From the NCBI GenBank assembly GCA_004376295.1, contig SOJZ01000029.1, positions 1 to 64,000 on the forward strand: a stretch of 64,000 bases of DNA, written 5' to 3'. This document shows, piece by piece, positions 1-64,000 of this stretch. A program made the translations under genes and the position numbers. The stretch comes from Candidatus Bathyarchaeota archaeon. GTDB lineage: Archaea; Thermoproteota; Bathyarchaeia; Bathyarchaeales; Bathyarchaeaceae. The notes beneath the pieces are model-generated. The model ran no database searches, had not been told where the DNA came from, and was given only the letters and a program-made list of their open reading frames with translations. Numbering within the stretch: the first letter of the stretch is position 1; every line of letters begins with the position of its first letter.

Positions 1-2
1 AC

Positions 3-58
3 GGATGGACAATTCGTTACCGCAAGGGTGGCAAGACTTTATGCTCGCTTTTCCCTGA
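3..58 (+). pseudogene. DUF3788-like gene, upstream fragment (interrupted)
   Basis: The frame starting at base 3 reads GWTIRYRKGGKTLCSLFPE and then runs into unrelated sequence and a stop. The 5' part lies outside the window. The downstream half of the same protein resumes at 2782: both sides share the 10-bp string TTTTCCCTGA (49-58 and 2780-2789), and deleting 2731 bp rejoins them in frame as ...SLFPEKGGFTV.... The family call rests on remembered DUF3788 sequences, whose function is unknown. Most likely this is one gene split by an insertion or rearrangement. Confidence 0.6.
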
Positions 59-112
59 ATATGCTATGAAATGCTTAAGCTTTTAATAGTTAGTACTACG
101 TATGCGTTTTTC

Positions 113-123
113 GCATGCATGCA
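113..123. repeat. TGCATGCA-family palindrome
   Basis: GCATGCATGCA lies in the gene-free stretch downstream of the minus-strand gene that ends at 300, close to the left end of the inserted segment. Confidence 0.7.
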
Positions 124-258
124 ACCCAAAACCCAAACCGACTCTAATGAATAGTGCATCATCACAACATTTAAACCACAGAAAGAGTTTTATATGACAT
201 GAGAAAGGAGAGTTAAAGAGGTTTAAAAATGAAGAAAAGGTTAAATCAACAACAGAAG

Positions 259-300
259 AGAATGGGTGACGCCACAAGCAGAATGGGTGACGCCACAAGC
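259..300. repeat. Perfect 21-bp tandem duplication
   Basis: Two identical head-to-tail copies of a 21-bp unit beginning AGAATGGGTGACG occupy 259-279 and 280-300. They reach into the stop-codon end of the minus-strand gene at 300-1094, so the duplication forms its immediate 3' flank. It is probably recent, because the copies are identical. Confidence 0.85.
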
Positions 301-1094
301 TAAACTTTCGATATTTTGAAGTATATTTCGTATGTGTAAGTAATTTTGGGATTTTTTATCTCCCACAGAATCTCTGTATTATCTTTCATGAAAATAGGCT
401 TGAATTTGTTTGTAATGCGTTCTATCTCTAGTACGTCTATTAGTCCATTGTATTGGATTACTTTTATGTTGAGAGCCTCTTTTACGAATTGGTAATTTGA
501 AGGGGCTCTTATTGAAAGTTCTAGTGAATTGGTTGGATGCATTATAGCATGTGACGTCCATTCTTTTTCTAAAGCTTTGGAGTATACCCCTTCCAAACAA
601 ACGGTGTACTCGTAAGTAAAAGCTCTATTTGGCTTGATCGGGGATTGAGGATTTATGTAGAGATCGGTTGAATTATCAAAAGGCGGGGTCTTTCCCCCAG
701 GTATCTTGTGCAAACCGTACGTCTCCAATTCAGGTTTCAAGTGGTCACCGTTAATTTTCACAACTACGTCCTTTCTGGAGAGAGGGGCACCACTGTACTT
801 CAAAAAATGTCTAAGTCGTCGCATGGGGCTTTGTCTATTTCTACAATCGAAAAAGAAGCTAATCTTTGCGTCACCTTTTTGGTTCAATATATCTATTGTC
901 TTTCGGACTCGTCTGTAGCGCATTATTGTTGGCTGTGTAGAAACCTCTTCCTTAAGTTGTCTTAGCTTCTCAAGCAAACGAACAATTTCTGGTGTAACCG
1001 TATAATATCGTGGTTCACCGCGAATAACTCCCTTTATAGGTATCTCTTGCGCGCGCGCACGAGATTCTTGCGCATGTTCTCTGTTCGTAACCAA
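300..1094 (-). CDS. Hypothetical protein, 264 aa
   Basis: The open frame covers 264 residues and ends in ...YEIYFKISKV. I do not recognise a family. The first 70 residues are charged, with a probable helical stretch (residues 35-70, rich in R, L, E, K). The remainder is rich in aromatic and beta-branched residues, suggesting a beta-rich domain. It has no signal peptide or membrane segment and few cysteines. It lies inside the segment that interrupts the DUF3788-like gene, on the same strand as the HtrA-like protease upstream, so the two may have travelled together. The frame is long and free of rare features, so it is probably a real gene. Confidence 0.6.
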   Translation of the reverse strand: MVTNREHAQESRARAQEIPIKGVIRGEPRYYTVTPEIVRLLEKLRQLKEEVSTQPTIMRYRRVRKTIDILNQKGDAKISFFFDCRNRQSPMRRLRHFLKYSGAPLSRKDVVVKINGDHLKPELETYGLHKIPGGKTPPFDNSTDLYINPQSPIKPNRAFTYEYTVCLEGVYSKALEKEWTSHAIMHPTNSLELSIRAPSNYQFVKEALNIKVIQYNGLIDVLEIERITNKFKPIFMKDNTEILWEIKNPKITYTYEIYFKISKV

Positions 1095-1181
1095 TTTTTT
1101 TCACACTTTTCTATTTATAGATTTGTGTCCTACATCAATGTGAGCGAGCGAATTAATAAACAATATCTTTGCTATCATCAA

Positions 1182-2324
1182 TTATCTTTTCACCTCTTGA
1201 GATGATAGGACTCTTCGAGTGAACATTGGACATGTTACACAGTACATAGGATATGGTTTCATGGAATAGCCTTTTTCCGTGCCTTTGCATTTGATGAATT
1301 TCACTTTTTCTCCTTTGATAGTTGTCATCTTAGGTCTTCTAGGGAATCGCCAAAAGGTACACAAACCGTTGTCCAAGTACATACAGTTATCTCTTCTCGA
1401 TTCACCGTGGGAATATGCCACATCTAGGAAAGTTGTCATCTTAGAAACTGCTTCGTTGAGGGTTCTCATAATCTTCCACGTTTGAACACCTCTCTCTATT
1501 ACAAACTCTTTCACGAGTTCACTAGGCCTCAAAAAGTTGAAGCCCTGGACTTCTCCGGTTTCACCGATGCTTCCAAAAGTCGCGACGCCTATGACTTCGC
1601 CTTTTTCGTTCACCACAGGGCCCCCACTGTTACCATGAGTTATCGTTGCATCAGTTTGAAGACAAGGTGATCCATCCTTGGTTTTTCGTTTTCCACTTAT
1701 TATGCCAGACGTTACAGATGGGGTGAGTCCTTTTTTCGTGTCGAGGATCGGATTTTTCGCAACAATTCCTGGATATCCAACGACATATATTTGATCACCA
1801 ACCTCTGTTGTCTCAGATTCTCCTAGCTCAAGTGTCTGTAAATCTTTCATGTCTACTTTGATTATTGCTATGTCTTTTTCATTTGCAGGACTCGGGTCCC
1901 CAATTATTCGTGCCAACACCGCTTCCTTGTCCTGAATGTCAAACCCAGAGACAGCCTTTTCGAATTGTACAAAGACTTTTCTTGTTATGCGACCGGCGTT
2001 ACTATGCTTCAGAATATACTCAAGAGACAAGCCGAATTCCGTGGCTCCTTGCTCAAGAGCGAGTTTTAGGACATAATTGTCGTCTTCGATGTGCTTGTGA
2101 GTGAATGAGAATAGAACATGGCCGTTGGTGACTATGTAACCCTCCGAGGCAACGACAAAACCAGAACCATATCCACCGATCTTGATGATTTTTGTCTGTG
2201 CTGGCCCACTAGGCTGACCGTTGCTGTCTGGTTGTGGAACTTTGACTTCTATTGTGACTATACATACAACAAACGCTGTAGCTGATTTGACCCTTTCAAG
2301 TATACTACTGATTTTCTTGGGCAA
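1182..2324 (-). CDS. HtrA/Deg-like trypsin-family serine protease with C-terminal cysteine cluster
   Basis: This is a chymotrypsin-fold protease (S1C type) of 380 residues. The catalytic triad is visible: His69 in TNGHVL, Asp in EKDIAIIKVD, and Ser in HGNSGGPV. Unlike DegP/DegQ there is no PDZ domain after the protease domain. Instead the last 80 residues hold six cysteines (CMYLDNGLC, IKCKG, YCVTCP) that could bind zinc or another metal. No signal peptide or clear membrane anchor is seen, so a cytoplasmic role is likely. The start codon is TTG. It lies in the segment that splits the DUF3788-like gene. The protease call is firm; the role of the tail is unknown. Confidence 0.85.
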   Translation of the reverse strand: MPKKISSILERVKSATAFVVCIVTIEVKVPQPDSNGQPSGPAQTKIIKIGGYGSGFVVASEGYIVTNGHVLFSFTHKHIEDDNYVLKLALEQGATEFGLSLEYILKHSNAGRITRKVFVQFEKAVSGFDIQDKEAVLARIIGDPSPANEKDIAIIKVDMKDLQTLELGESETTEVGDQIYVVGYPGIVAKNPILDTKKGLTPSVTSGIISGKRKTKDGSPCLQTDATITHGNSGGPVVNEKGEVIGVATFGSIGETGEVQGFNFLRPSELVKEFVIERGVQTWKIMRTLNEAVSKMTTFLDVAYSHGESRRDNCMYLDNGLCTFWRFPRRPKMTTIKGEKVKFIKCKGTEKGYSMKPYPMYCVTCPMFTRRVLSSQEVKR

Positions 2325-2402
2325 ATGTCACATACCACATGAACATGTTTTGAACGCCCACTCAAGTAAATATGAAACGTATTTGATATATATATTATTT
2401 GT

Positions 2403-2543
2403 CTACAACAGTATTATTACAGGCATGCATCCTCTCTCATTCGTTGAATCGTATACTTGGTTTAGCTGTGCGAGACGTTTAAGCGCTTGAGCGAGATTCT
2501 TCGTGTTTGCTTGTTTCAGCCATTTTCTGGTCTTCTTGGGCAT
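2403..2543 (-). CDS. Small basic ORF upstream of the protease
   Basis: A 46-residue frame starts MPKKTRKWLKQANTKN at an ATG preceded by a GAAGGAG ribosome-binding site. It ends 78 bp before the protease start, whose own N-terminus also begins MPKK. It has basic and helical character and no recognised domain. It may be a small expressed protein or a leader peptide. A longer frame up to 2588 exists but ignores the ribosome-binding site. Confidence 0.4.
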   Translation of the reverse strand: MPKKTRKWLKQANTKNLAQALKRLAQLNQVYDSTNERGCMPVIILL

Positions 2544-2601
2544 GAACATTTCTCCTTCTTCTTTCAACTCCGCGCGCTCATGATGCATTCCTGACTTTTG
2601 T

Positions 2602-2611
2602 ATGCATGCAT
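2602..2611. repeat. TGCATGCA-family palindrome
   Basis: ATGCATGCAT lies upstream of the small minus-strand ORF and near the right end of the inserted segment. A related GCATGCAT is at 2423-2430. Confidence 0.7.
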
Positions 2612-2781
2612 TCAGATACCATGCAAACTAAGGCTTAAATGTTATCTTGATGTATCATTTTGATTCAGTAGCTTTTTAATGATTTCGTCTACTAATAGAT
2701 TTTCGATGTATCCCCAGCTTTTCTTAGAAACAAAGAAAACCCACGGAAATCCTCGGGAATATATTAATCTTCTTGAACATT

Positions 2782-3006
2782 TTCCCTGAGAAAGGTGGAT
2801 TTACAGTTCTGATAGTTCTTGGCAAGAAAGAATCCGAAAAAGCTCTTTCAATACGAGATGAACTGAGTTCTAAAATCCATAAGCTTTTGGGGAACACGGA
2901 ACAATTGCACGATGGACGCTGGCTATGGATTAGATTATTGACGACAAGTGACACGGATGACGTAAAGAAGCTTTTGCAGATAAAAAGAAAACCAAAGAAG
3001 ACTTAA
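2782..3006 (+). pseudogene. DUF3788-like gene, downstream fragment
   Basis: This fragment carries the typical DUF3788 C-terminal half as I remember it: GGFTVLIVLGKKESEKAL, then LHDGRWLWIRLL, then DVKKLLQIKRKPKK before the TAA. A TTG at 2773 could start a 77-residue product, but the homology begins at FPEKGGF, exactly where the left-edge fragment stops. The gene therefore looks interrupted rather than short by design. The function of the family is unknown. Confidence 0.6.
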
Positions 3007-3094
3007 ATTGCGGATTTGCTTCAATTCTTAATGTTTACGAGTTTGAAGCAGTATTTTTTGTTCTTTGCCAGAAAGATACAATACGACTTTGCTG

Positions 3095-4141
3095 CTAGCA
3101 TATTCTTGGTATGGGATCGCCTATTGGTGGTGCAAGGATTCTTTTTCCGCCTACTGCGGTTTTGAGGACGACTTCATCAAATTCTTTAGTTACTTCACCT
3201 ACTATTTGAGCTTCTCTACCTTGCTTGGTCTCTTTCAGCGCTGCCAAGACTTCTTCCGCTTTCTGCGGAATCACTCCTATTACTACCTTGCCTTCGTTTC
3301 CAACTTCGAGTGGGTCGATGCCTAACATTTCGCAGGCAGCCCTGACGTCTCCGCGCACGGGGATTTTCTCCTCGTTTACCATGATTCCAACCTTCGACTT
3401 TTCGCTTAGCTCACTTAACGTGTTGGATAATCCGCCTCGGGTAGGGTCTTTCATCGCTAGGATTCCTCCGACGTTTAAGAGGCGCATGATCAGCTTGTTG
3501 AGTGGAGCTACGTCGGATGTGATTTGGCTTCCAAAGTCGTATCCTTCTTGAGACGACAACACGGCTAATCCGTGGTCGCCCACAGTGCCGGAAACTATGA
3601 TTTTGTCTCCTTCTCTCAAGTTGGAGTCGAGAATCCATTGGGCGTCAAAGGAACGATGTTTCTTCACTTCTGCAATGTTTCTTTCCAACGCTTCGTTTCG
3701 TTTGCCTATTCCTGACGTGTTGATGATACATCCTCCTAAGGCGCCTTTTTCAACAACCTTTGTGTCACCTGTAATAATGTAAATGCCTGCTTCCCTGCAA
3801 GTTTCGTTCATGCTCTCCAAAATCTTTTCAAATTCAACCATTGAAAGGCCCTCCTCTAACACGAAGCCGCAAGAAAGCGCAATTGGTTCCGCACCCATAA
3901 CCGCAATATCGTTGACAGTGCCAGCGACTGCGAGTCTTCCAATGTCTCCGCCTGGAAAGAATATAGGCTTCACTACATGCGAGTCAGACTTCAAAACTAT
4001 GTCGCCAATAACCGCCGCATCATCTAGCGCTTCCAACGGAACCTCAGCGCTGCTTCCGCCGAGATATTTTAACACGTAGTCTCTAATCAGGTCGTTCATT
4101 ATGGTTCCGCCGGCGCCATGAGCCATAGTGATTTGTTTCAT
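3095..4141 (-). CDS. hypE: Hydrogenase maturation factor HypE
   Basis: HypE dehydrates the carbamoyl group made by HypF to a thiocyanate on its C-terminal cysteine, the source of the CN ligands of [NiFe]-hydrogenase. The PurM/AIRS-like fold is clear: N-terminal MAHGAGG, LDDAAVI, the central DPTRGGL motif, and the invariant C-terminal PRIC with the acceptor cysteine intact. The length (348 residues) is normal. I prefer the ATG at 4141, which follows GAGGAG by nine bases, over the upstream in-frame TTG at 4147. It is divergent from the polyferredoxin gene. No hydrogenase structural gene lies in the window, so its target must be elsewhere. Confidence 0.95.
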   Translation of the reverse strand: MKQITMAHGAGGTIMNDLIRDYVLKYLGGSSAEVPLEALDDAAVIGDIVLKSDSHVVKPIFFPGGDIGRLAVAGTVNDIAVMGAEPIALSCGFVLEEGLSMVEFEKILESMNETCREAGIYIITGDTKVVEKGALGGCIINTSGIGKRNEALERNIAEVKKHRSFDAQWILDSNLREGDKIIVSGTVGDHGLAVLSSQEGYDFGSQITSDVAPLNKLIMRLLNVGGILAMKDPTRGGLSNTLSELSEKSKVGIMVNEEKIPVRGDVRAACEMLGIDPLEVGNEGKVVIGVIPQKAEEVLAALKETKQGREAQIVGEVTKEFDEVVLKTAVGGKRILAPPIGDPIPRIC

Positions 4142-4315
4142 GATCAAGCGCTCCTCACAACATTGAGAATAGGCTGTCTTAAGAGTCTTATCAATATCTC
4201 TACGGTCATGAATACACTAAAGTTCAAAGAATCGATTAATGTTTAAATAACAGTTTACATCGCCTAAATACTCTTCAGAGGGTTTGTTGTACACCCCCTG
4301 TGTGGATGAACCAAG

Positions 4316-5239
4316 ATGCCTATGAAACTGTTGAAAACCGAGACAGAAAACGAACTCGTAGTCAAGAGAGTTTTGCACACGAAAGACTACTCTTTAATCT
4401 TAGATAAGACGTTGTGCACGGGATGTGAAATCTGCAAGGAAATCTGTCCCAAAGAGGCCATTGAAATCAAAACGTTTCCCAAAGTAGCTGGAGAAAAATT
4501 GAGACACCCTATCATAGATGTGGACGAGCAAAAGTGCCATTTCTGCGGGATATGTAGCTCTCTCTGCCCTTTTGGAGCGTTAAAAGTGAGGGTTGACGGC
4601 GAACACGTGATTCCTGTGGTCAAGACTGAAAGCTTCCCTGAACTCATTCGTGAAATCGATGTTGACGCAACAAAATGCGACGTACAATGCGTGGAATGCG
4701 AGAAGGCTTGCCCACTTGAACTCATCAAAGTTAGCGTACGAACCCCGGACGGTAAAGAAATTACGGACGTGGAGTCCATACGAGATAAGGAAAAGCTTAC
4801 GGTTGTTGTGGACGTAAAAAAGGAGCTTTGCCCGTGTTGCCGAGTGTGCGAATTGAAATGTCCCTACGACGCTATCCATGTAAAAAAAATCTTTCATGGA
4901 ACCATCCGGATAAATGAGAGGAAGTGTCCGGACGGATGCCAAGATTGTCTCGACGTGTGCCCGATCACTGGCGCGCTTTACCTTTCAGAAGATGGAAAGG
5001 TTCATGTTAACGAGTTGTACTGCATTTACTGCGGCGTTTGCAAAATCGTTTGCCCCGAGGAAGGGGCGCTCGAGCTCCAGAGAACATACATTCGACACAC
5101 ACCTGTTCATTCCGGCGCGTGGAATAAAGCACTCGAAAAGTTGACATCAACCAAGGAACTGACGAAGGAGTTGCAAACCAAGGGTTTAACTAAAGTTCGA
5201 GAATCAGTGGGAAAGAGGCTTGGCTTGGGGGATGCATAA
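4316..5239 (+). CDS. Polyferredoxin with six [4Fe-4S] motifs
   Basis: This 307-residue protein is built from ferredoxin repeats. Six Cys clusters can be counted: CTGCEICKEICP, CHFCGICSSLCP, CDVQCVECEKACP, CPCCRVCELKCP, CPDGCQDCLDVCP and CIYCGVCKIVCP. It resembles polyferredoxins linked to Hdr/Mvh or formylmethanofuran dehydrogenase and probably wires electrons between partner enzymes in the cytoplasm. The stop TAA overlaps the ATG of the following hdrA-mvhD fusion (TAATG), so the two are almost certainly co-translated. The last 60 residues carry no cysteines and are charged. The exact redox partner is inferred from position only. Confidence 0.85.
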   Translation: MPMKLLKTETENELVVKRVLHTKDYSLILDKTLCTGCEICKEICPKEAIEIKTFPKVAGEKLRHPIIDVDEQKCHFCGICSSLCPFGALKVRVDGEHVIPVVKTESFPELIREIDVDATKCDVQCVECEKACPLELIKVSVRTPDGKEITDVESIRDKEKLTVVVDVKKELCPCCRVCELKCPYDAIHVKKIFHGTIRINERKCPDGCQDCLDVCPITGALYLSEDGKVHVNELYCIYCGVCKIVCPEEGALELQRTYIRHTPVHSGAWNKALEKLTSTKELTKELQTKGLTKVRESVGKRLGLGDA

Positions 5240-7662
5240 TGTCGGAAGAACCGAGGATAGGAGTTTTTGTCTGCCACTGTGGTCTCAATATTGCAGGAGT
5301 AATTGACGTAGAGGAACTCACCGAGTACGCTCGCACATTACCCAACGTGGTTTGTGCCATACGCAACCGCTACACATGTGCAGACCCAGGGCAAGATGAA
5401 ATCAGAAAGGCAATAAAAGAGCACAAGCTGAACAGAGTTGTTGTCGCAGCTTGTTCTCCACGTATGCATGAACCCACCTTCCGCAGATGCGTGGCCGAAG
5501 CAGGATTAAATCCGTATCTTTTTGAGATGGCGAACATAAGGGAATTCTCCTCGTGGTGTCACCCAAGTACGCCGAAAGAAGCCACCGAGAAGGCAAAAGA
5601 CATCGTGAAGATGGCGGTTGCAAAAGTAAGGCTGTTTCGGCCTCTCAAATCAACGGAGGTGCCCGTTACCAATAAGGCACTCATCATAGGCGGAGGAATC
5701 GCAGGGATAAGCACTGCCCTAGATCTTGCCGACATGGGCTTCAAAGTGTACCTTGTAGAAAGAAGCGAAAGCATTGGAGGCCACATGGCCCAGCTTGACA
5801 AGACTTTTCCAACGTTGGACTGCTCAATTTGCATCGAAGGACCAAAAATGGTCGATGTCTCCCGTCATCCTAACATCGAAATAATCTCGTACGCCGACGT
5901 TCTCAGCGTGCAGGGTTTCGTGGGAAACTTCAGAGTGAAAATTCGGAAAAATCCGCGATACATCATTGCGGATAGCTGCACAGGATGCGGCGAATGCCGA
6001 GATGTTTGCCCGATAGAAATTCCCAACGAATGGGACATGAACATGGGTGTGAGGAAGGCAATTTCTGTTCCGTTCGATCAGGCGGTTCCCCTTGTTTACA
6101 CGATAAACATGGATTACTGCATTGAATGTTACAAGTGTGTAGATATCTGTGGCGCGCGGCAAGCGATCAATTTTGATCAGAAAGCTGAGGAAATCGAACT
6201 TGAGGTAGGAACAATTATCACCGCAACTGGATTTGACATCTACCTACCATACGACGACAGCCTGTATGGCTACGGAAGGTATGACAACGTTATCACGGCG
6301 TTAGAATTGGAGAGATTGATTCTGGCCGCTGGTCCAACCGGTGGAAAAGTTGTGCGCGCTTCTGATGGAAAGAAGCCAAAGGTAGTGGTATTCATTCAAT
6401 GCGTTGGTTCAAGGGATGTAAACAAGTATGAATATTGTTCAGGCTTCTGTTGCATGTACTCGCTGAAACACGCCGTTCAGCTCAAGGAGAAATACAGGGA
6501 CGACATAGAGGTTTACATCCTCTACATGGACATGCGCACCCATTTCAAGGGCTATGAGGAATTTTATCGAAGAGCCCGCAAGTTGGGAGCCAACTTCATT
6601 CGAGGGAGAGCTGTACATATTCTTGAGGATCCGAAGACAAAAAACCTAACCGTTCGCGCAGAGGACATGACACTCGGTGAATTAATCGAGCTAGAGGCAG
6701 AGCTTGTGGTTCTGGCCACTGCCGCCATCCCCACAAAGGGAACTGATGAAATGGCGAGAATTCTTAGCGTCACACGCGGAGCTGATGGTTTCTTCATGGA
6801 AAGCCACCCAAAACTGAAGCCAATTGACACAGCTGTGGACGGAGTTTTCTTGGCAGGTGCTTGTCAAGGGCTGAAAGACATACCCTACTCGGTATCTCAG
6901 GGAAGCGGAGCCGCAGCGCGAGCTGCAACCATACTTTCTAAGCCTACATGGAAGATTGAACCCATTATTGCCTTGGTGACCCCTGACAAGTGTCGCAATA
7001 CCCGGGTGAAGTGTGGTATTTGTGCAAGAAAATGTCCTTATGGAGCTATAAAGGCTCCAGAAGGGCAACCAGCTGAAGTCACAGCGGCGATGTGTCACGG
7101 TTGTGGCACATGTGTTGCCGAATGTCCATCCGACGCCATCACTCAGATGCATTTCACAGATGCACAGATCTATGCGCAGATTCGAGCTGCTTTAGAAGAG
7201 AATGCTGAGGATAAGATACTTGGCTTTCTGTGCAACTGGTGCAGCTATGCGGGTGCGGACTTGGCGGGTACGAGCCGTTTTGAGTATCCGCCTAATCTGC
7301 GGGCTGTACGGGTAATGTGTTCTGGACGTGTGGACCGAGACTTTGTTATGGAGGCATTTAGGCTCGGCGCTGGCATGGTCTTGGTGGGCGCCTGCCATCT
7401 ACCATACGACTGCCATTATATTTCAGGAAACGTGGCGATGAAGGTAAGGATGGAAGGGTTGGCGAAGATGCTTGAAAAACTTGGGCTTAGTCAAGAAAGA
7501 TTCAAAGTTGAATATATATCCGCAGCAGAAGGAGTGAAGTTCGCGGAACTCAACAAAGAGATGACTGGACAGCTGAAGTCACTGGGAAAAGCAAAAATCA
7601 AAGCTGAAAATGAAAAACTGCGACCAATACTAGAAAAGATGCTTTCACGGAAAAAAGCGTAA
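5239..7662 (+). CDS. hdrA: HdrA-MvhD fusion flavoprotein
   Basis: This 807-residue protein joins a complete HdrA to an MvhD domain. HdrA is the electron-bifurcating FAD subunit of heterodisulfide reductase. Visible parts in order: N-terminal HdrA domain (GVFVCHCGLNI, CSPRMHEP), a thioredoxin-reductase-like FAD domain with GGGIAG at 151-156, the HdrA signature KTFPTLDCSICI, an inserted ferredoxin (CTGCGECRDVCP, CIECYKCVDIC), a C-terminal ferredoxin (CGICARKCP, CHGCGTCVAECP), and from about residue 660 the MvhD motif FLCNWCSYAGADLAG. MvhD normally relays electrons from a donor to HdrA. The gene follows the polyferredoxin and precedes lipoate ligase. The donor and acceptor are unknown. Confidence 0.92.
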   Translation: MSEEPRIGVFVCHCGLNIAGVIDVEELTEYARTLPNVVCAIRNRYTCADPGQDEIRKAIKEHKLNRVVVAACSPRMHEPTFRRCVAEAGLNPYLFEMANIREFSSWCHPSTPKEATEKAKDIVKMAVAKVRLFRPLKSTEVPVTNKALIIGGGIAGISTALDLADMGFKVYLVERSESIGGHMAQLDKTFPTLDCSICIEGPKMVDVSRHPNIEIISYADVLSVQGFVGNFRVKIRKNPRYIIADSCTGCGECRDVCPIEIPNEWDMNMGVRKAISVPFDQAVPLVYTINMDYCIECYKCVDICGARQAINFDQKAEEIELEVGTIITATGFDIYLPYDDSLYGYGRYDNVITALELERLILAAGPTGGKVVRASDGKKPKVVVFIQCVGSRDVNKYEYCSGFCCMYSLKHAVQLKEKYRDDIEVYILYMDMRTHFKGYEEFYRRARKLGANFIRGRAVHILEDPKTKNLTVRAEDMTLGELIELEAELVVLATAAIPTKGTDEMARILSVTRGADGFFMESHPKLKPIDTAVDGVFLAGACQGLKDIPYSVSQGSGAAARAATILSKPTWKIEPIIALVTPDKCRNTRVKCGICARKCPYGAIKAPEGQPAEVTAAMCHGCGTCVAECPSDAITQMHFTDAQIYAQIRAALEENAEDKILGFLCNWCSYAGADLAGTSRFEYPPNLRAVRVMCSGRVDRDFVMEAFRLGAGMVLVGACHLPYDCHYISGNVAMKVRMEGLAKMLEKLGLSQERFKVEYISAAEGVKFAELNKEMTGQLKSLGKAKIKAENEKLRPILEKMLSRKKA

Positions 7663-7712
7663 GTCGCGCCCATCTTCTGTCAAGACTAAATGTCTGGAAA
7701 AGGTGTTTACAT

Positions 7713-8501
7713 ATGGATGTTTGGAGGTTTCTCAAGCTAGAGGTAAAGGATGCATTTACGAACATGGCTGTTGACGAAGCCGTCCTATCGGCTAGAATAT
7801 CGGATAGGGTACCAAACACCTTGCGCTTTTACAGGTGGAAACCTTCAGCGGTATCCGTTGGACGTTTTCAAGACGTTTTCAACGAGGTCTATGTGGAAAA
7901 CTGTCGAAAGCACGGAGTGGACATCGTGAGAAGAATCACGGGTGGAGGCGCCGTGTACCACGATGACGTGGGAGAGATAACCTACAGCGTGGTCGTAAAA
8001 GAGAGTGATCTAGGGTTCGTGGATGTGGCTTCTACTTATGACATGATATGCAAAGGGCTGATCGAAGCAGCCAAAATGTTGGGAATTACTGCAGACTTCA
8101 ACCCAGGAGACCCAGAAAAATGTCCAAACGTTACTATAAATAGAAGGAAAATCTCTGGAAGCGCTCAGTCCCGCAGGAAGGGGGTACTGCTTCAACATGG
8201 AACGTTTCTGCTGGACACAAATCTTGAGAAGATGTTTACGTTCCTTAGAGTTCCGTGGGCTAAAACGTGTATGGAAGTGATACCTGTAGCTGAGAAACGG
8301 TTAACATCGGTAAAAGAAGAACTCGGAACAAGAATACCGATAAAAGAGGCCCATCAAGCTTTGGTTCGAGGCTTTCAAAAAACGTTTAAAGCGCAGCCTG
8401 AGGAAGGGAAGCTGACAAGCTACGAACAAAAACTCGCTGAAAAACTTCGTAGAGAAAAGTTTGCCACAGACCGTTGGAACTTTGAAGGGAAACTATCGTA
8501 A
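7713..8501 (+). CDS. lplA: Lipoate-protein ligase A family
   Basis: It attaches lipoate (or octanoate) to a lysine of a carrier protein through an acyl-AMP intermediate. The 262-residue frame shows the family core: RRITGGGAVYHD at 73-84 and the catalytic-lysine region RRKISGSAQ with Lys146. There is only a short helical tail after about residue 190, so a separate LplB-like accessory domain, usual for archaeal bipartite ligases, may be needed and is not seen here. The gene sits 50 bp after the hdrA-mvhD fusion on the same strand. Likely substrates are the two GcvH-like proteins at 20305 and 33792. Confidence 0.88.
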   Translation: MDVWRFLKLEVKDAFTNMAVDEAVLSARISDRVPNTLRFYRWKPSAVSVGRFQDVFNEVYVENCRKHGVDIVRRITGGGAVYHDDVGEITYSVVVKESDLGFVDVASTYDMICKGLIEAAKMLGITADFNPGDPEKCPNVTINRRKISGSAQSRRKGVLLQHGTFLLDTNLEKMFTFLRVPWAKTCMEVIPVAEKRLTSVKEELGTRIPIKEAHQALVRGFQKTFKAQPEEGKLTSYEQKLAEKLRREKFATDRWNFEGKLS

Positions 8502-8573
8502 CAGAGCTTATGTGACAAAAAAAGACAATCTTGGAACTATCCAGAGTCCTATTGATGCGTAGACAACTATCAA

Positions 8574-8800
8574 AGGAGCGAATAATCAGGCAACCTGAGA
8601 TATCACAGTTATCAAAGTGTTTAATGATGGTCCGGCTGTGTTTTTGATCGGTCACCAGCTGTATCGCCAATGAAAGCAGTTTTGAACGCATCCGAACCTT
8701 TACGCCGGAATTTCCAGCTTCTATGTATTCGTACCGTTATCCCGAGGCTCACTGAATTAGTCACCAAGACTGCAAACAAGAATCCGCTGTCTACTACTAA
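8574..8800 (-). pseudogene. Decayed duplicate of the 3' end of hppA
   Basis: This stretch, directly downstream of hppA and on the same strand, is a degraded copy of its last 75 codons or so. Translated pieces match: GSDAFKTAFIGDTAGD here against [16 protein letters not shown] in hppA, and GFLFAVLVTNS against [11 protein letters not shown]. The DNA also aligns through GGAGCGA near the stop codon. Frame breaks and substitutions show it is not functional. It explains most of the 295 bp between lplA and hppA and implies an old tandem duplication or a lost second pyrophosphatase gene. Confidence 0.75.
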
Positions 8801-10881
8801 GCGAGCCATAACAATACAAGCAGAGGAGCGATAAGGTTGGCTACAAGAGCCATGACACAGATCTGTGTGTTCAGAGATGGACCTGCCGTGTCTTTGAACG
8901 GGTCTCCCACGGTGTCGCCTATCACAGCAGCTTTATGCGCATCTGAACCTTTACCACCAAAAGCTCCCGCTTCAATGTATTTCTTAGCGTTGTCCCACAA
9001 TCCTCCCGAATTAGCCATCAGTAAGGCAAACACTAAACCAGAGAATATGCTGCCAGCTAAATAGCCGCCTAAAGCTTCTATGCCGAATACGAAGCCTATG
9101 ATTAGAGTAACGACAATCGATAAAATGCTTGGAAGCATGAGCTCCTTCAAGGCGCCTTTAGTTGCTATGTCAACGCATGCTGCATAGTCAGGTTTTACTC
9201 CTTCTTTTCCTTCCTTCAAGCCAGGAATTTCTCTGAACTGGCGTCTAATCTCTTTAATCATCCTGGAAGAGTTCTTGCCAACGCCAAGCATCACCAGAGC
9301 TGAAAACAATGGAGGCATAGCAAGGCCGATAAAGACCCCGAGCATAACTAACGGATTCATCAAGCTGAAATCAACTGTTCCACCTGCACTTTCGACTATC
9401 TCTCTGTAGGCGGCGAGCAACGCGATCACTGTTAATCCCGCGGCTCCTATCGCAAAACCTTTTGCTATCGCTTTAGTCGTGTTGCCTGCTGCGTCCAGTT
9501 TGTCAAGCACTTCAACAACTTCCTCCGTTTCTCCTGACTGTTCGGCGATTCCCTTGGCGTTGTCTCCTATGGGTCCATAGGCGTCGTTGGCAACAATGCT
9601 CCCCACGATTGACAGCATTCCAAAGGCAGCGATTCCTATGCCATAGACTCCATATTTGACGGCTAATTCAGGAGAAGACCCAATGCTTTGACATAAGAAG
9701 TATGCTACCGCAGTTGCGATGCCGATTCCAAAAAGTGGTGGAACTACACTTTCCAAGCCGTAGGAGAAACCAGTTATTATGTTGATTGCAGTTCCTGTAT
9801 TCGATGATTCCGCAGTTTTTTTTACGGCAGGTCTATTTATGGACGTGAAGTAGTCCGATGTAATACCGATAATAATTCCAGCTGCCAATCCAACAACGGC
9901 TGCTAACCAGATTCTAAGGTCGTATCCCAGATACGTCATGGCCAATAAGGCCAGCACGGCAAAGGCCACACACGTGATGTACGTTCCCCGGTTAAGAGCT
10001 TTCCCGGGATCACCTTTTTTGCCGATCCTCACAGAAACGATACCAAGAAGAGAAGCGATTATTCCTAGACCTGCAAATACGAGTGGCAAGTGCATATATT
10101 TCAGTCCCAACGTAGCTCCAAGTATCATTGCTGCCACTAGAGAGGCAATGTAGGAGTCAATCATGTCAGCTCCCATACCGGCGACATCACCAACGTTATC
10201 GCCTACATTGTCTGCGATCACAGCGGGATTCCTAGGATCATCCTCAGGGATGCCGAGTTCCACTTTGCCAACTAGATCAGCACTTATATCTGCAGTCTTT
10301 GTATAGATTCCTCCTCCAACTTTTGCAAATAAGGCTAGGGCACTTGCACCAAAGCTGAAGCCGAGAATAATTGTTAGATTGGTTAATGGGTCTAATCCTC
10401 TCGCTGCACCTATTCCATATACTATGCTTATTCCAAGCACGCCTAATCCGACAGCGGATAAGCCCATCACCGCCCCTGCACGAAACGCTATCGGAAACGC
10501 TTTGTATACGCCGTGCTTAGCTGCACTAGTTGTTCTTACATTTCCCTTTAGCGCTACATCCATGCCGAAAAGGCCGGCTAAGGCAGAGCAAGCTGAACCA
10601 AACATGTATGCCAACGCCAAACTGAGATTATTAACCGCGTTTGCATCTTTGGTCCAAATCGGGTGTGGGAGAAAAATACCAAGCACAACGGCCACGATTA
10701 TCACGAAATACGCAAGAGTGCGGTATTCCCTTTTCAGAAACGCGTCTGCGCCCTCCTTTATTGCTCCAGCAATTTCCTGCATTTTCTTGTTTCCGCTGTC
10801 TTGTTTGTTCACGTAGTGAAACAAGTAGAGCACAGCTACTATCGAGATCAAAGCTGAAATTGGCGCCAACAACCACTCCAT
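8797..10881 (-). CDS. hppA: Membrane-bound proton-pumping pyrophosphatase
   Basis: This 694-residue multi-spanning protein hydrolyses PPi and pumps H+. The pyrophosphate/Mg site motifs are intact: [20 protein letters not shown], followed by [18 protein letters not shown], and near the C-terminus [18 protein letters not shown]. The residue that decides potassium dependence is lysine in [10 protein letters not shown], which fits the K+-independent H+-PPase group as known for the family. Around 15-16 hydrophobic segments can be traced. It starts with ATG and is transcribed away from the P-type ATPase gene, sharing a 175-bp intergenic region. It probably conserves energy from biosynthetic PPi. 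Confidence 0.95.
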
Positions 10882-11056
10882 CTTAATTCACTCCAAGGCC
10901 AAACTGTGTATTATCCGTTGAATAGCAGATTAGCCTTTTAACTGTTTCCTCTTTTCCGCGTTGTACATACCTCGTTGATTTCTAACGAAAATGCTTTTTA
11001 GTAACTAGAATATTTTAGAAGTCTAAACGCAAGGTTATTGGAGCCGATGAAGGTGT

Positions 11057-13765
11057 GTGGTTGCTGTGAGTCACAAATGGCATGCTATGGAAAGTAAAGA
11101 TGTTATAAGTACTCTGAAGACTGGCCCAAAAGGTTTAAGCGCGGAAGAAGCTAAGCGTCGGTTAGAAGAATCTGGACCCAACGAACTGGAGAAAGCAAAG
11201 AGAAAGTCGCCGGTAAAACTCTTCATTGAACAGTTCACAAGCTTTTTGATAATCATATTGCTGATCGCCACAGCACTTTCCATGTTTGTAGGTGAAATAG
11301 TTGATGCCATATTTATCCTTGCCATAGTCATGGCGTGCGCTGTTTTGGGCTTCACGCAAGAGTACAAGGCAGAGAAGGCCTTAGAAGCCTTAAAGAAGAT
11401 GACTGCTCCAACCGCTTTAGTTCTACGTGACGGAAAGGAGCTAGAAATCCAAACACGCGAGATTGTGCCTGGAGACATAATCTTGTTGCACACGGGAGAC
11501 AAGGTTTCGGCTGATGCCAGACTCATAGAAGCCGCTAATTTGAGAACAGACGAAGCCCCCTTAACAGGGGAATCCACACCTGTAGACAAGAACGTCGAAC
11601 CCATGTCAGAGGACACGCAGGTGGCTGATAGAAAAGACATGGTTTTTACTGGAACAGCGGTGGCATATGGGCGTGGCCAAGCCGTTGTCACCTCAACAGG
11701 TATGAACACGGAATTCGGAAAGATTGCTGAAATGGTTCAGGTTACGGAAGAGGAAGAAACGCCTCTCGAAAAACGGATGGCACACGTTGGAAAGTGGCTC
11801 GTAATTTTCATGTTGGCAGTTTGCGCTATAGTAGCATTTTTAGGTTTCTTAAGAGGCCAAGAACCCCTCGAAATGCTGTTATGGGGAATAAGCCTGGCCG
11901 TCGCCGCGGTTCCTGAAGCGTTGCCAGCTGTAGTGACAGGCGCTCTTGCCGTGGGCATGTACCGAATGGCCAGAGAAAATGCAATCGTCAGAAAGCTTCC
12001 AGCCGTTGAGACGCTGGGTTGCACAAGCATCATATGTGCAGACAAGACGGGTACGATGACTAAGGGGGAAATGACCGTTCGAAGAATCTACACAAATGGA
12101 CAACAGATTGAGGTTAGCGGCGTCGGTTACGAGCCTAAAGGTGATTTCCACACAAAAGGCAACAAGCTTGACGTTGCCAAAGAAAAAGAACTTACCCTTC
12201 TTCTGAAAATTGCATCTTTGTGTAACGACGCTAAATTGGAAAAGGAAGAGGAACAGTGGTCCATAAGAGGAGACCCAACAGAGGGAGCTCTTATAGTTGC
12301 TGCAGCTAAGGCTGGTTTGTGGAAAGAAAAGCTTGAGAAAGAAAACCCACGTGCCGGTGAAATCCCCTTCTCCTCTGAGAGAAAACGAATGACCACAATT
12401 CATCCGATGTCCAACAAATTAGACATGGCTTACATGAAAGGGGCTCCTGAAATAGTCTTGGAGCGATGCACCAAAATTTACAGAGACGGCAAGGTCTCCA
12501 ACTTAACGAGCAAGGACAGAAAGAAAATTTTAGAAGTGACCGCATCCATGGCAAGAGAGGCCTTAAGGAACTTAGCCATGGCGTACAGAGAGTTACCAAA
12601 AGCTCTAACATCTCTTGTTGAGGCAGCCCCTGAGAAAGAATTTGTTTTCGTTGGGATAATGGGGATGATAGACCCTCCGCGACAAGAAGTGAAAGAAGCC
12701 TTAAAATTGTGTAATAAAGCAGGCATAAAAGCCGTCATGGTGACTGGCGATCACAAGCTTACCGCCGTTGCGGTGGCTAAAGAGCTCAATCTGATAAGCA
12801 GAGATAACCCGACCAGCGTCTTGACCGGAGCGGAACTAGACAAGCTCAACGATGAGGAATTTGAAAGAATTGTCGACGACGTGGCAATCTATGCTAGAGT
12901 CTCGCCGGAACATAAAGTGAGAATAGTAAAGGCTCTAAGAGAAAAAGGGCACATCTGTGCGATGACTGGGGACGGTGTGAACGATGCTCCTGCTCTAAAA
13001 ATGGCTGACATGGGAATTGCCATGGGAATTTCAGGTACAGAGGTCACGAAAGAAGCATCTGACATGGTGTTGATGGATGATAATTTCGCTACGATTGTGG
13101 GAGCTGTCAAAGAAGGACGAGAGATTTACGCCAACATTAGAAAATACTTGACGTATCTACTGCGGTGCAACATCATGGAAATATTAGTAATGTGCGTCGC
13201 CGTGATTGTTGGCTTACCTCTGCCTCTTACGACTATACAACTTTTATGGGTCAACCTAACAACTGACGGTTTGCCAGCTCTAGCCTTAGGTGTGGACCCG
13301 GGAGATCCAGATATTATGGAGCAAAAACCAAGAGACCCTAACGAGAGCATTTTTTCAAAAGATGTGAAACTGTACTTAACCGCGGTTCCAATTTTAATGT
13401 CGATACTACTTTTAGCAAGCTTTGTCTACCATCAACCATGGTTAAATGCTGAAGCAGAAGTAAAAGCCCGAACGCTGCTGTTTAATGGTATGGTTTTTAT
13501 GGAACTGGCGAATGCTTTGAACGCACGCTCGCTGAAGCACACAATTTTTGAGGTTGGTGTATTTCGAAACAAGTTCTTGTGGCTCGCTATGCTTTCATCA
13601 GCAGCCCTCCAGTTTGTTGTACTCTACGTTCCTCAACTACACGCCGTGTTTGATATAACGTATCCAGACATGTTCAATTGGGTTGTGACGATAGGCTTTA
13701 CAGCGTTCGTATTCTTTGCTGTAGAAATTGGTAAGTACATAGGAACCAGAAAATCTGGGTCGTAG
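11057..13765 (+). CDS. P-type cation ATPase, Ca2+ (P2A) type
   Basis: This 902-residue ATP-driven transporter carries the full P-ATPase set: LTGES in the actuator domain, ICADKTGTMTKG with the phosphorylated Asp329, KGAPE in the nucleotide domain, and TGDGVNDAPALK at the hinge. The ion-site residues look like a calcium pump: PEALP in TM4, a CNIMEI Asn/Glu pair in TM5, and NLTTDGLPA in TM6, matching the SERCA pattern N..TD. Ten membrane segments are expected. The start is GTG after an AAGGTG-like site. It is divergent from hppA. Calcium export is inferred from these residues; another divalent ion is possible. Confidence 0.92.
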   Translation: MVAVSHKWHAMESKDVISTLKTGPKGLSAEEAKRRLEESGPNELEKAKRKSPVKLFIEQFTSFLIIILLIATALSMFVGEIVDAIFILAIVMACAVLGFTQEYKAEKALEALKKMTAPTALVLRDGKELEIQTREIVPGDIILLHTGDKVSADARLIEAANLRTDEAPLTGESTPVDKNVEPMSEDTQVADRKDMVFTGTAVAYGRGQAVVTSTGMNTEFGKIAEMVQVTEEEETPLEKRMAHVGKWLVIFMLAVCAIVAFLGFLRGQEPLEMLLWGISLAVAAVPEALPAVVTGALAVGMYRMARENAIVRKLPAVETLGCTSIICADKTGTMTKGEMTVRRIYTNGQQIEVSGVGYEPKGDFHTKGNKLDVAKEKELTLLLKIASLCNDAKLEKEEEQWSIRGDPTEGALIVAAAKAGLWKEKLEKENPRAGEIPFSSERKRMTTIHPMSNKLDMAYMKGAPEIVLERCTKIYRDGKVSNLTSKDRKKILEVTASMAREALRNLAMAYRELPKALTSLVEAAPEKEFVFVGIMGMIDPPRQEVKEALKLCNKAGIKAVMVTGDHKLTAVAVAKELNLISRDNPTSVLTGAELDKLNDEEFERIVDDVAIYARVSPEHKVRIVKALREKGHICAMTGDGVNDAPALKMADMGIAMGISGTEVTKEASDMVLMDDNFATIVGAVKEGREIYANIRKYLTYLLRCNIMEILVMCVAVIVGLPLPLTTIQLLWVNLTTDGLPALALGVDPGDPDIMEQKPRDPNESIFSKDVKLYLTAVPILMSILLLASFVYHQPWLNAEAEVKARTLLFNGMVFMELANALNARSLKHTIFEVGVFRNKFLWLAMLSSAALQFVVLYVPQLHAVFDITYPDMFNWVVTIGFTAFVFFAVEIGKYIGTRKSGS

Positions 13766-13817
13766 CCGTCTTTTCACTTGAGTGAGCGGAGCATGTCGGT
13801 TCTACGGTTTGTAGAAT

Positions 13818-15752
13818 TTATCTGTTAGTACCAAACCAATCCGATATCTTCTTGTCCTTTCTTGTTTCGAGTTCGATATTCATTGGGTTAAACGTTTGAC
13901 CTAACGCAGTTCTGAGGTTTCGAACGTAATCCTTAACATTTAGTTCTGACAAGTTCTTCACATGGGCTGTGGGTTTCACGGTAAATTTTTTACCCTTGTA
14001 GTTGAACGGGTTGACTTTTACGAATGAAACCGTGTCTCTCTTGCTTACGTCCACGCCAGCGTCGATGAGTTGAACGGCACACTGGTATGGCTGATGTAAC
14101 GCTTCCTCCAATCTAACCTTTTGTTTCGGATCAAAATAAAGCTGCACAGAATACTCCAAGTCTTTGAGTTCGATTCTTCTTTGTCTCAAGTCTTTGATTG
14201 CTTTTTGAGCAATTGCTGCGATTCTTTTCTTTGCCAGCTCATATTCTTCTAGGTTTTTCACGTGACTTAGTTCTTTAATGCAGTTTCGAAACACTCTTAG
14301 GAAAAACTCGGGTGAATTGGATTTGATTACTGTTAGCCCTTTAATGTCGGGGGTTCCATCTTTTAAGATGCCGAAATACGCCTTTTTGGCTTCTGACAAC
14401 ACGCATAGCGAGTACTCTTTGTCAACAGCTAAATCTAGTCGAAGCTTCTCCTTCACAGTTCTGACTAACCATTTCACTTCTTCCTCAGATGGGTTGTCTA
14501 AGAATATAGAATCCGTGTCTCCGTAGGTTGGATGTAAGCCATGTTCTTTAGCCATGTTCCATGCCGTTTGAAGAGCGTAACGCCCGTAACCCGTTATGGA
14601 TTCAGCTAATGGTGTGGACGCGAGTCCATGGATTCTCACGGTGACGCCGTAGCTAGAAACTGATATTAGTTTTAGCAGTTTGGCTAATGCTTCGGCTAAA
14701 AGCCGTTCATGTTTTGATGTTGAGGGGTTCTTTGAAAGAGGTTTAAACCAATGGATTCGTAGGTCCTTTAATGCCCCGATTATCACAGAGTAGAAGCCTC
14801 TTCTCCTTACGCAAACGTGGTGGTTTAATTCTGAAATTCTACGGTCTCTACATTCTTCGTGTTTGCAGTCAACCGTCTCGTATGACAAATTGTAGCTGTC
14901 GATACAGCTTGGATAGAGGCTTTCAAAGTCGGTTACGACAGTGTTGAAGTAGATTCCACTCTTCGGCGTGATCGTCAGGGCTCCTGGAACTGATTCTTTC
15001 AGTTTTTCTCCTTTTCTCAGCTCTTTTGATGTGGGAATTAGAAAGTTATTTCTCCTCAGATACGTGTATATCATGGATTTTACCCATTCGCTTACGCGTC
15101 TGTTAGAATAAGCCTCGGGAACCGGTAGGTTTGCTATTCTCGACAGCATAAACGTAAGGTAATATCGTTTAGGGTCAATTTCTCCGTGTATGCCCAAAAT
15201 TTCTGGATTAATCTGCGGTATCGGTTGATAGCACAAGTCGAAGAGCTCTTTCAGCTGAACATATTTTAATGGGTCAGCTTTCTTCACTTCGGCAAAGACT
15301 CTGTCAAACTTCTTCTTCTCTTTTTCAGGAACATTTGAAATAACTCTAAGATGATTTCCCTGTAAGACGTATTGCGAACCAAAAACCAACCCGTAATCAT
15401 AGACGTATCCACGGCTGAACTCTATTTCGTTCTCCCAAACATTCTCAAACATTTTGCTGAATTTTTTAATGTGATCTGGGGTTTTGATTTCAACCTTGGC
15501 TATCGTTTTCATTTTGTCAGTGAACAAATCTTGTTTTTCAATCGTTGACACTTTTCCTAAGATTCGGTCAACAGTGTATTCGTCTTTTTCGCTAAGCGGA
15601 TACGGTATGAGAAAGTAAGGCTTGTATTTGCTGTCCCTAACCTCTATTATCTCTTCCGCTGAAGCGTCATAAAACCTCAGTTTCACCATGCTACGGTCAG
15701 TTTCAGCGTTTATCAGATACCAGATGTCCAATTTTTTTCCTTCTCTAGCCAA
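13818..15752 (-). CDS. Family-B DNA polymerase lacking visible exonuclease motifs
   Basis: The 644-residue protein carries polymerase motif A (TDFESLYPS) and motif C (YGDTDSIF), both with their catalytic aspartates. Motif B reads KLISVSSYG, with Val in place of the usual Asn of KxxxNSxYG. The N-terminal part is PolB-like, but the DxE, NxxxFD and YxxxD exonuclease motifs are not found: the sequence passes from the N-terminal domain straight to LCYQPIPQINPEILGI, about 130 residues shorter than proofreading enzymes. It probably synthesises DNA without proofreading, perhaps in repair, or pairs with a separate exonuclease. The start is TTG. Convergent with the P-ATPase gene. Confidence 0.85.
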   Translation of the reverse strand: MAREGKKLDIWYLINAETDRSMVKLRFYDASAEEIIEVRDSKYKPYFLIPYPLSEKDEYTVDRILGKVSTIEKQDLFTDKMKTIAKVEIKTPDHIKKFSKMFENVWENEIEFSRGYVYDYGLVFGSQYVLQGNHLRVISNVPEKEKKKFDRVFAEVKKADPLKYVQLKELFDLCYQPIPQINPEILGIHGEIDPKRYYLTFMLSRIANLPVPEAYSNRRVSEWVKSMIYTYLRRNNFLIPTSKELRKGEKLKESVPGALTITPKSGIYFNTVVTDFESLYPSCIDSYNLSYETVDCKHEECRDRRISELNHHVCVRRRGFYSVIIGALKDLRIHWFKPLSKNPSTSKHERLLAEALAKLLKLISVSSYGVTVRIHGLASTPLAESITGYGRYALQTAWNMAKEHGLHPTYGDTDSIFLDNPSEEEVKWLVRTVKEKLRLDLAVDKEYSLCVLSEAKKAYFGILKDGTPDIKGLTVIKSNSPEFFLRVFRNCIKELSHVKNLEEYELAKKRIAAIAQKAIKDLRQRRIELKDLEYSVQLYFDPKQKVRLEEALHQPYQCAVQLIDAGVDVSKRDTVSFVKVNPFNYKGKKFTVKPTAHVKNLSELNVKDYVRNLRTALGQTFNPMNIELETRKDKKISDWFGTNR

Positions 15753-15930
15753 ACAGCCTCTACGATAAATGAATGCTTTTTCATAGATAATTCTTTTCCG
15801 ACATTAACTGTAGACGGAAAATAGCTCCGAATCATTAACAGAAAACAACGTTTGCAATCATTAAGCGCGTTTCATAGAGTGAATTCATAACGTATAATAT
15901 ACAGCAACGCCTAAGCCTTATTGACAAAAA

Positions 15931-16161
15931 ATGGAGAAGACAAAGCTAAACTGGATACTACTCTTTCACAGTTTAGGATTAGGCTGCCTCAGCAGTTCAA
16001 TATTCCTTCAAATTCTAGTATTCAAGGACATAATTCAACAAGGCTACTTCATGGCCAAAGAGCAGAATCAACTCATACTCTCGCTGGAGGTTTTTCTCTC
16101 GGTCTTTGCTGTAGTCTATTTTGTTTATATATATCAACGATACGTTCGCTCATTGAAATAA
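15931..16161 (+). CDS. Small two-span membrane protein
   Basis: This is a 76-residue protein with two hydrophobic segments, at about residues 8-30 and 46-66, and a basic C-terminus (YVRSLK). No family is recognised. It begins at ATG after an A-rich stretch. A second frame overlaps it (from 15921) but lacks protein character. It is followed by the secreted protein gene at 16287 on the same strand. Confidence 0.5.
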   Translation: MEKTKLNWILLFHSLGLGCLSSSIFLQILVFKDIIQQGYFMAKEQNQLILSLEVFLSVFAVVYFVYIYQRYVRSLK

Positions 16162-16286
16162 TCTTTTACAACAAAAGTCTTGGATTTTGCCTTTAGATGG
16201 CTGTTGAACATTCAAAACGTTACAGAAATGTTAAATATTTTCTATTAAACAACGTAAGGCATTAACGAATTTTAAGAGGCGGAAAC

Positions 16287-16973
16287 ATGAATCTTAAGAA
16301 AAGCATAATTTCGCTCTTTTTGTTGTCAGTGTTTGCACTAACTGTGACCTCCAGTGTTGTTGGGCAGTCTACTCAGGAAGAAAAACGAACTGTTTACTAC
16401 CACGGAGAAGAACAAGGAGGGCTTATAGTTGAGGTTGAAGCTCCATATCAGGTCTATCCGGGTGAGAAGATAAACGTCACTGTAAAAGTTAGAGCCTGTA
16501 CTCAACGCATTTACGTTTTGTATATGCGTTTAAACATCTCTGGGCATATAAACGAAAGAAATGAAACCTTGATTGGAAGCATTGCGATTTCGGATCTTGA
16601 ACGGTTTGACCTCGTTTTTAACGAGACATATCAATACCCCTACGAAATACTGATACCTGCGGAGATCTCTCCAGGTCCAACCTACGGTAGCATATGTTAT
16701 GAATGGACCTGCTGGGATGTGCCGACAGAAATATCTCCTTCTGGTTTCCCAGTGACATACGTAAAGAACAGGGAATATGAAGAACTTCGTAACGATTATC
16801 AAGTATTGAATTCGACCTACTGGTCGTTACAAGAGAATTACACGAAGTTAGAATCGCAATATTCAGGTGAGTTGGGTAGCACCAGAAACATGATGTATGT
16901 GTTGATCGTAACAACAGTAGTCTCCGTGGCTTCGGTCTTCATTTTAATAAGAAGGCCTAAGAAGTCGTGGTAA
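16287..16973 (+). CDS. Secreted, C-terminally anchored surface protein
   Basis: The 228-residue protein has a signal peptide (MNLKKS... followed by a hydrophobic run to about residue 30, VVGQS). A beta-rich ectodomain of about 120 residues has several N-x-S/T glycosylation sites (NVT, NET), then a short coiled-coil-like stretch (YEELRNDYQVLNSTY). A C-terminal membrane helix, MYVLIVTTVVSVASVFILI, is followed by the basic stop-transfer RRPKKSW. The architecture suggests an archaeal cell-surface protein with an Ig-like or similar domain. I see GGAAAC ahead of the ATG. Its stop lies nine bases from the end of the convergent lipS2-like gene. Confidence 0.7.
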   Translation: MNLKKSIISLFLLSVFALTVTSSVVGQSTQEEKRTVYYHGEEQGGLIVEVEAPYQVYPGEKINVTVKVRACTQRIYVLYMRLNISGHINERNETLIGSIAISDLERFDLVFNETYQYPYEILIPAEISPGPTYGSICYEWTCWDVPTEISPSGFPVTYVKNREYEELRNDYQVLNSTYWSLQENYTKLESQYSGELGSTRNMMYVLIVTTVVSVASVFILIRRPKKSW

Positions 16974-16982
16974 AGAGCCTAG

Positions 16983-17984
16983 TTACATCTGAATTTGCTT
17001 CTCGATTTCAACAATCTCTTCTGGCAAGGGCTGCCTAGGATAATTGCAGATTGGGCCACCTGGTCTCTCGTTGTAGTAGGGCCTGTTGCAGTTGGGACAG
17101 CCAGAGGTGACAAACGGGCTGCCTGTTCTAACCACACCTCGCAATAGTTCTTCAGAAACGCCGAAATCAACAATACAGCCGTCCTCGCTGAACCTCATAC
17201 TTTCACATCGTGTTTTTCCATGAGTTATTAGATAGTGGGCAAGCTGAATTCGTCTATAACAGCTGAGAGGTGGCTGAGGATGGTTTTCTAAAGTCGTTCC
17301 TGAAATGGAAGTGAAAGAAAACAAGCCTGGATAGACGCCTGAATCTACGCACCACTGAACCATTTCGACCATTTCTCTCTCCTCTTCTCCGAGACCCACA
17401 ATGAGATGTGTGCTAACAAAGCCTCTTCCAAAAATCTGCACCGCTTCTTCCAACGCTTCACGCTGTTTTTCCCACACATACGATCCGCCAGCCAGCCGCC
17501 CCTTAACTCTGTCAAAAATCTCCTCAGTAGCAGCATCCAACGGAATGCTAATTCGATCAATACCAGCTTCACGCAACCTTTCCATTTTTCCCCGATTTAA
17601 GGGTTGACAAGAGACCGAGATAGGCACGCTTACACGTGACAAAATCTCCGTAATAAGATTCAAAATGTCGTCAAAGACTGTTGGATAATTTAACGCTTGA
17701 ATACAAACTCGCTTTGTTAAACCTGTTTTCACGGCGCATCCTATTTTGGAAATTACCCGCTCGGTTGGAAACGGAGGCCAAGTCACTCTGGAAAGCATGT
17801 CGGCCCTACCCTTACTCATCCTGGCTTGGGGACAGAAGCCGCAATTGGCTGAGCATTTTTCAGGTCGATACGTGAGTAGATATGTGGTCGTAGGCTTGGC
17901 GTCCATCATGCCCCTTGTTAATCCAAGGATAGTGGCAGAACCAATTGAAACCCGAATTTTTTCAGGTAAGCTTCCCCTACGCAT
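16983..17984 (-). CDS. lipS2: Radical SAM lipoyl synthase component, LipS2-like
   Basis: The radical-SAM [4Fe-4S] motif CSANCGFC sits near residue 45, followed by the biotin-synthase-like core (PQARMSKGRADMLSRVTWP, CIQALNYP). A C-terminal cysteine group (SGCPNCNRPYYNERPGGPIC) could hold an auxiliary cluster that donates sulfur. This pattern matches the LipS2 proteins that, together with LipS1, replace LipA in Thermococcus and other archaea to insert two sulfurs into octanoyl carrier protein. It is 333 residues and starts at ATG. It is divergent from the LipS1-like gene, a natural pair. The function is assigned from family memory and context. Confidence 0.8.
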   Translation of the reverse strand: MRRGSLPEKIRVSIGSATILGLTRGMMDAKPTTTYLLTYRPEKCSANCGFCPQARMSKGRADMLSRVTWPPFPTERVISKIGCAVKTGLTKRVCIQALNYPTVFDDILNLITEILSRVSVPISVSCQPLNRGKMERLREAGIDRISIPLDAATEEIFDRVKGRLAGGSYVWEKQREALEEAVQIFGRGFVSTHLIVGLGEEEREMVEMVQWCVDSGVYPGLFSFTSISGTTLENHPQPPLSCYRRIQLAHYLITHGKTRCESMRFSEDGCIVDFGVSEELLRGVVRTGSPFVTSGCPNCNRPYYNERPGGPICNYPRQPLPEEIVEIEKQIQM

Positions 17985-18123
17985 TGTATGACCTCAATGT
18001 TTTCAAATCTATAAACTAATAACGAAGCCTCTTAATACTTATCTCTCTAACCACAAGGAAAAAAAACAGGCATATTTGCATCTTTATTTGGAACTCTATC
18101 AGACACACAGGAGTAGAAGCTCG

Positions 18124-19149
18124 ATGACCACACAAAAGATTGGCGACCGCAACGATTTGGCGCATGCTAGTGACGAGGAGCTCAAAAAATCATTATCTAC
18201 AGCTCGAAGCATCGGTTGGAAAAACTTCGGAAAAAAGATTAGATTCTACGCTCCAAGCTTCACCCACTACAAAACCAGTCACTTCCACTCGGCTCCCGAT
18301 GCGTTTCCAACAGTCTCAATAACAGGATCTTCCTGCGCCTTAAAATGCAAACACTGTGGCGGAAAAGTTCTGAACACGATGATTCCGGCACCTACTCCCG
18401 AGGAGTTGATTAACGTTTGTGTAAGCCTCAAAGAGAAGGGGGCCCTTGGCTGCCTCATAAGCGGTGGATGTCTACCAGATGGCTCTATTCCATTTAACAA
18501 GTTCATTGATGCAATAGCCAAGATTAAACAGGACACAGGATTAACAGTTGTAGTGCACACAGGAGTCATCGACCTCTCCACGGCGACAAGATTGAGAAAG
18601 GCAGGAGTGGATGCGGCATTGATTGACGTAATTGGTTCAGATGAAACGATACGTGAGATATACCAACTGAACGTTAATGTTGATGATTACAGGAGTTCTC
18701 TGGAGGCGTTACGTAAGGCGGGCATTCCAATCGTACCCCATGTGCTTGTTGGGCTTCATTACGGCAAGATCAAAGGGGAGTTTCAGGTGCTCAAGATCAT
18801 TTCAGAATGTGCACCATCCGCCGTTATTATAATTGCATTGATGCCGATACATGGTACCCCTATGGAAAACGTGAATCCACCCGCCCCAGAAGACATAGCA
18901 AAGGTGCTGGTGACCGCTAGACTCATGATGCCTAAAATTCCCGTAGTCCTCGGATGCATGAGACCGAAAGGTGAACATAGAATTAGAACGGACACGCTTG
19001 CCGTAGAAGCGGGAGTCAACGCAATCGCGTTTCCAACAGAGGAAGCTATTCATCTAGCCGAATCCATGGGGTTAGAAATCACGTTTTCATCTTTATGTTG
19101 CTCACAAGTCTTCGACGATATCAAAAGAGAAGTATCGACTGAAGTTTAG
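18124..19149 (+). CDS. lipS1: Radical SAM lipoyl synthase component, LipS1-like
   Basis: This 341-residue radical SAM protein has the cluster motif CALKCKHC preceded by FPTVSITGSS and followed by GGKVLNTMIPAPTPEEL. The conserved SGGCLPDGSIP and DVIGSDETIREIY stretches match my recollection of LipS1, the partner of LipS2 in the two-enzyme lipoyl synthase. The ATG at 18124 follows AGGAG by about 11 bases, so I prefer it to the upstream TTG at 18076. The C-terminus carries a CC pair (SSLCCSQ). It shares a divergent promoter region with the LipS2-like gene and lies 1.2 kb before a GcvH-like carrier gene. Confidence 0.8.
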   Translation: MTTQKIGDRNDLAHASDEELKKSLSTARSIGWKNFGKKIRFYAPSFTHYKTSHFHSAPDAFPTVSITGSSCALKCKHCGGKVLNTMIPAPTPEELINVCVSLKEKGALGCLISGGCLPDGSIPFNKFIDAIAKIKQDTGLTVVVHTGVIDLSTATRLRKAGVDAALIDVIGSDETIREIYQLNVNVDDYRSSLEALRKAGIPIVPHVLVGLHYGKIKGEFQVLKIISECAPSAVIIIALMPIHGTPMENVNPPAPEDIAKVLVTARLMMPKIPVVLGCMRPKGEHRIRTDTLAVEAGVNAIAFPTEEAIHLAESMGLEITFSSLCCSQVFDDIKREVSTEV

Positions 19150-19390
19150 AAGCCACCTACAGCATTCTTTGAGGGCAACCGGCCAACAATATTTCTATCT
19201 TTTGAGAACGTGTATTAATGTGCTTATGAGCTGATTTTCAAAACTTTGTAGTGGGCACTTGGTTCTCTTGCGTTTTCTTTTGACATTCCCTGTTTGATCA
19301 GTTCTCTTTAGAAGGCTCTTCTGGTATGCACGCATTTGAATCAACGCATACAGTAAAACGTGAGGAACCATGGGTCAATCAGGAAGGCTT

Positions 19391-19408
19391 GCATGCATAC
19401 GCGCGCGC
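19391..19408. repeat. TGCATGCA-family palindrome in an 18-bp alternating purine-pyrimidine tract
   Basis: GCATGCATACGCGCGCGC is a perfect alternating R-Y run, a sequence type that can adopt Z-DNA. It lies just before the gcvH remnant at 19416 and downstream of the minus-strand VOC gene. Confidence 0.7.
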
Positions 19409-19415
19409 TCTTCGA

Positions 19416-19499
19416 AGCGCCCCTAGTGAAAAAGTTTGTCCACGGCGTGAAATTCCCAGTGATCCATACAAAAAAGGGTGGCTTATTGCTTTGGAGTGA
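19416..19499 (+). pseudogene. gcvH-like 3' remnant
   Basis: The frame reads SAPSEKV..., then SDPYKKGWLIALE and TGA. This is the C-terminal signature of GcvH proteins (compare NEDPYKKGWLLVI in the intact gene at 20305). The lipoyl-lysine region is missing and part of the helix between the two motifs is deleted, so it cannot be a working carrier. It overlaps the last 17 bases of the convergent VOC gene. It lies beside the LipS1-like gene, hinting that a third carrier gene once followed lipS1. Confidence 0.65.
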
Positions 19500-19839
19500 A
19501 TAAGCCTATGGTGTTGCCGTCGAGGTCTGTGAAAAGACCGAACCAGCCTACGTTTGGAATTTCTGTTTTCTCTTTCACCTTTCTGCCGCCAAGTTTCTCA
19601 GCTTTTTCAAGCATCGCTTTGATGTCGTCAACTTGAACATATATAATTATGTTTCCTGGTGTGATCTTGTCTTTTCTGTCCAGTCCCCCACCAGTTAAAA
19701 CTCCTTCTCCGGTGTTGAAGAGGGCATAATCAGGACCCAAACCATAGTCGATCTCCCAGCCGAACAGTTTCCTGTAGTATTCACCAGACCTTTTCAAGTC
19801 AGTGGTAGGAATTTCCAGATGACAGATTGTGTGACCCAT
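19483..19839 (-). CDS. VOC-superfamily (glyoxalase/bleomycin resistance-like) protein
   Basis: A single-domain vicinal-oxygen-chelate protein of 118 residues. It begins MGHTICHLEIPTTDLKRSGE, has the paired beta-alpha-beta-beta-beta modules, and ends GLFTDLDGNTIGLF. Proteins of this type bind a metal and act as lyases, dioxygenases or binding proteins; the substrate cannot be told from the sequence. It lies four bases downstream of the small zinc-ribbon gene on the same strand, so they are probably one transcript. Its 3' end overlaps the gcvH remnant on the other strand. Confidence 0.85.
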   Translation of the reverse strand: MGHTICHLEIPTTDLKRSGEYYRKLFGWEIDYGLGPDYALFNTGEGVLTGGGLDRKDKITPGNIIIYVQVDDIKAMLEKAEKLGGRKVKEKTEIPNVGWFGLFTDLDGNTIGLFTPKQ

Positions 19840-19843
19840 GTAA

Positions 19844-19954
19844 TTACGCCTTCTTCTTGTGTTTTTCTTTTGGGGCTCCGCAGTTTGAGCATGTTGCCTG
19901 ACGACACCTACTTGTGTACTCAGCTTTGCATTCAGTACATACCCATGTTGGCAT
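19844..19954 (-). CDS. 36-residue zinc-ribbon protein
   Basis: The ATG at 19954 is preceded by GGAG at suitable spacing. The product starts MPTWVCTECKAEY and carries two Cys pairs (CTEC and CSNC), a minimal rubredoxin or zinc-ribbon-like knuckle, then a lysine-rich tail. A longer frame to 20062 exists but its extra residues look random. It is the first gene of a two-gene unit with the VOC protein. Confidence 0.65.
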   Translation of the reverse strand: MPTWVCTECKAEYTSRCRQATCSNCGAPKEKHKKKA

Positions 19955-20304
19955 ACTGTTTCTTTCTCCTTTCATCTTTCCAGAGCAAAACGATGGTAAG
20001 TCGGCGTATTTAAACCGTTGCCTGTGGACCACGCGCTTCTGCAAGCATGAAGATGGTCCCATACACCTGTGGGATGTACGTCGCAGAGCACATTAGATGG
20101 CTGATCCCTCTTTTATTATGTTAAGGCAAAACAGAACTTACATTAGACAACATAGCCATGGTATCCCAAACGGCACCTCACGCTATAACAGGAAAGAAAC
20201 AGCCACCTAACACCGTAGAAACATTCCACATCCATCAATCGTACAGTTAATCTTTTAAAACAGACACGAACAAAAGTATGCTACTCAAGAAGAGGTGAAA
20301 AGAC

Positions 20305-20721
20305 TTGGTTAAAGTAGACGACTTCGAGGTGGTTGAAGGACTGCACTACTCAAAGGAGTTTGAGTGGGTACGCGTTGAAGACGGAAAAGTAAGAATCGGA
20401 ATCACCGAATACGCTCAAAAGCAACTTCGTGAAATCGTGTTTGCAGAACTGCCAAGCGTAGGCGACGAAGTTAAACAGAACGACCCTTACGGAACCGTGG
20501 AATCTGTGAAGGCCGTTTCTGATCTGGTCGCTCCGTTAAGCGGGAAAATCGAAGAGGTTAACCAAGAAGTGCTGGATAAACCGGAGTTGATCAATGAAGA
20601 CCCTTACAAGAAAGGATGGCTTCTAGTCATTTCTCCAACCAACCTCGACGCGGAATTGAAAAACATCATGGACTTCAATAAGGCGGTGGAATGGCACAAG
20701 GAACTCATAAAGGAGAGCTGA
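20305..20721 (+). CDS. gcvH: GcvH-like lipoyl carrier protein (copy 1)
   Basis: A 138-residue lipoyl-domain protein with the acceptor lysine, Lys69, in GTVESVKAVSDLVAP and the C-terminal DPYKKGWLLVI. GcvH carries the aminomethyl group on lipoate in the glycine cleavage system; GcvH-like LbpA proteins instead serve sulfur metabolism with sHdr complexes. No gcvP or gcvT is in the window, while lipS1/lipS2, lplA and an Hdr island surround it. The TTG start follows GAGGTGA. An AT-rich TTTTAAAA element about 45 bp upstream may be its TATA box. It is convergent with the Flx-like genes. Confidence 0.9.
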   Translation: MVKVDDFEVVEGLHYSKEFEWVRVEDGKVRIGITEYAQKQLREIVFAELPSVGDEVKQNDPYGTVESVKAVSDLVAPLSGKIEEVNQEVLDKPELINEDPYKKGWLLVISPTNLDAELKNIMDFNKAVEWHKELIKES

Positions 20722-20734
20722 TCGCGCGTAGGCG

Positions 20735-20745
20735 TGCATGCATGC
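20735..20745. repeat. TGCATGCA-family palindrome
   Basis: TGCATGCATGC lies 14 bp after the gcvH stop, between convergent genes, inside the alternating run GCGTGCATGCATGC. Its position suits a 3'-end or processing signal. The rest of the gap to 20973 shows nothing else recognisable. Confidence 0.7.
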
Positions 20746-20973
20746 CGGTCGGTGGGTTTCCTCAGGTGATGTGTGAAGAGTTCTTAGTGAGGACTGTTCC
20801 TGAATCTGTTTCACAATGGTGTACGGCATATTCCAGTTATTTAGATAATTGTAGGCGTCTGAAAAGGAGCTAGAATGAGAATTACTGGCTAGAGCGGGGT
20901 CTAATTTTCTATTCTCAACAAAGAAGCCTTACTTTGGCCAAATGTGCAAGCAAGATATGCGGAGACTGCAAGC

Positions 20974-21813
20974 TCAGTACTCTTTCGGCATCATCTGAAG
21001 CTCTTTATAGGCGAAGACTGGACCGTCTTTGCATGCGAACTTGTTTCCTATGTTGCACCTTCCACATTTTCCGATGCCGCACTTCATCCTCATCTCAAGC
21101 GATAGGAAGACATCCTCTGGAGGGAAGCCGAGTTCATTAATGACTGGCATGGTGAACTTTATCATTATAGGTGGGCCGCAGACAATAGCAATAGCATTGT
21201 GTGCGCTTGGGGCAACCTCCTTGAGAACGGCAGGGACAAAGCCAACCAATCCGGTCCAGCCGGGGACAGCGCGGTCTATGGTCACATTGAGGTTAATGTT
21301 ATCCCTCTTCCCCCAGGCTTCAAGGTCATGTTTATAGATGAGCTCACCTGGGTTGCGGGCTCCGTAGATAACGGTTAAGTCTTTGAACTTGTCTCTGTTG
21401 GCCTCGTGAAGGATGAATTCGGTTAGAGACCTCAACGTTGTGAAGGCGAACCCCCCTCCGACAATAACAACATTGCGGCCTTCCATTCTCTCCAGCGGAA
21501 AACCGTTCCCGTAGGGCCCTCTGACTCCTATGACCGTTCCCTCTTCGCTGTTGTGTAAAGCCGTAGTGACAACTCCAACTTTTTTCACGGTGAACTGAAT
21601 GCAATCTTCGTCCATAGGGGATGAGGCTATGCCTATAGGGCACTCTCCTGCACCGAAGACAGAGATTTCTGCAAACTGACCACACCTGTATCTGAAGCTC
21701 TTCATTGCCTCCAGATCTTTGAAAACGAGCTCAAAGGTCTTTATGTCGTTCGCTTCGTTTTCTGTTGTGATCTTTCTGATGACCGCGAGGTTTGGGATGT
21801 ATGGATTATTCAT
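20974..21813 (-). CDS. FAD/NAD(P)-binding oxidoreductase subunit, FlxA / sulfhydrogenase gamma type
   Basis: The protein (279 residues) has a ferredoxin-NADP-reductase-like fold: an FAD site (FRYRCGQFAEISVFG, GIASSP), an NAD(P) site (VIVGGGFAFTTLR, CGPPIM), and a C-terminal [2Fe-2S] motif CGIGKCGRC...C. It resembles the gamma subunit of sulfhydrogenase and FlxA of Flx-Hdr complexes, which take electrons from NAD(P)H. It is the last gene of a tightly packed minus-strand operon: the start is six bases from the stop of the preceding gene. It probably delivers hydride electrons to the upstream [4Fe-4S] subunits, MvhD and HdrA. Confidence 0.85.
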   Translation of the reverse strand: MNNPYIPNLAVIRKITTENEANDIKTFELVFKDLEAMKSFRYRCGQFAEISVFGAGECPIGIASSPMDEDCIQFTVKKVGVVTTALHNSEEGTVIGVRGPYGNGFPLERMEGRNVVIVGGGFAFTTLRSLTEFILHEANRDKFKDLTVIYGARNPGELIYKHDLEAWGKRDNINLNVTIDRAVPGWTGLVGFVPAVLKEVAPSAHNAIAIVCGPPIMIKFTMPVINELGFPPEDVFLSLEMRMKCGIGKCGRCNIGNKFACKDGPVFAYKELQMMPKEY

Positions 21814-21819
21814 CCTTTA

Positions 21820-22857
21820 CTACACCTGTCTGGTTGATATTGCCCCAACTACTTCTCTAATGTCAAGGTTCACAGGACACTCCTGAACGCATCTTCCACA
21901 GCCTACGCAGAAGCTTTCGCCGTGGTTCTTGACGAAATAGTTGAACTTGTGCATGATTCTCTGCCTCATCCTCTCCTTTCCCGAAGGACGGGGATTGTGC
22001 CCAGAACCTTGTAATGTGAAGCAGGAGAACTGGCACGAGTCCCAAATTCTGACCCTTTTTCTTTCTTCTGTTTCTTCGTCCAGAATGTCGAAGCAGCAAC
22101 AGGCGGGACAAAGGAAGGTGCAGACTCCACAGCCTAAGCACTTCTGATATATCTGGTCCCACAAGGGGTCGTCGAACATTCTATCGAGTTTTTCGCTCAC
22201 ATCCTTAACAGAAACCTTAGACTTCACAGCGTTTTCAGCGTCTTCGGAGAGCATCTTCGCCTTCTCTACGTCCGCTTTTTCTGCGTCCTTCAGCCACGGA
22301 AACTTTTTAACGAGTTCCTCGCCTCTTTGAGTGGCTGTTTCTATCAGATACTTGTCGTTTATGTCTTGGAGGAGTAGGTCCATGCCCTCTTTTCCGAACG
22401 GACCCCCTCCTAGGGACGTGCAGAAACATGTACTCAGAGGATGATTGCACGCCAACCCAACTACGGTTGTGTTCTTTCTCTTCTCTAGATAGTACAAGTC
22501 TTTGTGTTCTCCGAAAGAGAAGAACTTGTCCAGCAAAACGAAGCTTCTGGCATCGCAGGGACGGACGCCCAACACCATCATCTTTGCCTTTACGGCGGGA
22601 GACTCTACTATCTCCACATCTTTTTCGCCAATCCTATAGGTGAACAGCACCTCTGTTTGTGGAAAGAAAACCTCTTTGGGAGGCTTCTTTGTGTTCCAGA
22701 AGCCTAGATAAGCTTCGTTTCCAGAGGAGAGCCTTTCAAAGGAGACGATGTTTTTTTCCTTGACTGGCGCGAAAATTTCGTATTCACTAGCCAGTTCTGC
22801 AATGAGGGCAGGTAATTTACTTTTTTCTATAACCTTCCACTTCACTATAAACACCAC
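21820..22857 (-). CDS. [4Fe-4S] subunit, FlxB / sulfhydrogenase beta type
   Basis: This is a 345-residue iron-sulfur protein like the beta subunit of sulfhydrogenase and the A subunit of anaerobic sulfite reductase. The N-terminal half contains the conserved GVRPCDARSF and GLACNHPLSTCFCTSLGGGP stretches. The C-terminal half has two ferredoxin-type clusters, CLGCGVCTFLCPACCC and CVGCGRCVQECP. It should pass electrons between the flavin subunit (next gene) and the Hdr side. It lies between genes with gaps of three and six bases, indicating one operon. Confidence 0.85.
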   Translation of the reverse strand: MVFIVKWKVIEKSKLPALIAELASEYEIFAPVKEKNIVSFERLSSGNEAYLGFWNTKKPPKEVFFPQTEVLFTYRIGEKDVEIVESPAVKAKMMVLGVRPCDARSFVLLDKFFSFGEHKDLYYLEKRKNTTVVGLACNHPLSTCFCTSLGGGPFGKEGMDLLLQDINDKYLIETATQRGEELVKKFPWLKDAEKADVEKAKMLSEDAENAVKSKVSVKDVSEKLDRMFDDPLWDQIYQKCLGCGVCTFLCPACCCFDILDEETEERKRVRIWDSCQFSCFTLQGSGHNPRPSGKERMRQRIMHKFNYFVKNHGESFCVGCGRCVQECPVNLDIREVVGAISTRQV

Positions 22858-22860
22858 GTT

Positions 22861-23811
22861 TCACTTGATGAACTCCTGAGGATCCTCCATTTTGAACTCT
22901 CCCAACGGGGGAACCTTTTCGAGGCTTACTCCTGCCTCGTAGCCGTATCGTTCTTTCATAATCTTTTCAGTTTTCTTCATAAGCTCCCTCAGGTTTATGT
23001 CCATCGGGCAAGCTCGACTGCAGGCTCCGCAATCGACACACCGCCCAGCCACATGGAAGGCGCGGACGATGTGGTAAATCATGGTGTCAGCGAGGTCGTT
23101 CGTCTTGCCGAACCACGCGGGCATGGTCTGGTCGACGAAGCACATTTTGCAGTAGCAGAGGGGACAAACGTTCCTGCAAGCGTAGCACCTGATGCACTTG
23201 CTTAGTTCTTCCTTAAAATGTTCCCATCTCTCTTCCGCCGACTTCGACTCAAGGCTAGAAACATCAGCGAATTCGTTCGCCTCCGTGATTTCCGGTACCT
23301 TTTCCCCCACAAACACGTCGTAGATCGGTGGATTCCTATGCTTACAGGTTAGGCATGAGTCGCAGAGGAAGTCTTTTTTCGGTAAGACAAGCTCAAACCC
23401 TTCTCCCTTAACCTTGATCTGTTCATCCTCAACGATGGCTTCAAGGACCTCTCTATCGCCGAGTTCCATTTCTATTTTTTTCCTATCAATGACCCCTAGG
23501 CAAGGGACACCGATTATAACCACATTTTCCCTCGGAAACTGCTTCTCTATGATGCAAACCGCTATTAACCGTGCGTCACAACCCTTTGCCACGACACCCA
23601 CCTTTTCCTTTCTACCTACCACGTATTTCGAAAGGTTGGCATCGCAACTTGCGTTCCAAACAAGCTTCTGAATGTCCTCTACTTTGTCCACAAAGCACGG
23701 AGTCGTGCGGAGAGGCAGGGTTCCTCGCTCGTATCCAATTATTAGGTCAACCTTCTTCTCGCTGAGAAGCTTTTCCGCAACCTCTCTTATCGAATTTTCA
23801 AGGTTTTCCAT
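22861..23811 (-). CDS. Iron-sulfur subunit, FlxC-like (FrhB-related N-terminus plus two clusters)
   Basis: The 316-residue protein has an N-terminal domain related to the FrhB/Cys-rich family (GVVAKGCDARLIAVCIIEKQ, then VIIGVPCLG), a CDSCLTCKHR motif, and a C-terminal double cluster region (CIRCYACRNVCPLCYC, CVDCGACSRACP). Such proteins accompany FlxA/FlxB in Hdr-linked complexes. The start ATG overlaps the end of the upstream mvhD by 14 bases. It probably bridges the NAD(P)H module to MvhD. The Flx naming is by gene order and similarity from memory. Confidence 0.8.
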   Translation of the reverse strand: MENLENSIREVAEKLLSEKKVDLIIGYERGTLPLRTTPCFVDKVEDIQKLVWNASCDANLSKYVVGRKEKVGVVAKGCDARLIAVCIIEKQFPRENVVIIGVPCLGVIDRKKIEMELGDREVLEAIVEDEQIKVKGEGFELVLPKKDFLCDSCLTCKHRNPPIYDVFVGEKVPEITEANEFADVSSLESKSAEERWEHFKEELSKCIRCYACRNVCPLCYCKMCFVDQTMPAWFGKTNDLADTMIYHIVRAFHVAGRCVDCGACSRACPMDINLRELMKKTEKIMKERYGYEAGVSLEKVPPLGEFKMEDPQEFIK

Positions 23812-24256
23812 ACGGCACTACCCCTTTCACCAGTCTTTCGGTGGGCCCTAGGGCCTTCACCTTTTCTACCACGTCCTTCACAACATTAGCAAACTTTTCA
23901 CCTTCAGCCGCAGAGACCCATGAGAAGTTTACCCTTCCAGGCTCAATCCCGAGGTATTCCAGTAGGTCCTTCAAGACAGCGAATCTCCTTCTGGCCACGA
24001 GGTTTCCGCTAATGTAGTGGCAATCGCCTGGGTGGCATCCTGAGACTAAGACCCCGTCCCAGCCGCGTTGAAGGGCTTTTATTATAAAGTATGGGTTGAC
24101 TCTTCCAGAGCACGGCACTCGGACGACCCTTATGTTAGGAGGATACTGCATCCTGCTTATTCCAGCAAGGTCTGCTCCAGCGTAACTGCACCAGTTGCAC
24201 AGGAAGGCTAGTATTTTCGGGTTCCATTCTTTTTCAGCAGTTTTCACTTTGATCAC
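23798..24256 (-). CDS. mvhD: MvhD-type electron-transfer subunit
   Basis: This is a 152-residue MvhD (FlpD) protein, the [2Fe-2S] relay that docks electron donors to HdrA. It has the hallmark FLCNWCSYAGADLAG, then RVVRVPCSGRV and SGCHPGDCHYISGN. I place the start at the GTG of the GTGA overlap with the hdrA stop at 24253-24255. The longer reading frame into hdrA lacks family similarity. It is followed by the FlxC/B/A-like genes, so this copy likely serves the NAD(P)H-linked branch. Confidence 0.88.
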   Translation of the reverse strand: MIKVKTAEKEWNPKILAFLCNWCSYAGADLAGISRMQYPPNIRVVRVPCSGRVNPYFIIKALQRGWDGVLVSGCHPGDCHYISGNLVARRRFAVLKDLLEYLGIEPGRVNFSWVSAAEGEKFANVVKDVVEKVKALGPTERLVKGVVPYGKP

Positions 24257-27200
24257 ATCAACGCGTTTATAATCAAGCTCATCTGCAGGTCGGTGAAGCC
24301 TTTGATGTCTATTGCCGAGCACCTGCAAGTAGCGGCGCAGGCTCCGCATCCCTTGCAGAGGGCGCTGTTCACCTTCGCTATTTTCCCCCTCTTAGTTTCT
24401 TCGATTTCTATTGCGTTGTAGGCGCATACGAGTATACAGAGCTCGCACGCTGTGCATCTATCCGGGTTGACCGTGGCGATAATTCCCTCAGCCTCGATAG
24501 TGTCTTTCGTCAGCAACGTACATGCTCTGGACACCGCAGCCTTCGCTTGGGAGATGCTCTCTTCTATGGATTTCGGCGAGTGGGCCATCCCGCACACGAA
24601 GATGCCTTCTGTGGCGAAGTCAACGGGTCGAAGCTTAGCGTGCGCCTCTAAGAAGAATCCGTCTTCGTTTATGGGAACCTTCAGCATCTTGGCTAGATTC
24701 TCGTTTTCTTTAGGTGGAACCACGGCTACGCTCAGAACAAGGAGGTCTGCATCTATGACTATGTCTTCTTGGATGGTTGGTTCAAAAACTGATACCTGCA
24801 AGACTTCTTTTCCTCCTGACGTGGCCTTGGCAACTTTCGGCTTGTTTCCCTCTTCGTAGCGGATGAAGACCACTCCAGCTTCTCGAGCCCTTCTATAGTG
24901 TTCTTCCATTAGGCCGTAGGTTCTTATGTCTCGGTAAAGGACGTACACGTTAGCGTCTGGGTCTTTCTCCTTGATCTTCACGGAGTTCTTGACCGCCTCT
25001 CCGCAGCACATTCTGCTGCAGTATGGGTGTTCGCCATTCCTAGACCCCACGCATTGAATCATCACCACGTTGCCGAACTTTTCGTTGCCAGCAGTTTCGA
25101 TTCTGTTCTCCAATTCCAGCTGCGTCAATACGCGGGCGGCTTTTCCATAGAGGTACTCGTTTGGGCGGTATTCTTCGCCTCCGGTAGCCACGATGATGAC
25201 TCCGTGCTCCAGCTCCTTTTTCGCTTCGCTGCCTGAGTTTAGGGTTACAGTGGTTTTGAAGTTCCCCACGTAGCCGGAGACGTTCTCGACCTTCGCATTA
25301 AGGAAGACTTGGATCAACTTGTTCGAGTTTACCTTTTCAATCATGGTCCTTAGGTACTCTTGGGTATCGTCGTTGTCCAGCGTGTAGTGTATCTTGCGGA
25401 GGAAACCTCCAAGCTCTTTGTTCTTCTCTACTAAGTCAACTTCAAAGCCTTGCTCGGCTAGGGCTTGAGCCGCGGTCATTCCTGCCAATCCTCCCCCGAT
25501 GACGAGGCCTCGGCGGGTCACGTCTAGAGAAAACCTTTCTAGGGGCTCTAGTATTCGAGCTTTCGCCACCGCCATTCTCACCAAGTCCTTCGCCTTTTCC
25601 GTGGCGGCTTCAGGATCGTGCATGTGCACCCAGGAACATTGGTCGCGGATGTTGGCCATCTCGAAGAGGTACCTGTTTAGGCGAGCTTCCTTTATCGTTT
25701 CTTGGAATAGGGGTTCATGGGTTCGGGGTGAACATGAGGCCACTATGACCCTGTTTAATCCGTATTCTTGGATTCTCTTCTTGATTATCTCTTGAGTGTC
25801 TGAGGAGCAGGTGTAGAGGTTGTGGCAGGCGTGGACGACGTTTGGGAGAGCTTGAGCATACTCCACGACGCTTGGAACATCGACAACTCCTCCAATGTTA
25901 ATGCCGCAGTGACATATGAAGACCCCTATTCTCGGAGGCTGACCCCTCACATCCAGCTCTTTTGGATACTCCTTCTTCTTGACCAGGGTTCCTCGAACAG
26001 GAGATAGCAATTCGCCCACGCTAGCAGCGGCGGCGCTGGCTTGGGTCACGGTCTCGGGGATGTCTTTGGGCGAGGAGAACATGCCGCAGACGAAAACTCC
26101 GGGCCTAGAGGTTTCCAACGGGTGAAAAGGTTGGGTTTTGGAGAAACCGTGTTCGTTCAGCTCAACATCGAGGTTTTTGGCTAGCTTCTTAACATTCTCT
26201 GATGGTGTGAAGCCAATCGAGAGGACGACTAAGTTGAACTCTTCTTCGTGGAGCCCTCCGTCTTCAGTCTCGTACCTTATCCTTAGGTTTTGAGTCTTGG
26301 GTATCTCCTGTACTTCGGACACTCTGCACCTGACAAATCTAACTCCATATTCGTTCTTAGCCCTCTCAATATACTTATCAAAGTCTTTTCCGTAGGCCCG
26401 CAAGTCTATATAGAAGATCGTGGGTTCAACCTGGATCATGTGCTCTCTGGCTATAACTGCCTCTTTCGTAGCGTACATGCAGCAAACCGAAGAGCAGTAT
26501 CCGTTTCCACACGTGATGTCTCTAGAGCCGACGCACTGTATGAAAGCAATTTTCCTAGGGATATCTCCATCTGAAGGCCTCTGCACACGACCCATGAAAG
26601 GTCCAGAAGCGCTCAAGATGCGCTCGAACTCGATGCTCGTGACCACGTTGGGGTATCTTCCGTAACCATACTCGCTCTTCAACTTGGCGTTAAACTCCTC
26701 AATGCCAGGGGCTAGAATGACAGCGCCAACGTTAAGCTTAACTTCTTTCTCCTGATCCGAGTAGTTTATAGCGTCAGCCAGACAAACGTTTTTGCAGAGC
26801 CCACAGCCTATACACAGTTCCCTATCAATCATGTACACTAGGGGAACGGCTTGCGGGTAGTTGATATGAATCGCCGTTCTGTCACTCAAGCCTTTGTTGA
26901 AGACGTCTATGGCGTCGACTGGACAGAACTCGGCGCACAGCCCACACCCTGTACACTTCTCGATGTCAACGTATCTTGGTCGTTGTCTCACTGAGACGTT
27001 GAAGTTGCCTACGTCTCCAGAAATCTCGGTGACTTCGGAGCATGTTAAAACCTCAACGTTCAAGTGTCTTCCGCACTCCACGAGCTTTGGGGATAGAATG
27101 CACATGGAGCAGTCGTTGGTTGGAAAGGTTTTGTCCAGTTGCGCCATGACCCCGCCTATAGCCGAGGAGTTATCCACCACGTAAACTTTGAAACCTGACT

Positions 27201-27300
27201 CGGCTAGGTCGAGCGCAGCCTGTATCCCTCCAATTCCCCCACCCACAACCAGCACTGAACCTACCTTGCTTGCTTCAGAAACAGGGTTTCGCGAGTTCAT
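24253..27300 (-). CDS. hdrA: Double HdrA (tandem HdrA-HdrA fusion), 1015 aa
   Basis: Two HdrA units lie in one chain. The first half has GGGIGG, the active HdrA signature KTFPTNDCSMCI and an inserted double ferredoxin (CTGCGLCAEFCP, CIGCGLCKNVC). The second half begins with the N-terminal HdrA domain (GVFICHCGINI), then a second FAD domain (GGGLAGM), and ends with a ferredoxin (CTACELCILVC, CKGCGACAATC). The second half lacks the DCSMC signature, so the halves are not equivalent. The ATG at 27300 follows a strong GGAGG; longer readings overlap mvhD. The gene order and domain split mirror the two separate hdrA genes upstream. It probably bifurcates electrons. Confidence 0.9.
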   Translation of the reverse strand: MNSRNPVSEASKVGSVLVVGGGIGGIQAALDLAESGFKVYVVDNSSAIGGVMAQLDKTFPTNDCSMCILSPKLVECGRHLNVEVLTCSEVTEISGDVGNFNVSVRQRPRYVDIEKCTGCGLCAEFCPVDAIDVFNKGLSDRTAIHINYPQAVPLVYMIDRELCIGCGLCKNVCLADAINYSDQEKEVKLNVGAVILAPGIEEFNAKLKSEYGYGRYPNVVTSIEFERILSASGPFMGRVQRPSDGDIPRKIAFIQCVGSRDITCGNGYCSSVCCMYATKEAVIAREHMIQVEPTIFYIDLRAYGKDFDKYIERAKNEYGVRFVRCRVSEVQEIPKTQNLRIRYETEDGGLHEEEFNLVVLSIGFTPSENVKKLAKNLDVELNEHGFSKTQPFHPLETSRPGVFVCGMFSSPKDIPETVTQASAAAASVGELLSPVRGTLVKKKEYPKELDVRGQPPRIGVFICHCGINIGGVVDVPSVVEYAQALPNVVHACHNLYTCSSDTQEIIKKRIQEYGLNRVIVASCSPRTHEPLFQETIKEARLNRYLFEMANIRDQCSWVHMHDPEAATEKAKDLVRMAVAKARILEPLERFSLDVTRRGLVIGGGLAGMTAAQALAEQGFEVDLVEKNKELGGFLRKIHYTLDNDDTQEYLRTMIEKVNSNKLIQVFLNAKVENVSGYVGNFKTTVTLNSGSEAKKELEHGVIIVATGGEEYRPNEYLYGKAARVLTQLELENRIETAGNEKFGNVVMIQCVGSRNGEHPYCSRMCCGEAVKNSVKIKEKDPDANVYVLYRDIRTYGLMEEHYRRAREAGVVFIRYEEGNKPKVAKATSGGKEVLQVSVFEPTIQEDIVIDADLLVLSVAVVPPKENENLAKMLKVPINEDGFFLEAHAKLRPVDFATEGIFVCGMAHSPKSIEESISQAKAAVSRACTLLTKDTIEAEGIIATVNPDRCTACELCILVCAYNAIEIEETKRGKIAKVNSALCKGCGACAATCRCSAIDIKGFTDLQMSLIINALM

Positions 27301-27334
27301 GTTTGTTGTCCTCCATTTTGTTGATTTTGACCTC

Positions 27335-28117
27335 TCACCCTTCAGCCCTTCGATACTTCGGACTGTTTTCTTCGATCCCCACAACAGAGACCAGCCCGTC
27401 GCGCTCGAGAGAGACCATGTTTCTCAGCACTTCCCTCGGTGAAGCTTCTACTCTCTGAGCTATCTCCTTGACAGAGAGAGCGTCTTCTCCAATGGAGAGA
27501 AGAATCCTTCTTTTCGCAAACTCCTTCTCGATAGTTCGGAGCATCAACTGGTCGAACTCTTCTTGTGACACCTTCTCCCCGAAGACATTCTTATCCTCTA
27601 CGAGCGCCATTTCCCTGCCCACTAGCCATCTGATCTTCTCCTGGGCGAGAGTCTCCTTGGCCGCAACCAAGCGTGCTCTCAACTGTTGTGGCTCTAGGTC
27701 TGTTTCGTTGCCCAACGGACCCAGTTTCCTTACCCTTTCTGTGAAATCTTTCACCAGGGTTGCAAAACGTTCGCCCTCGGACGCGGACACCCAGTCGATT
27801 AGCAGTCGCTCAGGCGACAACCCTGCGTTCTTAAGGACTTTTTTAGTTGTTTTCACTCTTCTTTCTGTGTAGTAGTTTCCGGTCATGTAGTGGCAGTCGC
27901 CGAGGTGGCAGCCCAGAAGCATAACGCCGTCCAACCCTCTGATGAAGGCTTCAAGAACGATGGTTGGGTCAACCCTTGCTGAGCACATCACCCTGATAAT
28001 CCTGACGTTTGGCGGATACTGGAAACGGCTGACTCCAGCTAGGTCTGCGCCGGCGTAGGAACACCAGTTGCAGAGGAATCCGAGGACGTCTGGCTCAAAG
28101 CTTCCTTGAAGAGTCAT
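27335..28117 (-). CDS. mvhD: MvhD with C-terminal winged-helix domain
   Basis: The first 150 residues are a standard MvhD ([2Fe-2S] relay): GFLCNWCSYAGADLAG, RVMCSARVD, LLGCHLGDCHYMTGN. After a helical linker the last 75 residues look like a winged helix-turn-helix (DALSVKEIAQRVEASPREVL, then NMVSLERDGLVSVVG). This tail could bind DNA as a redox-responsive regulator or simply act as a docking module. The start ATG overlaps the upstream hdrA stop (ATGA). It belongs to the split-HdrA module. The MvhD part is certain; the role of the tail is open. Confidence 0.88.
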   Translation of the reverse strand: MTLQGSFEPDVLGFLCNWCSYAGADLAGVSRFQYPPNVRIIRVMCSARVDPTIVLEAFIRGLDGVMLLGCHLGDCHYMTGNYYTERRVKTTKKVLKNAGLSPERLLIDWVSASEGERFATLVKDFTERVRKLGPLGNETDLEPQQLRARLVAAKETLAQEKIRWLVGREMALVEDKNVFGEKVSQEEFDQLMLRTIEKEFAKRRILLSIGEDALSVKEIAQRVEASPREVLRNMVSLERDGLVSVVGIEENSPKYRRAEG

Positions 28118-29787
28118 GGTACCGCCTCTGCTAGGGTAATTACTTGCGCGAGGAGTTGCTCATCCGTGAAGTGCCGCATGGTAATCGCCTTTTGGGGACA
28201 ACCAGCCCCGCACGCCCCGCAACCCTTGCAGGAGGCGGCTATCACCTTCGCTTTCCTTCCCTTCTCGGTCTCTTCGATCCGTATCGCCTTGAAAGGGCAA
28301 GTCAGTTCACATAAGCTGCAGCCTGAGCATTCGTCCTCGTCAACCACAGCGATTGAGGGCTCAGTTTTCACGTGCCCAACGGATAACGGTATGGACGCTC
28401 TAGAGGCTGCACCATACGCCTGTGAAATGCTCTCGCCGACATTGGTTGGCCAGTGGGCGCAGCCGCACATATAGATGCCGTCCGTTGCGAAGTCGATGGG
28501 TCGAAGCTTCACGTGTGCCTCCAGGAAGAAGCCGTACTCATCTACTGGCACTTTCAGTTTCTGTGCGAGATCTGCTGAGTCGAGGTGGGCAACCATCGGG
28601 GTGGACAGCACAACCAAGTCGTAGGGCAGGCTAAGTTCCTCACCCAAGAACTCATCATAAACTCTCACCGACCCATTCTCGACGACCGGATGCTTTTCAG
28701 GCGAGTATTTTATGAACGTTATGCCGGTTTCTCTCGCTTTTCCATAGTAATCCTCATAACTGGTTCCTTGGGTCACCATGTCTTTGTAGAGTATGAAAAC
28801 CTGAGCGTCTGGGTTAGCTTCCCTAATCAGCATGGCGTTTTTGAGGGCAGTTGGACAGCAAACCTTGGAGCAGTAGGCTCTTTTTTCGTTCCTCGATCCT
28901 ACGCACTGGATCATCACAACCGTGTCAGCGTTGAGCCTTCCTTTCTCCAGCATTCGTTCCAGTTCCATCTGAGTGATAACATTTTCTCCATCGTAACCAT
29001 ACATACCCACAGGCTTGAGTGTCCCCGCACCTGTTGCCACTATGATAACTCCGGCCTTGAAGAACCTCTCCTTTTCTCCCTGCCTTACCGTGACATCGTA
29101 GTTGCCAATGAAGCCCTTAACATCTTCAACTTCTGAAGACGTCAAAACCTCTATCTTCGGGTTCTTCTCAATCTCCTTGGTCTTCGCCTGAACCAGCTTT
29201 GAGGCTTCTTCATGTGTTGGGTAAAGCATGTAGAGATTGTTTAGAGTTCCGCCTAACCGGTCCTCCTTCTCTATCAGCTTCACCTCAAAGCCTCGGTTGG
29301 CTAGGCTTAGCGCACAGGTCATTCCCGCTATTCCTCCGCCAATCACCAGAGCGCAGGGATTGACCTCAACCTCGATCTCTTCCAAGGGCTCCAGCAACAC
29401 CGCCCTTGCGACTCCCATCCTTATGAGGGCCTTCGCCTTTTCGGTTGCCCTCTCCCTTTCTTGCATGTGAACCCAAGAGCACTGGTCCCTTATGTTGACG
29501 AACTGAAAGAGGTAGGGGTTCAGTCCTGCCTCCTTGCAAGTTGATCTGAACAGTGGTTCATGGGTCCTAGGGGTGCAAGAGGCTACAACCGCGCGGTTCA
29601 GCTTGTTTTCAGCTATAGCGTTTCTTATTTCTGTCAATCCGGCATCGGAGCATGTATATTGGTTGTCCTTCGCGAAAACAACGTTGGGTAGGTTTAGGGC
29701 GTATTTAGCGAGTCCCGGGACGTCCAGAAATCCTCCTATGTTCGTTCCGCAGTGGCAGACGAAAACGCCGACTCTCACTTCATTCAA
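28114..29787 (-). CDS. hdrA: HdrA, C-half type with N-terminal domain and terminal ferredoxin
   Basis: The 557-residue flavoprotein corresponds to the second half of the double HdrA at 24253. It begins with the HdrA N-terminal domain (GVFVCHCGTNI, CTPRTHEP), continues into an FAD domain (GGGIAGM, VMIQCVGSRN, CSKVCCP), and ends with two [4Fe-4S] motifs (CSGCSLCELTCP, CKGCGACGAGCP). It lacks the inserted ferredoxin and the DCSxC signature. It lies seven bases after the preceding hdrA and overlaps the following mvhD by four. It probably forms a heterodimer with the 430-residue HdrA encoded just upstream. Confidence 0.9.
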   Translation of the reverse strand: MNEVRVGVFVCHCGTNIGGFLDVPGLAKYALNLPNVVFAKDNQYTCSDAGLTEIRNAIAENKLNRAVVASCTPRTHEPLFRSTCKEAGLNPYLFQFVNIRDQCSWVHMQERERATEKAKALIRMGVARAVLLEPLEEIEVEVNPCALVIGGGIAGMTCALSLANRGFEVKLIEKEDRLGGTLNNLYMLYPTHEEASKLVQAKTKEIEKNPKIEVLTSSEVEDVKGFIGNYDVTVRQGEKERFFKAGVIIVATGAGTLKPVGMYGYDGENVITQMELERMLEKGRLNADTVVMIQCVGSRNEKRAYCSKVCCPTALKNAMLIREANPDAQVFILYKDMVTQGTSYEDYYGKARETGITFIKYSPEKHPVVENGSVRVYDEFLGEELSLPYDLVVLSTPMVAHLDSADLAQKLKVPVDEYGFFLEAHVKLRPIDFATDGIYMCGCAHWPTNVGESISQAYGAASRASIPLSVGHVKTEPSIAVVDEDECSGCSLCELTCPFKAIRIEETEKGRKAKVIAASCKGCGACGAGCPQKAITMRHFTDEQLLAQVITLAEAVP

Positions 29788-29794
29788 GCTCTTG

Positions 29795-31087
29795 TCACCT
29801 CATCACCGTTTCTGCAGCCCTCTCGGCTGCTCCACTCGCTTGGGCTACGGACTCCGGTATGTCCGTTGGCTCCCGACAGCAACCACATACGAATATTCCC
29901 GGCCTCGTTGTGTCCAGCGGATTGAGAGGGTCTGTCTTAAAGAAGTTATATTCGTCAAGCTCGACGCCCAGGACTTTTGCTAGTTCCTTTACGTCCCTCC
30001 TCGGCATCAGGCTTGTCGCCAAAACCGCCAGGTCTACGGTCATTTTGTTTGTTTTAGAGCTTTGGGTTTCCTCATACCAAACTATGGGGTTCTCGTCACG
30101 ATCTTCGGTGATCTTGGCTACCCTTCCTCGGATATATGATATGTTATACTCTTGCTCTCCACGCGCCACGTACTCTTGAAAACCTTTACCTGCGGCCCTG
30201 AGGTCAATGTAGAATATGCAAGACTTCACATTGGGATTATGTTCATAGGCGAGCATAGCCTCCTTAGTTGCGTGCATACAGCAGACGGATGAGCAGTAAG
30301 GGTTGTTTTTGAAGTCTCTAGACCCGACGCACTGGACGAAAGCTATTTTCTCTACGGGTTTATTGTCTGAGGGCCTCGTGAGGTGTCCTCCCGTGGGTCC
30401 CGAAGCGCATATCAGTCTCTCGTATTCCAAAGAAATGATTACGTTTCTGTATCTTTTGTAGCCATACTGGGGTATTCCAGATGGATCGTAAGGGTCAAAA
30501 CCGGTGGCGACGATGATGGCGCCAACGTTCAACATTGCATCTGCGTCTTTCTGCTCAAAGTCTATTGCCTCGCTATTACAAAATTTCTCGCAGATTCTGC
30601 ACACACCTCGCGTTAGGTAAAGGCAGTTTTCCCTGTCAATGGTCATGACCGCTGGAACTCCTTGCAGGTAGTATGGATATATGGCCTCTCTCTTTCTCAG
30701 TTCCATATCAAACTCGTCAGGCACCTTTACGGGGCATTTTGCGACGCAATCCCCACAGTTGACACATTTCTTTTCATCAACAAATCTGGCATACTTAAGT
30801 AACTTTACTGAGAAATCCCCCATCTGGCCCGTTACATTTTTGACCTCCGACAGCGTGTGGAGGGTAATGTTTGGGTGTCTGAAGCAATCAGCCAGTTTGG
30901 GGGCTAGTATACAGATAGAACAGTCGTTTGTTGGGAAAGTCTTGTCGAGCTGAGCCATTCTTCCTCCTATGCTCGGCTTCCTCTCAACTAGGTGCACCTT
31001 CATTCCCATATCTCCGAGGTCGAGAGCGGCTTGAATGCCCGCTATTCCACCACCAATAACCAGAACTGCCTTAGGCTTTTTTTCCAA
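29795..31087 (-). CDS. hdrA: HdrA, N-half type (QmoA-like core)
   Basis: This 430-residue flavoprotein matches the first half of the double HdrA. It has GGGIAG, the HdrA signature KTFPTNDCSICI, a ferredoxin insertion (CVNCGDCVAKCP) with a second irregular cluster (CLYLTRGVCRICEKFC), FVQCVGSRD and CSSVCCM, and it ends without the N-terminal domain or terminal ferredoxin. In family terms it carries the bifurcating-type flavin site. Its start overlaps the end of the FrhB-like gene by 17 bases. The irregular second cluster, with extra residues between cysteines, sets it apart from the fused copy. Confidence 0.9.
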   Translation of the reverse strand: MEKKPKAVLVIGGGIAGIQAALDLGDMGMKVHLVERKPSIGGRMAQLDKTFPTNDCSICILAPKLADCFRHPNITLHTLSEVKNVTGQMGDFSVKLLKYARFVDEKKCVNCGDCVAKCPVKVPDEFDMELRKREAIYPYYLQGVPAVMTIDRENCLYLTRGVCRICEKFCNSEAIDFEQKDADAMLNVGAIIVATGFDPYDPSGIPQYGYKRYRNVIISLEYERLICASGPTGGHLTRPSDNKPVEKIAFVQCVGSRDFKNNPYCSSVCCMHATKEAMLAYEHNPNVKSCIFYIDLRAAGKGFQEYVARGEQEYNISYIRGRVAKITEDRDENPIVWYEETQSSKTNKMTVDLAVLATSLMPRRDVKELAKVLGVELDEYNFFKTDPLNPLDTTRPGIFVCGCCREPTDIPESVAQASGAAERAAETVMR

Positions 31088-32213
31088 TGGCTTCTCCCCC
31101 AGTCAATTCCAAGAGTCTCTCCTTGGCTCTCATCCGCTTCCTTCTAGCGAAGGAAACAATTTTGGCTAACATCATTGTCTTATCCAGCCTACTCTCCTCC
31201 GCATCTTCAAAGGTTCTTTCTTGGATGTAGCCTCTACGAAGGGCCTGGTCGTAGAGTGATGCACCCAGTTCTGTCCTTATAAGAACTGTAGTATATCCAT
31301 CTGGCGAACCAAGTCCTCCAACTGAAATATCAGCGTACTCGTTGCTGAAGTCTCGACATGCGAAACATGCTGGGCGGGCAACTTCATGTATTTCTTCTAA
31401 TGGGACATGGATCGTCGCGCCCTTAGTGAGGGAGATTATGAAATCATCCTTGATGTTTAGTTTGACGACGTCCTCTAGATTGATGTCAAATTTTTTCTCT
31501 AACTTTTCCCTTGCTACATCATCAAAGGAGAAGTTTTCTATGCAGAATAATCCTATCGTATATTTTATTAGGTGGGCTGGGAGGACTCCGAGGCATTGCA
31601 TCTTTCGGATCGCGTTAATCTGGCATGGAGTTCCGACCACAGCTATATCCCGTAAATAACTTTTCTCCAAGCTCTTTACCGTGGATAAAATAGGAGTGTA
31701 TGTAGTATATTTCCCCCCTAATTCTTCGAGGTGAAGGGACCCTGAGAACGCAGAGCCAGCGGCTTCGATGAGTTCCCCAGGCGTTCTGGCGATTATCGCC
31801 TTTCTGGCGAAGCGTCCAATCTTCTTTGAGACAACGGCGCCATTTATCAAATTGCGCTCCATTAAGTATGAGAGGAGGGAGGTCACCACCCCTCCGTCTG
31901 TGCAAACCGTCATTATCTCCTTATTCGTTGTCTGAGCTGAAGTTATCCTCTGGTAATATCCTGTAGGGGGCTTCCAACCAAACTTCTCCTGAAGTTCTGC
32001 GTTTAAAGTATCCGTTTGGGGGCATATGAGGTAGCATATTCCGCATTTTTGACAATTGTCCTCGTTGATATATCGTGGCAAGTCGTTCTCGCCCATTTCT
32101 AAGGCGTTGAGCTCTCCTGCTGAGCAAAAGGAGATGCATCCACCACATTTACCGCATATTCCCCTTTCAATCACTTCTTCGGTCAGGTCTTTGAATGTCC
32201 TAGTCTCCTCCAT
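31071..32213 (-). CDS. F420-dependent FrhB/FdhB-like subunit
   Basis: This 380-residue protein belongs to the coenzyme F420 hydrogenase/dehydrogenase beta family, which contains FAD and [4Fe-4S] and exchanges hydride with F420. Visible are two N-terminal clusters (CGKCGGCISFC, CQKCGICYLICP), the nucleotide-binding TDGGVVTSLL, the VVGTPCQINAIRK motif and the Cys pair CFACRDF. The ATG at 32213 is preceded by AAGG; an in-frame TTG lies three codons upstream. It heads the minus-strand hdrA-hdrA-mvhD operon. It probably links F420H2 oxidation or F420 reduction to the Hdr complex. Confidence 0.87.
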   Translation of the reverse strand: MEETRTFKDLTEEVIERGICGKCGGCISFCSAGELNALEMGENDLPRYINEDNCQKCGICYLICPQTDTLNAELQEKFGWKPPTGYYQRITSAQTTNKEIMTVCTDGGVVTSLLSYLMERNLINGAVVSKKIGRFARKAIIARTPGELIEAAGSAFSGSLHLEELGGKYTTYTPILSTVKSLEKSYLRDIAVVGTPCQINAIRKMQCLGVLPAHLIKYTIGLFCIENFSFDDVAREKLEKKFDINLEDVVKLNIKDDFIISLTKGATIHVPLEEIHEVARPACFACRDFSNEYADISVGGLGSPDGYTTVLIRTELGASLYDQALRRGYIQERTFEDAEESRLDKTMMLAKIVSFARRKRMRAKERLLELTGGEAIGKKA

Positions 32214-32358
32214 AGCAACCAAACCTTAGAACGTTACTATAATTTTGTACACCTTTATTTAGGAATCCCTTATACGCAATTTGGAGAACAACAAATTTAA
32301 AGAAGTGATGTAATCCTATAATTTCTCGTCAAGGAGTAAGTCTAGGAGAAATTGAACC

Positions 32359-33708
32359 TTGCCTAGGAAAATAGTAATTATCGGTGCTAACGCTGCTGGT
32401 GTTCATGCTGCCAACGCGGTCCGCAAAACCGATTCAAAGGCTCAAATAACCCTAATAGATAAAGAGCCATATCCAGCCTACTCTCGCTGCGGCATACCCT
32501 ACGTACTGGCGGGTGAGATACCCAGTCTTGATGACCTTACGGCATTTCCTCCATCCCATTATAGAATGATGAAATTTGATCTACGTCTTGAAACTGAAGC
32601 TAGGTCCATCAATCCCAATGACAGAATTGTTCTGGTTGAAAACAAGGAAGGAAACATTGAAGCATTAAAGTACGATTCATTGATCCTCGCCACTGGTGCT
32701 GATCCATTTATTATACCAATGCAAGGTCACGACCTTCCAGGAGTGTTCGCAATGAGGACGATGGATGATGGAAAAGCAATTCAAGAGACAATGAAAACGG
32801 CTGAGAGAGCTATTGTTATAGGTGCTGGATTTATTGGCTTAGAAACAGCACATGCCTTCGCAGCGAATAAGATCAAAACCACAATCATTGAAGTGGTGCC
32901 ATATATTCTTCCTGCATTATTCGACGAAGACATGGCCGATTATACACAGAAGAAAATAGAAGAACATGGCGTTGATGTGGTGGTAGGCAGGCGGGTAGAG
33001 GCAATTCTGGGAAAAGACAAGGTTGAAGGCGTAAGTGTAGCAGGTGAAGAAATAGATGCAGATGTTGTTGTTATGGCGGCAGGCATTAGACCTAGAACAG
33101 ACTTGATAAGGGAACTAGGAGTAGAACTGGGTGTAACCAGAGCTATCAGGGTGAACCCGAGAATGGAGACTAGTGTTTCCGGCATATTCGCAGCTGGAGA
33201 CTGTGTTGAATCTCAAAGCGATATCACAGGGTTACCTTGCCTTTATCAACTAGGAACCAACGCGGTTAGGCAGGGAACGACAGCGGGGGTAAACGCCGCA
33301 GGAGGATATGCAGCCAATCCACGTGTCATATGCAGTGCAGTTTCGAAAATCTTCGATTTTGAACTTGGCGCAGTAGGTCTCTCAGAGTTCCAAGCTGCAA
33401 AGGTTGGTTTCAAAACACTCAGTGCAACCATAACAGGAAGAACGCGGGCACATTATTTCCCTGGAGGAAAGGAAGTTAAAGTAAAAATCGTAGCTGAGCC
33501 GATTTTGGGAAGAGTCATGGGAGCCCAGATAATCGGCGGAGAAGCCGTGGCACAGAGAATTAACATGCTCTCCGTGGCGATACAAAAAGAAATGACAGCG
33601 TTGGAGCTCTCAACGGCAGATACCAGTTACGCTCCTCCAGTAGCTGAGACTGTGGAACCCGTAGCAACAGCCGCAGAGATTGTTGCGAAGAAAATACGAC
33701 GACGTTAG
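32359..33708 (+). CDS. FAD-dependent disulfide reductase, NADH oxidase / CoA-disulfide reductase type
   Basis: The 449-residue flavoprotein has an N-terminal FAD site (VIIGANAAGVHAA), a single redox cysteine, Cys44, in YSRCGIPYV (the mark of the Nox/CoADR/Npsr class, not of dihydrolipoamide dehydrogenase, which has CxxxxC), an NAD site (VIGAGFIGLETA), FAAGDCVE, and a C-terminal dimerisation domain. These enzymes reduce CoA disulfide, polysulfide or O2 with NAD(P)H. It starts at TTG after AGGAG. It is on the strand opposite to the Hdr genes and is followed 84 bp later by a lipoyl carrier gene, so lipoyl or CoA disulfides are attractive substrates. Confidence 0.9.
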   Translation: MPRKIVIIGANAAGVHAANAVRKTDSKAQITLIDKEPYPAYSRCGIPYVLAGEIPSLDDLTAFPPSHYRMMKFDLRLETEARSINPNDRIVLVENKEGNIEALKYDSLILATGADPFIIPMQGHDLPGVFAMRTMDDGKAIQETMKTAERAIVIGAGFIGLETAHAFAANKIKTTIIEVVPYILPALFDEDMADYTQKKIEEHGVDVVVGRRVEAILGKDKVEGVSVAGEEIDADVVVMAAGIRPRTDLIRELGVELGVTRAIRVNPRMETSVSGIFAAGDCVESQSDITGLPCLYQLGTNAVRQGTTAGVNAAGGYAANPRVICSAVSKIFDFELGAVGLSEFQAAKVGFKTLSATITGRTRAHYFPGGKEVKVKIVAEPILGRVMGAQIIGGEAVAQRINMLSVAIQKEMTALELSTADTSYAPPVAETVEPVATAAEIVAKKIRRR

Positions 33709-33791
33709 ATAGAAACCGCCATTAGACGCTGACTGCGGATTCAAAGCCAATTTCGCCTAGAGTGAGATCGGGAGCCTAGAAGGTTTAATGA

Positions 33792-34262
33792 ATGAAAGTC
33801 AACACATACGACATTCCTGAACGTTATTATTACACTAAAGAACACGAGTGGATCTTAATAGAAAACGCTGATACCGCGAAAATAGGCGTCACAGATTATG
33901 CTCAGAAAGCATTAAGGGAAATTACATATTTTTACGTAGGGAAGAAGGGAGCTGAAGTCAAACGAATGGAGACAATCTGCAAAATAGAGTCAGTAAAATG
34001 TGTCTCTGAGATATTAAGTCCTCTTTCAGGCCTGGTTCTCAGATTCAATAACGCACTATTTGACACTCCGGGCATCATAAATCAAGACCCTTATGGCAAA
34101 GGTTGGATAACAATCATCCGCCCCACAAACCTTGACAAGGAACTAGAAAAATTATTGAAACCAGAACTTTACGCGGAGCACATCAAAGAACTTACCAAAA
34201 TCGATGAAACTTTATTGATTTATAGATGGAAAAAAGGTACAAAGGAGAAAACGGGCGAATAG
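33792..34262 (+). CDS. gcvH: GcvH-like lipoyl carrier protein (copy 2)
   Basis: A 156-residue GcvH-like protein with the acceptor Lys69 in KIESVKCVSEILSP and DPYGKGWITII downstream. It differs from copy 1 by a cysteine right after the lipoyl lysine, another at Cys63, and a 25-residue charged C-terminal extension. It is encoded between hdrB and frhB, downstream of the single-cysteine disulfide reductase on the same strand, and its stop lies 11 bases from the convergent hdrB stop. The placement suggests service to the Hdr machinery rather than glycine cleavage. Confidence 0.9.
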   Translation: MKVNTYDIPERYYYTKEHEWILIENADTAKIGVTDYAQKALREITYFYVGKKGAEVKRMETICKIESVKCVSEILSPLSGLVLRFNNALFDTPGIINQDPYGKGWITIIRPTNLDKELEKLLKPELYAEHIKELTKIDETLLIYRWKKGTKEKTGE

Positions 34263-34273
34263 AAGTTCTAAAC

Positions 34274-35152
34274 TTAGACACCAAGTTTGCTCAGCAAATC
34301 AGACGTTTTCACACGGTTCAGGTCCAACCCTAGCCCCTTTGGATCTATTCCGAGAGCCAGCCCAAGGACTTGAGGGTAGAATAGCACGGGCAGGTTATAA
34401 GCGACGTTAAACCTTCTCTCCATCACCCTCTGATTTCTGTCATACATAGAGCCACACAAGGGGCACATCAGAACCATTGCGTCGGCGCCCATAGCGCTGA
34501 CGTGGTCAAGCTTCTTCTGAGCCATTGCCAGTGCAATTTTATCGTCTACATCCAAAATCACCCCTCCGCAACAATGCATCTTTTCTTCGTATTCAAGAGT
34601 TTCCGCACCTAGAGCAGAGACAAGCTCATCCAGACTTTTCGGAAACTCGGGGTCCTCGAACTTGTCAAAAACGTCTGAGGGTTTAAGATAATGGCACCCA
34701 TAGTGGGAGGCAAACTTGAGTCCCTCCAAGCTTTTTTTAACTTGGCTTTTTATTTTTTCAGGACCAATGTCTTCATATAAGATTCGCACAAAGTGCTTAA
34801 CTTTGACATTTCCTTTGTAGGTCCGACCTATTTTCTGCAGTTTCTCGTTAACCTTTTCTAACAATCCATCATTGTGCATCAGCTCTTTGTTGGCTTCTGT
34901 TAATGTGGAGGCGCAACCTGTGCAGATGGTGCATATGTCTAGGCCTAGGCCCTCAGCAACGCTTAGGTTTCTAGCAGCTAGAAGCAAGGTTGTTTCTTGG
35001 TCAACAGACTTTATGGGGAAGCCGCAACAAGCGAAATCCTCCATGTCTATGAGTTCCAACCCAAGTTTTTTGGCGACTTTTCTCGTTGAAAGCTCAAACT
35101 GTCTAGACATCACGGGGGCAAGGCATCCTAGGAAAAAGGCGTACTTCTTCAT
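34274..35152 (-). CDS. hdrB: Heterodisulfide reductase subunit HdrB
   Basis: HdrB holds the two noncubane [4Fe-4S] clusters that reduce CoM-S-S-CoB in methanogens. Both CCG motifs are complete in this 292-residue protein: CLAP...DFACCGFP...CTICTGC in the N-half and YGCHY...MHCCGG...CPLCG in the C-half. The catalytic architecture is therefore intact. The actual disulfide is not known in this organism; lipoyl-protein disulfide is one candidate given the neighbouring gcvH. The start overlaps the hdrC stop (ATGA), and the gene is convergent with gcvH copy 2. Confidence 0.94.
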   Translation of the reverse strand: MKKYAFFLGCLAPVMSRQFELSTRKVAKKLGLELIDMEDFACCGFPIKSVDQETTLLLAARNLSVAEGLGLDICTICTGCASTLTEANKELMHNDGLLEKVNEKLQKIGRTYKGNVKVKHFVRILYEDIGPEKIKSQVKKSLEGLKFASHYGCHYLKPSDVFDKFEDPEFPKSLDELVSALGAETLEYEEKMHCCGGVILDVDDKIALAMAQKKLDHVSAMGADAMVLMCPLCGSMYDRNQRVMERRFNVAYNLPVLFYPQVLGLALGIDPKGLGLDLNRVKTSDLLSKLGV

Positions 35153-35670
35153 TCTCCTCCTCCAGCGCTCAACAGTTTGTTCAGGCCTGTTAGCTTAAAG
35201 AGTTCTTGAACCTCTTTGTTTTCAGGTGGAATTTGTGGCAGCCCAAGTTCTTTCCTTTTATTGTTATCAAACTGGCTTACGGGGAATAGCTTGCCCTGTG
35301 TCCCTATGAGCTCCGCTCGCTTAGCAAAGGAGCTGTGAATGTACCCCCCCTTGACTCCCAGATTTTTCAGAGTGTTCATTACCTCAGGTATTCTAACGTC
35401 TTGGGGGCACCGTTCTTGACAGGTGTAACAAGCAGAACACAGCCATATGAAGTCACTTGAGAGGACCCTTTCTCTCATGCCAAGTATGGTCATTCGTATG
35501 ATCTTTCGGGGGTTGTATTTCTCCTCTATCTCCCTGACCGGGCATCCGACGTTGCATGTTCCGCACTGAAAACACCTCTTTATGTTCTGTCCTCCAGGAA
35601 GCTTTGAAACTTCGTCTTTGAACTTAGGGTCAAGTTTGGTAACCACCAAAATAGACCTCTCCACAGTCAC
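35149..35670 (-). CDS. hdrC: Heterodisulfide reductase subunit HdrC
   Basis: This 173-residue iron-sulfur protein has two [4Fe-4S] motifs, CFQCGTCNVGCP and CSACYTCQERCP, separated by the usual PRKIIRMTILG helix region. HdrC carries electrons from HdrA to HdrB. It is the first gene of an hdrC-hdrB unit. A TATA-like TTTTATATTC lies about 30 bp upstream of the ATG. The C-terminal 45 residues are polar with no cysteine. The unit is separated from the other hdr genes by the two plus-strand genes at 32359 and 33792. Confidence 0.92.
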   Translation of the reverse strand: MTVERSILVVTKLDPKFKDEVSKLPGGQNIKRCFQCGTCNVGCPVREIEEKYNPRKIIRMTILGMRERVLSSDFIWLCSACYTCQERCPQDVRIPEVMNTLKNLGVKGGYIHSSFAKRAELIGTQGKLFPVSQFDNNKRKELGLPQIPPENKEVQELFKLTGLNKLLSAGGGE

Positions 35671-36093
35671 TTGGAGTAAACATCATGCTAAGGTTGAATA
35701 TAAAAGTAGGCAATGGGATTTTAATATTATCTATTTCTGGCGTTCGCGAAAGATGATGTTGGCGACGTAACAGCCCGTTCCCAAAACTATACAAAAACAG
35801 ATGATTGGACGAGAATTAGCGAAAGCTGATACACATCATGCTCCGCCCTCCGAATGAGGTGTGGGGGCCATGGTTTTGGTCGAGGATGGTGATTGGAAAA
35901 CTATAGTGACTTTAAAAGGCTCGAATAAGAGTCTCCTGATAGATTACTCTCCTTTTTTGTGTGTGATGTTTTTTAGCGCTACTTCTTTTTTTGAGGGAAA
36001 GTTGAGCGAGTAGAAACTCTTTTTGAGAGCGAAATTGTATAAGGTCTTCTTGTTCTTAGTTGTTGAGTATTTATGATTTGGTGAGAGACCGAT
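35671..36093. other. Intergenic region, hdrC promoter side
   Basis: This 423-bp region holds the hdrC promoter at its left end. Otherwise I see only an unassigned stretch that becomes T/G-rich towards the transporter gene. No credible ORF or RNA could be supported. Confidence 0.5.
35696..35705 (-). promoter_or_regulatory. Probable TATA box for hdrC-hdrB
   Basis: On the minus strand the sequence TTTTATATTC lies about 25-35 bp upstream of the hdrC ATG, in an AT-rich dip. This is the usual position for an archaeal TATA box with a short leader. Inference from sequence alone. Confidence 0.5.
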
Positions 36094-37281
36094 ATGGATA
36101 GAAACGGCTTCTTTGTCGTGCTGTGCATTATGGGTTTGTTTGCGATTCTGAGTTCAACGATGTCGAAAAGGCCGGTTCTGCCTTTGTTTGCGGATAGTCT
36201 TGGTGTTCCTGAATATTTGATGGGTTTTGTTGCTGCGGCTTCCACGGTTCCCGGGATTCTCGTGAGCCTTCCCGCTGGGTCTATTTCGGATGTGTTTGGA
36301 AGAAAAAGAATGCTAATCCTATCTGCGTTTGTTTTTGCTTCCGCTCCTTTCCTTTATATTCTTGTGGTTTCTTCTTGGCAGCTTGTTTTGGTGAGGTTTT
36401 ATCATGGTTTTGCTACGGCTGTTTTTGTTCCTGTGGCCAGCGCTGCGATTGTGGAGAGTTTTCCAAAGAGCAAGGCGGAAAGAGTTTCAACTTTTTCTTC
36501 AGCGACTATGATCGGTAGGGGCGCTGCTTCTTTCTTGGGGGGTTACATTCTGTCTGTTACGAGTTCGAACTATAGTGCGGTCTATGTTTCAGTTGGGGTT
36601 GCTGGTGTAGTGGCGCTTTTAACCGGTTTGGCTTTGCGTGGATACAGAGCCACAGAAAGAAGGACTGTTAGGCGTAGGGGCGAATGGAAAGGTTTTTCTG
36701 ATATTTTTCGGGGCTGGAGGAAGATTGCTGGGAATAGAGGCATATTTGTTACGAGTTTGGTGGAAGGAGCTCAGTATTATACGCTTGGTGCGTTTGAGTT
36801 TTTCTTAGTGTTGTACGCCAAGTCTTTGGGGTTTGATGCCCTTTTGATTGGAATTGTTATGGGATCGCAGCTTGTTACGGTTATGGTTACTAAGCCTTTT
36901 ATAGGTAGAATTTCGGACAGGTATGGCAGAAGGATGCCTATACTTGTTGGGTTGATTATTGGAAGTTTGCCTTTGGTCGCTACGCCTTTTGCAAGTCAGT
37001 TTCTGGAACTCGTTGCGGTCTCAATCGTTTATGGGTTAGGACTTTCAACTGCTACGTCTTCTACGACTGCACTTGTTTCAGACTTGACTAGTAAAGGATT
37101 GTACGGCGCATCAATTGGCTTTTTGAGCACCGTCATGGACATAGGTCAGGCTTTGGGACCCATAATAACCGGGTTCATTCTCGCCACAACTGCTGGATAC
37201 TTCGGTGCCTTCATCCATCTTGCAGGAATTCTGCTAGTTTTTGACATGATTTTCTATGTGTTCACAAGAGCCAAGACATGA
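36094..37281 (+). CDS. MFS transporter
   Basis: The 395-residue protein has about 12 membrane segments in two homologous halves. The Major Facilitator loop motif occurs twice: GSISDVFGRKRM between TM2 and TM3, and GRISDRYGRRMP between TM8 and TM9. It is most like drug or small-solute efflux carriers, but the substrate cannot be deduced. Its codons end mostly in T or G, unlike the A/C-ending codons of the nearby gap gene, which may point to a different history. It is followed by a CPBP protease gene on the same strand. Confidence 0.85.
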   Translation: MDRNGFFVVLCIMGLFAILSSTMSKRPVLPLFADSLGVPEYLMGFVAAASTVPGILVSLPAGSISDVFGRKRMLILSAFVFASAPFLYILVVSSWQLVLVRFYHGFATAVFVPVASAAIVESFPKSKAERVSTFSSATMIGRGAASFLGGYILSVTSSNYSAVYVSVGVAGVVALLTGLALRGYRATERRTVRRRGEWKGFSDIFRGWRKIAGNRGIFVTSLVEGAQYYTLGAFEFFLVLYAKSLGFDALLIGIVMGSQLVTVMVTKPFIGRISDRYGRRMPILVGLIIGSLPLVATPFASQFLELVAVSIVYGLGLSTATSSTTALVSDLTSKGLYGASIGFLSTVMDIGQALGPIITGFILATTAGYFGAFIHLAGILLVFDMIFYVFTRAKT

Positions 37282-37405
37282 CTTTTCAAAGATCTTTGCG
37301 ATTTCGTTCAATGCTTCTGTGTGAAAGCCTAGAGATTGCCTTCAAAAGATAGAAAATTCATAATAAAAGTGTGTATAGGGTTATTAGTGCGTGGAGGAAG
37401 CAAGT

Positions 37406-38110
37406 ATGGAGAATCAGCCTAAATGGACGGCAAAGGCTGCGTTGGCTTGTTTTTTGGCGTTGGTTGGTGGAATTCTGTTGGGTTCTTTGGTGGTTGGACT
37501 CGTTTTGTTGGGCATGGGAATAGATTACCTAAGTTTACCTTTTCCCATTGCGCTCATATCTCTACCTGTCAATGAAACCATATTCGTTGTGATTACACTT
37601 TTGTTCGCCAAGTATAAAGGTGCAAGTCTGAAGGAACTCGGTCTGAAAAAACCAAGCGTTAGGATTTTGATGATTGTCTCGGTTGTTGCTGTGCCTCTTT
37701 TACTACTCGGTGTTGGCATATCCGTCGGTGAGGAGATGGTTTTTGGTCCTGATCCAATGGCGGAGCTTCTTGAGAAGTCTGTGATGCCCAGAGGCCCTTT
37801 TCAGTTGGTTGCCATGGTGGCCCTTTCTTTAGTTTTGGTTGGACCTTGTGAGGAGTTGGCTTTTAGAGGTTTTGTTCAGAGGGGTTTTGAGAACTCGTTT
37901 GGGAAGAGGTGGGGTTTGTTGGTGAGTTCCGTGTTGTTTGGGCTTTTGCATGGTCTCAATACTCCATACGCGGTTGTTCCAGTTTTCGTTGTTGGCTTAG
38001 TATTCGGCTACGTATGGCAGCGGACTGGTGGGAACACCACTGCTACGGCTTTGATGCATGGAGTATACGACTCAATAGCCATAGCAACAGCATATTATCT
38101 CAGCATCTGA
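37406..38110 (+). CDS. CPBP-family intramembrane metalloprotease (Rce1/Abi-like)
   Basis: This is a 234-residue membrane protein with about eight hydrophobic segments. The three CPBP motifs are present: EELAFRG (EExxxR), LLFGLLHGLN (FxxxH) and MHGVYDS (HxxxD). The metal site is thus complete, and the protein should cleave peptides or prenylated substrates within the membrane. I choose the ATG at 37406, eight bases after GGAGG, rather than the GTG at 37391 that overlaps that site. It shares T/G-ending codon use with the transporter upstream. Confidence 0.85.
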   Translation: MENQPKWTAKAALACFLALVGGILLGSLVVGLVLLGMGIDYLSLPFPIALISLPVNETIFVVITLLFAKYKGASLKELGLKKPSVRILMIVSVVAVPLLLLGVGISVGEEMVFGPDPMAELLEKSVMPRGPFQLVAMVALSLVLVGPCEELAFRGFVQRGFENSFGKRWGLLVSSVLFGLLHGLNTPYAVVPVFVVGLVFGYVWQRTGGNTTATALMHGVYDSIAIATAYYLSI

Positions 38111-38170
38111 AAACATTACATGTCTCAGCCCTTACACGAAAGAGTCTCATGATTCAACGTGATAACCGAC

Positions 38171-38205
38171 GGTGCGGGGCGGTGGAATTTGAACCTACCA
38201 CCAAA
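38171..38205 (-). pseudogene. tRNA 3'-half-like fragment
   Basis: On the minus strand GGTAGGTTCAAATTCCACC resembles a T arm and is followed by GCCCCGC and ACC, like the acceptor 3' strand and start of CCA of a tRNA beginning GCGGGGC (a Leu/Ser-like type). No matching 5' half is present in the next 90 bases, and the T stem has mismatches. It may be a leftover of integration at a tRNA 3' end, or merely a GGTGG...CCACC hairpin. Confidence 0.35.
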
Positions 38206-38319
38206 AGGAGATGCCACTCAATTTCCTGTTTTTTCTTTCTTAGCACTTTCGTCTTGCAGTAGGAAGGCTTTTACTTTTATGGGGCTAATTTTGTTGGCAC
38301 GTGCATGTCCCTAGTTGTT

Positions 38320-39252
38320 CTAGGGAGTTGTTGAGTCCGTGGGGATCAATACGGGGATTCCGTCTGTTCCAATTATCAATATCTTCACATCTGGTGCGAT
38401 TCTCTGTAGCGTTTGAACCCAAAGATAAAGCTCTGCGATTCTTGTCTCATTTCCACTTTGGCCAACCGACTTTAAGACCAGTTCAATCGCCTCTCTCGTT
38501 GCGTTAGCTTCAATGACTTTTGCTTCTGCTTCACCTAAAGCTTTGATAACAACCTCTTGAGCCGTTGCGTTCGCTAATATCAAGATTCTTTCTCTTTCAA
38601 AGCCTGCCTGAATTCTCTGTTGCTCAGTAACAAGTTTGTCCTCTATTGCAGATGTGTATTTTTCTGGGTAGCCAATATTCTTCAAGTCAAACTCTAAGTG
38701 CATCAAAGTTCCAGCCAAGGATGATTCAGCTTGAAGTTCTACAAGTACAGTCGCCTCTATCTCATTTCTGACAACTTCTCTGAGCTCTATTGTTTCCAGA
38801 GCAGTATAGCCCTTAGTTACCAACCGCATGGTTTCTTCCAAAATAGACTCGATAGCAGTCTCCTTGTAGTTCATATTTGGATAATTGCTGTAAAGGTCTC
38901 TGATTTTGTCTGTGTTAAGTGACCATCTCACTAAGACTTCTATTTGCATCTCAAGCTGATCGGAAGAGAAACATGGAACTGTAGTTTCATAGGAGTCTGT
39001 AGCATAATAGATATCAACGGCGCTAACCCAAGGTGCCTTCAACGCGAAAGCCGGACCAAGCATCGGATCACCTATTGACTTGGAAAGAGGGTCAACAAGA
39101 ATAACAGCATGCCCAACGTCAACTCTCACTAACATCGTCAAAGGAAATATTACAGCGAAAATCAACAGAACAACAAGAAGTACAGTCAACCCAGTTCTTG
39201 CTAATGTCCAGGAGAATCTTAAAGAGTCTGAAGCGTTATTCTTTTCACTCAT
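38320..39252 (-). CDS. SPFH (band 7/prohibitin-like) membrane protein
   Basis: It has one N-terminal membrane helix (LTVLLVVLLIFAVIFPLTML) and then an SPFH domain of about 170 residues (VDVGHAVILVDPLSK, LEMQIEVLVRWSL), followed by an Ala/Glu-rich coiled coil typical of prohibitin/stomatin proteins (QQRIQAGFERERILILANAT). Such proteins form membrane-associated oligomeric cages. The ATG at 39252 has GGAG 11 bases upstream; the earlier ATG at 39276 has none. It follows the small membrane protein gene at 39291 on the same strand, probably in one unit. Confidence 0.85.
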   Translation of the reverse strand: MSEKNNASDSLRFSWTLARTGLTVLLVVLLIFAVIFPLTMLVRVDVGHAVILVDPLSKSIGDPMLGPAFALKAPWVSAVDIYYATDSYETTVPCFSSDQLEMQIEVLVRWSLNTDKIRDLYSNYPNMNYKETAIESILEETMRLVTKGYTALETIELREVVRNEIEATVLVELQAESSLAGTLMHLEFDLKNIGYPEKYTSAIEDKLVTEQQRIQAGFERERILILANATAQEVVIKALGEAEAKVIEANATREAIELVLKSVGQSGNETRIAELYLWVQTLQRIAPDVKILIIGTDGIPVLIPTDSTTP

Positions 39253-39290
39253 TTTACTTCTATCTCCGTTTACCATGCAGCATCAGTAGC

Positions 39291-39602
39291 TTAAATCATT
39301 TTCCTGCGTTGCTCACTCTTTCTCACAAAATACCATATTAACCATGTGATGATGAAGATAGGTAGAATGTCCGCTCCCGGTACTAGCTCAAACAAGGACA
39401 CAAGTCCAACCCAACGAAACATAACAAAGCAGGCGATGATTCCAACTATGTCAAGAAAATCGCCTACTACAGGAAGAAGTAAAATCGCAACCATATATTC
39501 GCTGACATCTAATACTATGCAAATAACGAGAAAAAGCAATTCATACTCGGTAAGAATAAAGTATTGTGGGAAAGACCTGAACTGTTCATCTCGCTGCGTC
39601 AA
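39291..39602 (-). CDS. Small membrane protein, three spans
   Basis: A 103-residue protein with about three hydrophobic segments (LLFLVICIVLDV, VAILLLPVVGDFLDIVGIIA, ILPIFIITWLIWYFV) and a basic C-terminus. No family is recognised. It starts at TTG. It lies just upstream of the SPFH gene and may be its membrane partner, a common arrangement for stomatin-like proteins and small or NfeD-type proteins, though this one is not clearly NfeD. Confidence 0.6.
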   Translation of the reverse strand: MTQRDEQFRSFPQYFILTEYELLFLVICIVLDVSEYMVAILLLPVVGDFLDIVGIIACFVMFRWVGLVSLFELVPGADILPIFIITWLIWYFVRKSEQRRKMI

Positions 39603-39721
39603 ATGTTATTCATCCCGCCTGTGGTTCTAACCGTTCTATCTGTTTTGGAGACCTCTTATAAGTAGTTTTAGAGCAGGCGCGACTTATTTTCTGGCGTACG
39701 CACTTCGTTTTAGGAGGCTAG

Positions 39722-39817
39722 ATGAAACACAACCATGAATGCGTGCGCGCATGCATGCACAGCACATGCATGACTTTTCTAGAAAAGGCAAAGAAAAAGC
39801 TACGGCTTCGTTTTTAG
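39722..39817 (+). CDS. Candidate 31-residue Cys/His mini-protein
   Basis: The ATG follows GGAGG by four bases. The product begins MKHNHECVRACMHSTCMTF, with a Cys/His-rich front encoded largely by the palindromes, and ends in a lysine-arginine-rich tail. It could be a genuine micropeptide or a chance frame created by the palindromes. Only the ribosome-binding site argues for translation. Confidence 0.3.
   Translation: MKHNHECVRACMHSTCMTFLEKAKKKLRLRF
39741..39772. repeat. Pair of TGCATGCA-family palindromes in an alternating purine-pyrimidine tract
   Basis: GCATGCATGCA (39749-39759) and CATGCATG (39765-39772) sit side by side. The first is the end of a 22-bp run of strictly alternating purine and pyrimidine, including GTGCGCGCATGCATGCAC, a possible Z-DNA former. 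Confidence 0.7.
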
Positions 39818-39834
39818 AACTCCACAGAAAAGTA

Positions 39835-39882
39835 GAAAAATTATAGTGGCGCCTGATAAGAGAGACATGCAAATAGCGTGGC
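39835..39882 (+). promoter_or_regulatory. Shared upstream element, copy A (gap gene)
   Basis: The stretch AAAAATTATAGTGGCGCCTG, then ATAAGAGAGAC, then TGCAAATA aligns over 48 bp with copy B at 50721-50773. Both copies end 79-81 bp before the ATG of the next gene. The conserved position suggests a regulatory site upstream of the core promoter. Confidence 0.5.
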
Positions 39883-39960
39883 AAACACAAAAAGGCGAAA
39901 TATTATTAAGAAAAAACATGCGATAGACTTGACAACAAACAATAAAGATGTGATCACAAA

Positions 39961-40971
39961 ATGAAAGTTGCCATAAACGGATTCGGAAGAATAGGAAGAC
40001 TCCTATACAGAGCAGCCCTAGAAACAAAAACAGACATAGACTTTGCAGTCGTAAACGATCTGACAGATGCAAAAACCCTAGCACACTTACTGAAACACGA
40101 CACAACCCACGGACCATTACCATTCGGCGTAACAGTTAAAAACGGAAACATCATAGTCGACGGCCAAAAGCTAACCGTTCTAGCACAACGAGACCCAGCA
40201 AAATTACCATGGAAACAAATGGACGTCTATCTGGTCGTGGAATCTACAGGAAGATTCCGAAAAAGAGAAGACGCAGCAAAACATCTTCAAGCAGGAGCCA
40301 AAAAAGTACTAGTCTCAGCTCCAATGAGCCCAGCTAAAAGTGCAGACCTAACCGTAGTTTACGGCGTAAACGACGACAAATACGACCCAAAAAGCCACCA
40401 CATAATCTCCCTGGCCTCATGCACAACAAACTGTGTATCGCCAGTAGCCAAAGTGCTAAACGACAAATTCGGCATCAAAGCCGGACTCATGACAACAATC
40501 CACGCAGTCACCAACGACCAACGCCTACTCGACATGCAACACAGAGATCTAAGAAGAGCCAGATCAGCAGCCTTCAACATGATACCAACAACGACAGGAG
40601 CAGCAGTAGCCGCCACCTTAACATTACCAGAGCTTGAAGGAAAAATGAATGGGCTCGCCTTGCGAGTTCCAATACCAGACGGCTCAATAGTCGACTTCGT
40701 CACTACACTGAAAAGAGACGTCACGAAAGAGGAAGTCAACGCCGCGTTCAAAGAAGCCGCCCAAAAAGAACTGAAAGGAATCTTAGACTACAGCGAAGAA
40801 CCCCTAGTATCATCAGATATCATACACAACCCATACTCCGCCATCGTAGACGGCCTTTCCACAATGGTCATCGGAAACCTAGTCAAAGTCCTCGCATGGT
40901 ACGACAACGAATGGGGCTACTCAGTCAAGATGGTACGAATGATAGAAAAAATCTGCAAGATGGCCAAGTAA
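39961..40971 (+). CDS. gap: Glyceraldehyde-3-phosphate dehydrogenase, bacterial/class I type
   Basis: It oxidises glyceraldehyde-3-phosphate to 1,3-bisphosphoglycerate (or the reverse) in glycolysis/gluconeogenesis. The 336-residue protein is the bacterial-eukaryotic class, not the usual archaeal class: NGFGRIGR Rossmann motif, Asp33 in VNDLTD favouring NAD+, catalytic Cys154 in SCTTNC, His181, and WYDNEWGYS at the C-terminus. The codons end mainly in A or C, unlike the neighbouring transporter genes. It has its own upstream region with the shared 48-bp element. The assignment is firm; acquisition from bacteria is an inference. Confidence 0.95.
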   Translation: MKVAINGFGRIGRLLYRAALETKTDIDFAVVNDLTDAKTLAHLLKHDTTHGPLPFGVTVKNGNIIVDGQKLTVLAQRDPAKLPWKQMDVYLVVESTGRFRKREDAAKHLQAGAKKVLVSAPMSPAKSADLTVVYGVNDDKYDPKSHHIISLASCTTNCVSPVAKVLNDKFGIKAGLMTTIHAVTNDQRLLDMQHRDLRRARSAAFNMIPTTTGAAVAATLTLPELEGKMNGLALRVPIPDGSIVDFVTTLKRDVTKEEVNAAFKEAAQKELKGILDYSEEPLVSSDIIHNPYSAIVDGLSTMVIGNLVKVLAWYDNEWGYSVKMVRMIEKICKMAK

Positions 40972-41032
40972 CAAACGATACACCACCTTTCGAACTCCAC
41001 ACAATTCACTTTTTTTCAAAACAGTTGAAATA

Positions 41033-41065
41033 ATGCCAAAAATACTAATCATAGACGACTTCTAG
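41033..41065 (+). pseudogene. Response-regulator-like N-terminal scrap
   Basis: The frame ATG...TAG encodes MPKILIIDDF and stops. This is the exact style of a receiver-domain first strand with the acidic DD pair. No continuation in any frame was seen downstream. It may be a gene remnant or chance. Confidence 0.25.
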
Positions 41066-41143
41066 TTCCGGCATAAGGCCACCTCACATGTGCTGTTGGA
41101 ACCGAATTCCCTAGCTGACTTGCATAAATTGTACTCTAGAGTT

Positions 41144-41239
41144 TGGTAGCCCGGGGGAGATTCGAACTCCCGTCGACGGGTCCAAAGCCCACCATGCTTG
41201 TCCACTACAATCGGCGAAACATTTCTTCTCTACCGGGCT
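41144..41239 (-). tRNA. tRNA-Gln (anticodon UUG) with D-arm intron and encoded CCA
   Basis: The acceptor stem AGCCCGG pairs with CCGGGCT, and CCA is encoded (41144-41146). The anticodon loop is CTTTGGA with anticodon TTG at 41183-41185; the T arm is GGGAGTTCGAATCTCCC. A 20-nt intron (41210-41229) interrupts the D stem after position 10. A bulge-helix-bulge is visible: central helix CGGT with GCCG, 3-nt bulges AGA and ATT, and cuts giving exon ends TAG + TGTAG. Removal yields a normal D stem (GTGT/GCAT). A second AGCCCGG lies just upstream (41252-41258). Confidence 0.85.
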
Positions 41240-41354
41240 AAACCTAGTTTCCCGGGCTACATTCACATTCTCATATAATTTTCTGGTTTATATTAACTTA
41301 TCACCGATGTTCATTAAATATAAATAACAGTTTTCAGGCAGAGCTACAACATCT

Positions 41355-41364
41355 TGCATGCATG
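41355..41364. repeat. TGCATGCA-family palindrome
   Basis: TGCATGCATG sits 28 bp before the start of the Cys-cluster gene, which has another copy 12 bp after its stop, so the gene is bracketed by two copies. Confidence 0.7.
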
Positions 41365-41392
41365 AAACGAAACTTGAAGAGGCGAGACACTG

Positions 41393-41767
41393 TTGGGTAG
41401 AGGTATTCTCTGCGTGAGACATAAATGTGTAGAGTGTTGCTTAGAGACGAGGATGCCTCTCTCCAATTTTGATTTAAAGAGGATTCTGAAGCTTGGATAC
41501 AAACTTGAATGCTTTGCAGTGAAAACAGATGGAGAATGGCGTTTAAAGAATAACTCTGGACGATGTGCTTTTCTCATAGCAGAGGGCTGTGGAATATATC
41601 CCCATCGACCTGAAGGATGCAGGCTATACCCACTAGTCTATGATGAAAACCTAGAAAAAGCGGTGATCGATCCCCTCTGTCCCTACGGTCACCTATTTAA
41701 GGTTCAAAAGAACGATGTCGAAAGATTAAAAACCCTCTTAGAAAAACTCACTGAAATAAGGTTCTAA
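41393..41767 (+). CDS. YkgJ-like cysteine-cluster protein
   Basis: The 124-residue protein has the YkgJ/zinc-or-iron cluster pattern: CVECC near the N-terminus, then RCAFLIAEGCGIYPHRPEGC and a final Cys in DPLCPYGH. Members probably bind a metal or an Fe-S cluster through these cysteines; the biochemical role is unresolved. The start is TTG after GAGGCG. TGCATGCA palindromes flank the gene on both sides, suggesting a cassette-like unit. Confidence 0.8.
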   Translation: MGRGILCVRHKCVECCLETRMPLSNFDLKRILKLGYKLECFAVKTDGEWRLKNNSGRCAFLIAEGCGIYPHRPEGCRLYPLVYDENLEKAVIDPLCPYGHLFKVQKNDVERLKTLLEKLTEIRF

Positions 41768-41778
41768 AAACATCAATT

Positions 41779-41788
41779 TGCATGCATG
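41779..41788. repeat. TGCATGCA-family palindrome
   Basis: TGCATGCATG lies 12 bp after the stop of the Cys-cluster gene and exactly at the end of a nucleotidyltransferase-like gene fragment on the other strand. Confidence 0.7.
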
Positions 41789-41936
41789 ACTCTATTCTGA
41801 AGCTTTTCCCGGCTCTAGCCCTTCTCTCAAGGCATTCTTGGTCCAATTTGCCTTCTTGCCTAACCAACACACTTTTGACATCCTGTTCATCGATTACACC
41901 TCGGTCGGGTCTCACCAGCTTGTTCACTATAAAATC
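41789..41936 (-). pseudogene. Nucleotidyltransferase-like C-terminal fragment
   Basis: On the minus strand an open stretch reads DFIVNKLVRPDRGVIDEQDV, then KSVLVRQEGKLDQECLERRA and GKSFRIES. This is the style of the C-terminal part of DUF6036/AbiEii-like nucleotidyltransferases (toxin-antitoxin type). A TAG precedes it, and the similarity ends at the TGCATGCATG palindrome. It is a short orphan fragment, not a full gene. The family name is from memory. Confidence 0.45.
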
Positions 41937-41969
41937 CTATGGAGAAACGATCCATGCTTCAGATTGCAC

Positions 41970-42854
41970 TTAAAGTATTAGCTCACTCAAATCGTACGTA
42001 GCTACACATACAACTGAGTCGGCGCCTCCATAGTACATAAGGAGTTGATCGTCCATCAGAATCGCTCCGCAGCTAAAGACAACATTGGGCACTCTTCCAA
42101 ATCGCTCATAGTCTGTGGTGGGCTCTAAAATCGGCGTTTCAGAACGGTACAGCACTCTTTCGGGGTCGCCCTTATCAAGAAGGAGAGCACCAAGCCGATA
42201 TACTCTCTCAAAGCTAGCGCCGTGATATATGAAGAGCCAACCTTCGTCTATCTCTATTGGTGGGCCGGCGGCCCCTACTTTCCAACAGTCCCACTTTCCC
42301 ATTCTAGGTCCTATTATTGCCTTTATGTGAGACCAATGCTGGAGATCATCAGAGTATGCTACACAAATGTCTGGATCTATACGATGGAACATAACATAAC
42401 GACCGCCAATTTTGCGAGGGAGAATCGCGGCATCTTTGTTTCGAACACCTGCAAATGGCGTCCATCTTTCTCTCCAATTCCACCGCTTGGTAGTAAAATC
42501 GTCGATTGCAATGGATGTCAAAGCGATCTGATGCGCATTTGAAATACGATCACGTAATGCTGTATAGGCCACAATGATCTGTTCACCCAGCAAAGTTAGT
42601 CGAGGGTCCTCACAACCATCTTTTTCGATATGGTTTGCTGGCTCAAAAACAGCAGATGATAGTCGTTCTTCAATATGGAGACCATCCAATGAAGAGGCAT
42701 AGCCAAGTCGAGAAACCCCATCATTACCAACAGCACGATACAGAATGTGGACTCGTCCACCGACATAAAGAGCGGCAGCATTAAAAACTGCACGTGCCTC
42801 CCACGCATGTTCTGATACTGGTTTAAGAATTGGGTTTCCTTGAAATCTCTTCAT
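41970..42854 (-). CDS. GH130-family glycoside phosphorylase/hydrolase
   Basis: This 294-residue five-bladed beta-propeller enzyme has GH130 signatures: FQGNPILKP at the start, VFNAAALYVGGRVHILYRA, and KDGCEDPRLTLLG holding the acid residue region. GH130 enzymes phosphorolyse or hydrolyse beta-mannosides. It belongs to a minus-strand cluster with a GT4 glycosyltransferase, an alpha-barrel protein and a CBS protein, as often seen in archaea and bacteria, pointing to mannan-type glycan turnover. The exact linkage cannot be read from the sequence. Confidence 0.87.
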   Translation of the reverse strand: MKRFQGNPILKPVSEHAWEARAVFNAAALYVGGRVHILYRAVGNDGVSRLGYASSLDGLHIEERLSSAVFEPANHIEKDGCEDPRLTLLGEQIIVAYTALRDRISNAHQIALTSIAIDDFTTKRWNWRERWTPFAGVRNKDAAILPRKIGGRYVMFHRIDPDICVAYSDDLQHWSHIKAIIGPRMGKWDCWKVGAAGPPIEIDEGWLFIYHGASFERVYRLGALLLDKGDPERVLYRSETPILEPTTDYERFGRVPNVVFSCGAILMDDQLLMYYGGADSVVCVATYDLSELIL

Positions 42855-42940
42855 TAGAGCTCTTCCTTGGGTTCATTCTAAAACCCACACTATTTTTCGT
42901 TTATGAAGTGAAACTATAGATTTGAGAGCTTTAGTTGCGT

Positions 42941-42947
42941 GCATGCC
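42941..42947. repeat. Half-length TGCATGC palindrome
   Basis: GTGCATGCC lies 8 bp after the stop of the CBS gene. It is a weaker member of the family in the same 3'-end position. Confidence 0.4.
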
Positions 42948-42954
42948 TTGCTTT

Positions 42955-43353
42955 TTAACTCTTGACTGTCGGCATTCCGACGAGTTCATCCAAGATTCTC
43001 CTTAATGTCAACATTCCTACCAAGAATCCTTTTTTGTCCACTACTGGAAGATGTCGTATGTGATGTAAGATCATAAGCCTCTTAGCCTGCGCAAATGAAG
43101 CGTCTTCACTTATTGTTATGACATTTTTTGACATGACATTTCTTAGGTGCTTGTCTGGAGGAATCTTCCCGACCACGCTTCTGAGGGCATCTCGTTCTGT
43201 AAATATTCCCTTGCATTTTCTTTTATCGTCGGTTATCACCAGTGCCCCGATATGTTTTTTGTAAAGAATTCTAATAGCATCTTCAATTGTCGTCTCCTCT
43301 TTTGTTGTTATTACATTCTCTATCTTTAGATCTCGAACCTTCAACTTTTTCAA
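42955..43353 (-). CDS. CBS-pair regulatory protein
   Basis: Two CBS domains fill all 132 residues: ENVITTKEETTIEDAIRILY...ALVITD, then VMSKNVITISEDASFAQAK...LPVVDKKGFLVGMLT. CBS pairs bind adenosyl ligands (AMP, ATP, SAM) and regulate partners. It sits between the GH130 gene and the alpha-barrel gene and has its own strong TATA box, so it may sense energy state for the glycan cluster or act independently. Confidence 0.88.
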   Translation of the reverse strand: MKKLKVRDLKIENVITTKEETTIEDAIRILYKKHIGALVITDDKRKCKGIFTERDALRSVVGKIPPDKHLRNVMSKNVITISEDASFAQAKRLMILHHIRHLPVVDKKGFLVGMLTLRRILDELVGMPTVKS

Positions 43354-43378
43354 ACCACCACAATCATTTCTCTGGACT

Positions 43379-43394
43379 CCTTATATATAGTATA
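43379..43394 (-). promoter_or_regulatory. TATA box for the CBS gene
   Basis: On the minus strand TATACTATATATAAGG lies 26-41 bp upstream of the CBS gene start, a classic archaeal TATA position. Confidence 0.6.
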
Positions 43395-43409
43395 ATGCAA
43401 ACACTTTTG

Positions 43410-44447
43410 TTATTGGCTTAGGGTTTCCAATTCCAGGCGAGCCAGGAGATAGGATATGGTAGCTTCGGCGCCTTGATTCAGATTCAACCCTTGAGGATTA
43501 ACACCGTCATAACAGGCACCTGTGGTCGGGTCGTAGACCCTTACATTCTGTGTGTTCTTTCCCAAAAACCATTCAAAAGCAATGTATGCTACCCTTTGAT
43601 ACATCTCCTCGTTAGTTAGCTGAAAGGCAGTCAGAGCTGCTTCTACCATGGACGATGCCTCAATTGGTTGTTGGTCGTATGTGGCTCTCTGACCACCCTT
43701 CTTGTACCATCCTTTGTTACCGATTGGGACGAATTTCTCATCAATTACCTGAACTTCAACAAGAAAGTCAAAGGATTCCTTCGCTACCTGAAGGTATCTT
43801 TCATCTCCAATGATGCCGTAGGCTCTAAAAAGAGCTTGCGATAAACGCGCATTAACATATGTAAGATATGGTTCAAACCAACACCAATCAGAAGAAGATA
43901 CTCGCTGATAGTTGTCCAGCAATTGCTCAGTCAATGACACTATGCTCTTGGAAAGATTGGGGTCATGGGGGAAGGCTTCATAATAGTAGCAAAGACCCAG
44001 AATTGTAAAGGCTTTGGCCCTAAGACTCTTAAAGCTCGATGCGTGTCGAAAGCCTTTGTCAAAGATCTCTTTCGATGTAGTTCTAATGCCCTTAGAAAGA
44101 TTAGGTAAAATAGCATATCCACAGGCCCAGAGAGATCGTCCAATGCAATCTTCTGACCCCATGTCATTGAGGAAGCCACGATCATAACTTAATAGATTGC
44201 GAAATTTGCCGTCGGGTCTTTGCATATGAAACAAGAAACTTAAATACGTATTAGCTAGCTTGTTTACTTTGGAATCACCATGAAGCTGAAGGAATTTTAT
44301 GCAGACAACTAGTGCACGGGCGTTGTCGTCTGTAGTATAGCCTTCCTTTCTGTTTGGAATCGAATATTTGGTGTGCTGAAGGATGCCGGTGTCATCCGTC
44401 AAGGCTTTAAGATGATCTAGTTTGATTGGCGGTTTAATATCTATCAC
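43410..44447 (-). CDS. Alpha/alpha-barrel protein of the GT4-GH130 cluster
   Basis: This 345-residue, mostly helical protein shows the repeats of an (alpha/alpha)6 toroid (EGYTTDDNARALVVCIKFLQ, LHAWGCG-like SLWACGYAI, QPIEASSMVEAALTAF). I do not recognise a named family, but proteins of this type regularly sit beside GT4 and GH130 genes. TTDDNAR and EASSMVEAA are the kind of acidic and aromatic surfaces used by barrel glycosidases, so it may hydrolyse or bind the same glycan. It lies two bases from the GT4 gene, so they are certainly co-transcribed. Confidence 0.6.
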   Translation of the reverse strand: MIDIKPPIKLDHLKALTDDTGILQHTKYSIPNRKEGYTTDDNARALVVCIKFLQLHGDSKVNKLANTYLSFLFHMQRPDGKFRNLLSYDRGFLNDMGSEDCIGRSLWACGYAILPNLSKGIRTTSKEIFDKGFRHASSFKSLRAKAFTILGLCYYYEAFPHDPNLSKSIVSLTEQLLDNYQRVSSSDWCWFEPYLTYVNARLSQALFRAYGIIGDERYLQVAKESFDFLVEVQVIDEKFVPIGNKGWYKKGGQRATYDQQPIEASSMVEAALTAFQLTNEEMYQRVAYIAFEWFLGKNTQNVRVYDPTTGACYDGVNPQGLNLNQGAEATISYLLARLELETLSQ

Positions 44448-44449
44448 CT

Positions 44450-45628
44450 TTAATCTTCAAGGAGATGATTGAACAATTTAACATATTTTTCTGCAACTTT
44501 TGGCCAGGTAAAGTTTCTACTATAAGCATAAGCTTTCCTTTCCAAACTAAACCTTAGTTCTGTATCTTCTATAAGCCTGTTTATGCATTCAGCGATTGAA
44601 CTAGGACTTCTAAACTTGCATAGTAATCCTCGTCCATCCGCCAAAGCCTCTTCAGCATGAAGGTACGGTGTCGATATAATAGCCTTACCAGTTCCTAAAG
44701 CATAGACGAGCGTTCCACTGCTAATCTGATTCCGACCGACGTATGGAGTAATGTAGATATCTGTTGCTTGGAGATACCTAATTAGTTCCCGTTTGGGGAT
44801 AAAACGATTGTAGAACCTCACATGTTTCCCCAATTGGAGTTCATCAACTAACCTCATCAACCTCTTCCGATAACGCTCGCCCTCAGTTTTCCTTACTTCC
44901 GGATGAGTCTCTCCAATTATGAGGTAAAGAATTCTTGGTTCTTTCTTAACGAGGGAAGGGAGCGCTCGAATAGTATGTTGAATACCCTTTCTACGGTTTA
45001 TCAGTCCAAAAGTAGACAAAACTATCCTATTTCTCAGACCAAGAGAAGTTTTTGGCCTTTCGCTGGTAACAAATGGAACATCGGGACAACCATGTGGGAT
45101 AACATCGATTTTTTCACGTTTAATATTACAGCTTTTTAATAGTTGCAGAGCTGTTGTCGTCATGACGACGATTGACGCGCTATGGTATGCAATACTTTCC
45201 AAAACTGTTTGAGCAGTTGGTCCAAAGTTTGGCACAATAGTATGGAGCGTAGTTACTACTGGTTTCTGAAGATCCTCCAAAAACGAATTAATGTATTCCC
45301 CCCACTCTCCTCCAAAAAGACCGAATGTGTGTTGGAGATTTATTAAATCAACTTCAGATAGATTAACGTAGCGAACGGCTTGGACGTAATCATCAATAGA
45401 GTCTCGTTCAATTTGAAATCTAACTCTCCTATCATACTTGTAGATTCCCCCCTTCTCATTTATCGCGATAACCACTGATGATTTAAACTCGTGAAGCCCA
45501 TCTATGGCATCGACCAGATCCTTCGTGTAGCTTGCTATACCACACTCTCGCGGCGGATAAGTGCTTACATAAGCAATCCTTTTTTCATCGACATTGAAAA
45601 GGGAGAGTTTCTGCTTGGATGTTTGCAT
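44450..45628 (-). CDS. GT4-family glycosyltransferase
   Basis: A GT-B fold retaining glycosyltransferase of 392 residues. It shows N-terminal IAYVSTYPPRECGIASYT, the hinge PHGCPDVPF, and the donor-site half with STFGLINRRKGIQ, LYLIIGETHP, and the E(x7)E-like region SGTLVYALGTGKAIISTPY. It is related to mannosyltransferases that occur with GH130 enzymes. It is cytoplasmic or peripheral at the membrane. It is the first gene of the glycan cluster; the donor is likely GDP-mannose by association only. Confidence 0.88.
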   Translation of the reverse strand: MQTSKQKLSLFNVDEKRIAYVSTYPPRECGIASYTKDLVDAIDGLHEFKSSVVIAINEKGGIYKYDRRVRFQIERDSIDDYVQAVRYVNLSEVDLINLQHTFGLFGGEWGEYINSFLEDLQKPVVTTLHTIVPNFGPTAQTVLESIAYHSASIVVMTTTALQLLKSCNIKREKIDVIPHGCPDVPFVTSERPKTSLGLRNRIVLSTFGLINRRKGIQHTIRALPSLVKKEPRILYLIIGETHPEVRKTEGERYRKRLMRLVDELQLGKHVRFYNRFIPKRELIRYLQATDIYITPYVGRNQISSGTLVYALGTGKAIISTPYLHAEEALADGRGLLCKFRSPSSIAECINRLIEDTELRFSLERKAYAYSRNFTWPKVAEKYVKLFNHLLED

Positions 45629-45680
45629 TAACTTACTCTACCTACCTTTGGGGCAACCTTCTTCATAAAAAGTCTTGTAT

Positions 45681-45690
45681 CATGCATGCA
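45681..45690. repeat. TGCATGCA-family palindrome
   Basis: CATGCATGCA lies 53 bp upstream of the GT4 start codon. Confidence 0.7.
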
Positions 45691-45849
45691 TTTACCTCCC
45701 ACAGTTGAATGTAACACTTTCCCCTTTTTATCTGCCTTGTTTCTCAATAAAATACCTACCCAAACATCCATCTGGGGTCGGTGCTAGCCACAAAAACATC
45801 AAATCCTTTTTTTACAAGATAACCACCTAGTTTTTCGGCTATTTTCTTT

Positions 45850-45878
45850 CATGCATGTTTGATGCATGGCATACATGC
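45850..45878. repeat. Cluster of TGCATG palindromes
   Basis: CATGCATG, GATGCATGG and ATACATGC occur within 29 bp in an otherwise AT-rich stretch. Confidence 0.6.
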
Positions 45879-45972
45879 AAAAATAGCTAATCTACATCAA
45901 CATACTTTTCCAATAACTTTTTTTTCTAATTCATAAATCCTCAAATGAAAAATTTCTTAAATCAATGTTCAA

Positions 45973-45996
45973 AATACTTGCATGCATGCAAGTATT
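45973..45996. repeat. 24-bp perfect palindrome centred on TGCATGCATGCA
   Basis: The half-site AATACTTGCATG is followed by its exact reverse complement. It is the longest perfect palindrome of the family in this window. The ATG of the small ORF at 45982 lies inside it, so it may act as an operator or cruciform overlapping a translation start. Confidence 0.85.
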
Positions 45997-46107
45997 AAAA
46001 ACCTCAAGTATAAAATTAATGATGTTCTGATTCATAATGGTTACAAAGTTCAGAATTCTGAGGAATTCGATGAAGCCTTCCGTAAAATTGTCAAAGAGGT
46101 GATTTAA
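45982..46107 (+). CDS. 41-residue ORF starting inside the palindrome
   Basis: The ATG lies in the 24-bp palindrome, giving MHASIKNLKY... and then DVLIHNGYKVQNSEEFDEAF and RKIVKEVI before TAA. The composition looks like a real small alpha/beta or helical protein. The stop is immediately followed by the ATG of a zinc-ribbon mini-gene, arguing for a two-gene unit. No canonical ribosome-binding site is visible, so translation would be leaderless or start elsewhere. Confidence 0.45.
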   Translation: MHASIKNLKYKINDVLIHNGYKVQNSEEFDEAFRKIVKEVI

Positions 46108-46209
46108 ATGCCTTTATATGATAAGGTTTGTGCTGTTTGTTTAAAACAGTTCTCGACAACGGATAAAAAAAGAAAGTTATGTATGAATTGCCTATATGCT
46201 GAAAAATAA
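46108..46209 (+). CDS. 33-residue zinc-knuckle protein
   Basis: The frame begins directly after the preceding TAA; GAGGTG lies just upstream. The product has CAVC and CMNC pairs separated by a lysine-rich loop (MPLYDKVCAVCLKQF), a minimal treble-clef or zinc-ribbon. The function is unknown; such mini-proteins are common in archaeal viruses and accessory islands. Confidence 0.55.
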   Translation: MPLYDKVCAVCLKQFSTTDKKRKLCMNCLYAEK

Positions 46210-46233
46210 CCCTAGTTTTTTTGATTGTTTACC

Positions 46234-46416
46234 TTATAGCAACAAGAGAATGCCGATAACTATCCCTACAGCAACCACTAAACTCATCAAGACCGACCAC
46301 GCTGTAACACGTATGTCTGCGATTTTATCGAGTGCAATTATCATTGAAATCCACAAGAGAGGAATCAAAAAAAAAGGACCAAGGATTTGCTGTAAAAAGA
46401 TGAAAGATTTCGTCAA
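46234..46416 (-). CDS. Possible small membrane protein, two spans
   Basis: A 60-residue frame starting at TTG has two hydrophobic segments (ILGPFFLIPLLWISMIIALD and VLMSLVVAVGIVIGILLLL). No family is known and the ribosome-binding site is weak. A frame on the other strand (46196-46480) looks random. It is plausible but unproven. Confidence 0.35.
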   Translation of the reverse strand: MTKSFIFLQQILGPFFLIPLLWISMIIALDKIADIRVTAWSVLMSLVVAVGIVIGILLLL

Positions 46417-46532
46417 TAATATCCCACTGATTAATAGGTTTTGGAAGCATGTCTTCGCAATATTTTTACATAATTATTAAACGTTGTGCATCGCCCTTAT
46501 GACACTAAAAGATGTGAGAAATGCGGAAAAAT

Positions 46533-47207
46533 CTAACGCAGTTCTTTGAGGTATTTCCACATTTTCGGAACTGTGTTCCTAAACGCTTCATGCCATTCTT
46601 CATTCTTCATCAGTTCTTGAGCGAATGTTACGGATAACCAAATTATTGTGGCTGCCATAGTCGTAAGCATTAAGAATAGCACAGCCTTGAATCTTTCTTT
46701 GTTATACTCTCCTAGAGTGGCTTTTGTCTTATCCTTTTCGATTTCTGTGAATGCAAAGGTGCTCTTGAAACTTGAGTGAACGAATTCACACATATCTTCA
46801 TACAGAGAATCACTTGCATAACTCACATTCTTTCTGAGAAAACTTGGACGGAATTTCTTTCCCTCAAACCAAAGTTTAGCCTCTTCCTCATGCTTTGAAA
46901 GATAGTTCATCAAAAGGTGATTCTCATAGGATATTCTCAGTAGTGCCATAGAGACATCGTAGTAGCCTTTGAGAGAAGAATCAAAGGCACAACGCAATAT
47001 TCTGAATATCCTATAGGAGATTCTGTAAGTGGAATCTTTGCTGTATGTGAACCCGTGAACATTTTCATCACTTAATACTTGAAAAGTCTTCAGAAAGACT
47101 TCTGAAGTTTCTCTGAAAAAGGTCAATTCCTTCTGGAAATCTCGCTCACTCTTCCTCATAGTTCTTAATTCATCTTTTCTTAACAACGATAAATTTCGAT
47201 ACGACAT
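46533..47207 (-). CDS. Helical hypothetical protein, DUF5677-like pattern
   Basis: The 224-residue, mainly alpha-helical protein has the stretch YYDVSMALLRISYENHLLMN, followed by HEEEAKLWFEGKKF and a C-terminal hydrophobic helix (AVLFLMLTTMAATIIWLSV). This resembles DUF5677-type proteins, which may be HEPN-related, but the match is from memory and uncertain. I choose the ATG at 47207 (AAGGGAAC upstream) because the longer frame to 47354 overlaps the divergent zinc-ribbon gene and its extra N-terminus looks random. Confidence 0.5.
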   Translation of the reverse strand: MSYRNLSLLRKDELRTMRKSERDFQKELTFFRETSEVFLKTFQVLSDENVHGFTYSKDSTYRISYRIFRILRCAFDSSLKGYYDVSMALLRISYENHLLMNYLSKHEEEAKLWFEGKKFRPSFLRKNVSYASDSLYEDMCEFVHSSFKSTFAFTEIEKDKTKATLGEYNKERFKAVLFLMLTTMAATIIWLSVTFAQELMKNEEWHEAFRNTVPKMWKYLKELR

Positions 47208-47330
47208 CAGAGTTCCCTTTTTACAATTATGATTAATGAAGAACAATAGTTTTTTGTAATTGTGAGTAATGCAAAAAGTTATAGCTGAATCGAAAGAACT
47301 AATTAGAATACTTAAGAAGGAAATGAGAAT

Positions 47331-47516
47331 ATGATGAAGTGTGATAAATGCCATGTAGATTCAGCCATGTATAGAGCTACGGTAATGGTTTGTCCCAAGT
47401 GTCATGGAATACTTAATGCGGAACAGCTGTTCCAACTACTCGAGAAATTAAGAATCAGTAAAGAGCTGGTTGAACAGATTAAGAAGGAAATTGTTCTCGA
47501 AATCACCTTTTCATAG
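47331..47516 (+). CDS. 61-residue zinc-ribbon protein
   Basis: It has CDKC near the N-terminus and CPKC after residue 20, followed by an amphipathic helix (QLFQLLEKLRISKELVEQIK). The ATG follows AAGGAAATGAG. It is divergent from the DUF5677-like gene. The zinc ribbon plus helix suggests a small nucleic-acid- or protein-binding factor. A hairpin with a TGCATGCA core lies 18 bp after the stop. Confidence 0.6.
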   Translation: MMKCDKCHVDSAMYRATVMVCPKCHGILNAEQLFQLLEKLRISKELVEQIKKEIVLEITFS

Positions 47517-47533
47517 GGTAAAACCCTCAGGAG

Positions 47534-47558
47534 CCTGCATTTTCCACATGCATGCAGG
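47534..47558. repeat. Hairpin with TGCATGCA core after the zinc-ribbon gene
   Basis: CCTGCAT (47534-47540) and ATGCAGG (47552-47558) form a 7-bp stem around an 11-nt loop that includes part of the CATGCATGCA palindrome. Its place after a stop codon suits a 3'-end signal. Confidence 0.55.
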
Positions 47559-47609
47559 TGAAACAAAAATAAATCAGCAAGCAAACAGAAGGGAAAGGAA
47601 GAAATCTGA

Positions 47610-47780
47610 ATGAAAAAACTCATTAAAAAACAATTAACTTACGGTGATGTGCTTCAGAGCAAATGTACATTCGAAGAATACATTCAAGACTGCTATGAAA
47701 GAAATAAAGACGAAGAATGTTTCAGAGAAACTAATGGTCAGGTTCTATGCTTCCGATGTCCAAAAGTTGGGAGGATTTGA
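47610..47780 (+). CDS. 56-residue small Cys-containing protein
   Basis: The ATG follows GGGAAAGGAAG. The product, MKKLIKKQLTYGDVLQSK and onward, has five cysteines including CFRC near the end and CFRE, and is rich in charged residues. Codon use and the strong ribosome-binding site suggest a real gene in the run of tiny zinc-binding genes 46.0-47.8 kb. The family is unknown. Confidence 0.5.
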   Translation: MKKLIKKQLTYGDVLQSKCTFEEYIQDCYERNKDEECFRETNGQVLCFRCPKVGRI

Positions 47781-47981
47781 AAAATGCCAATGAAAATACG
47801 TTTTCAAGGAAAGTTGTATGCATGAACAGTTTTTCCATGCAAGCAGTGAATCTCCATTCATTCAATCAGGATTTTGTTGTTCATTCCTATTGTTTAATTG
47901 CACTGAACAAGAAGAGAATTTCTGTTCCTTTTTCTCTTTGTGTGTCTCACGTTTTCTCTCTTTTTCGGTCACAAATCACTC

Positions 47982-47994
47982 TGCATGCATGCAT
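47982..47994. repeat. TGCATGCA-family palindrome
   Basis: TGCATGCATGCAT lies in the gene-free stretch 47781-48105. A partial copy (TATGCATG) is near 47818. Nothing else is recognisable in this stretch. Confidence 0.7.
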
Positions 47995-48069
47995 TGAATC
48001 CTCAGATTGATTAGGCATTTCCTTCCCTGCTCGCCATTAGCACTTTCTTTTAGGATACTTAATCCTTTT

Positions 48070-48080
48070 ATGCATGCATG
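48070..48080. repeat. TGCATGCA-family palindrome
   Basis: ATGCATGCATG lies 26 bp beyond the stop of the minus-strand winged-helix gene. Confidence 0.7.
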
Positions 48081-48105
48081 AGAAACTTGCACGATACATC
48101 TCTAA

Positions 48106-48342
48106 TCACTCCTTCTCTTTTATCTCCGTGCGCTCTATAACTCTCACAAACTTCCTTTTCTTGGACGCCCAAGGAGTTGTGAGTTTTTTGTACACTTCCA
48201 CCAACCCCCTGTTCTTTAAATCTGGAACTGCACCCATCATTCTGGAAGGTATGTTGCAGATCAGCACTTCTCCACGTTCTTTAACGAAGTTGTAAACTTT
48301 CTTCTCAAATTCAGTTAGCCCCTTAGACAACTCTAAACACAT
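48106..48342 (-). CDS. Small winged-helix-like protein (paralogue of 62671)
   Basis: The product aligns with the protein at 62671: LTEFEKKVYNFVKERGEVL against LTEIEKKTYEFIKKVGEIQ, and MMGAVPDLKNRGLVEVYKK against MVGAVINLKNKRLVEIYKK, both ending KKRKFV-V. The helix-turn-helix plus wing pattern and basic tail suggest a DNA-binding regulator. The ATG at 48342 gives 78 residues, matching the paralogue; a TTG at 48435 would add an N-terminal extension. Palindromes at 48070 and 48575 bracket it. Confidence 0.65.
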   Translation of the reverse strand: MCLELSKGLTEFEKKVYNFVKERGEVLICNIPSRMMGAVPDLKNRGLVEVYKKLTTPWASKKRKFVRVIERTEIKEKE

Positions 48343-48443
48343 CCTCCATTTGTTAAATCTATTGTAGTCAAACGTATCTTTTCCGTCTCTAACGGTTCTT
48401 TTCCTTCCATATCCAAATCGACCATGCACGCACAATGAATTTC

Positions 48444-48587
48444 CTACTTTTTAGGTTTCTCCTCCAACTTTGTGATTTTTGCATCAATAGGCAATGGCAT
48501 AGGCGTCCTAGTTGCTAGAGTCAGCTTAGCTAGGAAGGGGCGATCGCTATCGTGACTATTGATAGAACACCCAGATGCATGCATGCA
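48444..48587 (-). pseudogene. Possible gene fragment ending ...KITKLEEKPKK
   Basis: A minus-strand frame starts at the ATG inside the palindrome at 48575 (MHASGC...) and ends with protein-like sequence RPFLAKLTLATRTPMPLPID then AKITKLEEKPKK. Only the last 35 residues look natural, so this may be the tail of a truncated gene joined to the palindrome. Low confidence. Confidence 0.25.
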
Positions 48588-48620
48588 ATCTAACGAACCT
48601 CTAAAACTAATGCATGCATG
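48575..48620. repeat. Two TGCATGCA-family palindromes
   Basis: ATGCATGCATGCA (48575-48587) and ATGCATGCATG (48610-48620) are 22 bp apart. The second supplies the ATG of a 28-codon frame beginning MHAWKE. Confidence 0.7.
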
Positions 48621-48697
48621 GAAAGAGATATACATTATTTTTGCAGCTTTTGCGGAGGAGTTGATGTTGATGCTAATGGAAGAACCTGCAAAATAAC

Positions 48698-48709
48698 TGC
48701 ATGCATGCA
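48698..48709. repeat. TGCATGCA-family palindrome
   Basis: TGCATGCATGCA, a perfect 12-bp palindrome, lies 10 bp beyond the stop of the minus-strand Mrr-like gene. Confidence 0.75.
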
Positions 48710-48718
48710 AAGAGCACT

Positions 48719-49288
48719 CTAATCATTCAATGCCTTCTGAATCGCCAAGAGCTTCGTTAAATCGTTGTCCAAAAAATCTGTCCAACCACGCTCAAAATGA
48801 AAACTAGCATTATCACTAACCAACCTAACATCACAAACATAGCGACCATCAACATAACCCTTACAATCAGACTCCTTAACCGGAACGAGACCACACTTCG
48901 CCCTACACAATTTCTCAATACAACCATTTATCACCAAGTAAAGTCGCTCCGACTTGAAATGAGGCATGATCCTCTCCGAAATCATCTCAATATTTTCATG
49001 CTCCATCTCACTTTCAGCCGCCTTAGTAAACCGCTTCCCAATAAGAATACCCTTATCATAATTCCGCTTCTTCAACACCACACTCATCTCCTTAACAGTA
49101 TCCACACCAACATATCCGGCCCCTGAACTGACGCCCGTTATAACACGTATCAGAATCTTATCATCTGACCCCGAAGGCGAAACTGTGAAATCCACCCATC
49201 CCTCCTTCCTTCGAACTCTCCTACTTTCATAGTCTCTAATCGCTGAAATCAGCTCAGCTTTCCTAACGAGGTCTTCTCCACTCAACAC
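48719..49288 (-). CDS. Restriction-endonuclease-like (Mrr-type fold) protein
   Basis: The 189-residue protein has the shape of a PD-(D/E)xK nuclease of the Mrr_cat/RecB type: an N-terminal helix (AELISAIRDYESRRVRRKEG), a strand with IRVITG, then DTVKEMSVVLKKRNYDKGIL and IGKRFTKAAESEMEHENIEM, which follow the typical helix-strand-helix of Mrr-like domains. The acidic/lysine catalytic set is less certain. The C-terminal 60 residues with three cysteines (KLCRAKCG...CKG) may bind zinc. It could be a solitary defence or repair nuclease. No methylase is adjacent. Confidence 0.6.
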   Translation of the reverse strand: MLSGEDLVRKAELISAIRDYESRRVRRKEGWVDFTVSPSGSDDKILIRVITGVSSGAGYVGVDTVKEMSVVLKKRNYDKGILIGKRFTKAAESEMEHENIEMISERIMPHFKSERLYLVINGCIEKLCRAKCGLVPVKESDCKGYVDGRYVCDVRLVSDNASFHFERGWTDFLDNDLTKLLAIQKALND

Positions 49289-49536
49289 ATCGTCCCTCTA
49301 ACAACCACAGCTTCAAAAATGTTCAACTAGACCATGACGTCCCATTTCATCCCATGTATTCTCACGGAAGCTTATATACTGCTCCATAAGGTCAACTGTT
49401 AGGTTTTTCCTTCCATGAGCAAAAAACGACCCCTTTCTTTGTAACGTGCACCCAACAATCCAATGGAAACCCTTTAACAGTAGGTCTTACAATTGAAACG
49501 AGGTAACAACCAAATGAAAACTAGGAATGGAAATGG

Positions 49537-50277
49537 ATGCTAAATAGAAGATGGACAATGCTGCGAGGACGACCTCGAGGCAGGGGCCATTCAACACGTG
49601 ATACGAGGCTTCTCCAATATCTCGTAACAATTTCGCTAAAACATAGAATCGACCCAGACAAGCTCTTCAACAAGATTGTGTATGCTTGGAAGAACGGAAG
49701 ATCCAAGTGCAAACAATTAACAATCCAGTGCCGCGAAAAAATGGGAGACCACGCCATTTTTCTTATAACTAAGAATCATGAAGTAGTTGCGCAATTTCCG
49801 ATGTCAAGGAACCTTCTTAAGCAAACAGCTCCGCTGAAACGGTTTGCACATGTAATTGAACGTGAGAAAGATGCTCTAATGAAGAAGAGAAATGCTAGGG
49901 CAGTGGGGTATCATAAAATTGGAGATTTGAAGGCTGGAATGAAGCGGATTAACTTGAAAGCCCGTGTCCTCTCGATTTCAAGACCACAACAAGCTCTGAC
50001 AAAATACAACGATTATGTTATGTTTGCCAACGCAACTTTGACAGATGAAACTGGCACTGTAAAACTAACTCTATGGAACGGTAGAATAAACTCCCTTTCC
50101 GTCAATGACACAGTTGAAATTGAAAATGCAAATGTCACCGCTTACAAAGGTGAAACTCAACTGAAAATCGGGAGACATAGCAAATTAAGAATCATTGACA
50201 ATCACAACAGAGTTCGCGCAAGAGAACTAGAACGTACGCCAAGTCTAAACAGCATCGCAATGCGCACACATGGATGA
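49537..50277 (+). CDS. OB-fold nucleic-acid-binding protein with N-terminal extension
   Basis: The C-terminal 110 residues form an RPA/SSB-like OB fold: IGDLKAGMKRINLKARVLSI, DETGTVKLTLWNGRI, DTVEIENANVTAYKGETQL. This is the same family as the OB protein at 52778. The N-terminal 120 residues are basic and helical (LRGRPRGRGHSTRDTRLLQY) with no known match. It probably binds single-stranded DNA or RNA. It is followed 11 bp later by a YHS mini-gene. Several in-frame ATGs (49537, 49558) make the start uncertain. Confidence 0.75.
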   Translation: MLNRRWTMLRGRPRGRGHSTRDTRLLQYLVTISLKHRIDPDKLFNKIVYAWKNGRSKCKQLTIQCREKMGDHAIFLITKNHEVVAQFPMSRNLLKQTAPLKRFAHVIEREKDALMKKRNARAVGYHKIGDLKAGMKRINLKARVLSISRPQQALTKYNDYVMFANATLTDETGTVKLTLWNGRINSLSVNDTVEIENANVTAYKGETQLKIGRHSKLRIIDNHNRVRARELERTPSLNSIAMRTHG

Positions 50278-50288
50278 GGAACAAGACG

Positions 50289-50432
50289 ATGCCTAGAGAC
50301 CCTGTTTGCGGCGCGGTTCTGAACGAAAAAACAGCTAAATTTAAGATCAAGCATGAAGGAGAAAATTACTATTTCTGTAGTGTGAAATGCAAGAAGAGAT
50401 TCAAAAGGAATCGAAGGAAGTTTGTAAAGTAG
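50289..50432 (+). CDS. 47-residue YHS/TRASH metal-binding protein
   Basis: The short gene encodes MPRDPVCGAVLNEKTAKF and then YYFCSVKCKKRFKRN: the YHS-domain pattern (DPVCG...FCS..C...F) seen in metal-sensing and heavy-metal ATPase tails. It lies 11 bp after the OB-fold gene, so they are probably co-transcribed. It may be a small copper or other metal carrier. The identification is from the motif. Confidence 0.7.
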   Translation: MPRDPVCGAVLNEKTAKFKIKHEGENYYFCSVKCKKRFKRNRRKFVK

Positions 50433-50560
50433 ACTGGATTCTTCCTGTGCACTCAGTACGCATACATAAATTAACTTAATGTTGATGAAGCGTTTCGGAA
50501 CATCATCCACACCGTTTTCACAGTTTTTTTGTTAGCTCACCCGTGTTCTTCAATACAGAT

Positions 50561-50657
50561 GCCATCTTTCGCTATCTTTTCGTATCTTTTCCTATCTTTC
50601 TATATCTTTTTGTATCTTTCTGCATCTTTCCCCATCTATTCCCATCTAATCCTATCG
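50561..50657 (+). repeat. 10-bp phased ATCT repeat array
   Basis: ATCT recurs at exactly 10-bp spacing nine times, with a tenth ATCG (units such as ATCTTTCGCT, ATCTTTTCGT, ATCTTTTCCT). The spacers are pyrimidine-rich and variable. A 10-bp period puts every unit on one face of the helix, which suggests a curved or phased protein-binding DNA array rather than coding sequence. It lies between the YHS gene and the GNAT gene. Confidence 0.8.
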
Positions 50658-50720
50658 TGGGATAAACCGTTTTCAAGCTTAATTTCAAAAAACCAACAAA
50701 ATACAAGCTTTGTGAAAAAC

Positions 50721-50773
50721 TAAAAAAATTATAGGGGGGTCTAATAAGAGAGACTAGTGCAAATAACGGGACA
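50721..50773 (+). promoter_or_regulatory. Shared upstream element, copy B (GNAT gene)
   Basis: AAAAAATTATAGGGGGGTCT, then AATAAGAGAGAC and TGCAAATA, matches copy A upstream of gap. It ends 81 bp before the GNAT ATG. A TATA-like CCTTATAAC lies in between, about 50 bp upstream of the ATG. Confidence 0.5.
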
Positions 50774-50853
50774 GAATAGTCAACTTTTCAGAGAAAGCCT
50801 TATAACATAGCAACGTTTTCTTGTGGCAATCTTCCAGAAAGGAGAATTACGCT

Positions 50854-51180
50854 ATGCAGATTGTCAAGGAACCACGTGGACACCAAACGCTCTACCGACT
50901 TGTAGACAATCTAGATTGTATGCTAGGTCGAGCAATAACCTCAGAAACCACTGAAGAAGTCAGACTACACGAAATCTACGTAAAGCCTGAACATCGCGGA
51001 AAAGGCTACGGAAGTACACTCATGCAAGCAATCCTCAACGGAGACAAAACAAAACTGATAACATTATGCACAGGATTCACAAACATTCCATTCTTCAAAC
51101 AACACGACTTTGAAGTAACAGAAACCCGTGACAGCCTAGTTCTTATGAGCAGAAAAACGCTAACCCCCAAGATACAGTAA
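50854..51180 (+). CDS. GNAT-family acetyltransferase
   Basis: This 108-residue compact N-acetyltransferase has the acetyl-CoA pyrophosphate loop motif IYVKPEHRGKGYGSTLM (R/QxxGxG/A type) and a C-terminal strand pair (FFKQHDFEVTETRDSLVLM). The ATG at 50854 follows AGGAG by eight bases; the upstream TTG would add residues with no similarity. The substrate is unknown. Its leader shares an element with the gap gene. Confidence 0.85.
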   Translation: MQIVKEPRGHQTLYRLVDNLDCMLGRAITSETTEEVRLHEIYVKPEHRGKGYGSTLMQAILNGDKTKLITLCTGFTNIPFFKQHDFEVTETRDSLVLMSRKTLTPKIQ

Positions 51181-51265
51181 CAGCATTCTGAAACTGCTCT
51201 CCTTTTACAAGCTACAAAAAAATTATTGTCTCCCATTATACATAATGAATGCTTAGGGCTTCAAC

Positions 51266-52303
51266 TTGGGAGTCAACCTCACACCCATCATAATCAAAAA
51301 AACAATACGTTTAGAAGACCTCAGAGGCAAAAACCTTGCAGTAGACGCCAACAACACACTATATCAATTCTTATCGTTAATTCGAACACCAGACGGAACA
51401 CCCCTAAAAGACTCAAACGGACACATCACTTCCCACCTCACAGGACTCATGTCCCGCTCCACACATCTAATACACAATTACGGAATTAACCTAATCTTCG
51501 TTTTTGACGGAAAACCCCCACCACTCAAAGAACAAGAAATCCTAAAGAGACGAGAACTCCGAGAAAAGGCTACAAAAGAATGGAAAAAAGCACTTGAAAC
51601 TAAAGACTACGCCACAGCTTTCTCCAAAGCAGTTATGACAAGCCGCTTAACAAAACCATTAATTGATGACGCAAAACAACTCCTCAAACTCCTCGGAATA
51701 CCTTATGTTCAAGCACCCAGCGAGGCCGAAGCTCAAACAGCCTACATGGCTGCAAGAGGCGACGTTTGGGCATCAAGCAGCCGTGACTACGACGCTCTCC
51801 TTTTCGGATCACCCCGCCTCTTAAGATATCTCACAATCTCAGGAAAAGAGTTTCTACCCAGCAAGGGAGTTTCTCGACCATTGAAACCAGAACTCATCGA
51901 CTTGAAGAAACTTCTGGCCTATCATGAACTCACTCATAAACAACTCATAGACCTCGCAATCTTGATTGGAACCGACTTTAACAAAGGAGTGAAAGGAATA
52001 GGCCCCAAAACAGCCTTAAAACTATTGAAGAAACATGGCAACATAGAGAAACTACCCAACAACGTTAGGTCAAAGGTCCCTGAACACTACAATGAAGTTC
52101 GAAAAATCTTCCTAAAACCCAACATCACATCCGACTACACTCTTAAATATGGAAAACTCGACGAAAAGAACCTCTATCAATTTCTCTGCAACCAACGAGA
52201 CTTCTCTAAAAAACGTGTAGAAACTGTTGTTCAAAGAATGAAGAAGTTTTACTCAACCAAAAAACAAACCAGCTTAAAAAAATGGGTCGCTATAACTGAC
52301 TAG
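51266..52303 (+). CDS. fen: Flap endonuclease 1
   Basis: FEN1 removes 5' flaps in Okazaki-fragment maturation and repair. The 345-residue protein has the N domain (LAVDANNTLYQFLSLIR, FVFDGKPPPLK), the I domain acidic cluster (QAPSEAEAQTAYMA, SSRDYDALLFG), the helix-hairpin-helix LIGTDFNKGVKGIGPKTAL, and a C-terminal PCNA-interaction box QTSLKKWV. It starts at TTG, giving MGVNLTPII as in other archaeal FEN1. Its codons end in A/C, as in gap and in the GNAT gene. Confidence 0.96.
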   Translation: MGVNLTPIIIKKTIRLEDLRGKNLAVDANNTLYQFLSLIRTPDGTPLKDSNGHITSHLTGLMSRSTHLIHNYGINLIFVFDGKPPPLKEQEILKRRELREKATKEWKKALETKDYATAFSKAVMTSRLTKPLIDDAKQLLKLLGIPYVQAPSEAEAQTAYMAARGDVWASSSRDYDALLFGSPRLLRYLTISGKEFLPSKGVSRPLKPELIDLKKLLAYHELTHKQLIDLAILIGTDFNKGVKGIGPKTALKLLKKHGNIEKLPNNVRSKVPEHYNEVRKIFLKPNITSDYTLKYGKLDEKNLYQFLCNQRDFSKKRVETVVQRMKKFYSTKKQTSLKKWVAITD

Positions 52304-52423
52304 TATTTTTGAGACGTAACCGTCATTTACTCCCAAACCTCCGAACAGTAGGACCGGACAGACCGAAAAAATGACAAGCCCATCAGACTACTCTCAAAGA
52401 ACTTGACGCACAAAGATTCCAGG

Positions 52424-52717
52424 CTACTCAGTTTCGCCTTCCTTTGCTTCCACTACTGTTTCCGCTTCCACTTTTTCCTCCGCTTTTCCAACCACTTCTG
52501 CTTCAGCGAATCTTCGACTTATCCTCGTTATCTTTATCCGCACATGCTCACCAGGTTTGGCATTTGAAACGAAGCACACAAGTCCCTTGATTCGCGCAAC
52601 GCCTTCGCCTCGACGGCTGGTCTCTTCAATTTCCACATCGTATTCTTTTCCTACCTCAACAGGTTTTGGGGGAAATCGTGGGGCAAATCCTCTGCGCTCT
52701 CCTCTTTCATAACTCAT
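52424..52717 (-). CDS. TRAM-domain protein
   Basis: This 97-residue protein is dominated by a TRAM domain (VEVGKEYDVEIEETSRRGEG, VARIKGLVCFVSNAKPGEHV), an RNA-binding beta-barrel, with basic N- and acidic C-terminal tails. Archaeal single TRAM proteins act as RNA chaperones. The ATG at 52717 follows AGGTGA. It is the last gene of a TRAM-OB-TRAM unit. Confidence 0.88.
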   Translation of the reverse strand: MSYERGERRGFAPRFPPKPVEVGKEYDVEIEETSRRGEGVARIKGLVCFVSNAKPGEHVRIKITRISRRFAEAEVVGKAEEKVEAETVVEAKEGETE

Positions 52718-52777
52718 CGTTTTCACCTCTGCTTATTTCTGAACTAAGTTATTCATTTTGAAGAAACTGATGTTAAT

Positions 52778-53068
52778 CTATGTGACGTTTAGGGTTCCGT
52801 ATTTCCCTACGTTTAGTTGGATCTCTCCTCTGAACGAAGTAATATATCCGTTTTCAATCTTGACTGTGTCGTCAACGTTAACTTGACCGATTTGTTCGTT
52901 CCACAGGGTTAGCTTTATTGTACCAGTGTCATCGCTAACGAGAGCGTCCGCAACTTGGTATGTCTCATTTTTATACCTTGACTGAACTTCGCGAGTATCT
53001 GATTTTTCGGTTACCTTTGCTACGACATTTACTTTCCTCATTCCATTTCTCAACTCTTTAATTTTCAA
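52778..53068 (-). CDS. Single OB-fold SSB/RPA-like protein
   Basis: A 96-residue OB-fold protein beginning MKIKELRNGMRKVNVVAKV, with DDTGTIKLTLWNEQIGQVNV and a final strand GEIQLNVGKYGTL. It is related to the C-terminal domain of the protein at 49537. It probably binds single-stranded nucleic acid. Its start overlaps the stop of the upstream TRAM gene by four bases (ATGA), and it lies between two TRAM genes. Confidence 0.85.
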   Translation of the reverse strand: MKIKELRNGMRKVNVVAKVTEKSDTREVQSRYKNETYQVADALVSDDTGTIKLTLWNEQIGQVNVDDTVKIENGYITSFRGEIQLNVGKYGTLNVT

Positions 53069-53358
53069 AACGTTTCCTCCTGTCTGTTTATTTTTTCCGC
53101 GATGGCAAATTTTTTGCCAACACTCACGATTTTCACCTTCACACGCTCCCCGACCTTCACTTGAGGTACAAATATTAGAAAGTTCTGTATTCTCGCTATT
53201 CCGTCGCCTCTTGTGCCAATGTCATTTATGACCACGTCGATTTCTTGCCCTTTTCTAACTGGAACTGGTTGAAAAGGTATAGCATTGAACTTCCGTTCTC
53301 TCTTATGTTTGCGTCTCGGTCTTACGTGCCTTGGTTTTTCTGAAAGCCTTCTCGGCAT
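53065..53358 (-). CDS. TRAM-domain protein
   Basis: A 97-residue protein with a basic, Arg-rich N-terminus (RHVRPRRKHKRERKF) and a C-terminal TRAM domain (VRKGQEIDVVINDIGTRGDG, IARIQNFLIFVPQVKVGERV). It is probably an RNA-binding protein or RNA chaperone. It is the first gene of the TRAM-OB-TRAM operon. Confidence 0.87.
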   Translation of the reverse strand: MPRRLSEKPRHVRPRRKHKRERKFNAIPFQPVPVRKGQEIDVVINDIGTRGDGIARIQNFLIFVPQVKVGERVKVKIVSVGKKFAIAEKINRQEETF

Positions 53359-53750
53359 CTGTTCTTTCGTCCCTTATCGCGGAACCAGCCATCCAGACAG
53401 AACTGCATTGTCGGTAAAACGACTTCTAGCGTAGCTCCGTTCCGGTATGCCGGTGAAGATGAAGGATCATTGATGTTGAATATAAGTTTTGTCATGTAGA
53501 GATTTCGTAGATTGGAAGTGGTGGTAGGCAGACTAGATTAAAAGACGCACATGAACTAAATAGGCAAGGACTCACGTAGAAAGACAGAGACACGTATACT
53601 TAGGTCTAGGATCTAACATGGCTTAATGGAAAAGTCAAACCCAGCACATCTGGTTCTTGTTGCAAACAACGAAACTATATTTTCATTGGTTAACGATCTA
53701 AATGTAAATTTTATAAAAGATGCTGCCTAAACTTGCACAGGGATAAGAGT
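53359..53750. other. Intergenic region upstream of mscS
   Basis: This 392-bp gap contains a TATA-like TTTTATAAAAG at about 53710 for the mscS gene and a 34-codon frame at 53626-53730 (MEKSNPAHLVLVANN...) that may be chance because it overlaps that promoter. Nothing else is recognised. Confidence 0.45.
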
Positions 53751-54518
53751 ATGTTTCCTGAAATCCCATATCCATACTCAACCATTCTTGAAATTGCTAT
53801 CACCATTATTGTTGCAGCGATTTCGGAGCGTGTTGTCACAAGGTACTTGAAACGTTTTTCTAAGCGGAGAGAGTTGCCGCCAGAAGTTGGAAACGGCTTG
53901 GTATTGATCGCTCGGTTTCTGATCATAGTAGGAGCAGTCATCACGCTTTTCAGGGTTGGAGGGTTGTCCACTGAGTGGTTCACGGCGATTTCAGCGCTCG
54001 CAGGCGCAGCGATTGGCTTCTCCTCAACCAAAACGCTTGGAAACTTTATTGCAGGTTTATACATACTCATTGCGCGACCGTTTCGAGTGCAAGACTACGT
54101 TTCCATAGCTGGTACTGAAGGCATCGTCAAAGAAATAACAATTAATTACACAAAGATTTTGACACCTGGAAACACGACGGTCTCTATGACTAACCAGAAA
54201 ATCTTGGATCAAGACATCATCAATTATCGGTACAAAAGTGGAAAGTCTCGCCTCTACTGCTACAGTTTTGAACTAAGCTTTGACCACTCTTTGCCGACGA
54301 ATAAACTGGAAAAAACCTTTGACAAGGTGATTAAACGATACGAGGAAAAGCTTCCGAGAAAACCTGAGTATGGGATGACTAAACTGACTAGGCTGGAAAG
54401 ACACTATATGTTCTATCTTTACTTCAAAAACCCCAAAGACATTTTCACCCAGCAGCCCACATTTCTGAAAGAGATAACCAAAGCATGGGACAAAGCAAAG
54501 GCTTCAAGTTCCAGTTAA
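53751..54518 (+). CDS. MscS-type mechanosensitive channel
   Basis: The 255-residue membrane protein has two to three N-terminal helices, the pore-helix region with Gly/Ala packing (AISALAGAAIGFSSTKTLGN), and the beta domain (ARPFRVQDYVSIAGTEGIVK), followed by an alpha/beta vestibule. Channels of this family release solutes on hypo-osmotic shock. The ATG at 53751 follows AGGG by eight bases; an in-frame TTG lies six codons upstream. The length is typical for the short archaeal forms. Confidence 0.9.
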   Translation: MFPEIPYPYSTILEIAITIIVAAISERVVTRYLKRFSKRRELPPEVGNGLVLIARFLIIVGAVITLFRVGGLSTEWFTAISALAGAAIGFSSTKTLGNFIAGLYILIARPFRVQDYVSIAGTEGIVKEITINYTKILTPGNTTVSMTNQKILDQDIINYRYKSGKSRLYCYSFELSFDHSLPTNKLEKTFDKVIKRYEEKLPRKPEYGMTKLTRLERHYMFYLYFKNPKDIFTQQPTFLKEITKAWDKAKASSSS

Positions 54519-54542
54519 CATTAGACAAGAAATGACCATTCG

Positions 54543-55736
54543 CTAAATTGGTATAAGTGCCTTCAAGAGGATGAGCATGATATATGCCATAACAGAGATA
54601 GCCGCCGCTTTCTTCCACGTAAATTCACGTGCGAAATGTAACGCGATGGTGCCGAGTGCTGCCGTCCATGCATGGACAGTGAACGGGAGGTAATAACGTA
54701 GATTGTACACTAAGGTAGTACCCCAATTATCTTGGATGATCTGATTCCACAACGCAAGTCCAATTTCCTCCTCTCCTGCAACCGGACTCCACGCTTTTAG
54801 TGGAAAACTAAGTGATGAAAGCATATTTATTAGAAGCGCATCAATTGCGATGTAAACCATTGTGACGGCAAACACGTATCCAACAACATTGAATAACGCG
54901 CTCCATGAGCCAGTTTCGCCACCAAAGATCTTAATCGTCAGTAATAGAAGGCCAGCGTATAGAATCCATCTGACGATGAAATCAGTAGCTGAGCCCATTA
55001 AAGAACTAACTAACCATCCAGTGAAAAAGCCTGAGGCGAGAGGGGAAACATATTCTCCAAAATACAAATCATCGATTTTCATTGTTAAATTTGCGGCGTC
55101 AGAAGGCAACCAAGCTAATCGGAATTCTAATCCCGTTATGTTTTTCCAGTCTGGAGAATTAACAGAAACCCAACCTTGCCCTGGACCAACATTAGCTGTT
55201 AGATTCGCCCATTCATTACTTGAGCTTGTTATATTATTGCTTAAATCGTATTTGAAGTAACGATTTTCCTCGTAAGAAAATAATTGTAATGTTGCGTTAG
55301 AACTCGGAGGCTTCTCGTTTTGGTGTATCCATTTAATTCGAAAAGACAATCCTCTGTAACCTGAGTCTCCTGAACAGTCAAACGGTCCTATTTCGGTTAG
55401 TTTCATCCAGATATACGTGTCATTGGAAGAGAAAGATTTCACACTATAATTTCCAACTATACGATCTGTGTCATTCAATAACACTCCGTTAGAAATCCAA
55501 AGTGAAGTTGATTCGGTCCATGAATCTGCCTCAGGCGTCGGATTTTCAAAAAATGTCTTTGAGGCACTAATATATTGTGCCCCCGCTGTGACAAGCACAG
55601 TGATCAACAAAATTAGCATAGGACCCTTAACGTCAGGTTTTTTAACGATTTCTTTAAATGCCTCAAATGGCGAATACAAAACCCTGAATATTTCACGGAC
55701 AAACAACTTTTTCTTGTTCACCTTTCGCTCTTTCAT
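54543..55736 (-). CDS. Yip1-like membrane protein with large extracytoplasmic insert
   Basis: It begins with the Yip1-type entry (IFRVLYSPFEAFKEIVKKPD) and one membrane helix (GPMLILLITVLVTAGAQYI). A roughly 190-residue, probably extracytoplasmic domain rich in N-x-S/T sites and beta strands follows (NATLQLFSYEEN, EFRLAWLPSDAANLTMKIDD), like a carbohydrate-binding sandwich. Four to five C-terminal helices then complete the Yip1 domain. The ATG at 55736 is preferred; an in-frame ATG at 55784 lies upstream. The function is unknown; an envelope role is likely. Confidence 0.65.
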   Translation of the reverse strand: MKERKVNKKKLFVREIFRVLYSPFEAFKEIVKKPDVKGPMLILLITVLVTAGAQYISASKTFFENPTPEADSWTESTSLWISNGVLLNDTDRIVGNYSVKSFSSNDTYIWMKLTEIGPFDCSGDSGYRGLSFRIKWIHQNEKPPSSNATLQLFSYEENRYFKYDLSNNITSSSNEWANLTANVGPGQGWVSVNSPDWKNITGLEFRLAWLPSDAANLTMKIDDLYFGEYVSPLASGFFTGWLVSSLMGSATDFIVRWILYAGLLLLTIKIFGGETGSWSALFNVVGYVFAVTMVYIAIDALLINMLSSLSFPLKAWSPVAGEEEIGLALWNQIIQDNWGTTLVYNLRYYLPFTVHAWTAALGTIALHFAREFTWKKAAAISVMAYIMLILLKALIPI

Positions 55737-55885
55737 ATCGACGCTTATAATATAAAAGATGTGTTTCAACTGATTCCTAAACACTCTAACGAAACTTAGT
55801 CAGGCTCTATTGTTTCAACACTTCATCGATTGTCAAATTCCGCTATAGTTGCTGTTACCAATTAGTTGTGTAATGTAATAACGCC

Positions 55886-57397
55886 TCAAAGTCCGAGCTT
55901 GAACTTTCTATAGGTATTGTAATCCACAAATTCTATGTGCTCATTTTCAATCTGATGCTGCACAGTGAATTTTTGTCGGCGCTTTTTCTCCTCGACCTGA
56001 CTGGTTGTAATCAGAGAATAAGCATCGCTTCCAGCCCCAGACCCATAACTAACAAGTATTATCCTCTCGTTTGACTTGGCTTTGTCCAGAACCGCCGCCA
56101 ATCCAATAGGTGAAGCGCAGGAGTACGTATTGCCAAACTTAGAGACTTTGAGACCAAGCATGTACTGTTCCTCTTTGAACCCTAGTTCCTTGGCCACTTT
56201 GATTGGAAAGCCTACGTTAGGCTGATGGGAAATGAAGTAGTTCACGTCGCTAGGTTGGAGATTTAACTTCGCCATCAATTTTCTACACGCCTTCACCACA
56301 TGCTTAAAGTAGGCAGGCTCACCGGTAAAACGACCACCATGTCTGGGATATGGTTCAAGCGCCCTCCTCCAAAAGTCGGGCGTATCCGATGTGCACGAGT
56401 ACCAACCCTCCACTTCAGCGATGACATCTTGCATGCCGAAGATGAAGGCTGAACCACCATAACCAACAAAGAGGTCTAATTCCCCTCCAGGCTCCTCTCT
56501 AGGCGCAGCCTGAGAATTATCGGTGCCTATCACCATGGCGTAAGTTGTACTCGCACCAGGATAGTACACCAGTGATGTTGCGTCTTTGAACATGCTTGTT
56601 GCAGCCTTGCACGCAAACTCCGTGTCAACTGCGTCTACGCCCTGCAAGCCATCGATTTTTTCTTCCTCACCAAGCTTCAACACCTGAGCTACTTTGGAAG
56701 CGATAGGCTTAACCGCATAAGGATTAGACTCTGAACCCACATATACCTTACCCACAAGCGAAGAGTCTACGCCAGAATGAATCAGAGCCATTTTCCCAGC
56801 CTCAACCGCAGCCGTGATGGCGTCTTCATCCATGAATGGTATGGACCTTTCCATGGCTCCTTCTTTAATTCTGAATTTGGAGACGTACACTCCATATCCG
56901 ACGATTCCAGGCGTCTCATACTCCTTTTTGGGTTTAGTCACTTCGTATTTCTGGTGTGGGTAGTACCCATCAGCAAAAGTGAATGCTAAAGAGATCGTTG
57001 GGATTATCTCGCTCTGCTTCACGGCATATCTTCTTCTGAATCTTGGAACAACGTTTCTGCCTTCAAGGCTGGAGAGTTCGATTTCTTTGTTGTTCAAAAT
57101 GAGATCAGTTAACCTGCATGGGACTCTTACCTTTCCATTATGAAATGCGACAATCCCGTAGATGTAGGGGCCGAACTTAGTAAATCTGTTTGTAGGTTTA
57201 TTGACAAGAGTACAAACTTCTAGTGTTCCTTTTTCGTAGAAGAAGTCGATGTCTTCCATCTTGCCGAAACTTTTCCGTCCACACTTTCCACAGTAGTCTT
57301 TGGATCTGAAGTATTCTCTGTCGCAGACGCCGCATCGACTGCCTCTGAGCCTATCACCTATGTATGAGACTCTCCTTTCTATAGGTTCGCTGCTCAT
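55886..57397 (-). CDS. DUF35-HMG-CoA synthase fusion
   Basis: The first 130 residues are a DUF35 protein: a zinc ribbon (CGVCDREYFRSKDYCGKCG) plus an OB fold. From residue 160 an archaeal HMG-CoA synthase follows: GYGVYVSKFRI, SESNPYAVKP with the catalytic Glu, DTEFACKAATSMF with the nucleophilic Cys, and SHQPNVGFP with His. HMG-CoA synthase condenses acetyl-CoA and acetoacetyl-CoA for mevalonate and lipid synthesis. In other archaea DUF35, thiolase and synthase are three proteins in one channelling complex; here DUF35 is fused in. The stop of the upstream thiolase-like gene lies one base before its ATG. Confidence 0.9.
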   Translation of the reverse strand: MSSEPIERRVSYIGDRLRGSRCGVCDREYFRSKDYCGKCGRKSFGKMEDIDFFYEKGTLEVCTLVNKPTNRFTKFGPYIYGIVAFHNGKVRVPCRLTDLILNNKEIELSSLEGRNVVPRFRRRYAVKQSEIIPTISLAFTFADGYYPHQKYEVTKPKKEYETPGIVGYGVYVSKFRIKEGAMERSIPFMDEDAITAAVEAGKMALIHSGVDSSLVGKVYVGSESNPYAVKPIASKVAQVLKLGEEEKIDGLQGVDAVDTEFACKAATSMFKDATSLVYYPGASTTYAMVIGTDNSQAAPREEPGGELDLFVGYGGSAFIFGMQDVIAEVEGWYSCTSDTPDFWRRALEPYPRHGGRFTGEPAYFKHVVKACRKLMAKLNLQPSDVNYFISHQPNVGFPIKVAKELGFKEEQYMLGLKVSKFGNTYSCASPIGLAAVLDKAKSNERIILVSYGSGAGSDAYSLITTSQVEEKKRRQKFTVQHQIENEHIEFVDYNTYRKFKLGL

Positions 57398-57398
57398 G

Positions 57399-58598
57399 TT
57401 AATCCCTACTTAAGATGTGAACGTACGCTTTTGTTCCGAATCCCTCGAGTTCTAAGACACATCCATACTGTGGAGTCTCATCTGCGTTCACTTGTCTATC
57501 GCCAGCTTCTCCTTTGAGTTGTTTAACGATTTCAAAGATTTGGGCTCCTCCAGTGGCTCCTAACGGGTTTCCATCCGCCTTGAGACCGCCGTTTGTGTTC
57601 ACAAAAAGCTTTTTTCCATCAACCTCGTAAAATCCTTTGTAATCTCTACAGCTGTTATAGATGTCAAGCCAAGCTTTACCCTTTTTTGAAAAGCCTAGGT
57701 CTTCTAAGGCTATCATTTCTAACAACGTAGATTGATCGTAGAGCTCGGCTAATTGAATATCGCTTACCTTTATTTTTGACATTTTAACAGCGTTTTCCAT
57801 CGCTATTTTGTTTGCGATGAATCCAGTTCTGTTCTCACGTGAGGGAAATGTGACGTAATCGGTGGCTGCACAATAACCCACAATGTATATTGGCGAATCA
57901 GCATGTGCCTTGGCCATTTTAGGACTTGCTAGAATTAAGGCGGCTGAACCATCTGAAATGGGGGCAAAATCGTATAGTCCCAGAGGCTTTCGTGCCTTAG
58001 ACCTTTCCTTCAAGACTCTATCCACGCTGACTTCTCTCTGAAACTGTGCGTATTCATTGTTCATTGCATGGTGATGATTCTTGACAGATATCTGAGCTAA
58101 AGCAATGTAAAACTTATTAAGGGATTCTCCGGAAATCTTATGTTTTCTGACGTATTCTCTGAGCATGAGTTCGTGATTTGCCTCGGGTGTACATCCAGCG
58201 TAGTAGCTCCACGGATCTTCCAGAAGCATTAGGTCGTCCCTGATTTTATCCCAGCGATCGGTCATTTTTTCTACCCCGCCCACTAAAACTAAGTCATGTC
58301 TCCCCGATTGGACCGCAAAGCAGGCGTTTAGAAGGGCGGAGCTGAATGACCTCGTTTTTTCCATATGAACATGTAATTCCAGCAACTCGGACAGGAAGCC
58401 CTCTTCAATTCCAATTTTGTTTGTGATTTGAAGGAAATAATCTGAAAAATAGCATGCATCAAGATTTTTCCGCTCTATACCGGCTGAATCTAAGGCGGTC
58501 AACCCGGCTTCTTGTACCATCTTTTCCGGCGCCTTTTCGTAATGCTCGCCAAACCTGGTTCTGCCAACACCGATTATGGCTGGGCACCTGTGTCCCAT
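57399..58598 (-). CDS. Thiolase-fold protein, catalytic residues apparently missing
   Basis: The 399-residue protein has an overall archaeal thiolase (SCP2-like) sequence (AIIGVGRTRFGEHY, LVGGVEKMTDRWD, FAPISDGSAALILA). However, the catalytic positions are altered: where CASG is expected the sequence is TRSFSSALL, the HDAFT motif reads YDQST, GHPxGATG reads GNPLGATG, and the C-terminal CxG is absent. It may act as a scaffold or in an altered reaction together with the DUF35-HMG-CoA synthase encoded next in the operon. The start is ATG. A true thiolase could be elsewhere in the genome. Confidence 0.8.
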   Translation of the reverse strand: MGHRCPAIIGVGRTRFGEHYEKAPEKMVQEAGLTALDSAGIERKNLDACYFSDYFLQITNKIGIEEGFLSELLELHVHMEKTRSFSSALLNACFAVQSGRHDLVLVGGVEKMTDRWDKIRDDLMLLEDPWSYYAGCTPEANHELMLREYVRKHKISGESLNKFYIALAQISVKNHHHAMNNEYAQFQREVSVDRVLKERSKARKPLGLYDFAPISDGSAALILASPKMAKAHADSPIYIVGYCAATDYVTFPSRENRTGFIANKIAMENAVKMSKIKVSDIQLAELYDQSTLLEMIALEDLGFSKKGKAWLDIYNSCRDYKGFYEVDGKKLFVNTNGGLKADGNPLGATGGAQIFEIVKQLKGEAGDRQVNADETPQYGCVLELEGFGTKAYVHILSRD

Positions 58599-58775
58599 AA
58601 ATTCGTGGTCTCCTTATCCTCAAAATCTTATGCTGTTCAACCTAGCCTTTTTAAGTGTTTGTGTTCGACAAAAGTTTCTAGAGTATAACGCAGATACTGA
58701 AGCACTGAGTGATATAAGTTTTTATCGTCTCTTGTAATGAATCATTGTCGAGTGTTTGTATAGGAGGACCTGTCT

Positions 58776-59084
58776 GTGAACGAGATTTATCGTCTCATCA
58801 TAACCGTTGAGGAAATTCGAGGTAGATGCCCTGTCTTCAAAGTTGGAGACAAAATAATCGTTGAAGAACCTGAAATAATTACCGAGAAAACGGATACGCT
58901 TTGCGTTCACGCGTTTGGCTCAATGTTATCTATGATCATTCCCTTAAGCCGAGGCGTTAGCTTCAGAGAGTTGGGCTTGGCGAAGGAAGAAGAAGAGGTC
59001 GGCCACGTACAGTGTCTCGACCCAGGGCCGCCCTACACCTCTGGTGGAACAGTTGTCTTCAAAATAGAACGAGAGAAAATCTAG
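58776..59084 (+). CDS. TIGR04076-like small protein
   Basis: This 102-residue protein starts at GTG eight bases after GGAGG. It has the pattern VEEIRGRCPVFKVGDKIIV, then LCVHAFGSMLSMIIPLSRGV, and a final Cys region (VQCLDPGPPYTSGG), matching the TIGR04076 family as I remember it. Conserved cysteines may bind a metal or Fe-S cluster. The function is not established. Confidence 0.7.
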   Translation: MNEIYRLIITVEEIRGRCPVFKVGDKIIVEEPEIITEKTDTLCVHAFGSMLSMIIPLSRGVSFRELGLAKEEEEVGHVQCLDPGPPYTSGGTVVFKIEREKI

Positions 59085-59360
59085 TGAAAGCCATCCAGCT
59101 AAATGGAGCGAGTTTAGTGGAAAAGTGGATATGCACATGCTCAAATTGTCTATGAACATCGTGTCGCCGTAGACGTTTCCTTGCCAAGCCATCTCAAATA
59201 GGCACAAGACTTCTGGAGCCTTCGCAGGAAAGAGAGGCTTCTTCTAATCATTTGTCTAATTGATAACGGAGACCAGTCATCCTGGGATATTGTTGTTTCT
59301 AAAATGAGTAGTTAATTGAAAATCTTAAATAGTTGTAGGTTTTAAGTTTAATTGAGTGAC

Positions 59361-59669
59361 ATGGCGGAAATTTGTCCAATATGCGGACTTCCTCGCGACA
59401 TATGTGTCTGCAGAGAAATCACTAAAGAACAACAACGAATCAGAGTTCGTTTGGAATTTCGAAAATGGAGGAAAGCTGTAACCATCATCGATGGCATAGA
59501 CGACAAGAACACCGATCTTGGGCGACTCGCCCAGAAATTCAAGACTTTTTGTGCTTGTGGAGGAACAGCTAAAAACAGGGAAATCCTTCTGCAAGGTGAC
59601 CACCGAGAGAAAGTGCGATCTTACCTCATTCAACTGGGGTACCTAGAAGAAAACATTGAACTTCAATGA
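59361..59669 (+). CDS. eIF1/SUI1 translation initiation factor
   Basis: The 102-residue protein has an N-terminal Cys knuckle (CPICGLPRDICVC) and the SUI1 domain (RKAVTIIDGIDDKNTDLGRL, FCACGGTAKNREILLQGDH). aIF1 aids start-codon selection on the small ribosomal subunit. The ATG at 59361 is preferred over the in-frame TTG at 59352. A TATA-like CTTAAATAG lies about 35 bp upstream. A zinc-ribbon gene follows 19 bp later. Confidence 0.93.
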   Translation: MAEICPICGLPRDICVCREITKEQQRIRVRLEFRKWRKAVTIIDGIDDKNTDLGRLAQKFKTFCACGGTAKNREILLQGDHREKVRSYLIQLGYLEENIELQ

Positions 59670-59688
59670 ATAAACAGGGCGAAAGAGC

Positions 59689-59910
59689 ATGCACATACTT
59701 AAAAACCTATGTGAAGTACTCAGCGGACTGAAGCGAGGAAAACTAGCCCCGAAATTATGTCCCAAATGTGGTAGCTCCAAACTCCGAGTCTCCAGCGGTT
59801 TTGACACGTATCCTCGGATGTTTGGAATAACACCCGTGGAATACGTCTGTGAGAACTGCAGCTACAGAGGCCCTATAGCAATGGAAATAGAAGAAGAGGA
59901 ACCCCACTAA
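59689..59910 (+). CDS. Zinc-ribbon protein, 73 aa
   Basis: The protein has two Cys pairs (LCPKCGSSKLRVSS and YVCENCSYRGP) forming a zinc ribbon, like many archaeal transcription- or translation-associated ribbons, and an acidic C-terminal tail. It follows eIF1 on the same strand. Its TAA overlaps the end of the convergent TFB gene by four bases. Confidence 0.75.
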   Translation: MHILKNLCEVLSGLKRGKLAPKLCPKCGSSKLRVSSGFDTYPRMFGITPVEYVCENCSYRGPIAMEIEEEEPH

Positions 59911-60842
59911 TCGGGTATTTCGAGTTCCAGCTGCCTCTTAAGACTTTTGTAACGATTTCTGACAGTAACCTCAGTTACACCTGCAGCTTCGGCAATATCC
60001 TTTTGCGTCTTCTTCTCGTTAGTTTGTAGGCAAGCAATGTAAAGGGAGGCAGCTGCGAGTCCCATAGGGTCTTTGCCAGATGACACGCGTTGAGTTTTTG
60101 CGTCACGCAGAATTTTGATGGCAATGCCCTGAGTTGGACCGCTGATTCCAGTTCTTTCCGCAATCTTAGAGATGTAAGTAAGGGGGTCAGCAATCGGCAT
60201 GCGCATGTCCAGTTCACGAAGCAGAAGTCGGTAGCATCGAGCAACATCCTTCTTGTTAACAAGACTAGTCTCCGCTATATCACGAATGGTTCTTGGGGTT
60301 TTGGTGCTTCTGCAAGCAGCGTAAAGAGCAGCAGCAGCTATAGCTGCGATAGACCTCCCACGCACCAAGCCCCTGTCAAGCGCCTTTCGATAAATAACTG
60401 CGGCTTTTTCTTTAACAGGCCCAGGAATATGGGCTTTATCACAGAGGCGGTCAAGCTCTGCCATGGCCTGAGCGAGGTTTCGATCCACAGAGGAGTGGAC
60501 CCGTGATCGTATCTGCCATTTTCGCAATCGCCACATCTGGAGGCGTGTGGAGAGTGGAAGTTTACGTCCAAAAGCGTCTCGATCCACGCGGCCTATGGCG
60601 GTGGATAAGCCCTTGTCATGAACGGAATAGGATGTAGGAATCCCCACACGGCTTCTGGACGCTTTCTCTTCCTGCGTGAAGGCTCGCCACTCTGGACCCT
60701 TGTCCATCATTTGATCATGGAGAACAAGTCCGCAATTTCCGCAAACAGTCTCACCGGTGTCATAATCGTGGATAAGATTCGCGCTCCCGCACTCGGGGCA
60801 CTTGTCTGTGGACCGAAGCGTTCTTTCGTTTTTTTTGCTCAC
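59907..60842 (-). CDS. tfb: Transcription initiation factor IIB (TFB)
   Basis: TFB bridges TBP-DNA and RNA polymerase. Parts in order: a zinc ribbon (CPECGSANL...CGNCGLV), the B-reader/linker (DKGPEWRAFTQEE), and two cyclin repeats with a C-terminal helix-turn-helix (KKTQKDIAEAAGVTEVTVRN). I choose the GTG at 60842, which follows GGAGG; the longer frame to 60884 ignores this site. The length of 311 is normal. A strong BRE/TATA element lies upstream. It is convergent with the eIF1 unit. Confidence 0.96.
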   Translation of the reverse strand: MSKKNERTLRSTDKCPECGSANLIHDYDTGETVCGNCGLVLHDQMMDKGPEWRAFTQEEKASRSRVGIPTSYSVHDKGLSTAIGRVDRDAFGRKLPLSTRLQMWRLRKWQIRSRVHSSVDRNLAQAMAELDRLCDKAHIPGPVKEKAAVIYRKALDRGLVRGRSIAAIAAAALYAACRSTKTPRTIRDIAETSLVNKKDVARCYRLLLRELDMRMPIADPLTYISKIAERTGISGPTQGIAIKILRDAKTQRVSSGKDPMGLAAASLYIACLQTNEKKTQKDIAEAAGVTEVTVRNRYKSLKRQLELEIPD

Positions 60843-60957
60843 GTTTCCCTCCTCGATGGAGTGTCGTGGCGACAAAACCGTCATAATTGGTGGTTCTTCA
60901 TAGTTTCAGAGTCAGAAACCGTCCATCTGGCCCGTCGTGTTTATCTCCAGCAAATGT

Positions 60958-60977
60958 CTTAATATATAAACCTTTCG
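60958..60977 (-). promoter_or_regulatory. BRE/TATA promoter of tfb
   Basis: On the minus strand CGAAAGGTTTATATATTAAG combines a BRE-like CGAAA with TTTATATA. It lies about 116-135 bp before the GTG, implying a leader of roughly 90 nt. The remaining gap between tfb and the gene at 61181 shows nothing else. Confidence 0.6.
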
Positions 60978-61180
60978 ATTTTCAGATACAGTTAACTTAT
61001 TTGGAATAAAAATACAGATTTCAAGCCATGCGAGAAACCAACTATCTCCAGCTTCTAAATCCCTACTTCTTGAAACACACTTTCCATAGCCATTCCTCAA
61101 TAAGTTGACAGTATCCGTTTTCAATGTTACAGCGACATCAGTTTATTTAATAGAACACCAATTACTATTGCGTTTTAAAT

Positions 61181-62332
61181 GTGATACTGTTCAAAACCTC
61201 GAATGGAGAAAGAGATTTGACAAGGCTGCCAGAGAAAATTCGCAGTATCTTAGAGAAACTTGTTCAAAAATTGAGAGAACAAGAAACGGTTTCAGGGATT
61301 GGTCTGTTTGGAAGCTGGAGTCGTGGCGACGCCGATCCAAGTAGCGACGTAGACCTGTTAATCATAGATGAACGGAACTTTAACTATGAGTATGTAGACC
61401 GTCTCGAACCTGATGGTTTGCTTATTGACTTGAACTACATCCCCAAGAAATGGATTACAGGTCCAGTTCCACCAGAAATTGATCAAAGACTCCATGAACT
61501 ATACATTTTGTACGATCGAGATTGGTCGTTGGCGAACGCTAAGCAGTGGATGTCCAAAGCGTATCGAAAGCCTGAACGTGTCGACGTTCGAACCGAGACA
61601 TATGTCGTAGAATCGGACATATACTTGAGCAGAGCCACCTCAGCTCACGCTAGGGGAGATTTTCAAAGTGCTTGTATATTCGCAGGCATAGGAGTGGAAT
61701 TCATGCTAAAAACCTTAATAGAACTCAATTTGTTATCCATCTCAAACAGCCGCTTCATCAGAGCCCTTGAAGAATCAGCAGAAAAATTGGAAATGCCCAA
61801 ATTCTTTAATGATTACCTTACTACAGCACGTTTATCCAAGCTGAATCATTGTGACGTTGAGAAAAAAATCGGTTTGCTCAAAGATACTTGGAGTGATGTC
61901 ACAATTTTCATGAGGGAACATGCCTCTACACTTGATTCTTTACACTTTACGGTCAAAACTATGTTAGGATACTACGGAAAGCGCAGTTTCTTAAAAGGCA
62001 TGGTTGCTCGGTCATGTGCTCTTCTTGACGAAGGAATGTACGTTGAAGCATCCCACTACGTGCTTCACGCTCTTGTTGGCATGCTTGAAAATTACGCTTG
62101 GCTAACATCTGCCGACGAGGGAATTAAGCTTGATTACACAGCTCTTCTCCGCTCGCTGAGAGGCTCAAAAGAAACGATGGGAGTCTATAAAAACGCCGTT
62201 GAAGCCTTTAATGTAAATGATGTAGATCGCAAAGAAGCAGACAAAACTATAAGATTAGCTAAAGAAACAATACTCAATGTTCGCCGACAAAGGAAAGATT
62301 TGATCAATAGGTTCATCGACTCATCGGCTTAG
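61181..62332 (+). CDS. MNT-type nucleotidyltransferase with HEPN-like helical domain
   Basis: The N-terminal 110 residues carry the minimal nucleotidyltransferase signature GLFGSWSRGDADPSSDVDLL (GSx10DxD) and a second acidic strand (LLIDLNYIP). The following 270 residues are all-helical with two HEPN-like repeats (DIYLSRATSAHARGDFQSAC and GMVARSCALLDEGMYVEASH). Separate MNT and HEPN proteins form toxin-antitoxin pairs in which the antitoxin modifies the toxin; here they are one chain, which could be self-inhibited or an unrelated transferase. The start is probably this ATG, although no clear ribosome-binding site is seen. Confidence 0.7.
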   Translation: MILFKTSNGERDLTRLPEKIRSILEKLVQKLREQETVSGIGLFGSWSRGDADPSSDVDLLIIDERNFNYEYVDRLEPDGLLIDLNYIPKKWITGPVPPEIDQRLHELYILYDRDWSLANAKQWMSKAYRKPERVDVRTETYVVESDIYLSRATSAHARGDFQSACIFAGIGVEFMLKTLIELNLLSISNSRFIRALEESAEKLEMPKFFNDYLTTARLSKLNHCDVEKKIGLLKDTWSDVTIFMREHASTLDSLHFTVKTMLGYYGKRSFLKGMVARSCALLDEGMYVEASHYVLHALVGMLENYAWLTSADEGIKLDYTALLRSLRGSKETMGVYKNAVEAFNVNDVDRKEADKTIRLAKETILNVRRQRKDLINRFIDSSA

Positions 62333-62421
62333 CTTTGCAACATCGGTTGATTATGCTTGACAGGGAACAATAAGAAACTTATAGAAGCGGAAACTACTTT
62401 TTAGACAGCCCGGAAAACAGA

Positions 62422-62524
62422 AGCCCGGTGGAGGATAGAAGAATTTCTTTCCGCCGAATGTAGTGGCCAAGCATGGCGGGCTCTGGACCCGCTGACGAGA
62501 GTTCGAATCTCTCCCGGGCTACCA
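62422..62524 (+). tRNA. tRNA-Gln (anticodon CUG) with D-arm intron and encoded CCA
   Basis: Acceptor AGCCCGG/CCGGGCT, discriminator A and CCA encoded (62522-62524). Anticodon stem GCGGG/CCCGC with loop CTCTGGA, anticodon CTG at 62483-62485; T arm GAGAGTTCGAATCTCTC. A 27-nt intron (62432-62458) splits the D stem after position 10. The bulge-helix-bulge has central helix CGGT with GCCG, 3-nt bulges GGA and AAT, and exon ends TGG + TGTAG, at the same site as in the UUG gene. A second AGCCCGG lies 15 bp upstream (62407-62413). Confidence 0.88.
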
Positions 62525-62670
62525 CGAACTCTAGTAAGGCGCCGTTCGAACTCCCGTCTTGAATTGCGTGAAGTAAATAATCTTATCAAACCATTAAGCA
62601 ATACCTTATAGCCTAACTTAGACAAAGTGGTCATCAAGGTAGTGCACGAGTAGACGATAGGAGCAACAAG

Positions 62671-62922
62671 ATGAAACTCAAAGATTTAACCGAAATAGAA
62701 AAGAAAACTTACGAGTTTATAAAAAAGGTTGGAGAAATTCAGCCAAAGAACATGCCTGATCGCAGAATGGTGGGAGCAGTCATCAACCTAAAGAACAAGA
62801 GACTAGTAGAAATTTACAAGAAGTACACGAGCAGATATCGCAGGAAGAAGAGGAAATTTGTAAAGGTGAAAGAACCTAAAGAACCCCAAACAAAACCCTT
62901 CCAAACGTCTACACCCCCCTAG
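62671..62922 (+). CDS. Small winged-helix-like protein (paralogue of 48106)
   Basis: The 83-residue basic protein has LTEIEKKTYEFIKKVGEIQP, then MVGAVINLKNKRLVEIYKKY and a KKRKFVKV tail, closely related to the protein at 48106. It is probably a DNA-binding regulator. The ATG follows AGGAGCAACAAG. The stop codon TAG lies inside an inverted repeat of C and G runs. Confidence 0.65.
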   Translation: MKLKDLTEIEKKTYEFIKKVGEIQPKNMPDRRMVGAVINLKNKRLVEIYKKYTSRYRRKKRKFVKVKEPKEPQTKPFQTSTPP

Positions 62923-62951
62923 GTAGGGGGGTCATAAGAGAGAGATAATCT
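62914..62951 (+). promoter_or_regulatory. GGGGGG-TC-ATAAGAGAGA element (copy C) with inverted repeat
   Basis: CCCCCCTA and TAGGGGGG form an 8-bp inverted repeat over the stop codon, followed by TCATAAGAGAGA. The latter half matches the shared elements upstream of gap and the GNAT gene (TAGGGGGGTC...ATAAGAGAGA). Here it could act as a terminator of the winged-helix gene or as an upstream site for the next gene. Confidence 0.45.
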
Positions 62952-63117
62952 TCCAAAACTTGAACTGAAACACAAACACGGCCAAAAACACCATTATGAA
63001 CGAGGCCTATAACCTTTTTATCTAACCCTTTTAACATCAGTTTTTGAACAAAAAAACTATGATCCTTTAGACCATTTGGATAGTTTGCTCTAAAATTATG
63101 TTCATGTATACGCGGCA

Positions 63118-63132
63118 TTTATAATATATAAG
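63118..63132 (+). promoter_or_regulatory. TATA box for the right-edge gene
   Basis: TTTATAATATATAAG lies about 40 bp upstream of the GTG at 63171, a fitting archaeal promoter position. Confidence 0.5.
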
Positions 63133-63170
63133 AAAACCCAACAAATGTATATCAAATCTCGGTGAAAAAC

Positions 63171-64000
63171 GTGGCTCAACAAGTAAAAAGGTTTGTCCTT
63201 CCCTTCGCTGTTCCTGCAAGGGATCGTGAGAAAGCCTTTACGAAAAGGATGGAAATGGCGGCTGTCCTTTGTTTGGCTGAAATGGATAGGAAGAAAGGTG
63301 CAGGTTTCATTTTTAGAAGAAAGAAGCCCGAGGAGCTAGTTTTCATTGCTGAGACTTGTTATCCCACGTGGTTGGCTCCTTGGAAAGGAAGAAGCTTGTT
63401 GTTTGATGGAATGGGTGCTATGACATACACGCTGCCATATGATGTGTTGCCCGACGCAAAAGTGTTTGTCAACAATGCCCAAGGTAGCACAGTGACACGT
63501 GAAGCGTATTCCGCGTTTCTCTCTGACAATCTTAACTACTTTCAAGGCTTCACGAGTACGGAAGAAGAGATAATAGAAGGCCTCATCACAAGCCCAGACC
63601 TCATCCAAGACTTCGTCGCCTATCTTCCAGAAGCTAAGGCGATTAAGAAGCCTATAATTGATAAGGCTCTTTTGTCCCCTGTCATTGACGAATTTGCGCT
63701 TTCATCTTTCATCCAAGATTTCATTAATCTTCGAGCCACATTGAAGGAAGACATAAAAAACCTACTTGAAAGTATGAAAATATTAAGCACCACTACAAAA
63801 ATGCACATAGAAGCTAATCATGAAAAAGTTGGAGAAATTCAGAAGAAATTCGATGGGAAAATCGCCCTCCTCAAACCCTCCATAATGTGGAAGATACGCC
63901 AAAATCAAAAAAAACACGATCGCCAAATCACGAGAGTCTCTAAGAAATTCGAACATCAACTCCATCGCCTTTACCACGAACGCGTTAAACTTGAAAAAAC
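63171..64000 (+). CDS. Unknown protein, runs off the right edge
   Basis: An uninterrupted frame of 276 codons starts at GTG after GGTGA and continues past the window. The N-terminal 110 residues look like a globular alpha/beta domain (RFVLPFAVPARDREKAF, ELVFIAETCYPTWLAPWKGR). From about residue 190 it becomes a long, charged coiled coil (ATLKEDIKNLLESMKILSTT, then many K/E/Q/H residues). I do not recognise the family. The coiled coil suggests a structural or adaptor protein. A TATA box at 63118 supports this start. Confidence 0.65.
   Translation, partial: MAQQVKRFVLPFAVPARDREKAFTKRMEMAAVLCLAEMDRKKGAGFIFRRKKPEELVFIAETCYPTWLAPWKGRSLLFDGMGAMTYTLPYDVLPDAKVFVNNAQGSTVTREAYSAFLSDNLNYFQGFTSTEEEIIEGLITSPDLIQDFVAYLPEAKAIKKPIIDKALLSPVIDEFALSSFIQDFINLRATLKEDIKNLLESMKILSTTTKMHIEANHEKVGEIQKKFDGKIALLKPSIMWKIRQNQKKHDRQITRVSKKFEHQLHRLYHERVKLEK

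Follow-up and report, generated by a model that had tools for sequence, protein, structure and literature searches.

A 2.7-kb cargo segment interrupts a DUF3788 gene in a Bathyarchaeota archaeon

Introduction

The systems closest to the locus described here are integrase-less satellites or cargo islands, non-autonomous derivatives of insertion sequences (MITE-like elements and transporter IS with passenger genes), integron gene cassettes and, for the cargo, proteases of the HtrA/DegP type (PF13365). Archaeal integrases favour tRNA genes, and a 10-bp core inside a protein gene is unusual. Among insertion sequences, a target duplication of 10 bp is within the range of some families. Integron gene cassettes have been reported in archaea (PMC9668308).

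Here we describe a segment of 2,721 bp that lies within a DUF3788 gene of a Candidatus Bathyarchaeota archaeon (GCA_004376295.1). The assembly (G000) comprises 1.89 Mb in 44 contigs. The window, the whole stretch of 64,000 nucleotides that was analysed, is the start of a 100-kb contig (C29, SOJZ01000029.1).

Results and Discussion

The DUF3788 gene is split between window positions 58 and 2780, and the 10-bp sequence TTTTCCCTGA is present at each junction (49–58 and 2780–2789, exactly matching). The 5′ side (1–58, plus strand) and the 3′ part (2780–3006, plus strand) enclose the inserted segment at 59–2779, which measures 2,731 bp when one repeat copy is included. Positions 3–58 translate to GWTIRYRKGGKTLCSLFPE, a central part of a DUF3788 protein. 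The frame continues as YAMKCLSF and then stops, and the remainder of the domain resumes at 2780. In a profile search with PF12663 (DUF3788), the joined halves scored 80 bits (E 2e-22), above the curated cut-off of 25 bits. Alone, the halves scored 21.7 bits (profile 47–66) and 52.2 bits (profile 62–128); they match adjoining parts of the profile. Within the window, a junction identity of at least 10 bp was reached by only 7 of 200,000 random breakpoint pairs. A search of the genome for a further DUF3788 gene found none. The sequence-only reading had described a gene of this family cut by a segment with 10-bp direct repeats, and that description stands.

An empty site was found in a genome of the same genus (G003), where an uninterrupted orthologue with a single TTTTCCCTGA lies in a collinear region (C41:4434–4711). 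In the DUF3788 region, the DNA of the two genomes is approximately 91–95% identical; the 5′ side is 96.6% identical to C41:4434–4491, and the 3′ part has 95.2% identity. The joined sequence aligns gap-free through the junction to G003, G056 and G038, and the segment is missing at the orthologous site of all three. Orthologues with an intact frame are present in G050, G065, G027, G094 and G093; in all, seven relatives more distant than G003 carry intact DUF3788 orthologues. Because the site is empty in G003 and the orthologues of relatives are intact, the intact gene is the ancestral state, and 2,721 bp together with one copy of the 10-bp repeat were gained here. The comparison indicates a recent insertion, a single event that truncated a formerly intact DUF3788 gene. 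That an insertion took place is, in our judgement, close to certain.

When the window and C43, another contig of the assembly, were scanned against G003 stretches for other clean insertions, only the 2.7-kb insert and one 0.68-kb gap were seen. Two other features were noted along the window. The interval 20714–35787 spans approximately 15 kb, against only about 1.2 kb in the syntenic contig C41 of G003, and may be a strain-specific island or reflect a deletion in G003. A stretch of approximately 100–200 bp at 50540–50780 matches some twenty places in G003 at about 73–96% identity and appears to be a dispersed repeat family.

The left junction lies at the edge of its contig, which raises the question of whether the gene and the segment were joined by the assembly and occur together in no real genome. 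The sequence-only reading needs one correction here: the window starts at a contig end, so that only 58 bp of the 5′ half are inside it, and the missing part is at the end of C43. The reverse complement of C43 ends with exactly window bases 1–55. We infer that this overlap is the trace left between neighbouring contigs by an assembly graph with 55-base words. The left junction is only 58 bp away from the end of its contig, and it is at the left repeat that the graph branches. The contig itself breaks three bases short of the repeat end, whereas a simple mixture of occupied and empty sites would put the break at the repeat end. The base just after the overlap differs in G056 (CCCAGAG, compared with CCCTGAG in the window). 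The branch may therefore stem from a second strain in the sample that has such a synonymous change and an empty site, and this possibility counts for an artefact. However, ten repeated bases do not suffice to open a false path in a graph of 55-base words, and the right junction is internal to the 100-kb contig. In addition, both flanks map to a single G003 contig in the expected order, with C43 sequence (C41:1–4488), the intact gene and C29 sequence (4482 onward). An artefact of assembly is thus a far-fetched explanation of the locus.

The genes of the insert are all on the minus strand, in the order 61-aa ORF, 380-aa protease and 264-aa ORFan. In base composition the insert does not stand out from the window. 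A protease and an unknown gene had been read in the segment from its letters, and both are borne out. The protease (1182–2324) is an HtrA-like/Trypsin_2 serine protease (PF13365, E 4.7e-28; DegQ in the PDB, E 8e-18). The motifs GHV, KDIAII and GNSGG (positions 68, 150 and 231) are intact and give a His-Asp-Ser triad. The C-terminal tail contains several cysteines. No PDZ domain was matched in Pfam, and the protein scores below every NCBIfam DegP/HtrA cut-off (for TIGR02037, 111.5 bits where 416 are required). An HtrA-like protease of some sort is present in most relatives, and the best outside match of the insert protease, in G113, is only 37% identical. The homologues in G113 and G032 look secreted and membrane-anchored, and neither has a 264-aa partner gene. 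Bacterial relatives at 17 loci were set aside as generic trypsin-like domains, and the PADLOC matches of the protease (RT-Protease and LmuA) reflect only the shared trypsin domain. The protease gene is preceded by a TATA-like A+T stretch (2386–2400, minus strand), a putative promoter.

The ORFan (300–1094, minus strand) has no match in Pfam, PADLOC or NCBIfam, and no convincing homologue was found in viral contigs, GTDB contigs, phages, plasmids or 150 relatives. Against approximately 400 genomes of the same phylum, the best match had an E-value of 6e-4 (G464) and none was convincing; the G464 match overlies an ORF resembling thioredoxin and was rejected. The structure predicted without an alignment had a mean pLDDT of 35.8. 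No travelling pair of protease and ORFan was found in the genomes searched. A 21-bp unit, AGAATGGGTGACGCCACAAGC, occurs as a tandem pair inside the insert at 259–300. On the minus strand at 2642–2779, an open frame comes in at the right edge of the insert and reads RLIYSRGFPWVFFVSKKSWGYIENLLVDEIIKKLLNQNDTSR up to a stop near 2642; it has no homologue and no family match, and is possibly a truncated gene end. No structured RNA was found in 1–4200.

The 61-aa ORF (2403–2588, minus strand) contains the stretch KWLKQANTKNLAQALKRLAQLNQ, distant relatives of which occur in loci that are provirus-like or bear an integrase. A 25-residue stretch of it is related to short ORFs in G017, in G008 and on contig C28 of the same assembly. 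The relative in G017 adjoins an ORF resembling a tyrosine recombinase, and the copies on C28 (a small domain, KWL...RLAQLNQTKVYLFW) are located near both sides of a provirus-like region. These relatives are weak hints that the insert may have a mobile origin. The region on C28 (approximately 45400–57800, locus L082) carries terminase and head/tail-like genes and an ABC-ATPase/GNAT-like fusion, as judged by eye from the translations.

No recombinase, integrase or transposase was found among the ORFs of the insert; for the transposase this agrees with the sequence-only reading. The ends show no terminal inverted repeats, as their best inverted match was reached by 41% of shuffles. No second DNA copy of the segment was detected in its own genome or in 100 relatives; no other sequence sharing the ends and no second occupied site were found. 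The integron attC core (RYYYAAC...GTTRRRY) has no match on either strand of 1–3050, by which identity as an integron cassette was rejected. Phage_integrase (tyrosine recombinase) matches occur at 15 places in the genome, and DDE_Tnp_1 (PF01609, IS4-type transposases) has no match. The genome holds five other TTTTCCCTGA sites, and none of their contigs has a listed integrase match.

Palindromes had also been pointed out near both ends of the segment. The octamer TGCATGCA is really there, and it is unrelated to the ends: it is a genome-wide over-represented word, with 427 occurrences in the 1.89-Mb genome compared with 6 for the reversed word, and this excess rules it out as a marker of element ends. 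The window contains 19 sites (1.1 expected), 15 of them at 39752–48709, and among the 8-mer families of the 108 kb examined the word ranks first in enrichment. The excess is reminiscent of HIP1-type iterated palindromes.

How the segment entered the gene can be approached from its junctions. Each junction has the identical 10-bp sequence and the empty target has it once, as would a core in integration by a tyrosine recombinase. An exact 10-bp repeat that is single in the empty site is equally the pattern of a target-site duplication, and it fits other mechanisms as well. Site-specific integration is favoured over DDE transposition because the junction repeats are exact and the ends lack inverted repeats. 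Since the genome has 15 tyrosine-recombinase matches and no DDE_Tnp_1, we put first, tentatively and at somewhat less than even odds, an integrase-less element or satellite recombined in trans. A foreign 2.72-kb cargo segment, with its leftward set of small ORF, HtrA-type protease and ORFan, would have entered in this form and recombined through the 10-bp core into the DUF3788 gene. The tyrosine recombinase would have been supplied by another element of the same genome. Such integration would duplicate or share the 10-bp sequence at the junctions and truncate the gene. The relatives of the 61-aa ORF near the recombinase-like ORF of G017 and the provirus-like region on C28 count weakly for recombination in trans. 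Against it count the absence of an integrase from the insert, the lack of recognised att-like arms, the unusual target within a protein gene and the location of the other TTTTCCCTGA sites off the contigs with listed integrase matches.

The repeat fits a staggered-cut target duplication or microhomology equally well, and with only one event these cannot be separated from a recombination core by sequence. A linear or circular foreign fragment could have been joined, as a one-off and by no dedicated recombinase, either where a double-strand break had staggered ends or by microhomology over 10 bp. A single copy with ends common to nothing else and no inverted repeats would be expected of such capture, and the frame entering at the right edge looks as if cut from a larger molecule, although it has no homologue. 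Ten exact bases are long for chance, as the random breakpoints showed, though microhomology joining would select precisely this. Illegitimate capture follows closely behind recombination in trans and is, on balance, somewhat unlikely. The clean empty site, together with a duplication of a length known from insertion sequences, would also suit a non-autonomous transposon with degenerate or cryptic ends, moved by a DDE transposase that acts in trans and duplicates 10 bp of its target. This comes third and is rather improbable, given the absence of terminal inverted repeats, of a second copy and, in the one DDE family searched, of a transposase in the genome. Mobilisation of the IS4 type was rejected on the missing DDE_Tnp_1 and inverted ends.

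Conclusion

The locus is a record of one cargo insertion, by which one DUF3788 gene was lost. It provides a clean recent insertion with a known empty site, from a lineage for which few descriptions of mobile elements exist. The mechanism could be tested once these segment ends are found at further places.

Like integrase-less satellites and cargo islands, the insert has short direct repeats at its junctions, cargo genes, no recombinase and no inverted terminal repeats. It differs from them in that no second copy, att arms or partner element was recognised and in its target, which is a protein gene and not a tRNA gene. With non-autonomous IS derivatives it shares a direct repeat of approximately 10 bp, the absence of a transposase and an interrupted gene; it differs in its single copy, in its ends and in the DDE_Tnp_1-free genome. 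It resembles integron cassettes as a small mobile unit with one or two genes, but there is no attC core, and its site lies within a gene that is intact in relatives. The protease is similar to the HtrA/DegP type in its domain and triad motifs and differs in its NCBIfam scores, the unmatched PDZ domain, the cysteine-containing tail and the ORFan neighbour. The sequence-only reading had proposed a new type of gene cassette or a non-autonomous element. A new cassette type is unsupported because it rests on one event, and the single copy, the ends and the lone occupied site do not bear the proposal out. It is very doubtful that the segment belongs to an undescribed class of recombinase-less cargo without terminal repeats, inserting into protein genes in these archaea via a 10-bp core and carrying protease-plus-unknown, possibly defence, modules. 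Nothing shows a new class of mobile element; set against the known systems, the event is of an ordinary kind, and its cargo is unusual.

Follow-up and report, generated by a model that had tools for sequence, protein, structure and literature searches.

A dispersed intergenic repeat with a fixed 10-bp internal period in a Bathyarchaeota genome, its sister species and a predicted virus contig

The BrickBuilt MITE of Porphyromonas gingivalis, as the cited extract describes it, is built from a leader, a tandem minisatellite and a tail, and is present in 19 copies, always intergenic, with a limited host range (PMC4596501). The element reported here shares the leader-minisatellite-tail architecture, the intergenic copies and the narrow host range; in contrast to BrickBuilt as presented in that extract (23-bp unit, inverted-repeat ends), its unit is 10 bp long, its ends lack inverted repeats, it comes with alternative modules, its host is an archaeon and one copy lies on a predicted virus (PMC4596501). 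Like prokaryotic MITEs, archaeal ones included, it is short, non-coding, multi-copy and intergenic, mixed with nested copies, whereas against the features given in the extract cited no terminal repeats or target duplication have been demonstrated here, and no source transposase is known (PMC10969869). Borgs likewise combine archaeal mobile DNA with tandem repeats that evolve fast, although those repeats arise independently according to the part of the source cited, whereas the arrays reported here form a single family that shares its units and is spread over a chromosome (PMC9879509). Finally, A/T-rich and G/C-rich dinucleotides phased at 10 bp recall archaeal nucleosome positioning sequences as outlined in the cited extract, but the offset in our arrays is no better than that of permuted units (PMC3691661). 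We found no description of this element family in the open-access literature, most subscription journals lying outside that scope. With this element, an uncultured archaeal group has a family of intergenic repeats that are dispersed, change fast and keep an unusual, fixed internal period of 10 bp, and through the virus-contig copy host and virus are linked. Repeats of this kind disrupt assemblies, occur at apparent rearrangement points and precede important genes, which makes them relevant to the plasticity of Bathyarchaeota genomes and possibly to gene control.

The window, i.e., the whole stretch of DNA that was analyzed, covers 64,000 nucleotides of contig SOJZ01000029.1 from Candidatus Bathyarchaeota archaeon. 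Its array consists of nine ATCT followed by one ATCG, with starts at 50564, 50574 ... 50654 and nine intervals of exactly 10 bp each, which confirms the regularity reported in an initial annotation of this DNA. When ATCT runs were scored at spacings of 5-30 bp, the longest run in the real window was 9 (spacing 10), compared to a maximum of 3 among 50 dinucleotide-preserving shuffles of the window, and Tandem Repeats Finder detected the same array. The annotation also described the spacers as variable, and this holds in part: letters do vary, but ATCTTT is kept in units 1-7, so that much of the “spacer” is in fact conserved, and those letters that do vary are restricted to a small unit set common to 18 other arrays of the genome. 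The OB-fold and YHS genes beside the array were missed by our home-made gene caller, and the GNAT protein has a 96% identical orthologue in the sister species. Far from the array, at 259-300, the window also holds a perfect 21-bp tandem duplication (AGAATGGGTGACGCCACAAGC).

Table 1. Positions of the element's modules and of the neighboring genes in the window.
Feature	Position	Strand	Remarks
YHS-domain gene	50289..50432	+	Upstream neighbor of the array; outside the element
End of 5'-I module (...TTCTTCAATACAGATGCC)	50539..50563	+	Common to other copies, whose alignments start at 50539
10-bp array	50564..50657	+	9 units ATCTTTNNNN / ATCTATTCCC / ATCTAATCCT, then terminal ATCG
3'-I module (CGTGGGATAAACC...AAGCTT...AAGCTTTGTG...)	50656..50731	+	24-25 aligned copies in two species
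D module TATAGGGGGGTCTAATAAGAGAGA	50730..50753	+	Also without array at ~20 further genome sites
E motif (consensus CGCAAATAACGTAACAAA)	50758..50775	+	Last shared stretch of the element
Small GNAT acetyltransferase gene	50854..51180	+	Downstream neighbor of the array; outside the element

Similar arrays are present both in the window's own genome (G000; 1.89 Mb, 44 contigs) and in a sister species (G003), which answers the search that the annotation had proposed. Four ATCT spaced 10 bp apart, used as a search pattern, gave 69 overlapping matches in G000 (40 forward, 29 reverse) and 0 in a reversed control of the same genome, and a DNA search with the window region returned 34 matches, 20 of them (self included) spanning 74-414 bp with E < 1e-25. 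By one common rule, sites number 42 in G000 and 41 in G003, and ATCT arrays occupy 19 of the 42 G000 sites. The annotation would have given way to a recent tandem duplication with no similar array in relatives; a relative does carry such arrays, and a single local duplication is rejected, the 19 arrays being spread over many contigs.

Broadly speaking, the element reads as a 5'-I or 5'-II module, the 10-bp array, a 3'-I or 3'-II module, then TAGGGGGGTCTA..AGAGAGAGAC and finally CGCAAATAACGTAACAAA. The 3' module is of type I (TGGGATAAACC...) or type II (TGACTTAAGCAATATT...), and types can be mixed, with 5'-I joined to 3'-II on contig C17 and 5'-II to 3'-I on C24. At the window copy, the remainder of the 5'-I module is missing. 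The D module (TATAGGGGGGTCTA..AGAGAGAGAC) sometimes stands in two or three tandem copies, and without a core it is often the palindrome GACCCCCCTAGGTAGGGGGGTC, while the E motif is matched at 12 or more of its 18 positions in 36 of the 42 G000 sites. These sites are intergenic with the exception of C31_89773, which falls within an ORF and probably matches by chance.

With a length of up to ~400 bp, the element is short, non-coding, multi-copy and intergenic as MITEs are, and its tandem repeat (2-10 units per array) between shared 5' and 3' modules has the architecture of BrickBuilt. Tested for terminal inverted repeats, its ends have none: the CCCCCCTA/TAGGGGGG arms are internal, with shared sequence extending ~40 bp past them on the right, and for this reason we do not file the element as a MITE. 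A target-site duplication could not be demonstrated, as no fully empty orthologous site was found (both G003 loci tested already contain the D module, and one is split over two contig ends), and the neighbors tested included no transposase, recombinase or other mover. Taken together, we consider it likely that the element is a non-autonomous, recombination-prone dispersed repeat with a fast-evolving internal 10-bp minisatellite, and the ATCT array is best read as part of this spreading repeat rather than as a purpose-built histone track.

The composition of the arrays was analyzed across the 27 with a readable end (19 from G000 and 8 from G003, a ninth G003 array being excluded because it runs into a contig end). 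Overall, 193 of 194 units are 10 bp long and 30 distinct units occur, with positions 1, 3, and 4 nearly invariant and positions 7-10 the most variable (mostly C/T, some G or A). Neighbor order is common to loci, with 80 distinct pairs of adjacent units among 167, compared to a mean of 120 expected when units are shuffled within arrays, and most of the spacer variation was therefore inherited from common ancestral arrays. Arrays may change length by gain or loss of whole 10-bp units, which would keep the period, and such turnover explains the rigid spacing without selection for helical face. The initial annotation had deduced such selection from a conserved phase combined with variable spacers, a deduction that finds no support once spacers are inherited and whole units come and go. 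The lack of indels in the arrays does resemble constraint, but as a test of phase selection the deficit is not significant against both modules; all 25 copies of the 3'-I module of the same element are likewise free of indels. At some sites the ATCT type is replaced by a related array of CCTTTTCC units that is also periodic at ~10 bp.

Comparison with the sister species suggests that these cores turn over fast. The G003 flanks of element sites are mostly 92-97% identical to those of G000, and at 15 G000 sites both flanks match one G003 site. Fourteen array sites have a right flank that matches a G003 D site, 12 of which are readable (the other two start at the first bases of their contig). The inference of fast turnover comes from 7 of these 12, where the G003 orthologue has neither the ATCT array nor any other; two more have an array of the CCTTTTCC type, and three have an ATCT array, namely the window site (fewer units), C4_48195 (other units) and C39_39790 (short). 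In the orthologue of C16_62042, both flanks are retained and the core is precisely gone between a C-rich and a G-rich arm. D sites are mostly common to both species, changes being seen at existing sites with no direct view of spread to new ones.

Flanks appear to have been exchanged at three places (C28_70182; C4_71936 with C25_2184, reciprocally; and C23_29792 with C23_38031), and together with the mixed 5'/3' combinations these exchanges point to recombination. Copies may move between sites via recombination or gene conversion. Alternatively, the exchanges could be metagenome assembly errors, several of the G003 sites being at contig ends. Between C23:29792-38044 of G000 and C42:127605-135859 of G003, swapped flanks enclose the L22 gene, an arrangement that an 8-kb inversion between inverted copies would produce.

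The exact three-spacing pattern, to which diverged arrays are invisible, was found in 4 of the 256 genomes of the class (G000, G003, G012 and G026) and was absent from two other genomes of the same genus (G001 and G002). The G012 contig shares 99% identity with a G000 locus, and horizontal spread to genus g10 is rejected on this ground; this contig is probably misbinned or from the same species as G000. A scan of genome contigs for arrays yielded at least 119 stretches, and its loci (L146-L264) were screened by script together with those from virus contigs (L265-L300), where the array pattern had 36 matches. One virus contig, L266, has a type II copy that includes the array and the D module. 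Over 1,875 bp it matches contig C40 of MAG G026 with 100% identity, and one of the two pattern-bearing contigs of G026 is this virus contig. With a large terminase (phrog_2, E 3.5e-48) and a weak tail match, L266 is predicted from its sequence to belong to a head-tail virus, and a virus perhaps seeded the copies. Two other virus contigs with the 3'-I pattern (L360 and L361) are chance matches in unrelated sequence, and the element had no match in plasmid and phage collections.

The virus copy raises the question of what the arrays do. On L266, a gene for a 97-aa protein (453..746) reads away from the array and abuts the 5'-II end, and the 5'-II module proves to be the start of this gene; remnants of the gene start flank arrays at G000 C41_59157 (frameshifted) and C16_20070 and at G003 C44, while other copies keep shorter pieces. 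The arrays could then be the operator of an AbrB-like regulator, viral or once viral, that represses itself by cooperative binding, with the chromosomal copies as relics or decoys. The protein does show weak similarity to AbrB (TIGR01439, 20.7 bits, E 2.5e-4, under the curated cut-off of 28.3, so that membership of the family is not assigned; PDB 2glw, E 1, with both halves aligned). Against this, Pfam and PHROGs gave no match, nor did phages in the collections searched, the predicted structure is poor (mean pLDDT 65) and without a credible fold match, one of the remnants is frameshifted, the viral copy is single and binding is purely putative, and we think an operator origin unlikely. A wider proposal, in which the cooperative operator of a small regulator from a head-tail virus of Bathyarchaeota later came to lie, along with its recombining modules, ahead of host housekeeping genes (rRNA, ribosomal proteins, Alba, proteasome) and so formed a virus-derived, rapidly rewired regulon, is about as unlikely. 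Position relative to genes would also fit a plainer role, in which phased, intrinsically curved or cooperatively bound DNA ahead of core promoters tunes downstream transcription. At the 18 G000 array sites whose right flank can be read (the nineteenth stops at a contig end), the right-hand gene is co-oriented in 15 cases (L22, 23S rRNA, proteasome subunit, radical SAM, epimerase, NTP transferase, beta-helix protein, a small protein at C39_33843, L7Ae, winged-helix regulator, Alba, methylmalonyl-CoA mutase, malic enzyme, AFOR and the GNAT of the window) and convergent in three (M54 peptidase, DUF4152, S12). Where the co-oriented gene lies < 320 bp away, the D site is often ~80-200 bp before the start codon, and all four clear tandem contexts point at the downstream gene. 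Four cases are too few, however (two-sided sign test p 0.125), and divergent gaps say nothing on orientation, so a true orientation bias is suggested rather than established. Neighbors were checked with Pfam; the home-made gene caller and codon-position conservation gave noisy orientation statistics. Arrays are furthermore missing from 7 of the 12 readable orthologues, and sites without an array precede genes as well; the neighboring genes would seem not to need the element, and a regulatory array appears doubtful to us. Co-orientation nevertheless counts against a neutral-repeat reading, as a purely neutral repeat need not show it.

Structural roles were weighed on the same arrays. Curvature had been put forward in the initial annotation, and a wedge model (the 19 of 27 arrays that are at least 70 bp long) indeed predicts mean bends of 96 degrees over ~80 bp, above the 49 degrees of shuffled sequences, compared to 145 for a phased A6 control. 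Exact phase adds little to the bend in this model, as the phase-broken control still reaches 81 degrees. The array may therefore bend DNA, which is also consistent with the regulatory possibility above, and it may have protein bound. The annotation's other suggestion, archaeal histone positioning, is conceivable in that G000 encodes a histone-fold protein (one match, gene at C21:9127), and WW and SS dinucleotides are 10-bp phased with an offset of 4.0 bp and A/T-only pentamers are few (31 of 1766 vs. 214 expected from composition), similar to the archaeal code in the cited extract (PMC3691661). Specific support is lacking, though: 57.5% of position-permuted units also give an offset of 4-6 bp, the arrays are labile and nothing links their location to chromatin, which makes a positioning element very improbable. 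Curvature and histone binding, as proposed there, are possible rather than demonstrated. A structured non-coding RNA with a repetitive single-stranded part would fit the conserved flanking modules and the long terminal GACCCCCCUA/UAGGGGGGUC pairing seen in one fold, but double changes occur at 0 of 10 pairs in 3'-I and 1 of 14 in 5'-I, the fold z is -0.33 and the element has no Rfam match; without useful covariation or a stable fold, we rejected this reading as extremely unlikely.

Several further observations concern individual loci. An association with tRNA genes, hinted at by ORF endings, was rejected, as ARAGORN detected a single tRNA across the 18 G000 loci submitted. On C24, the array adjoins a nucleotidyltransferase fragment (E 0.0017, below cut-off) that has a HEPN gene next to it, and in the corresponding stretch L075 (3227-3469) the start of the nucleotidyltransferase runs into the array beside the HEPN gene, as if the element had cut a toxin-antitoxin-like pair. 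In L070 (3654-6724 and 1402-1704), the 23S rRNA gene stands alone with an element upstream of it, the end of the array being ~410 bp from the start of the rRNA, a second copy faces the first beyond the gene, and RNase P RNA is close by. A Hydrothermarchaeota record (L154, WAQR01000276.1) has at ~300-400 two GGGGTCTACAAAGAG motifs in a row next to a few ATCTTT units, arranged differently from the copies here, which may be a distant relative or chance.
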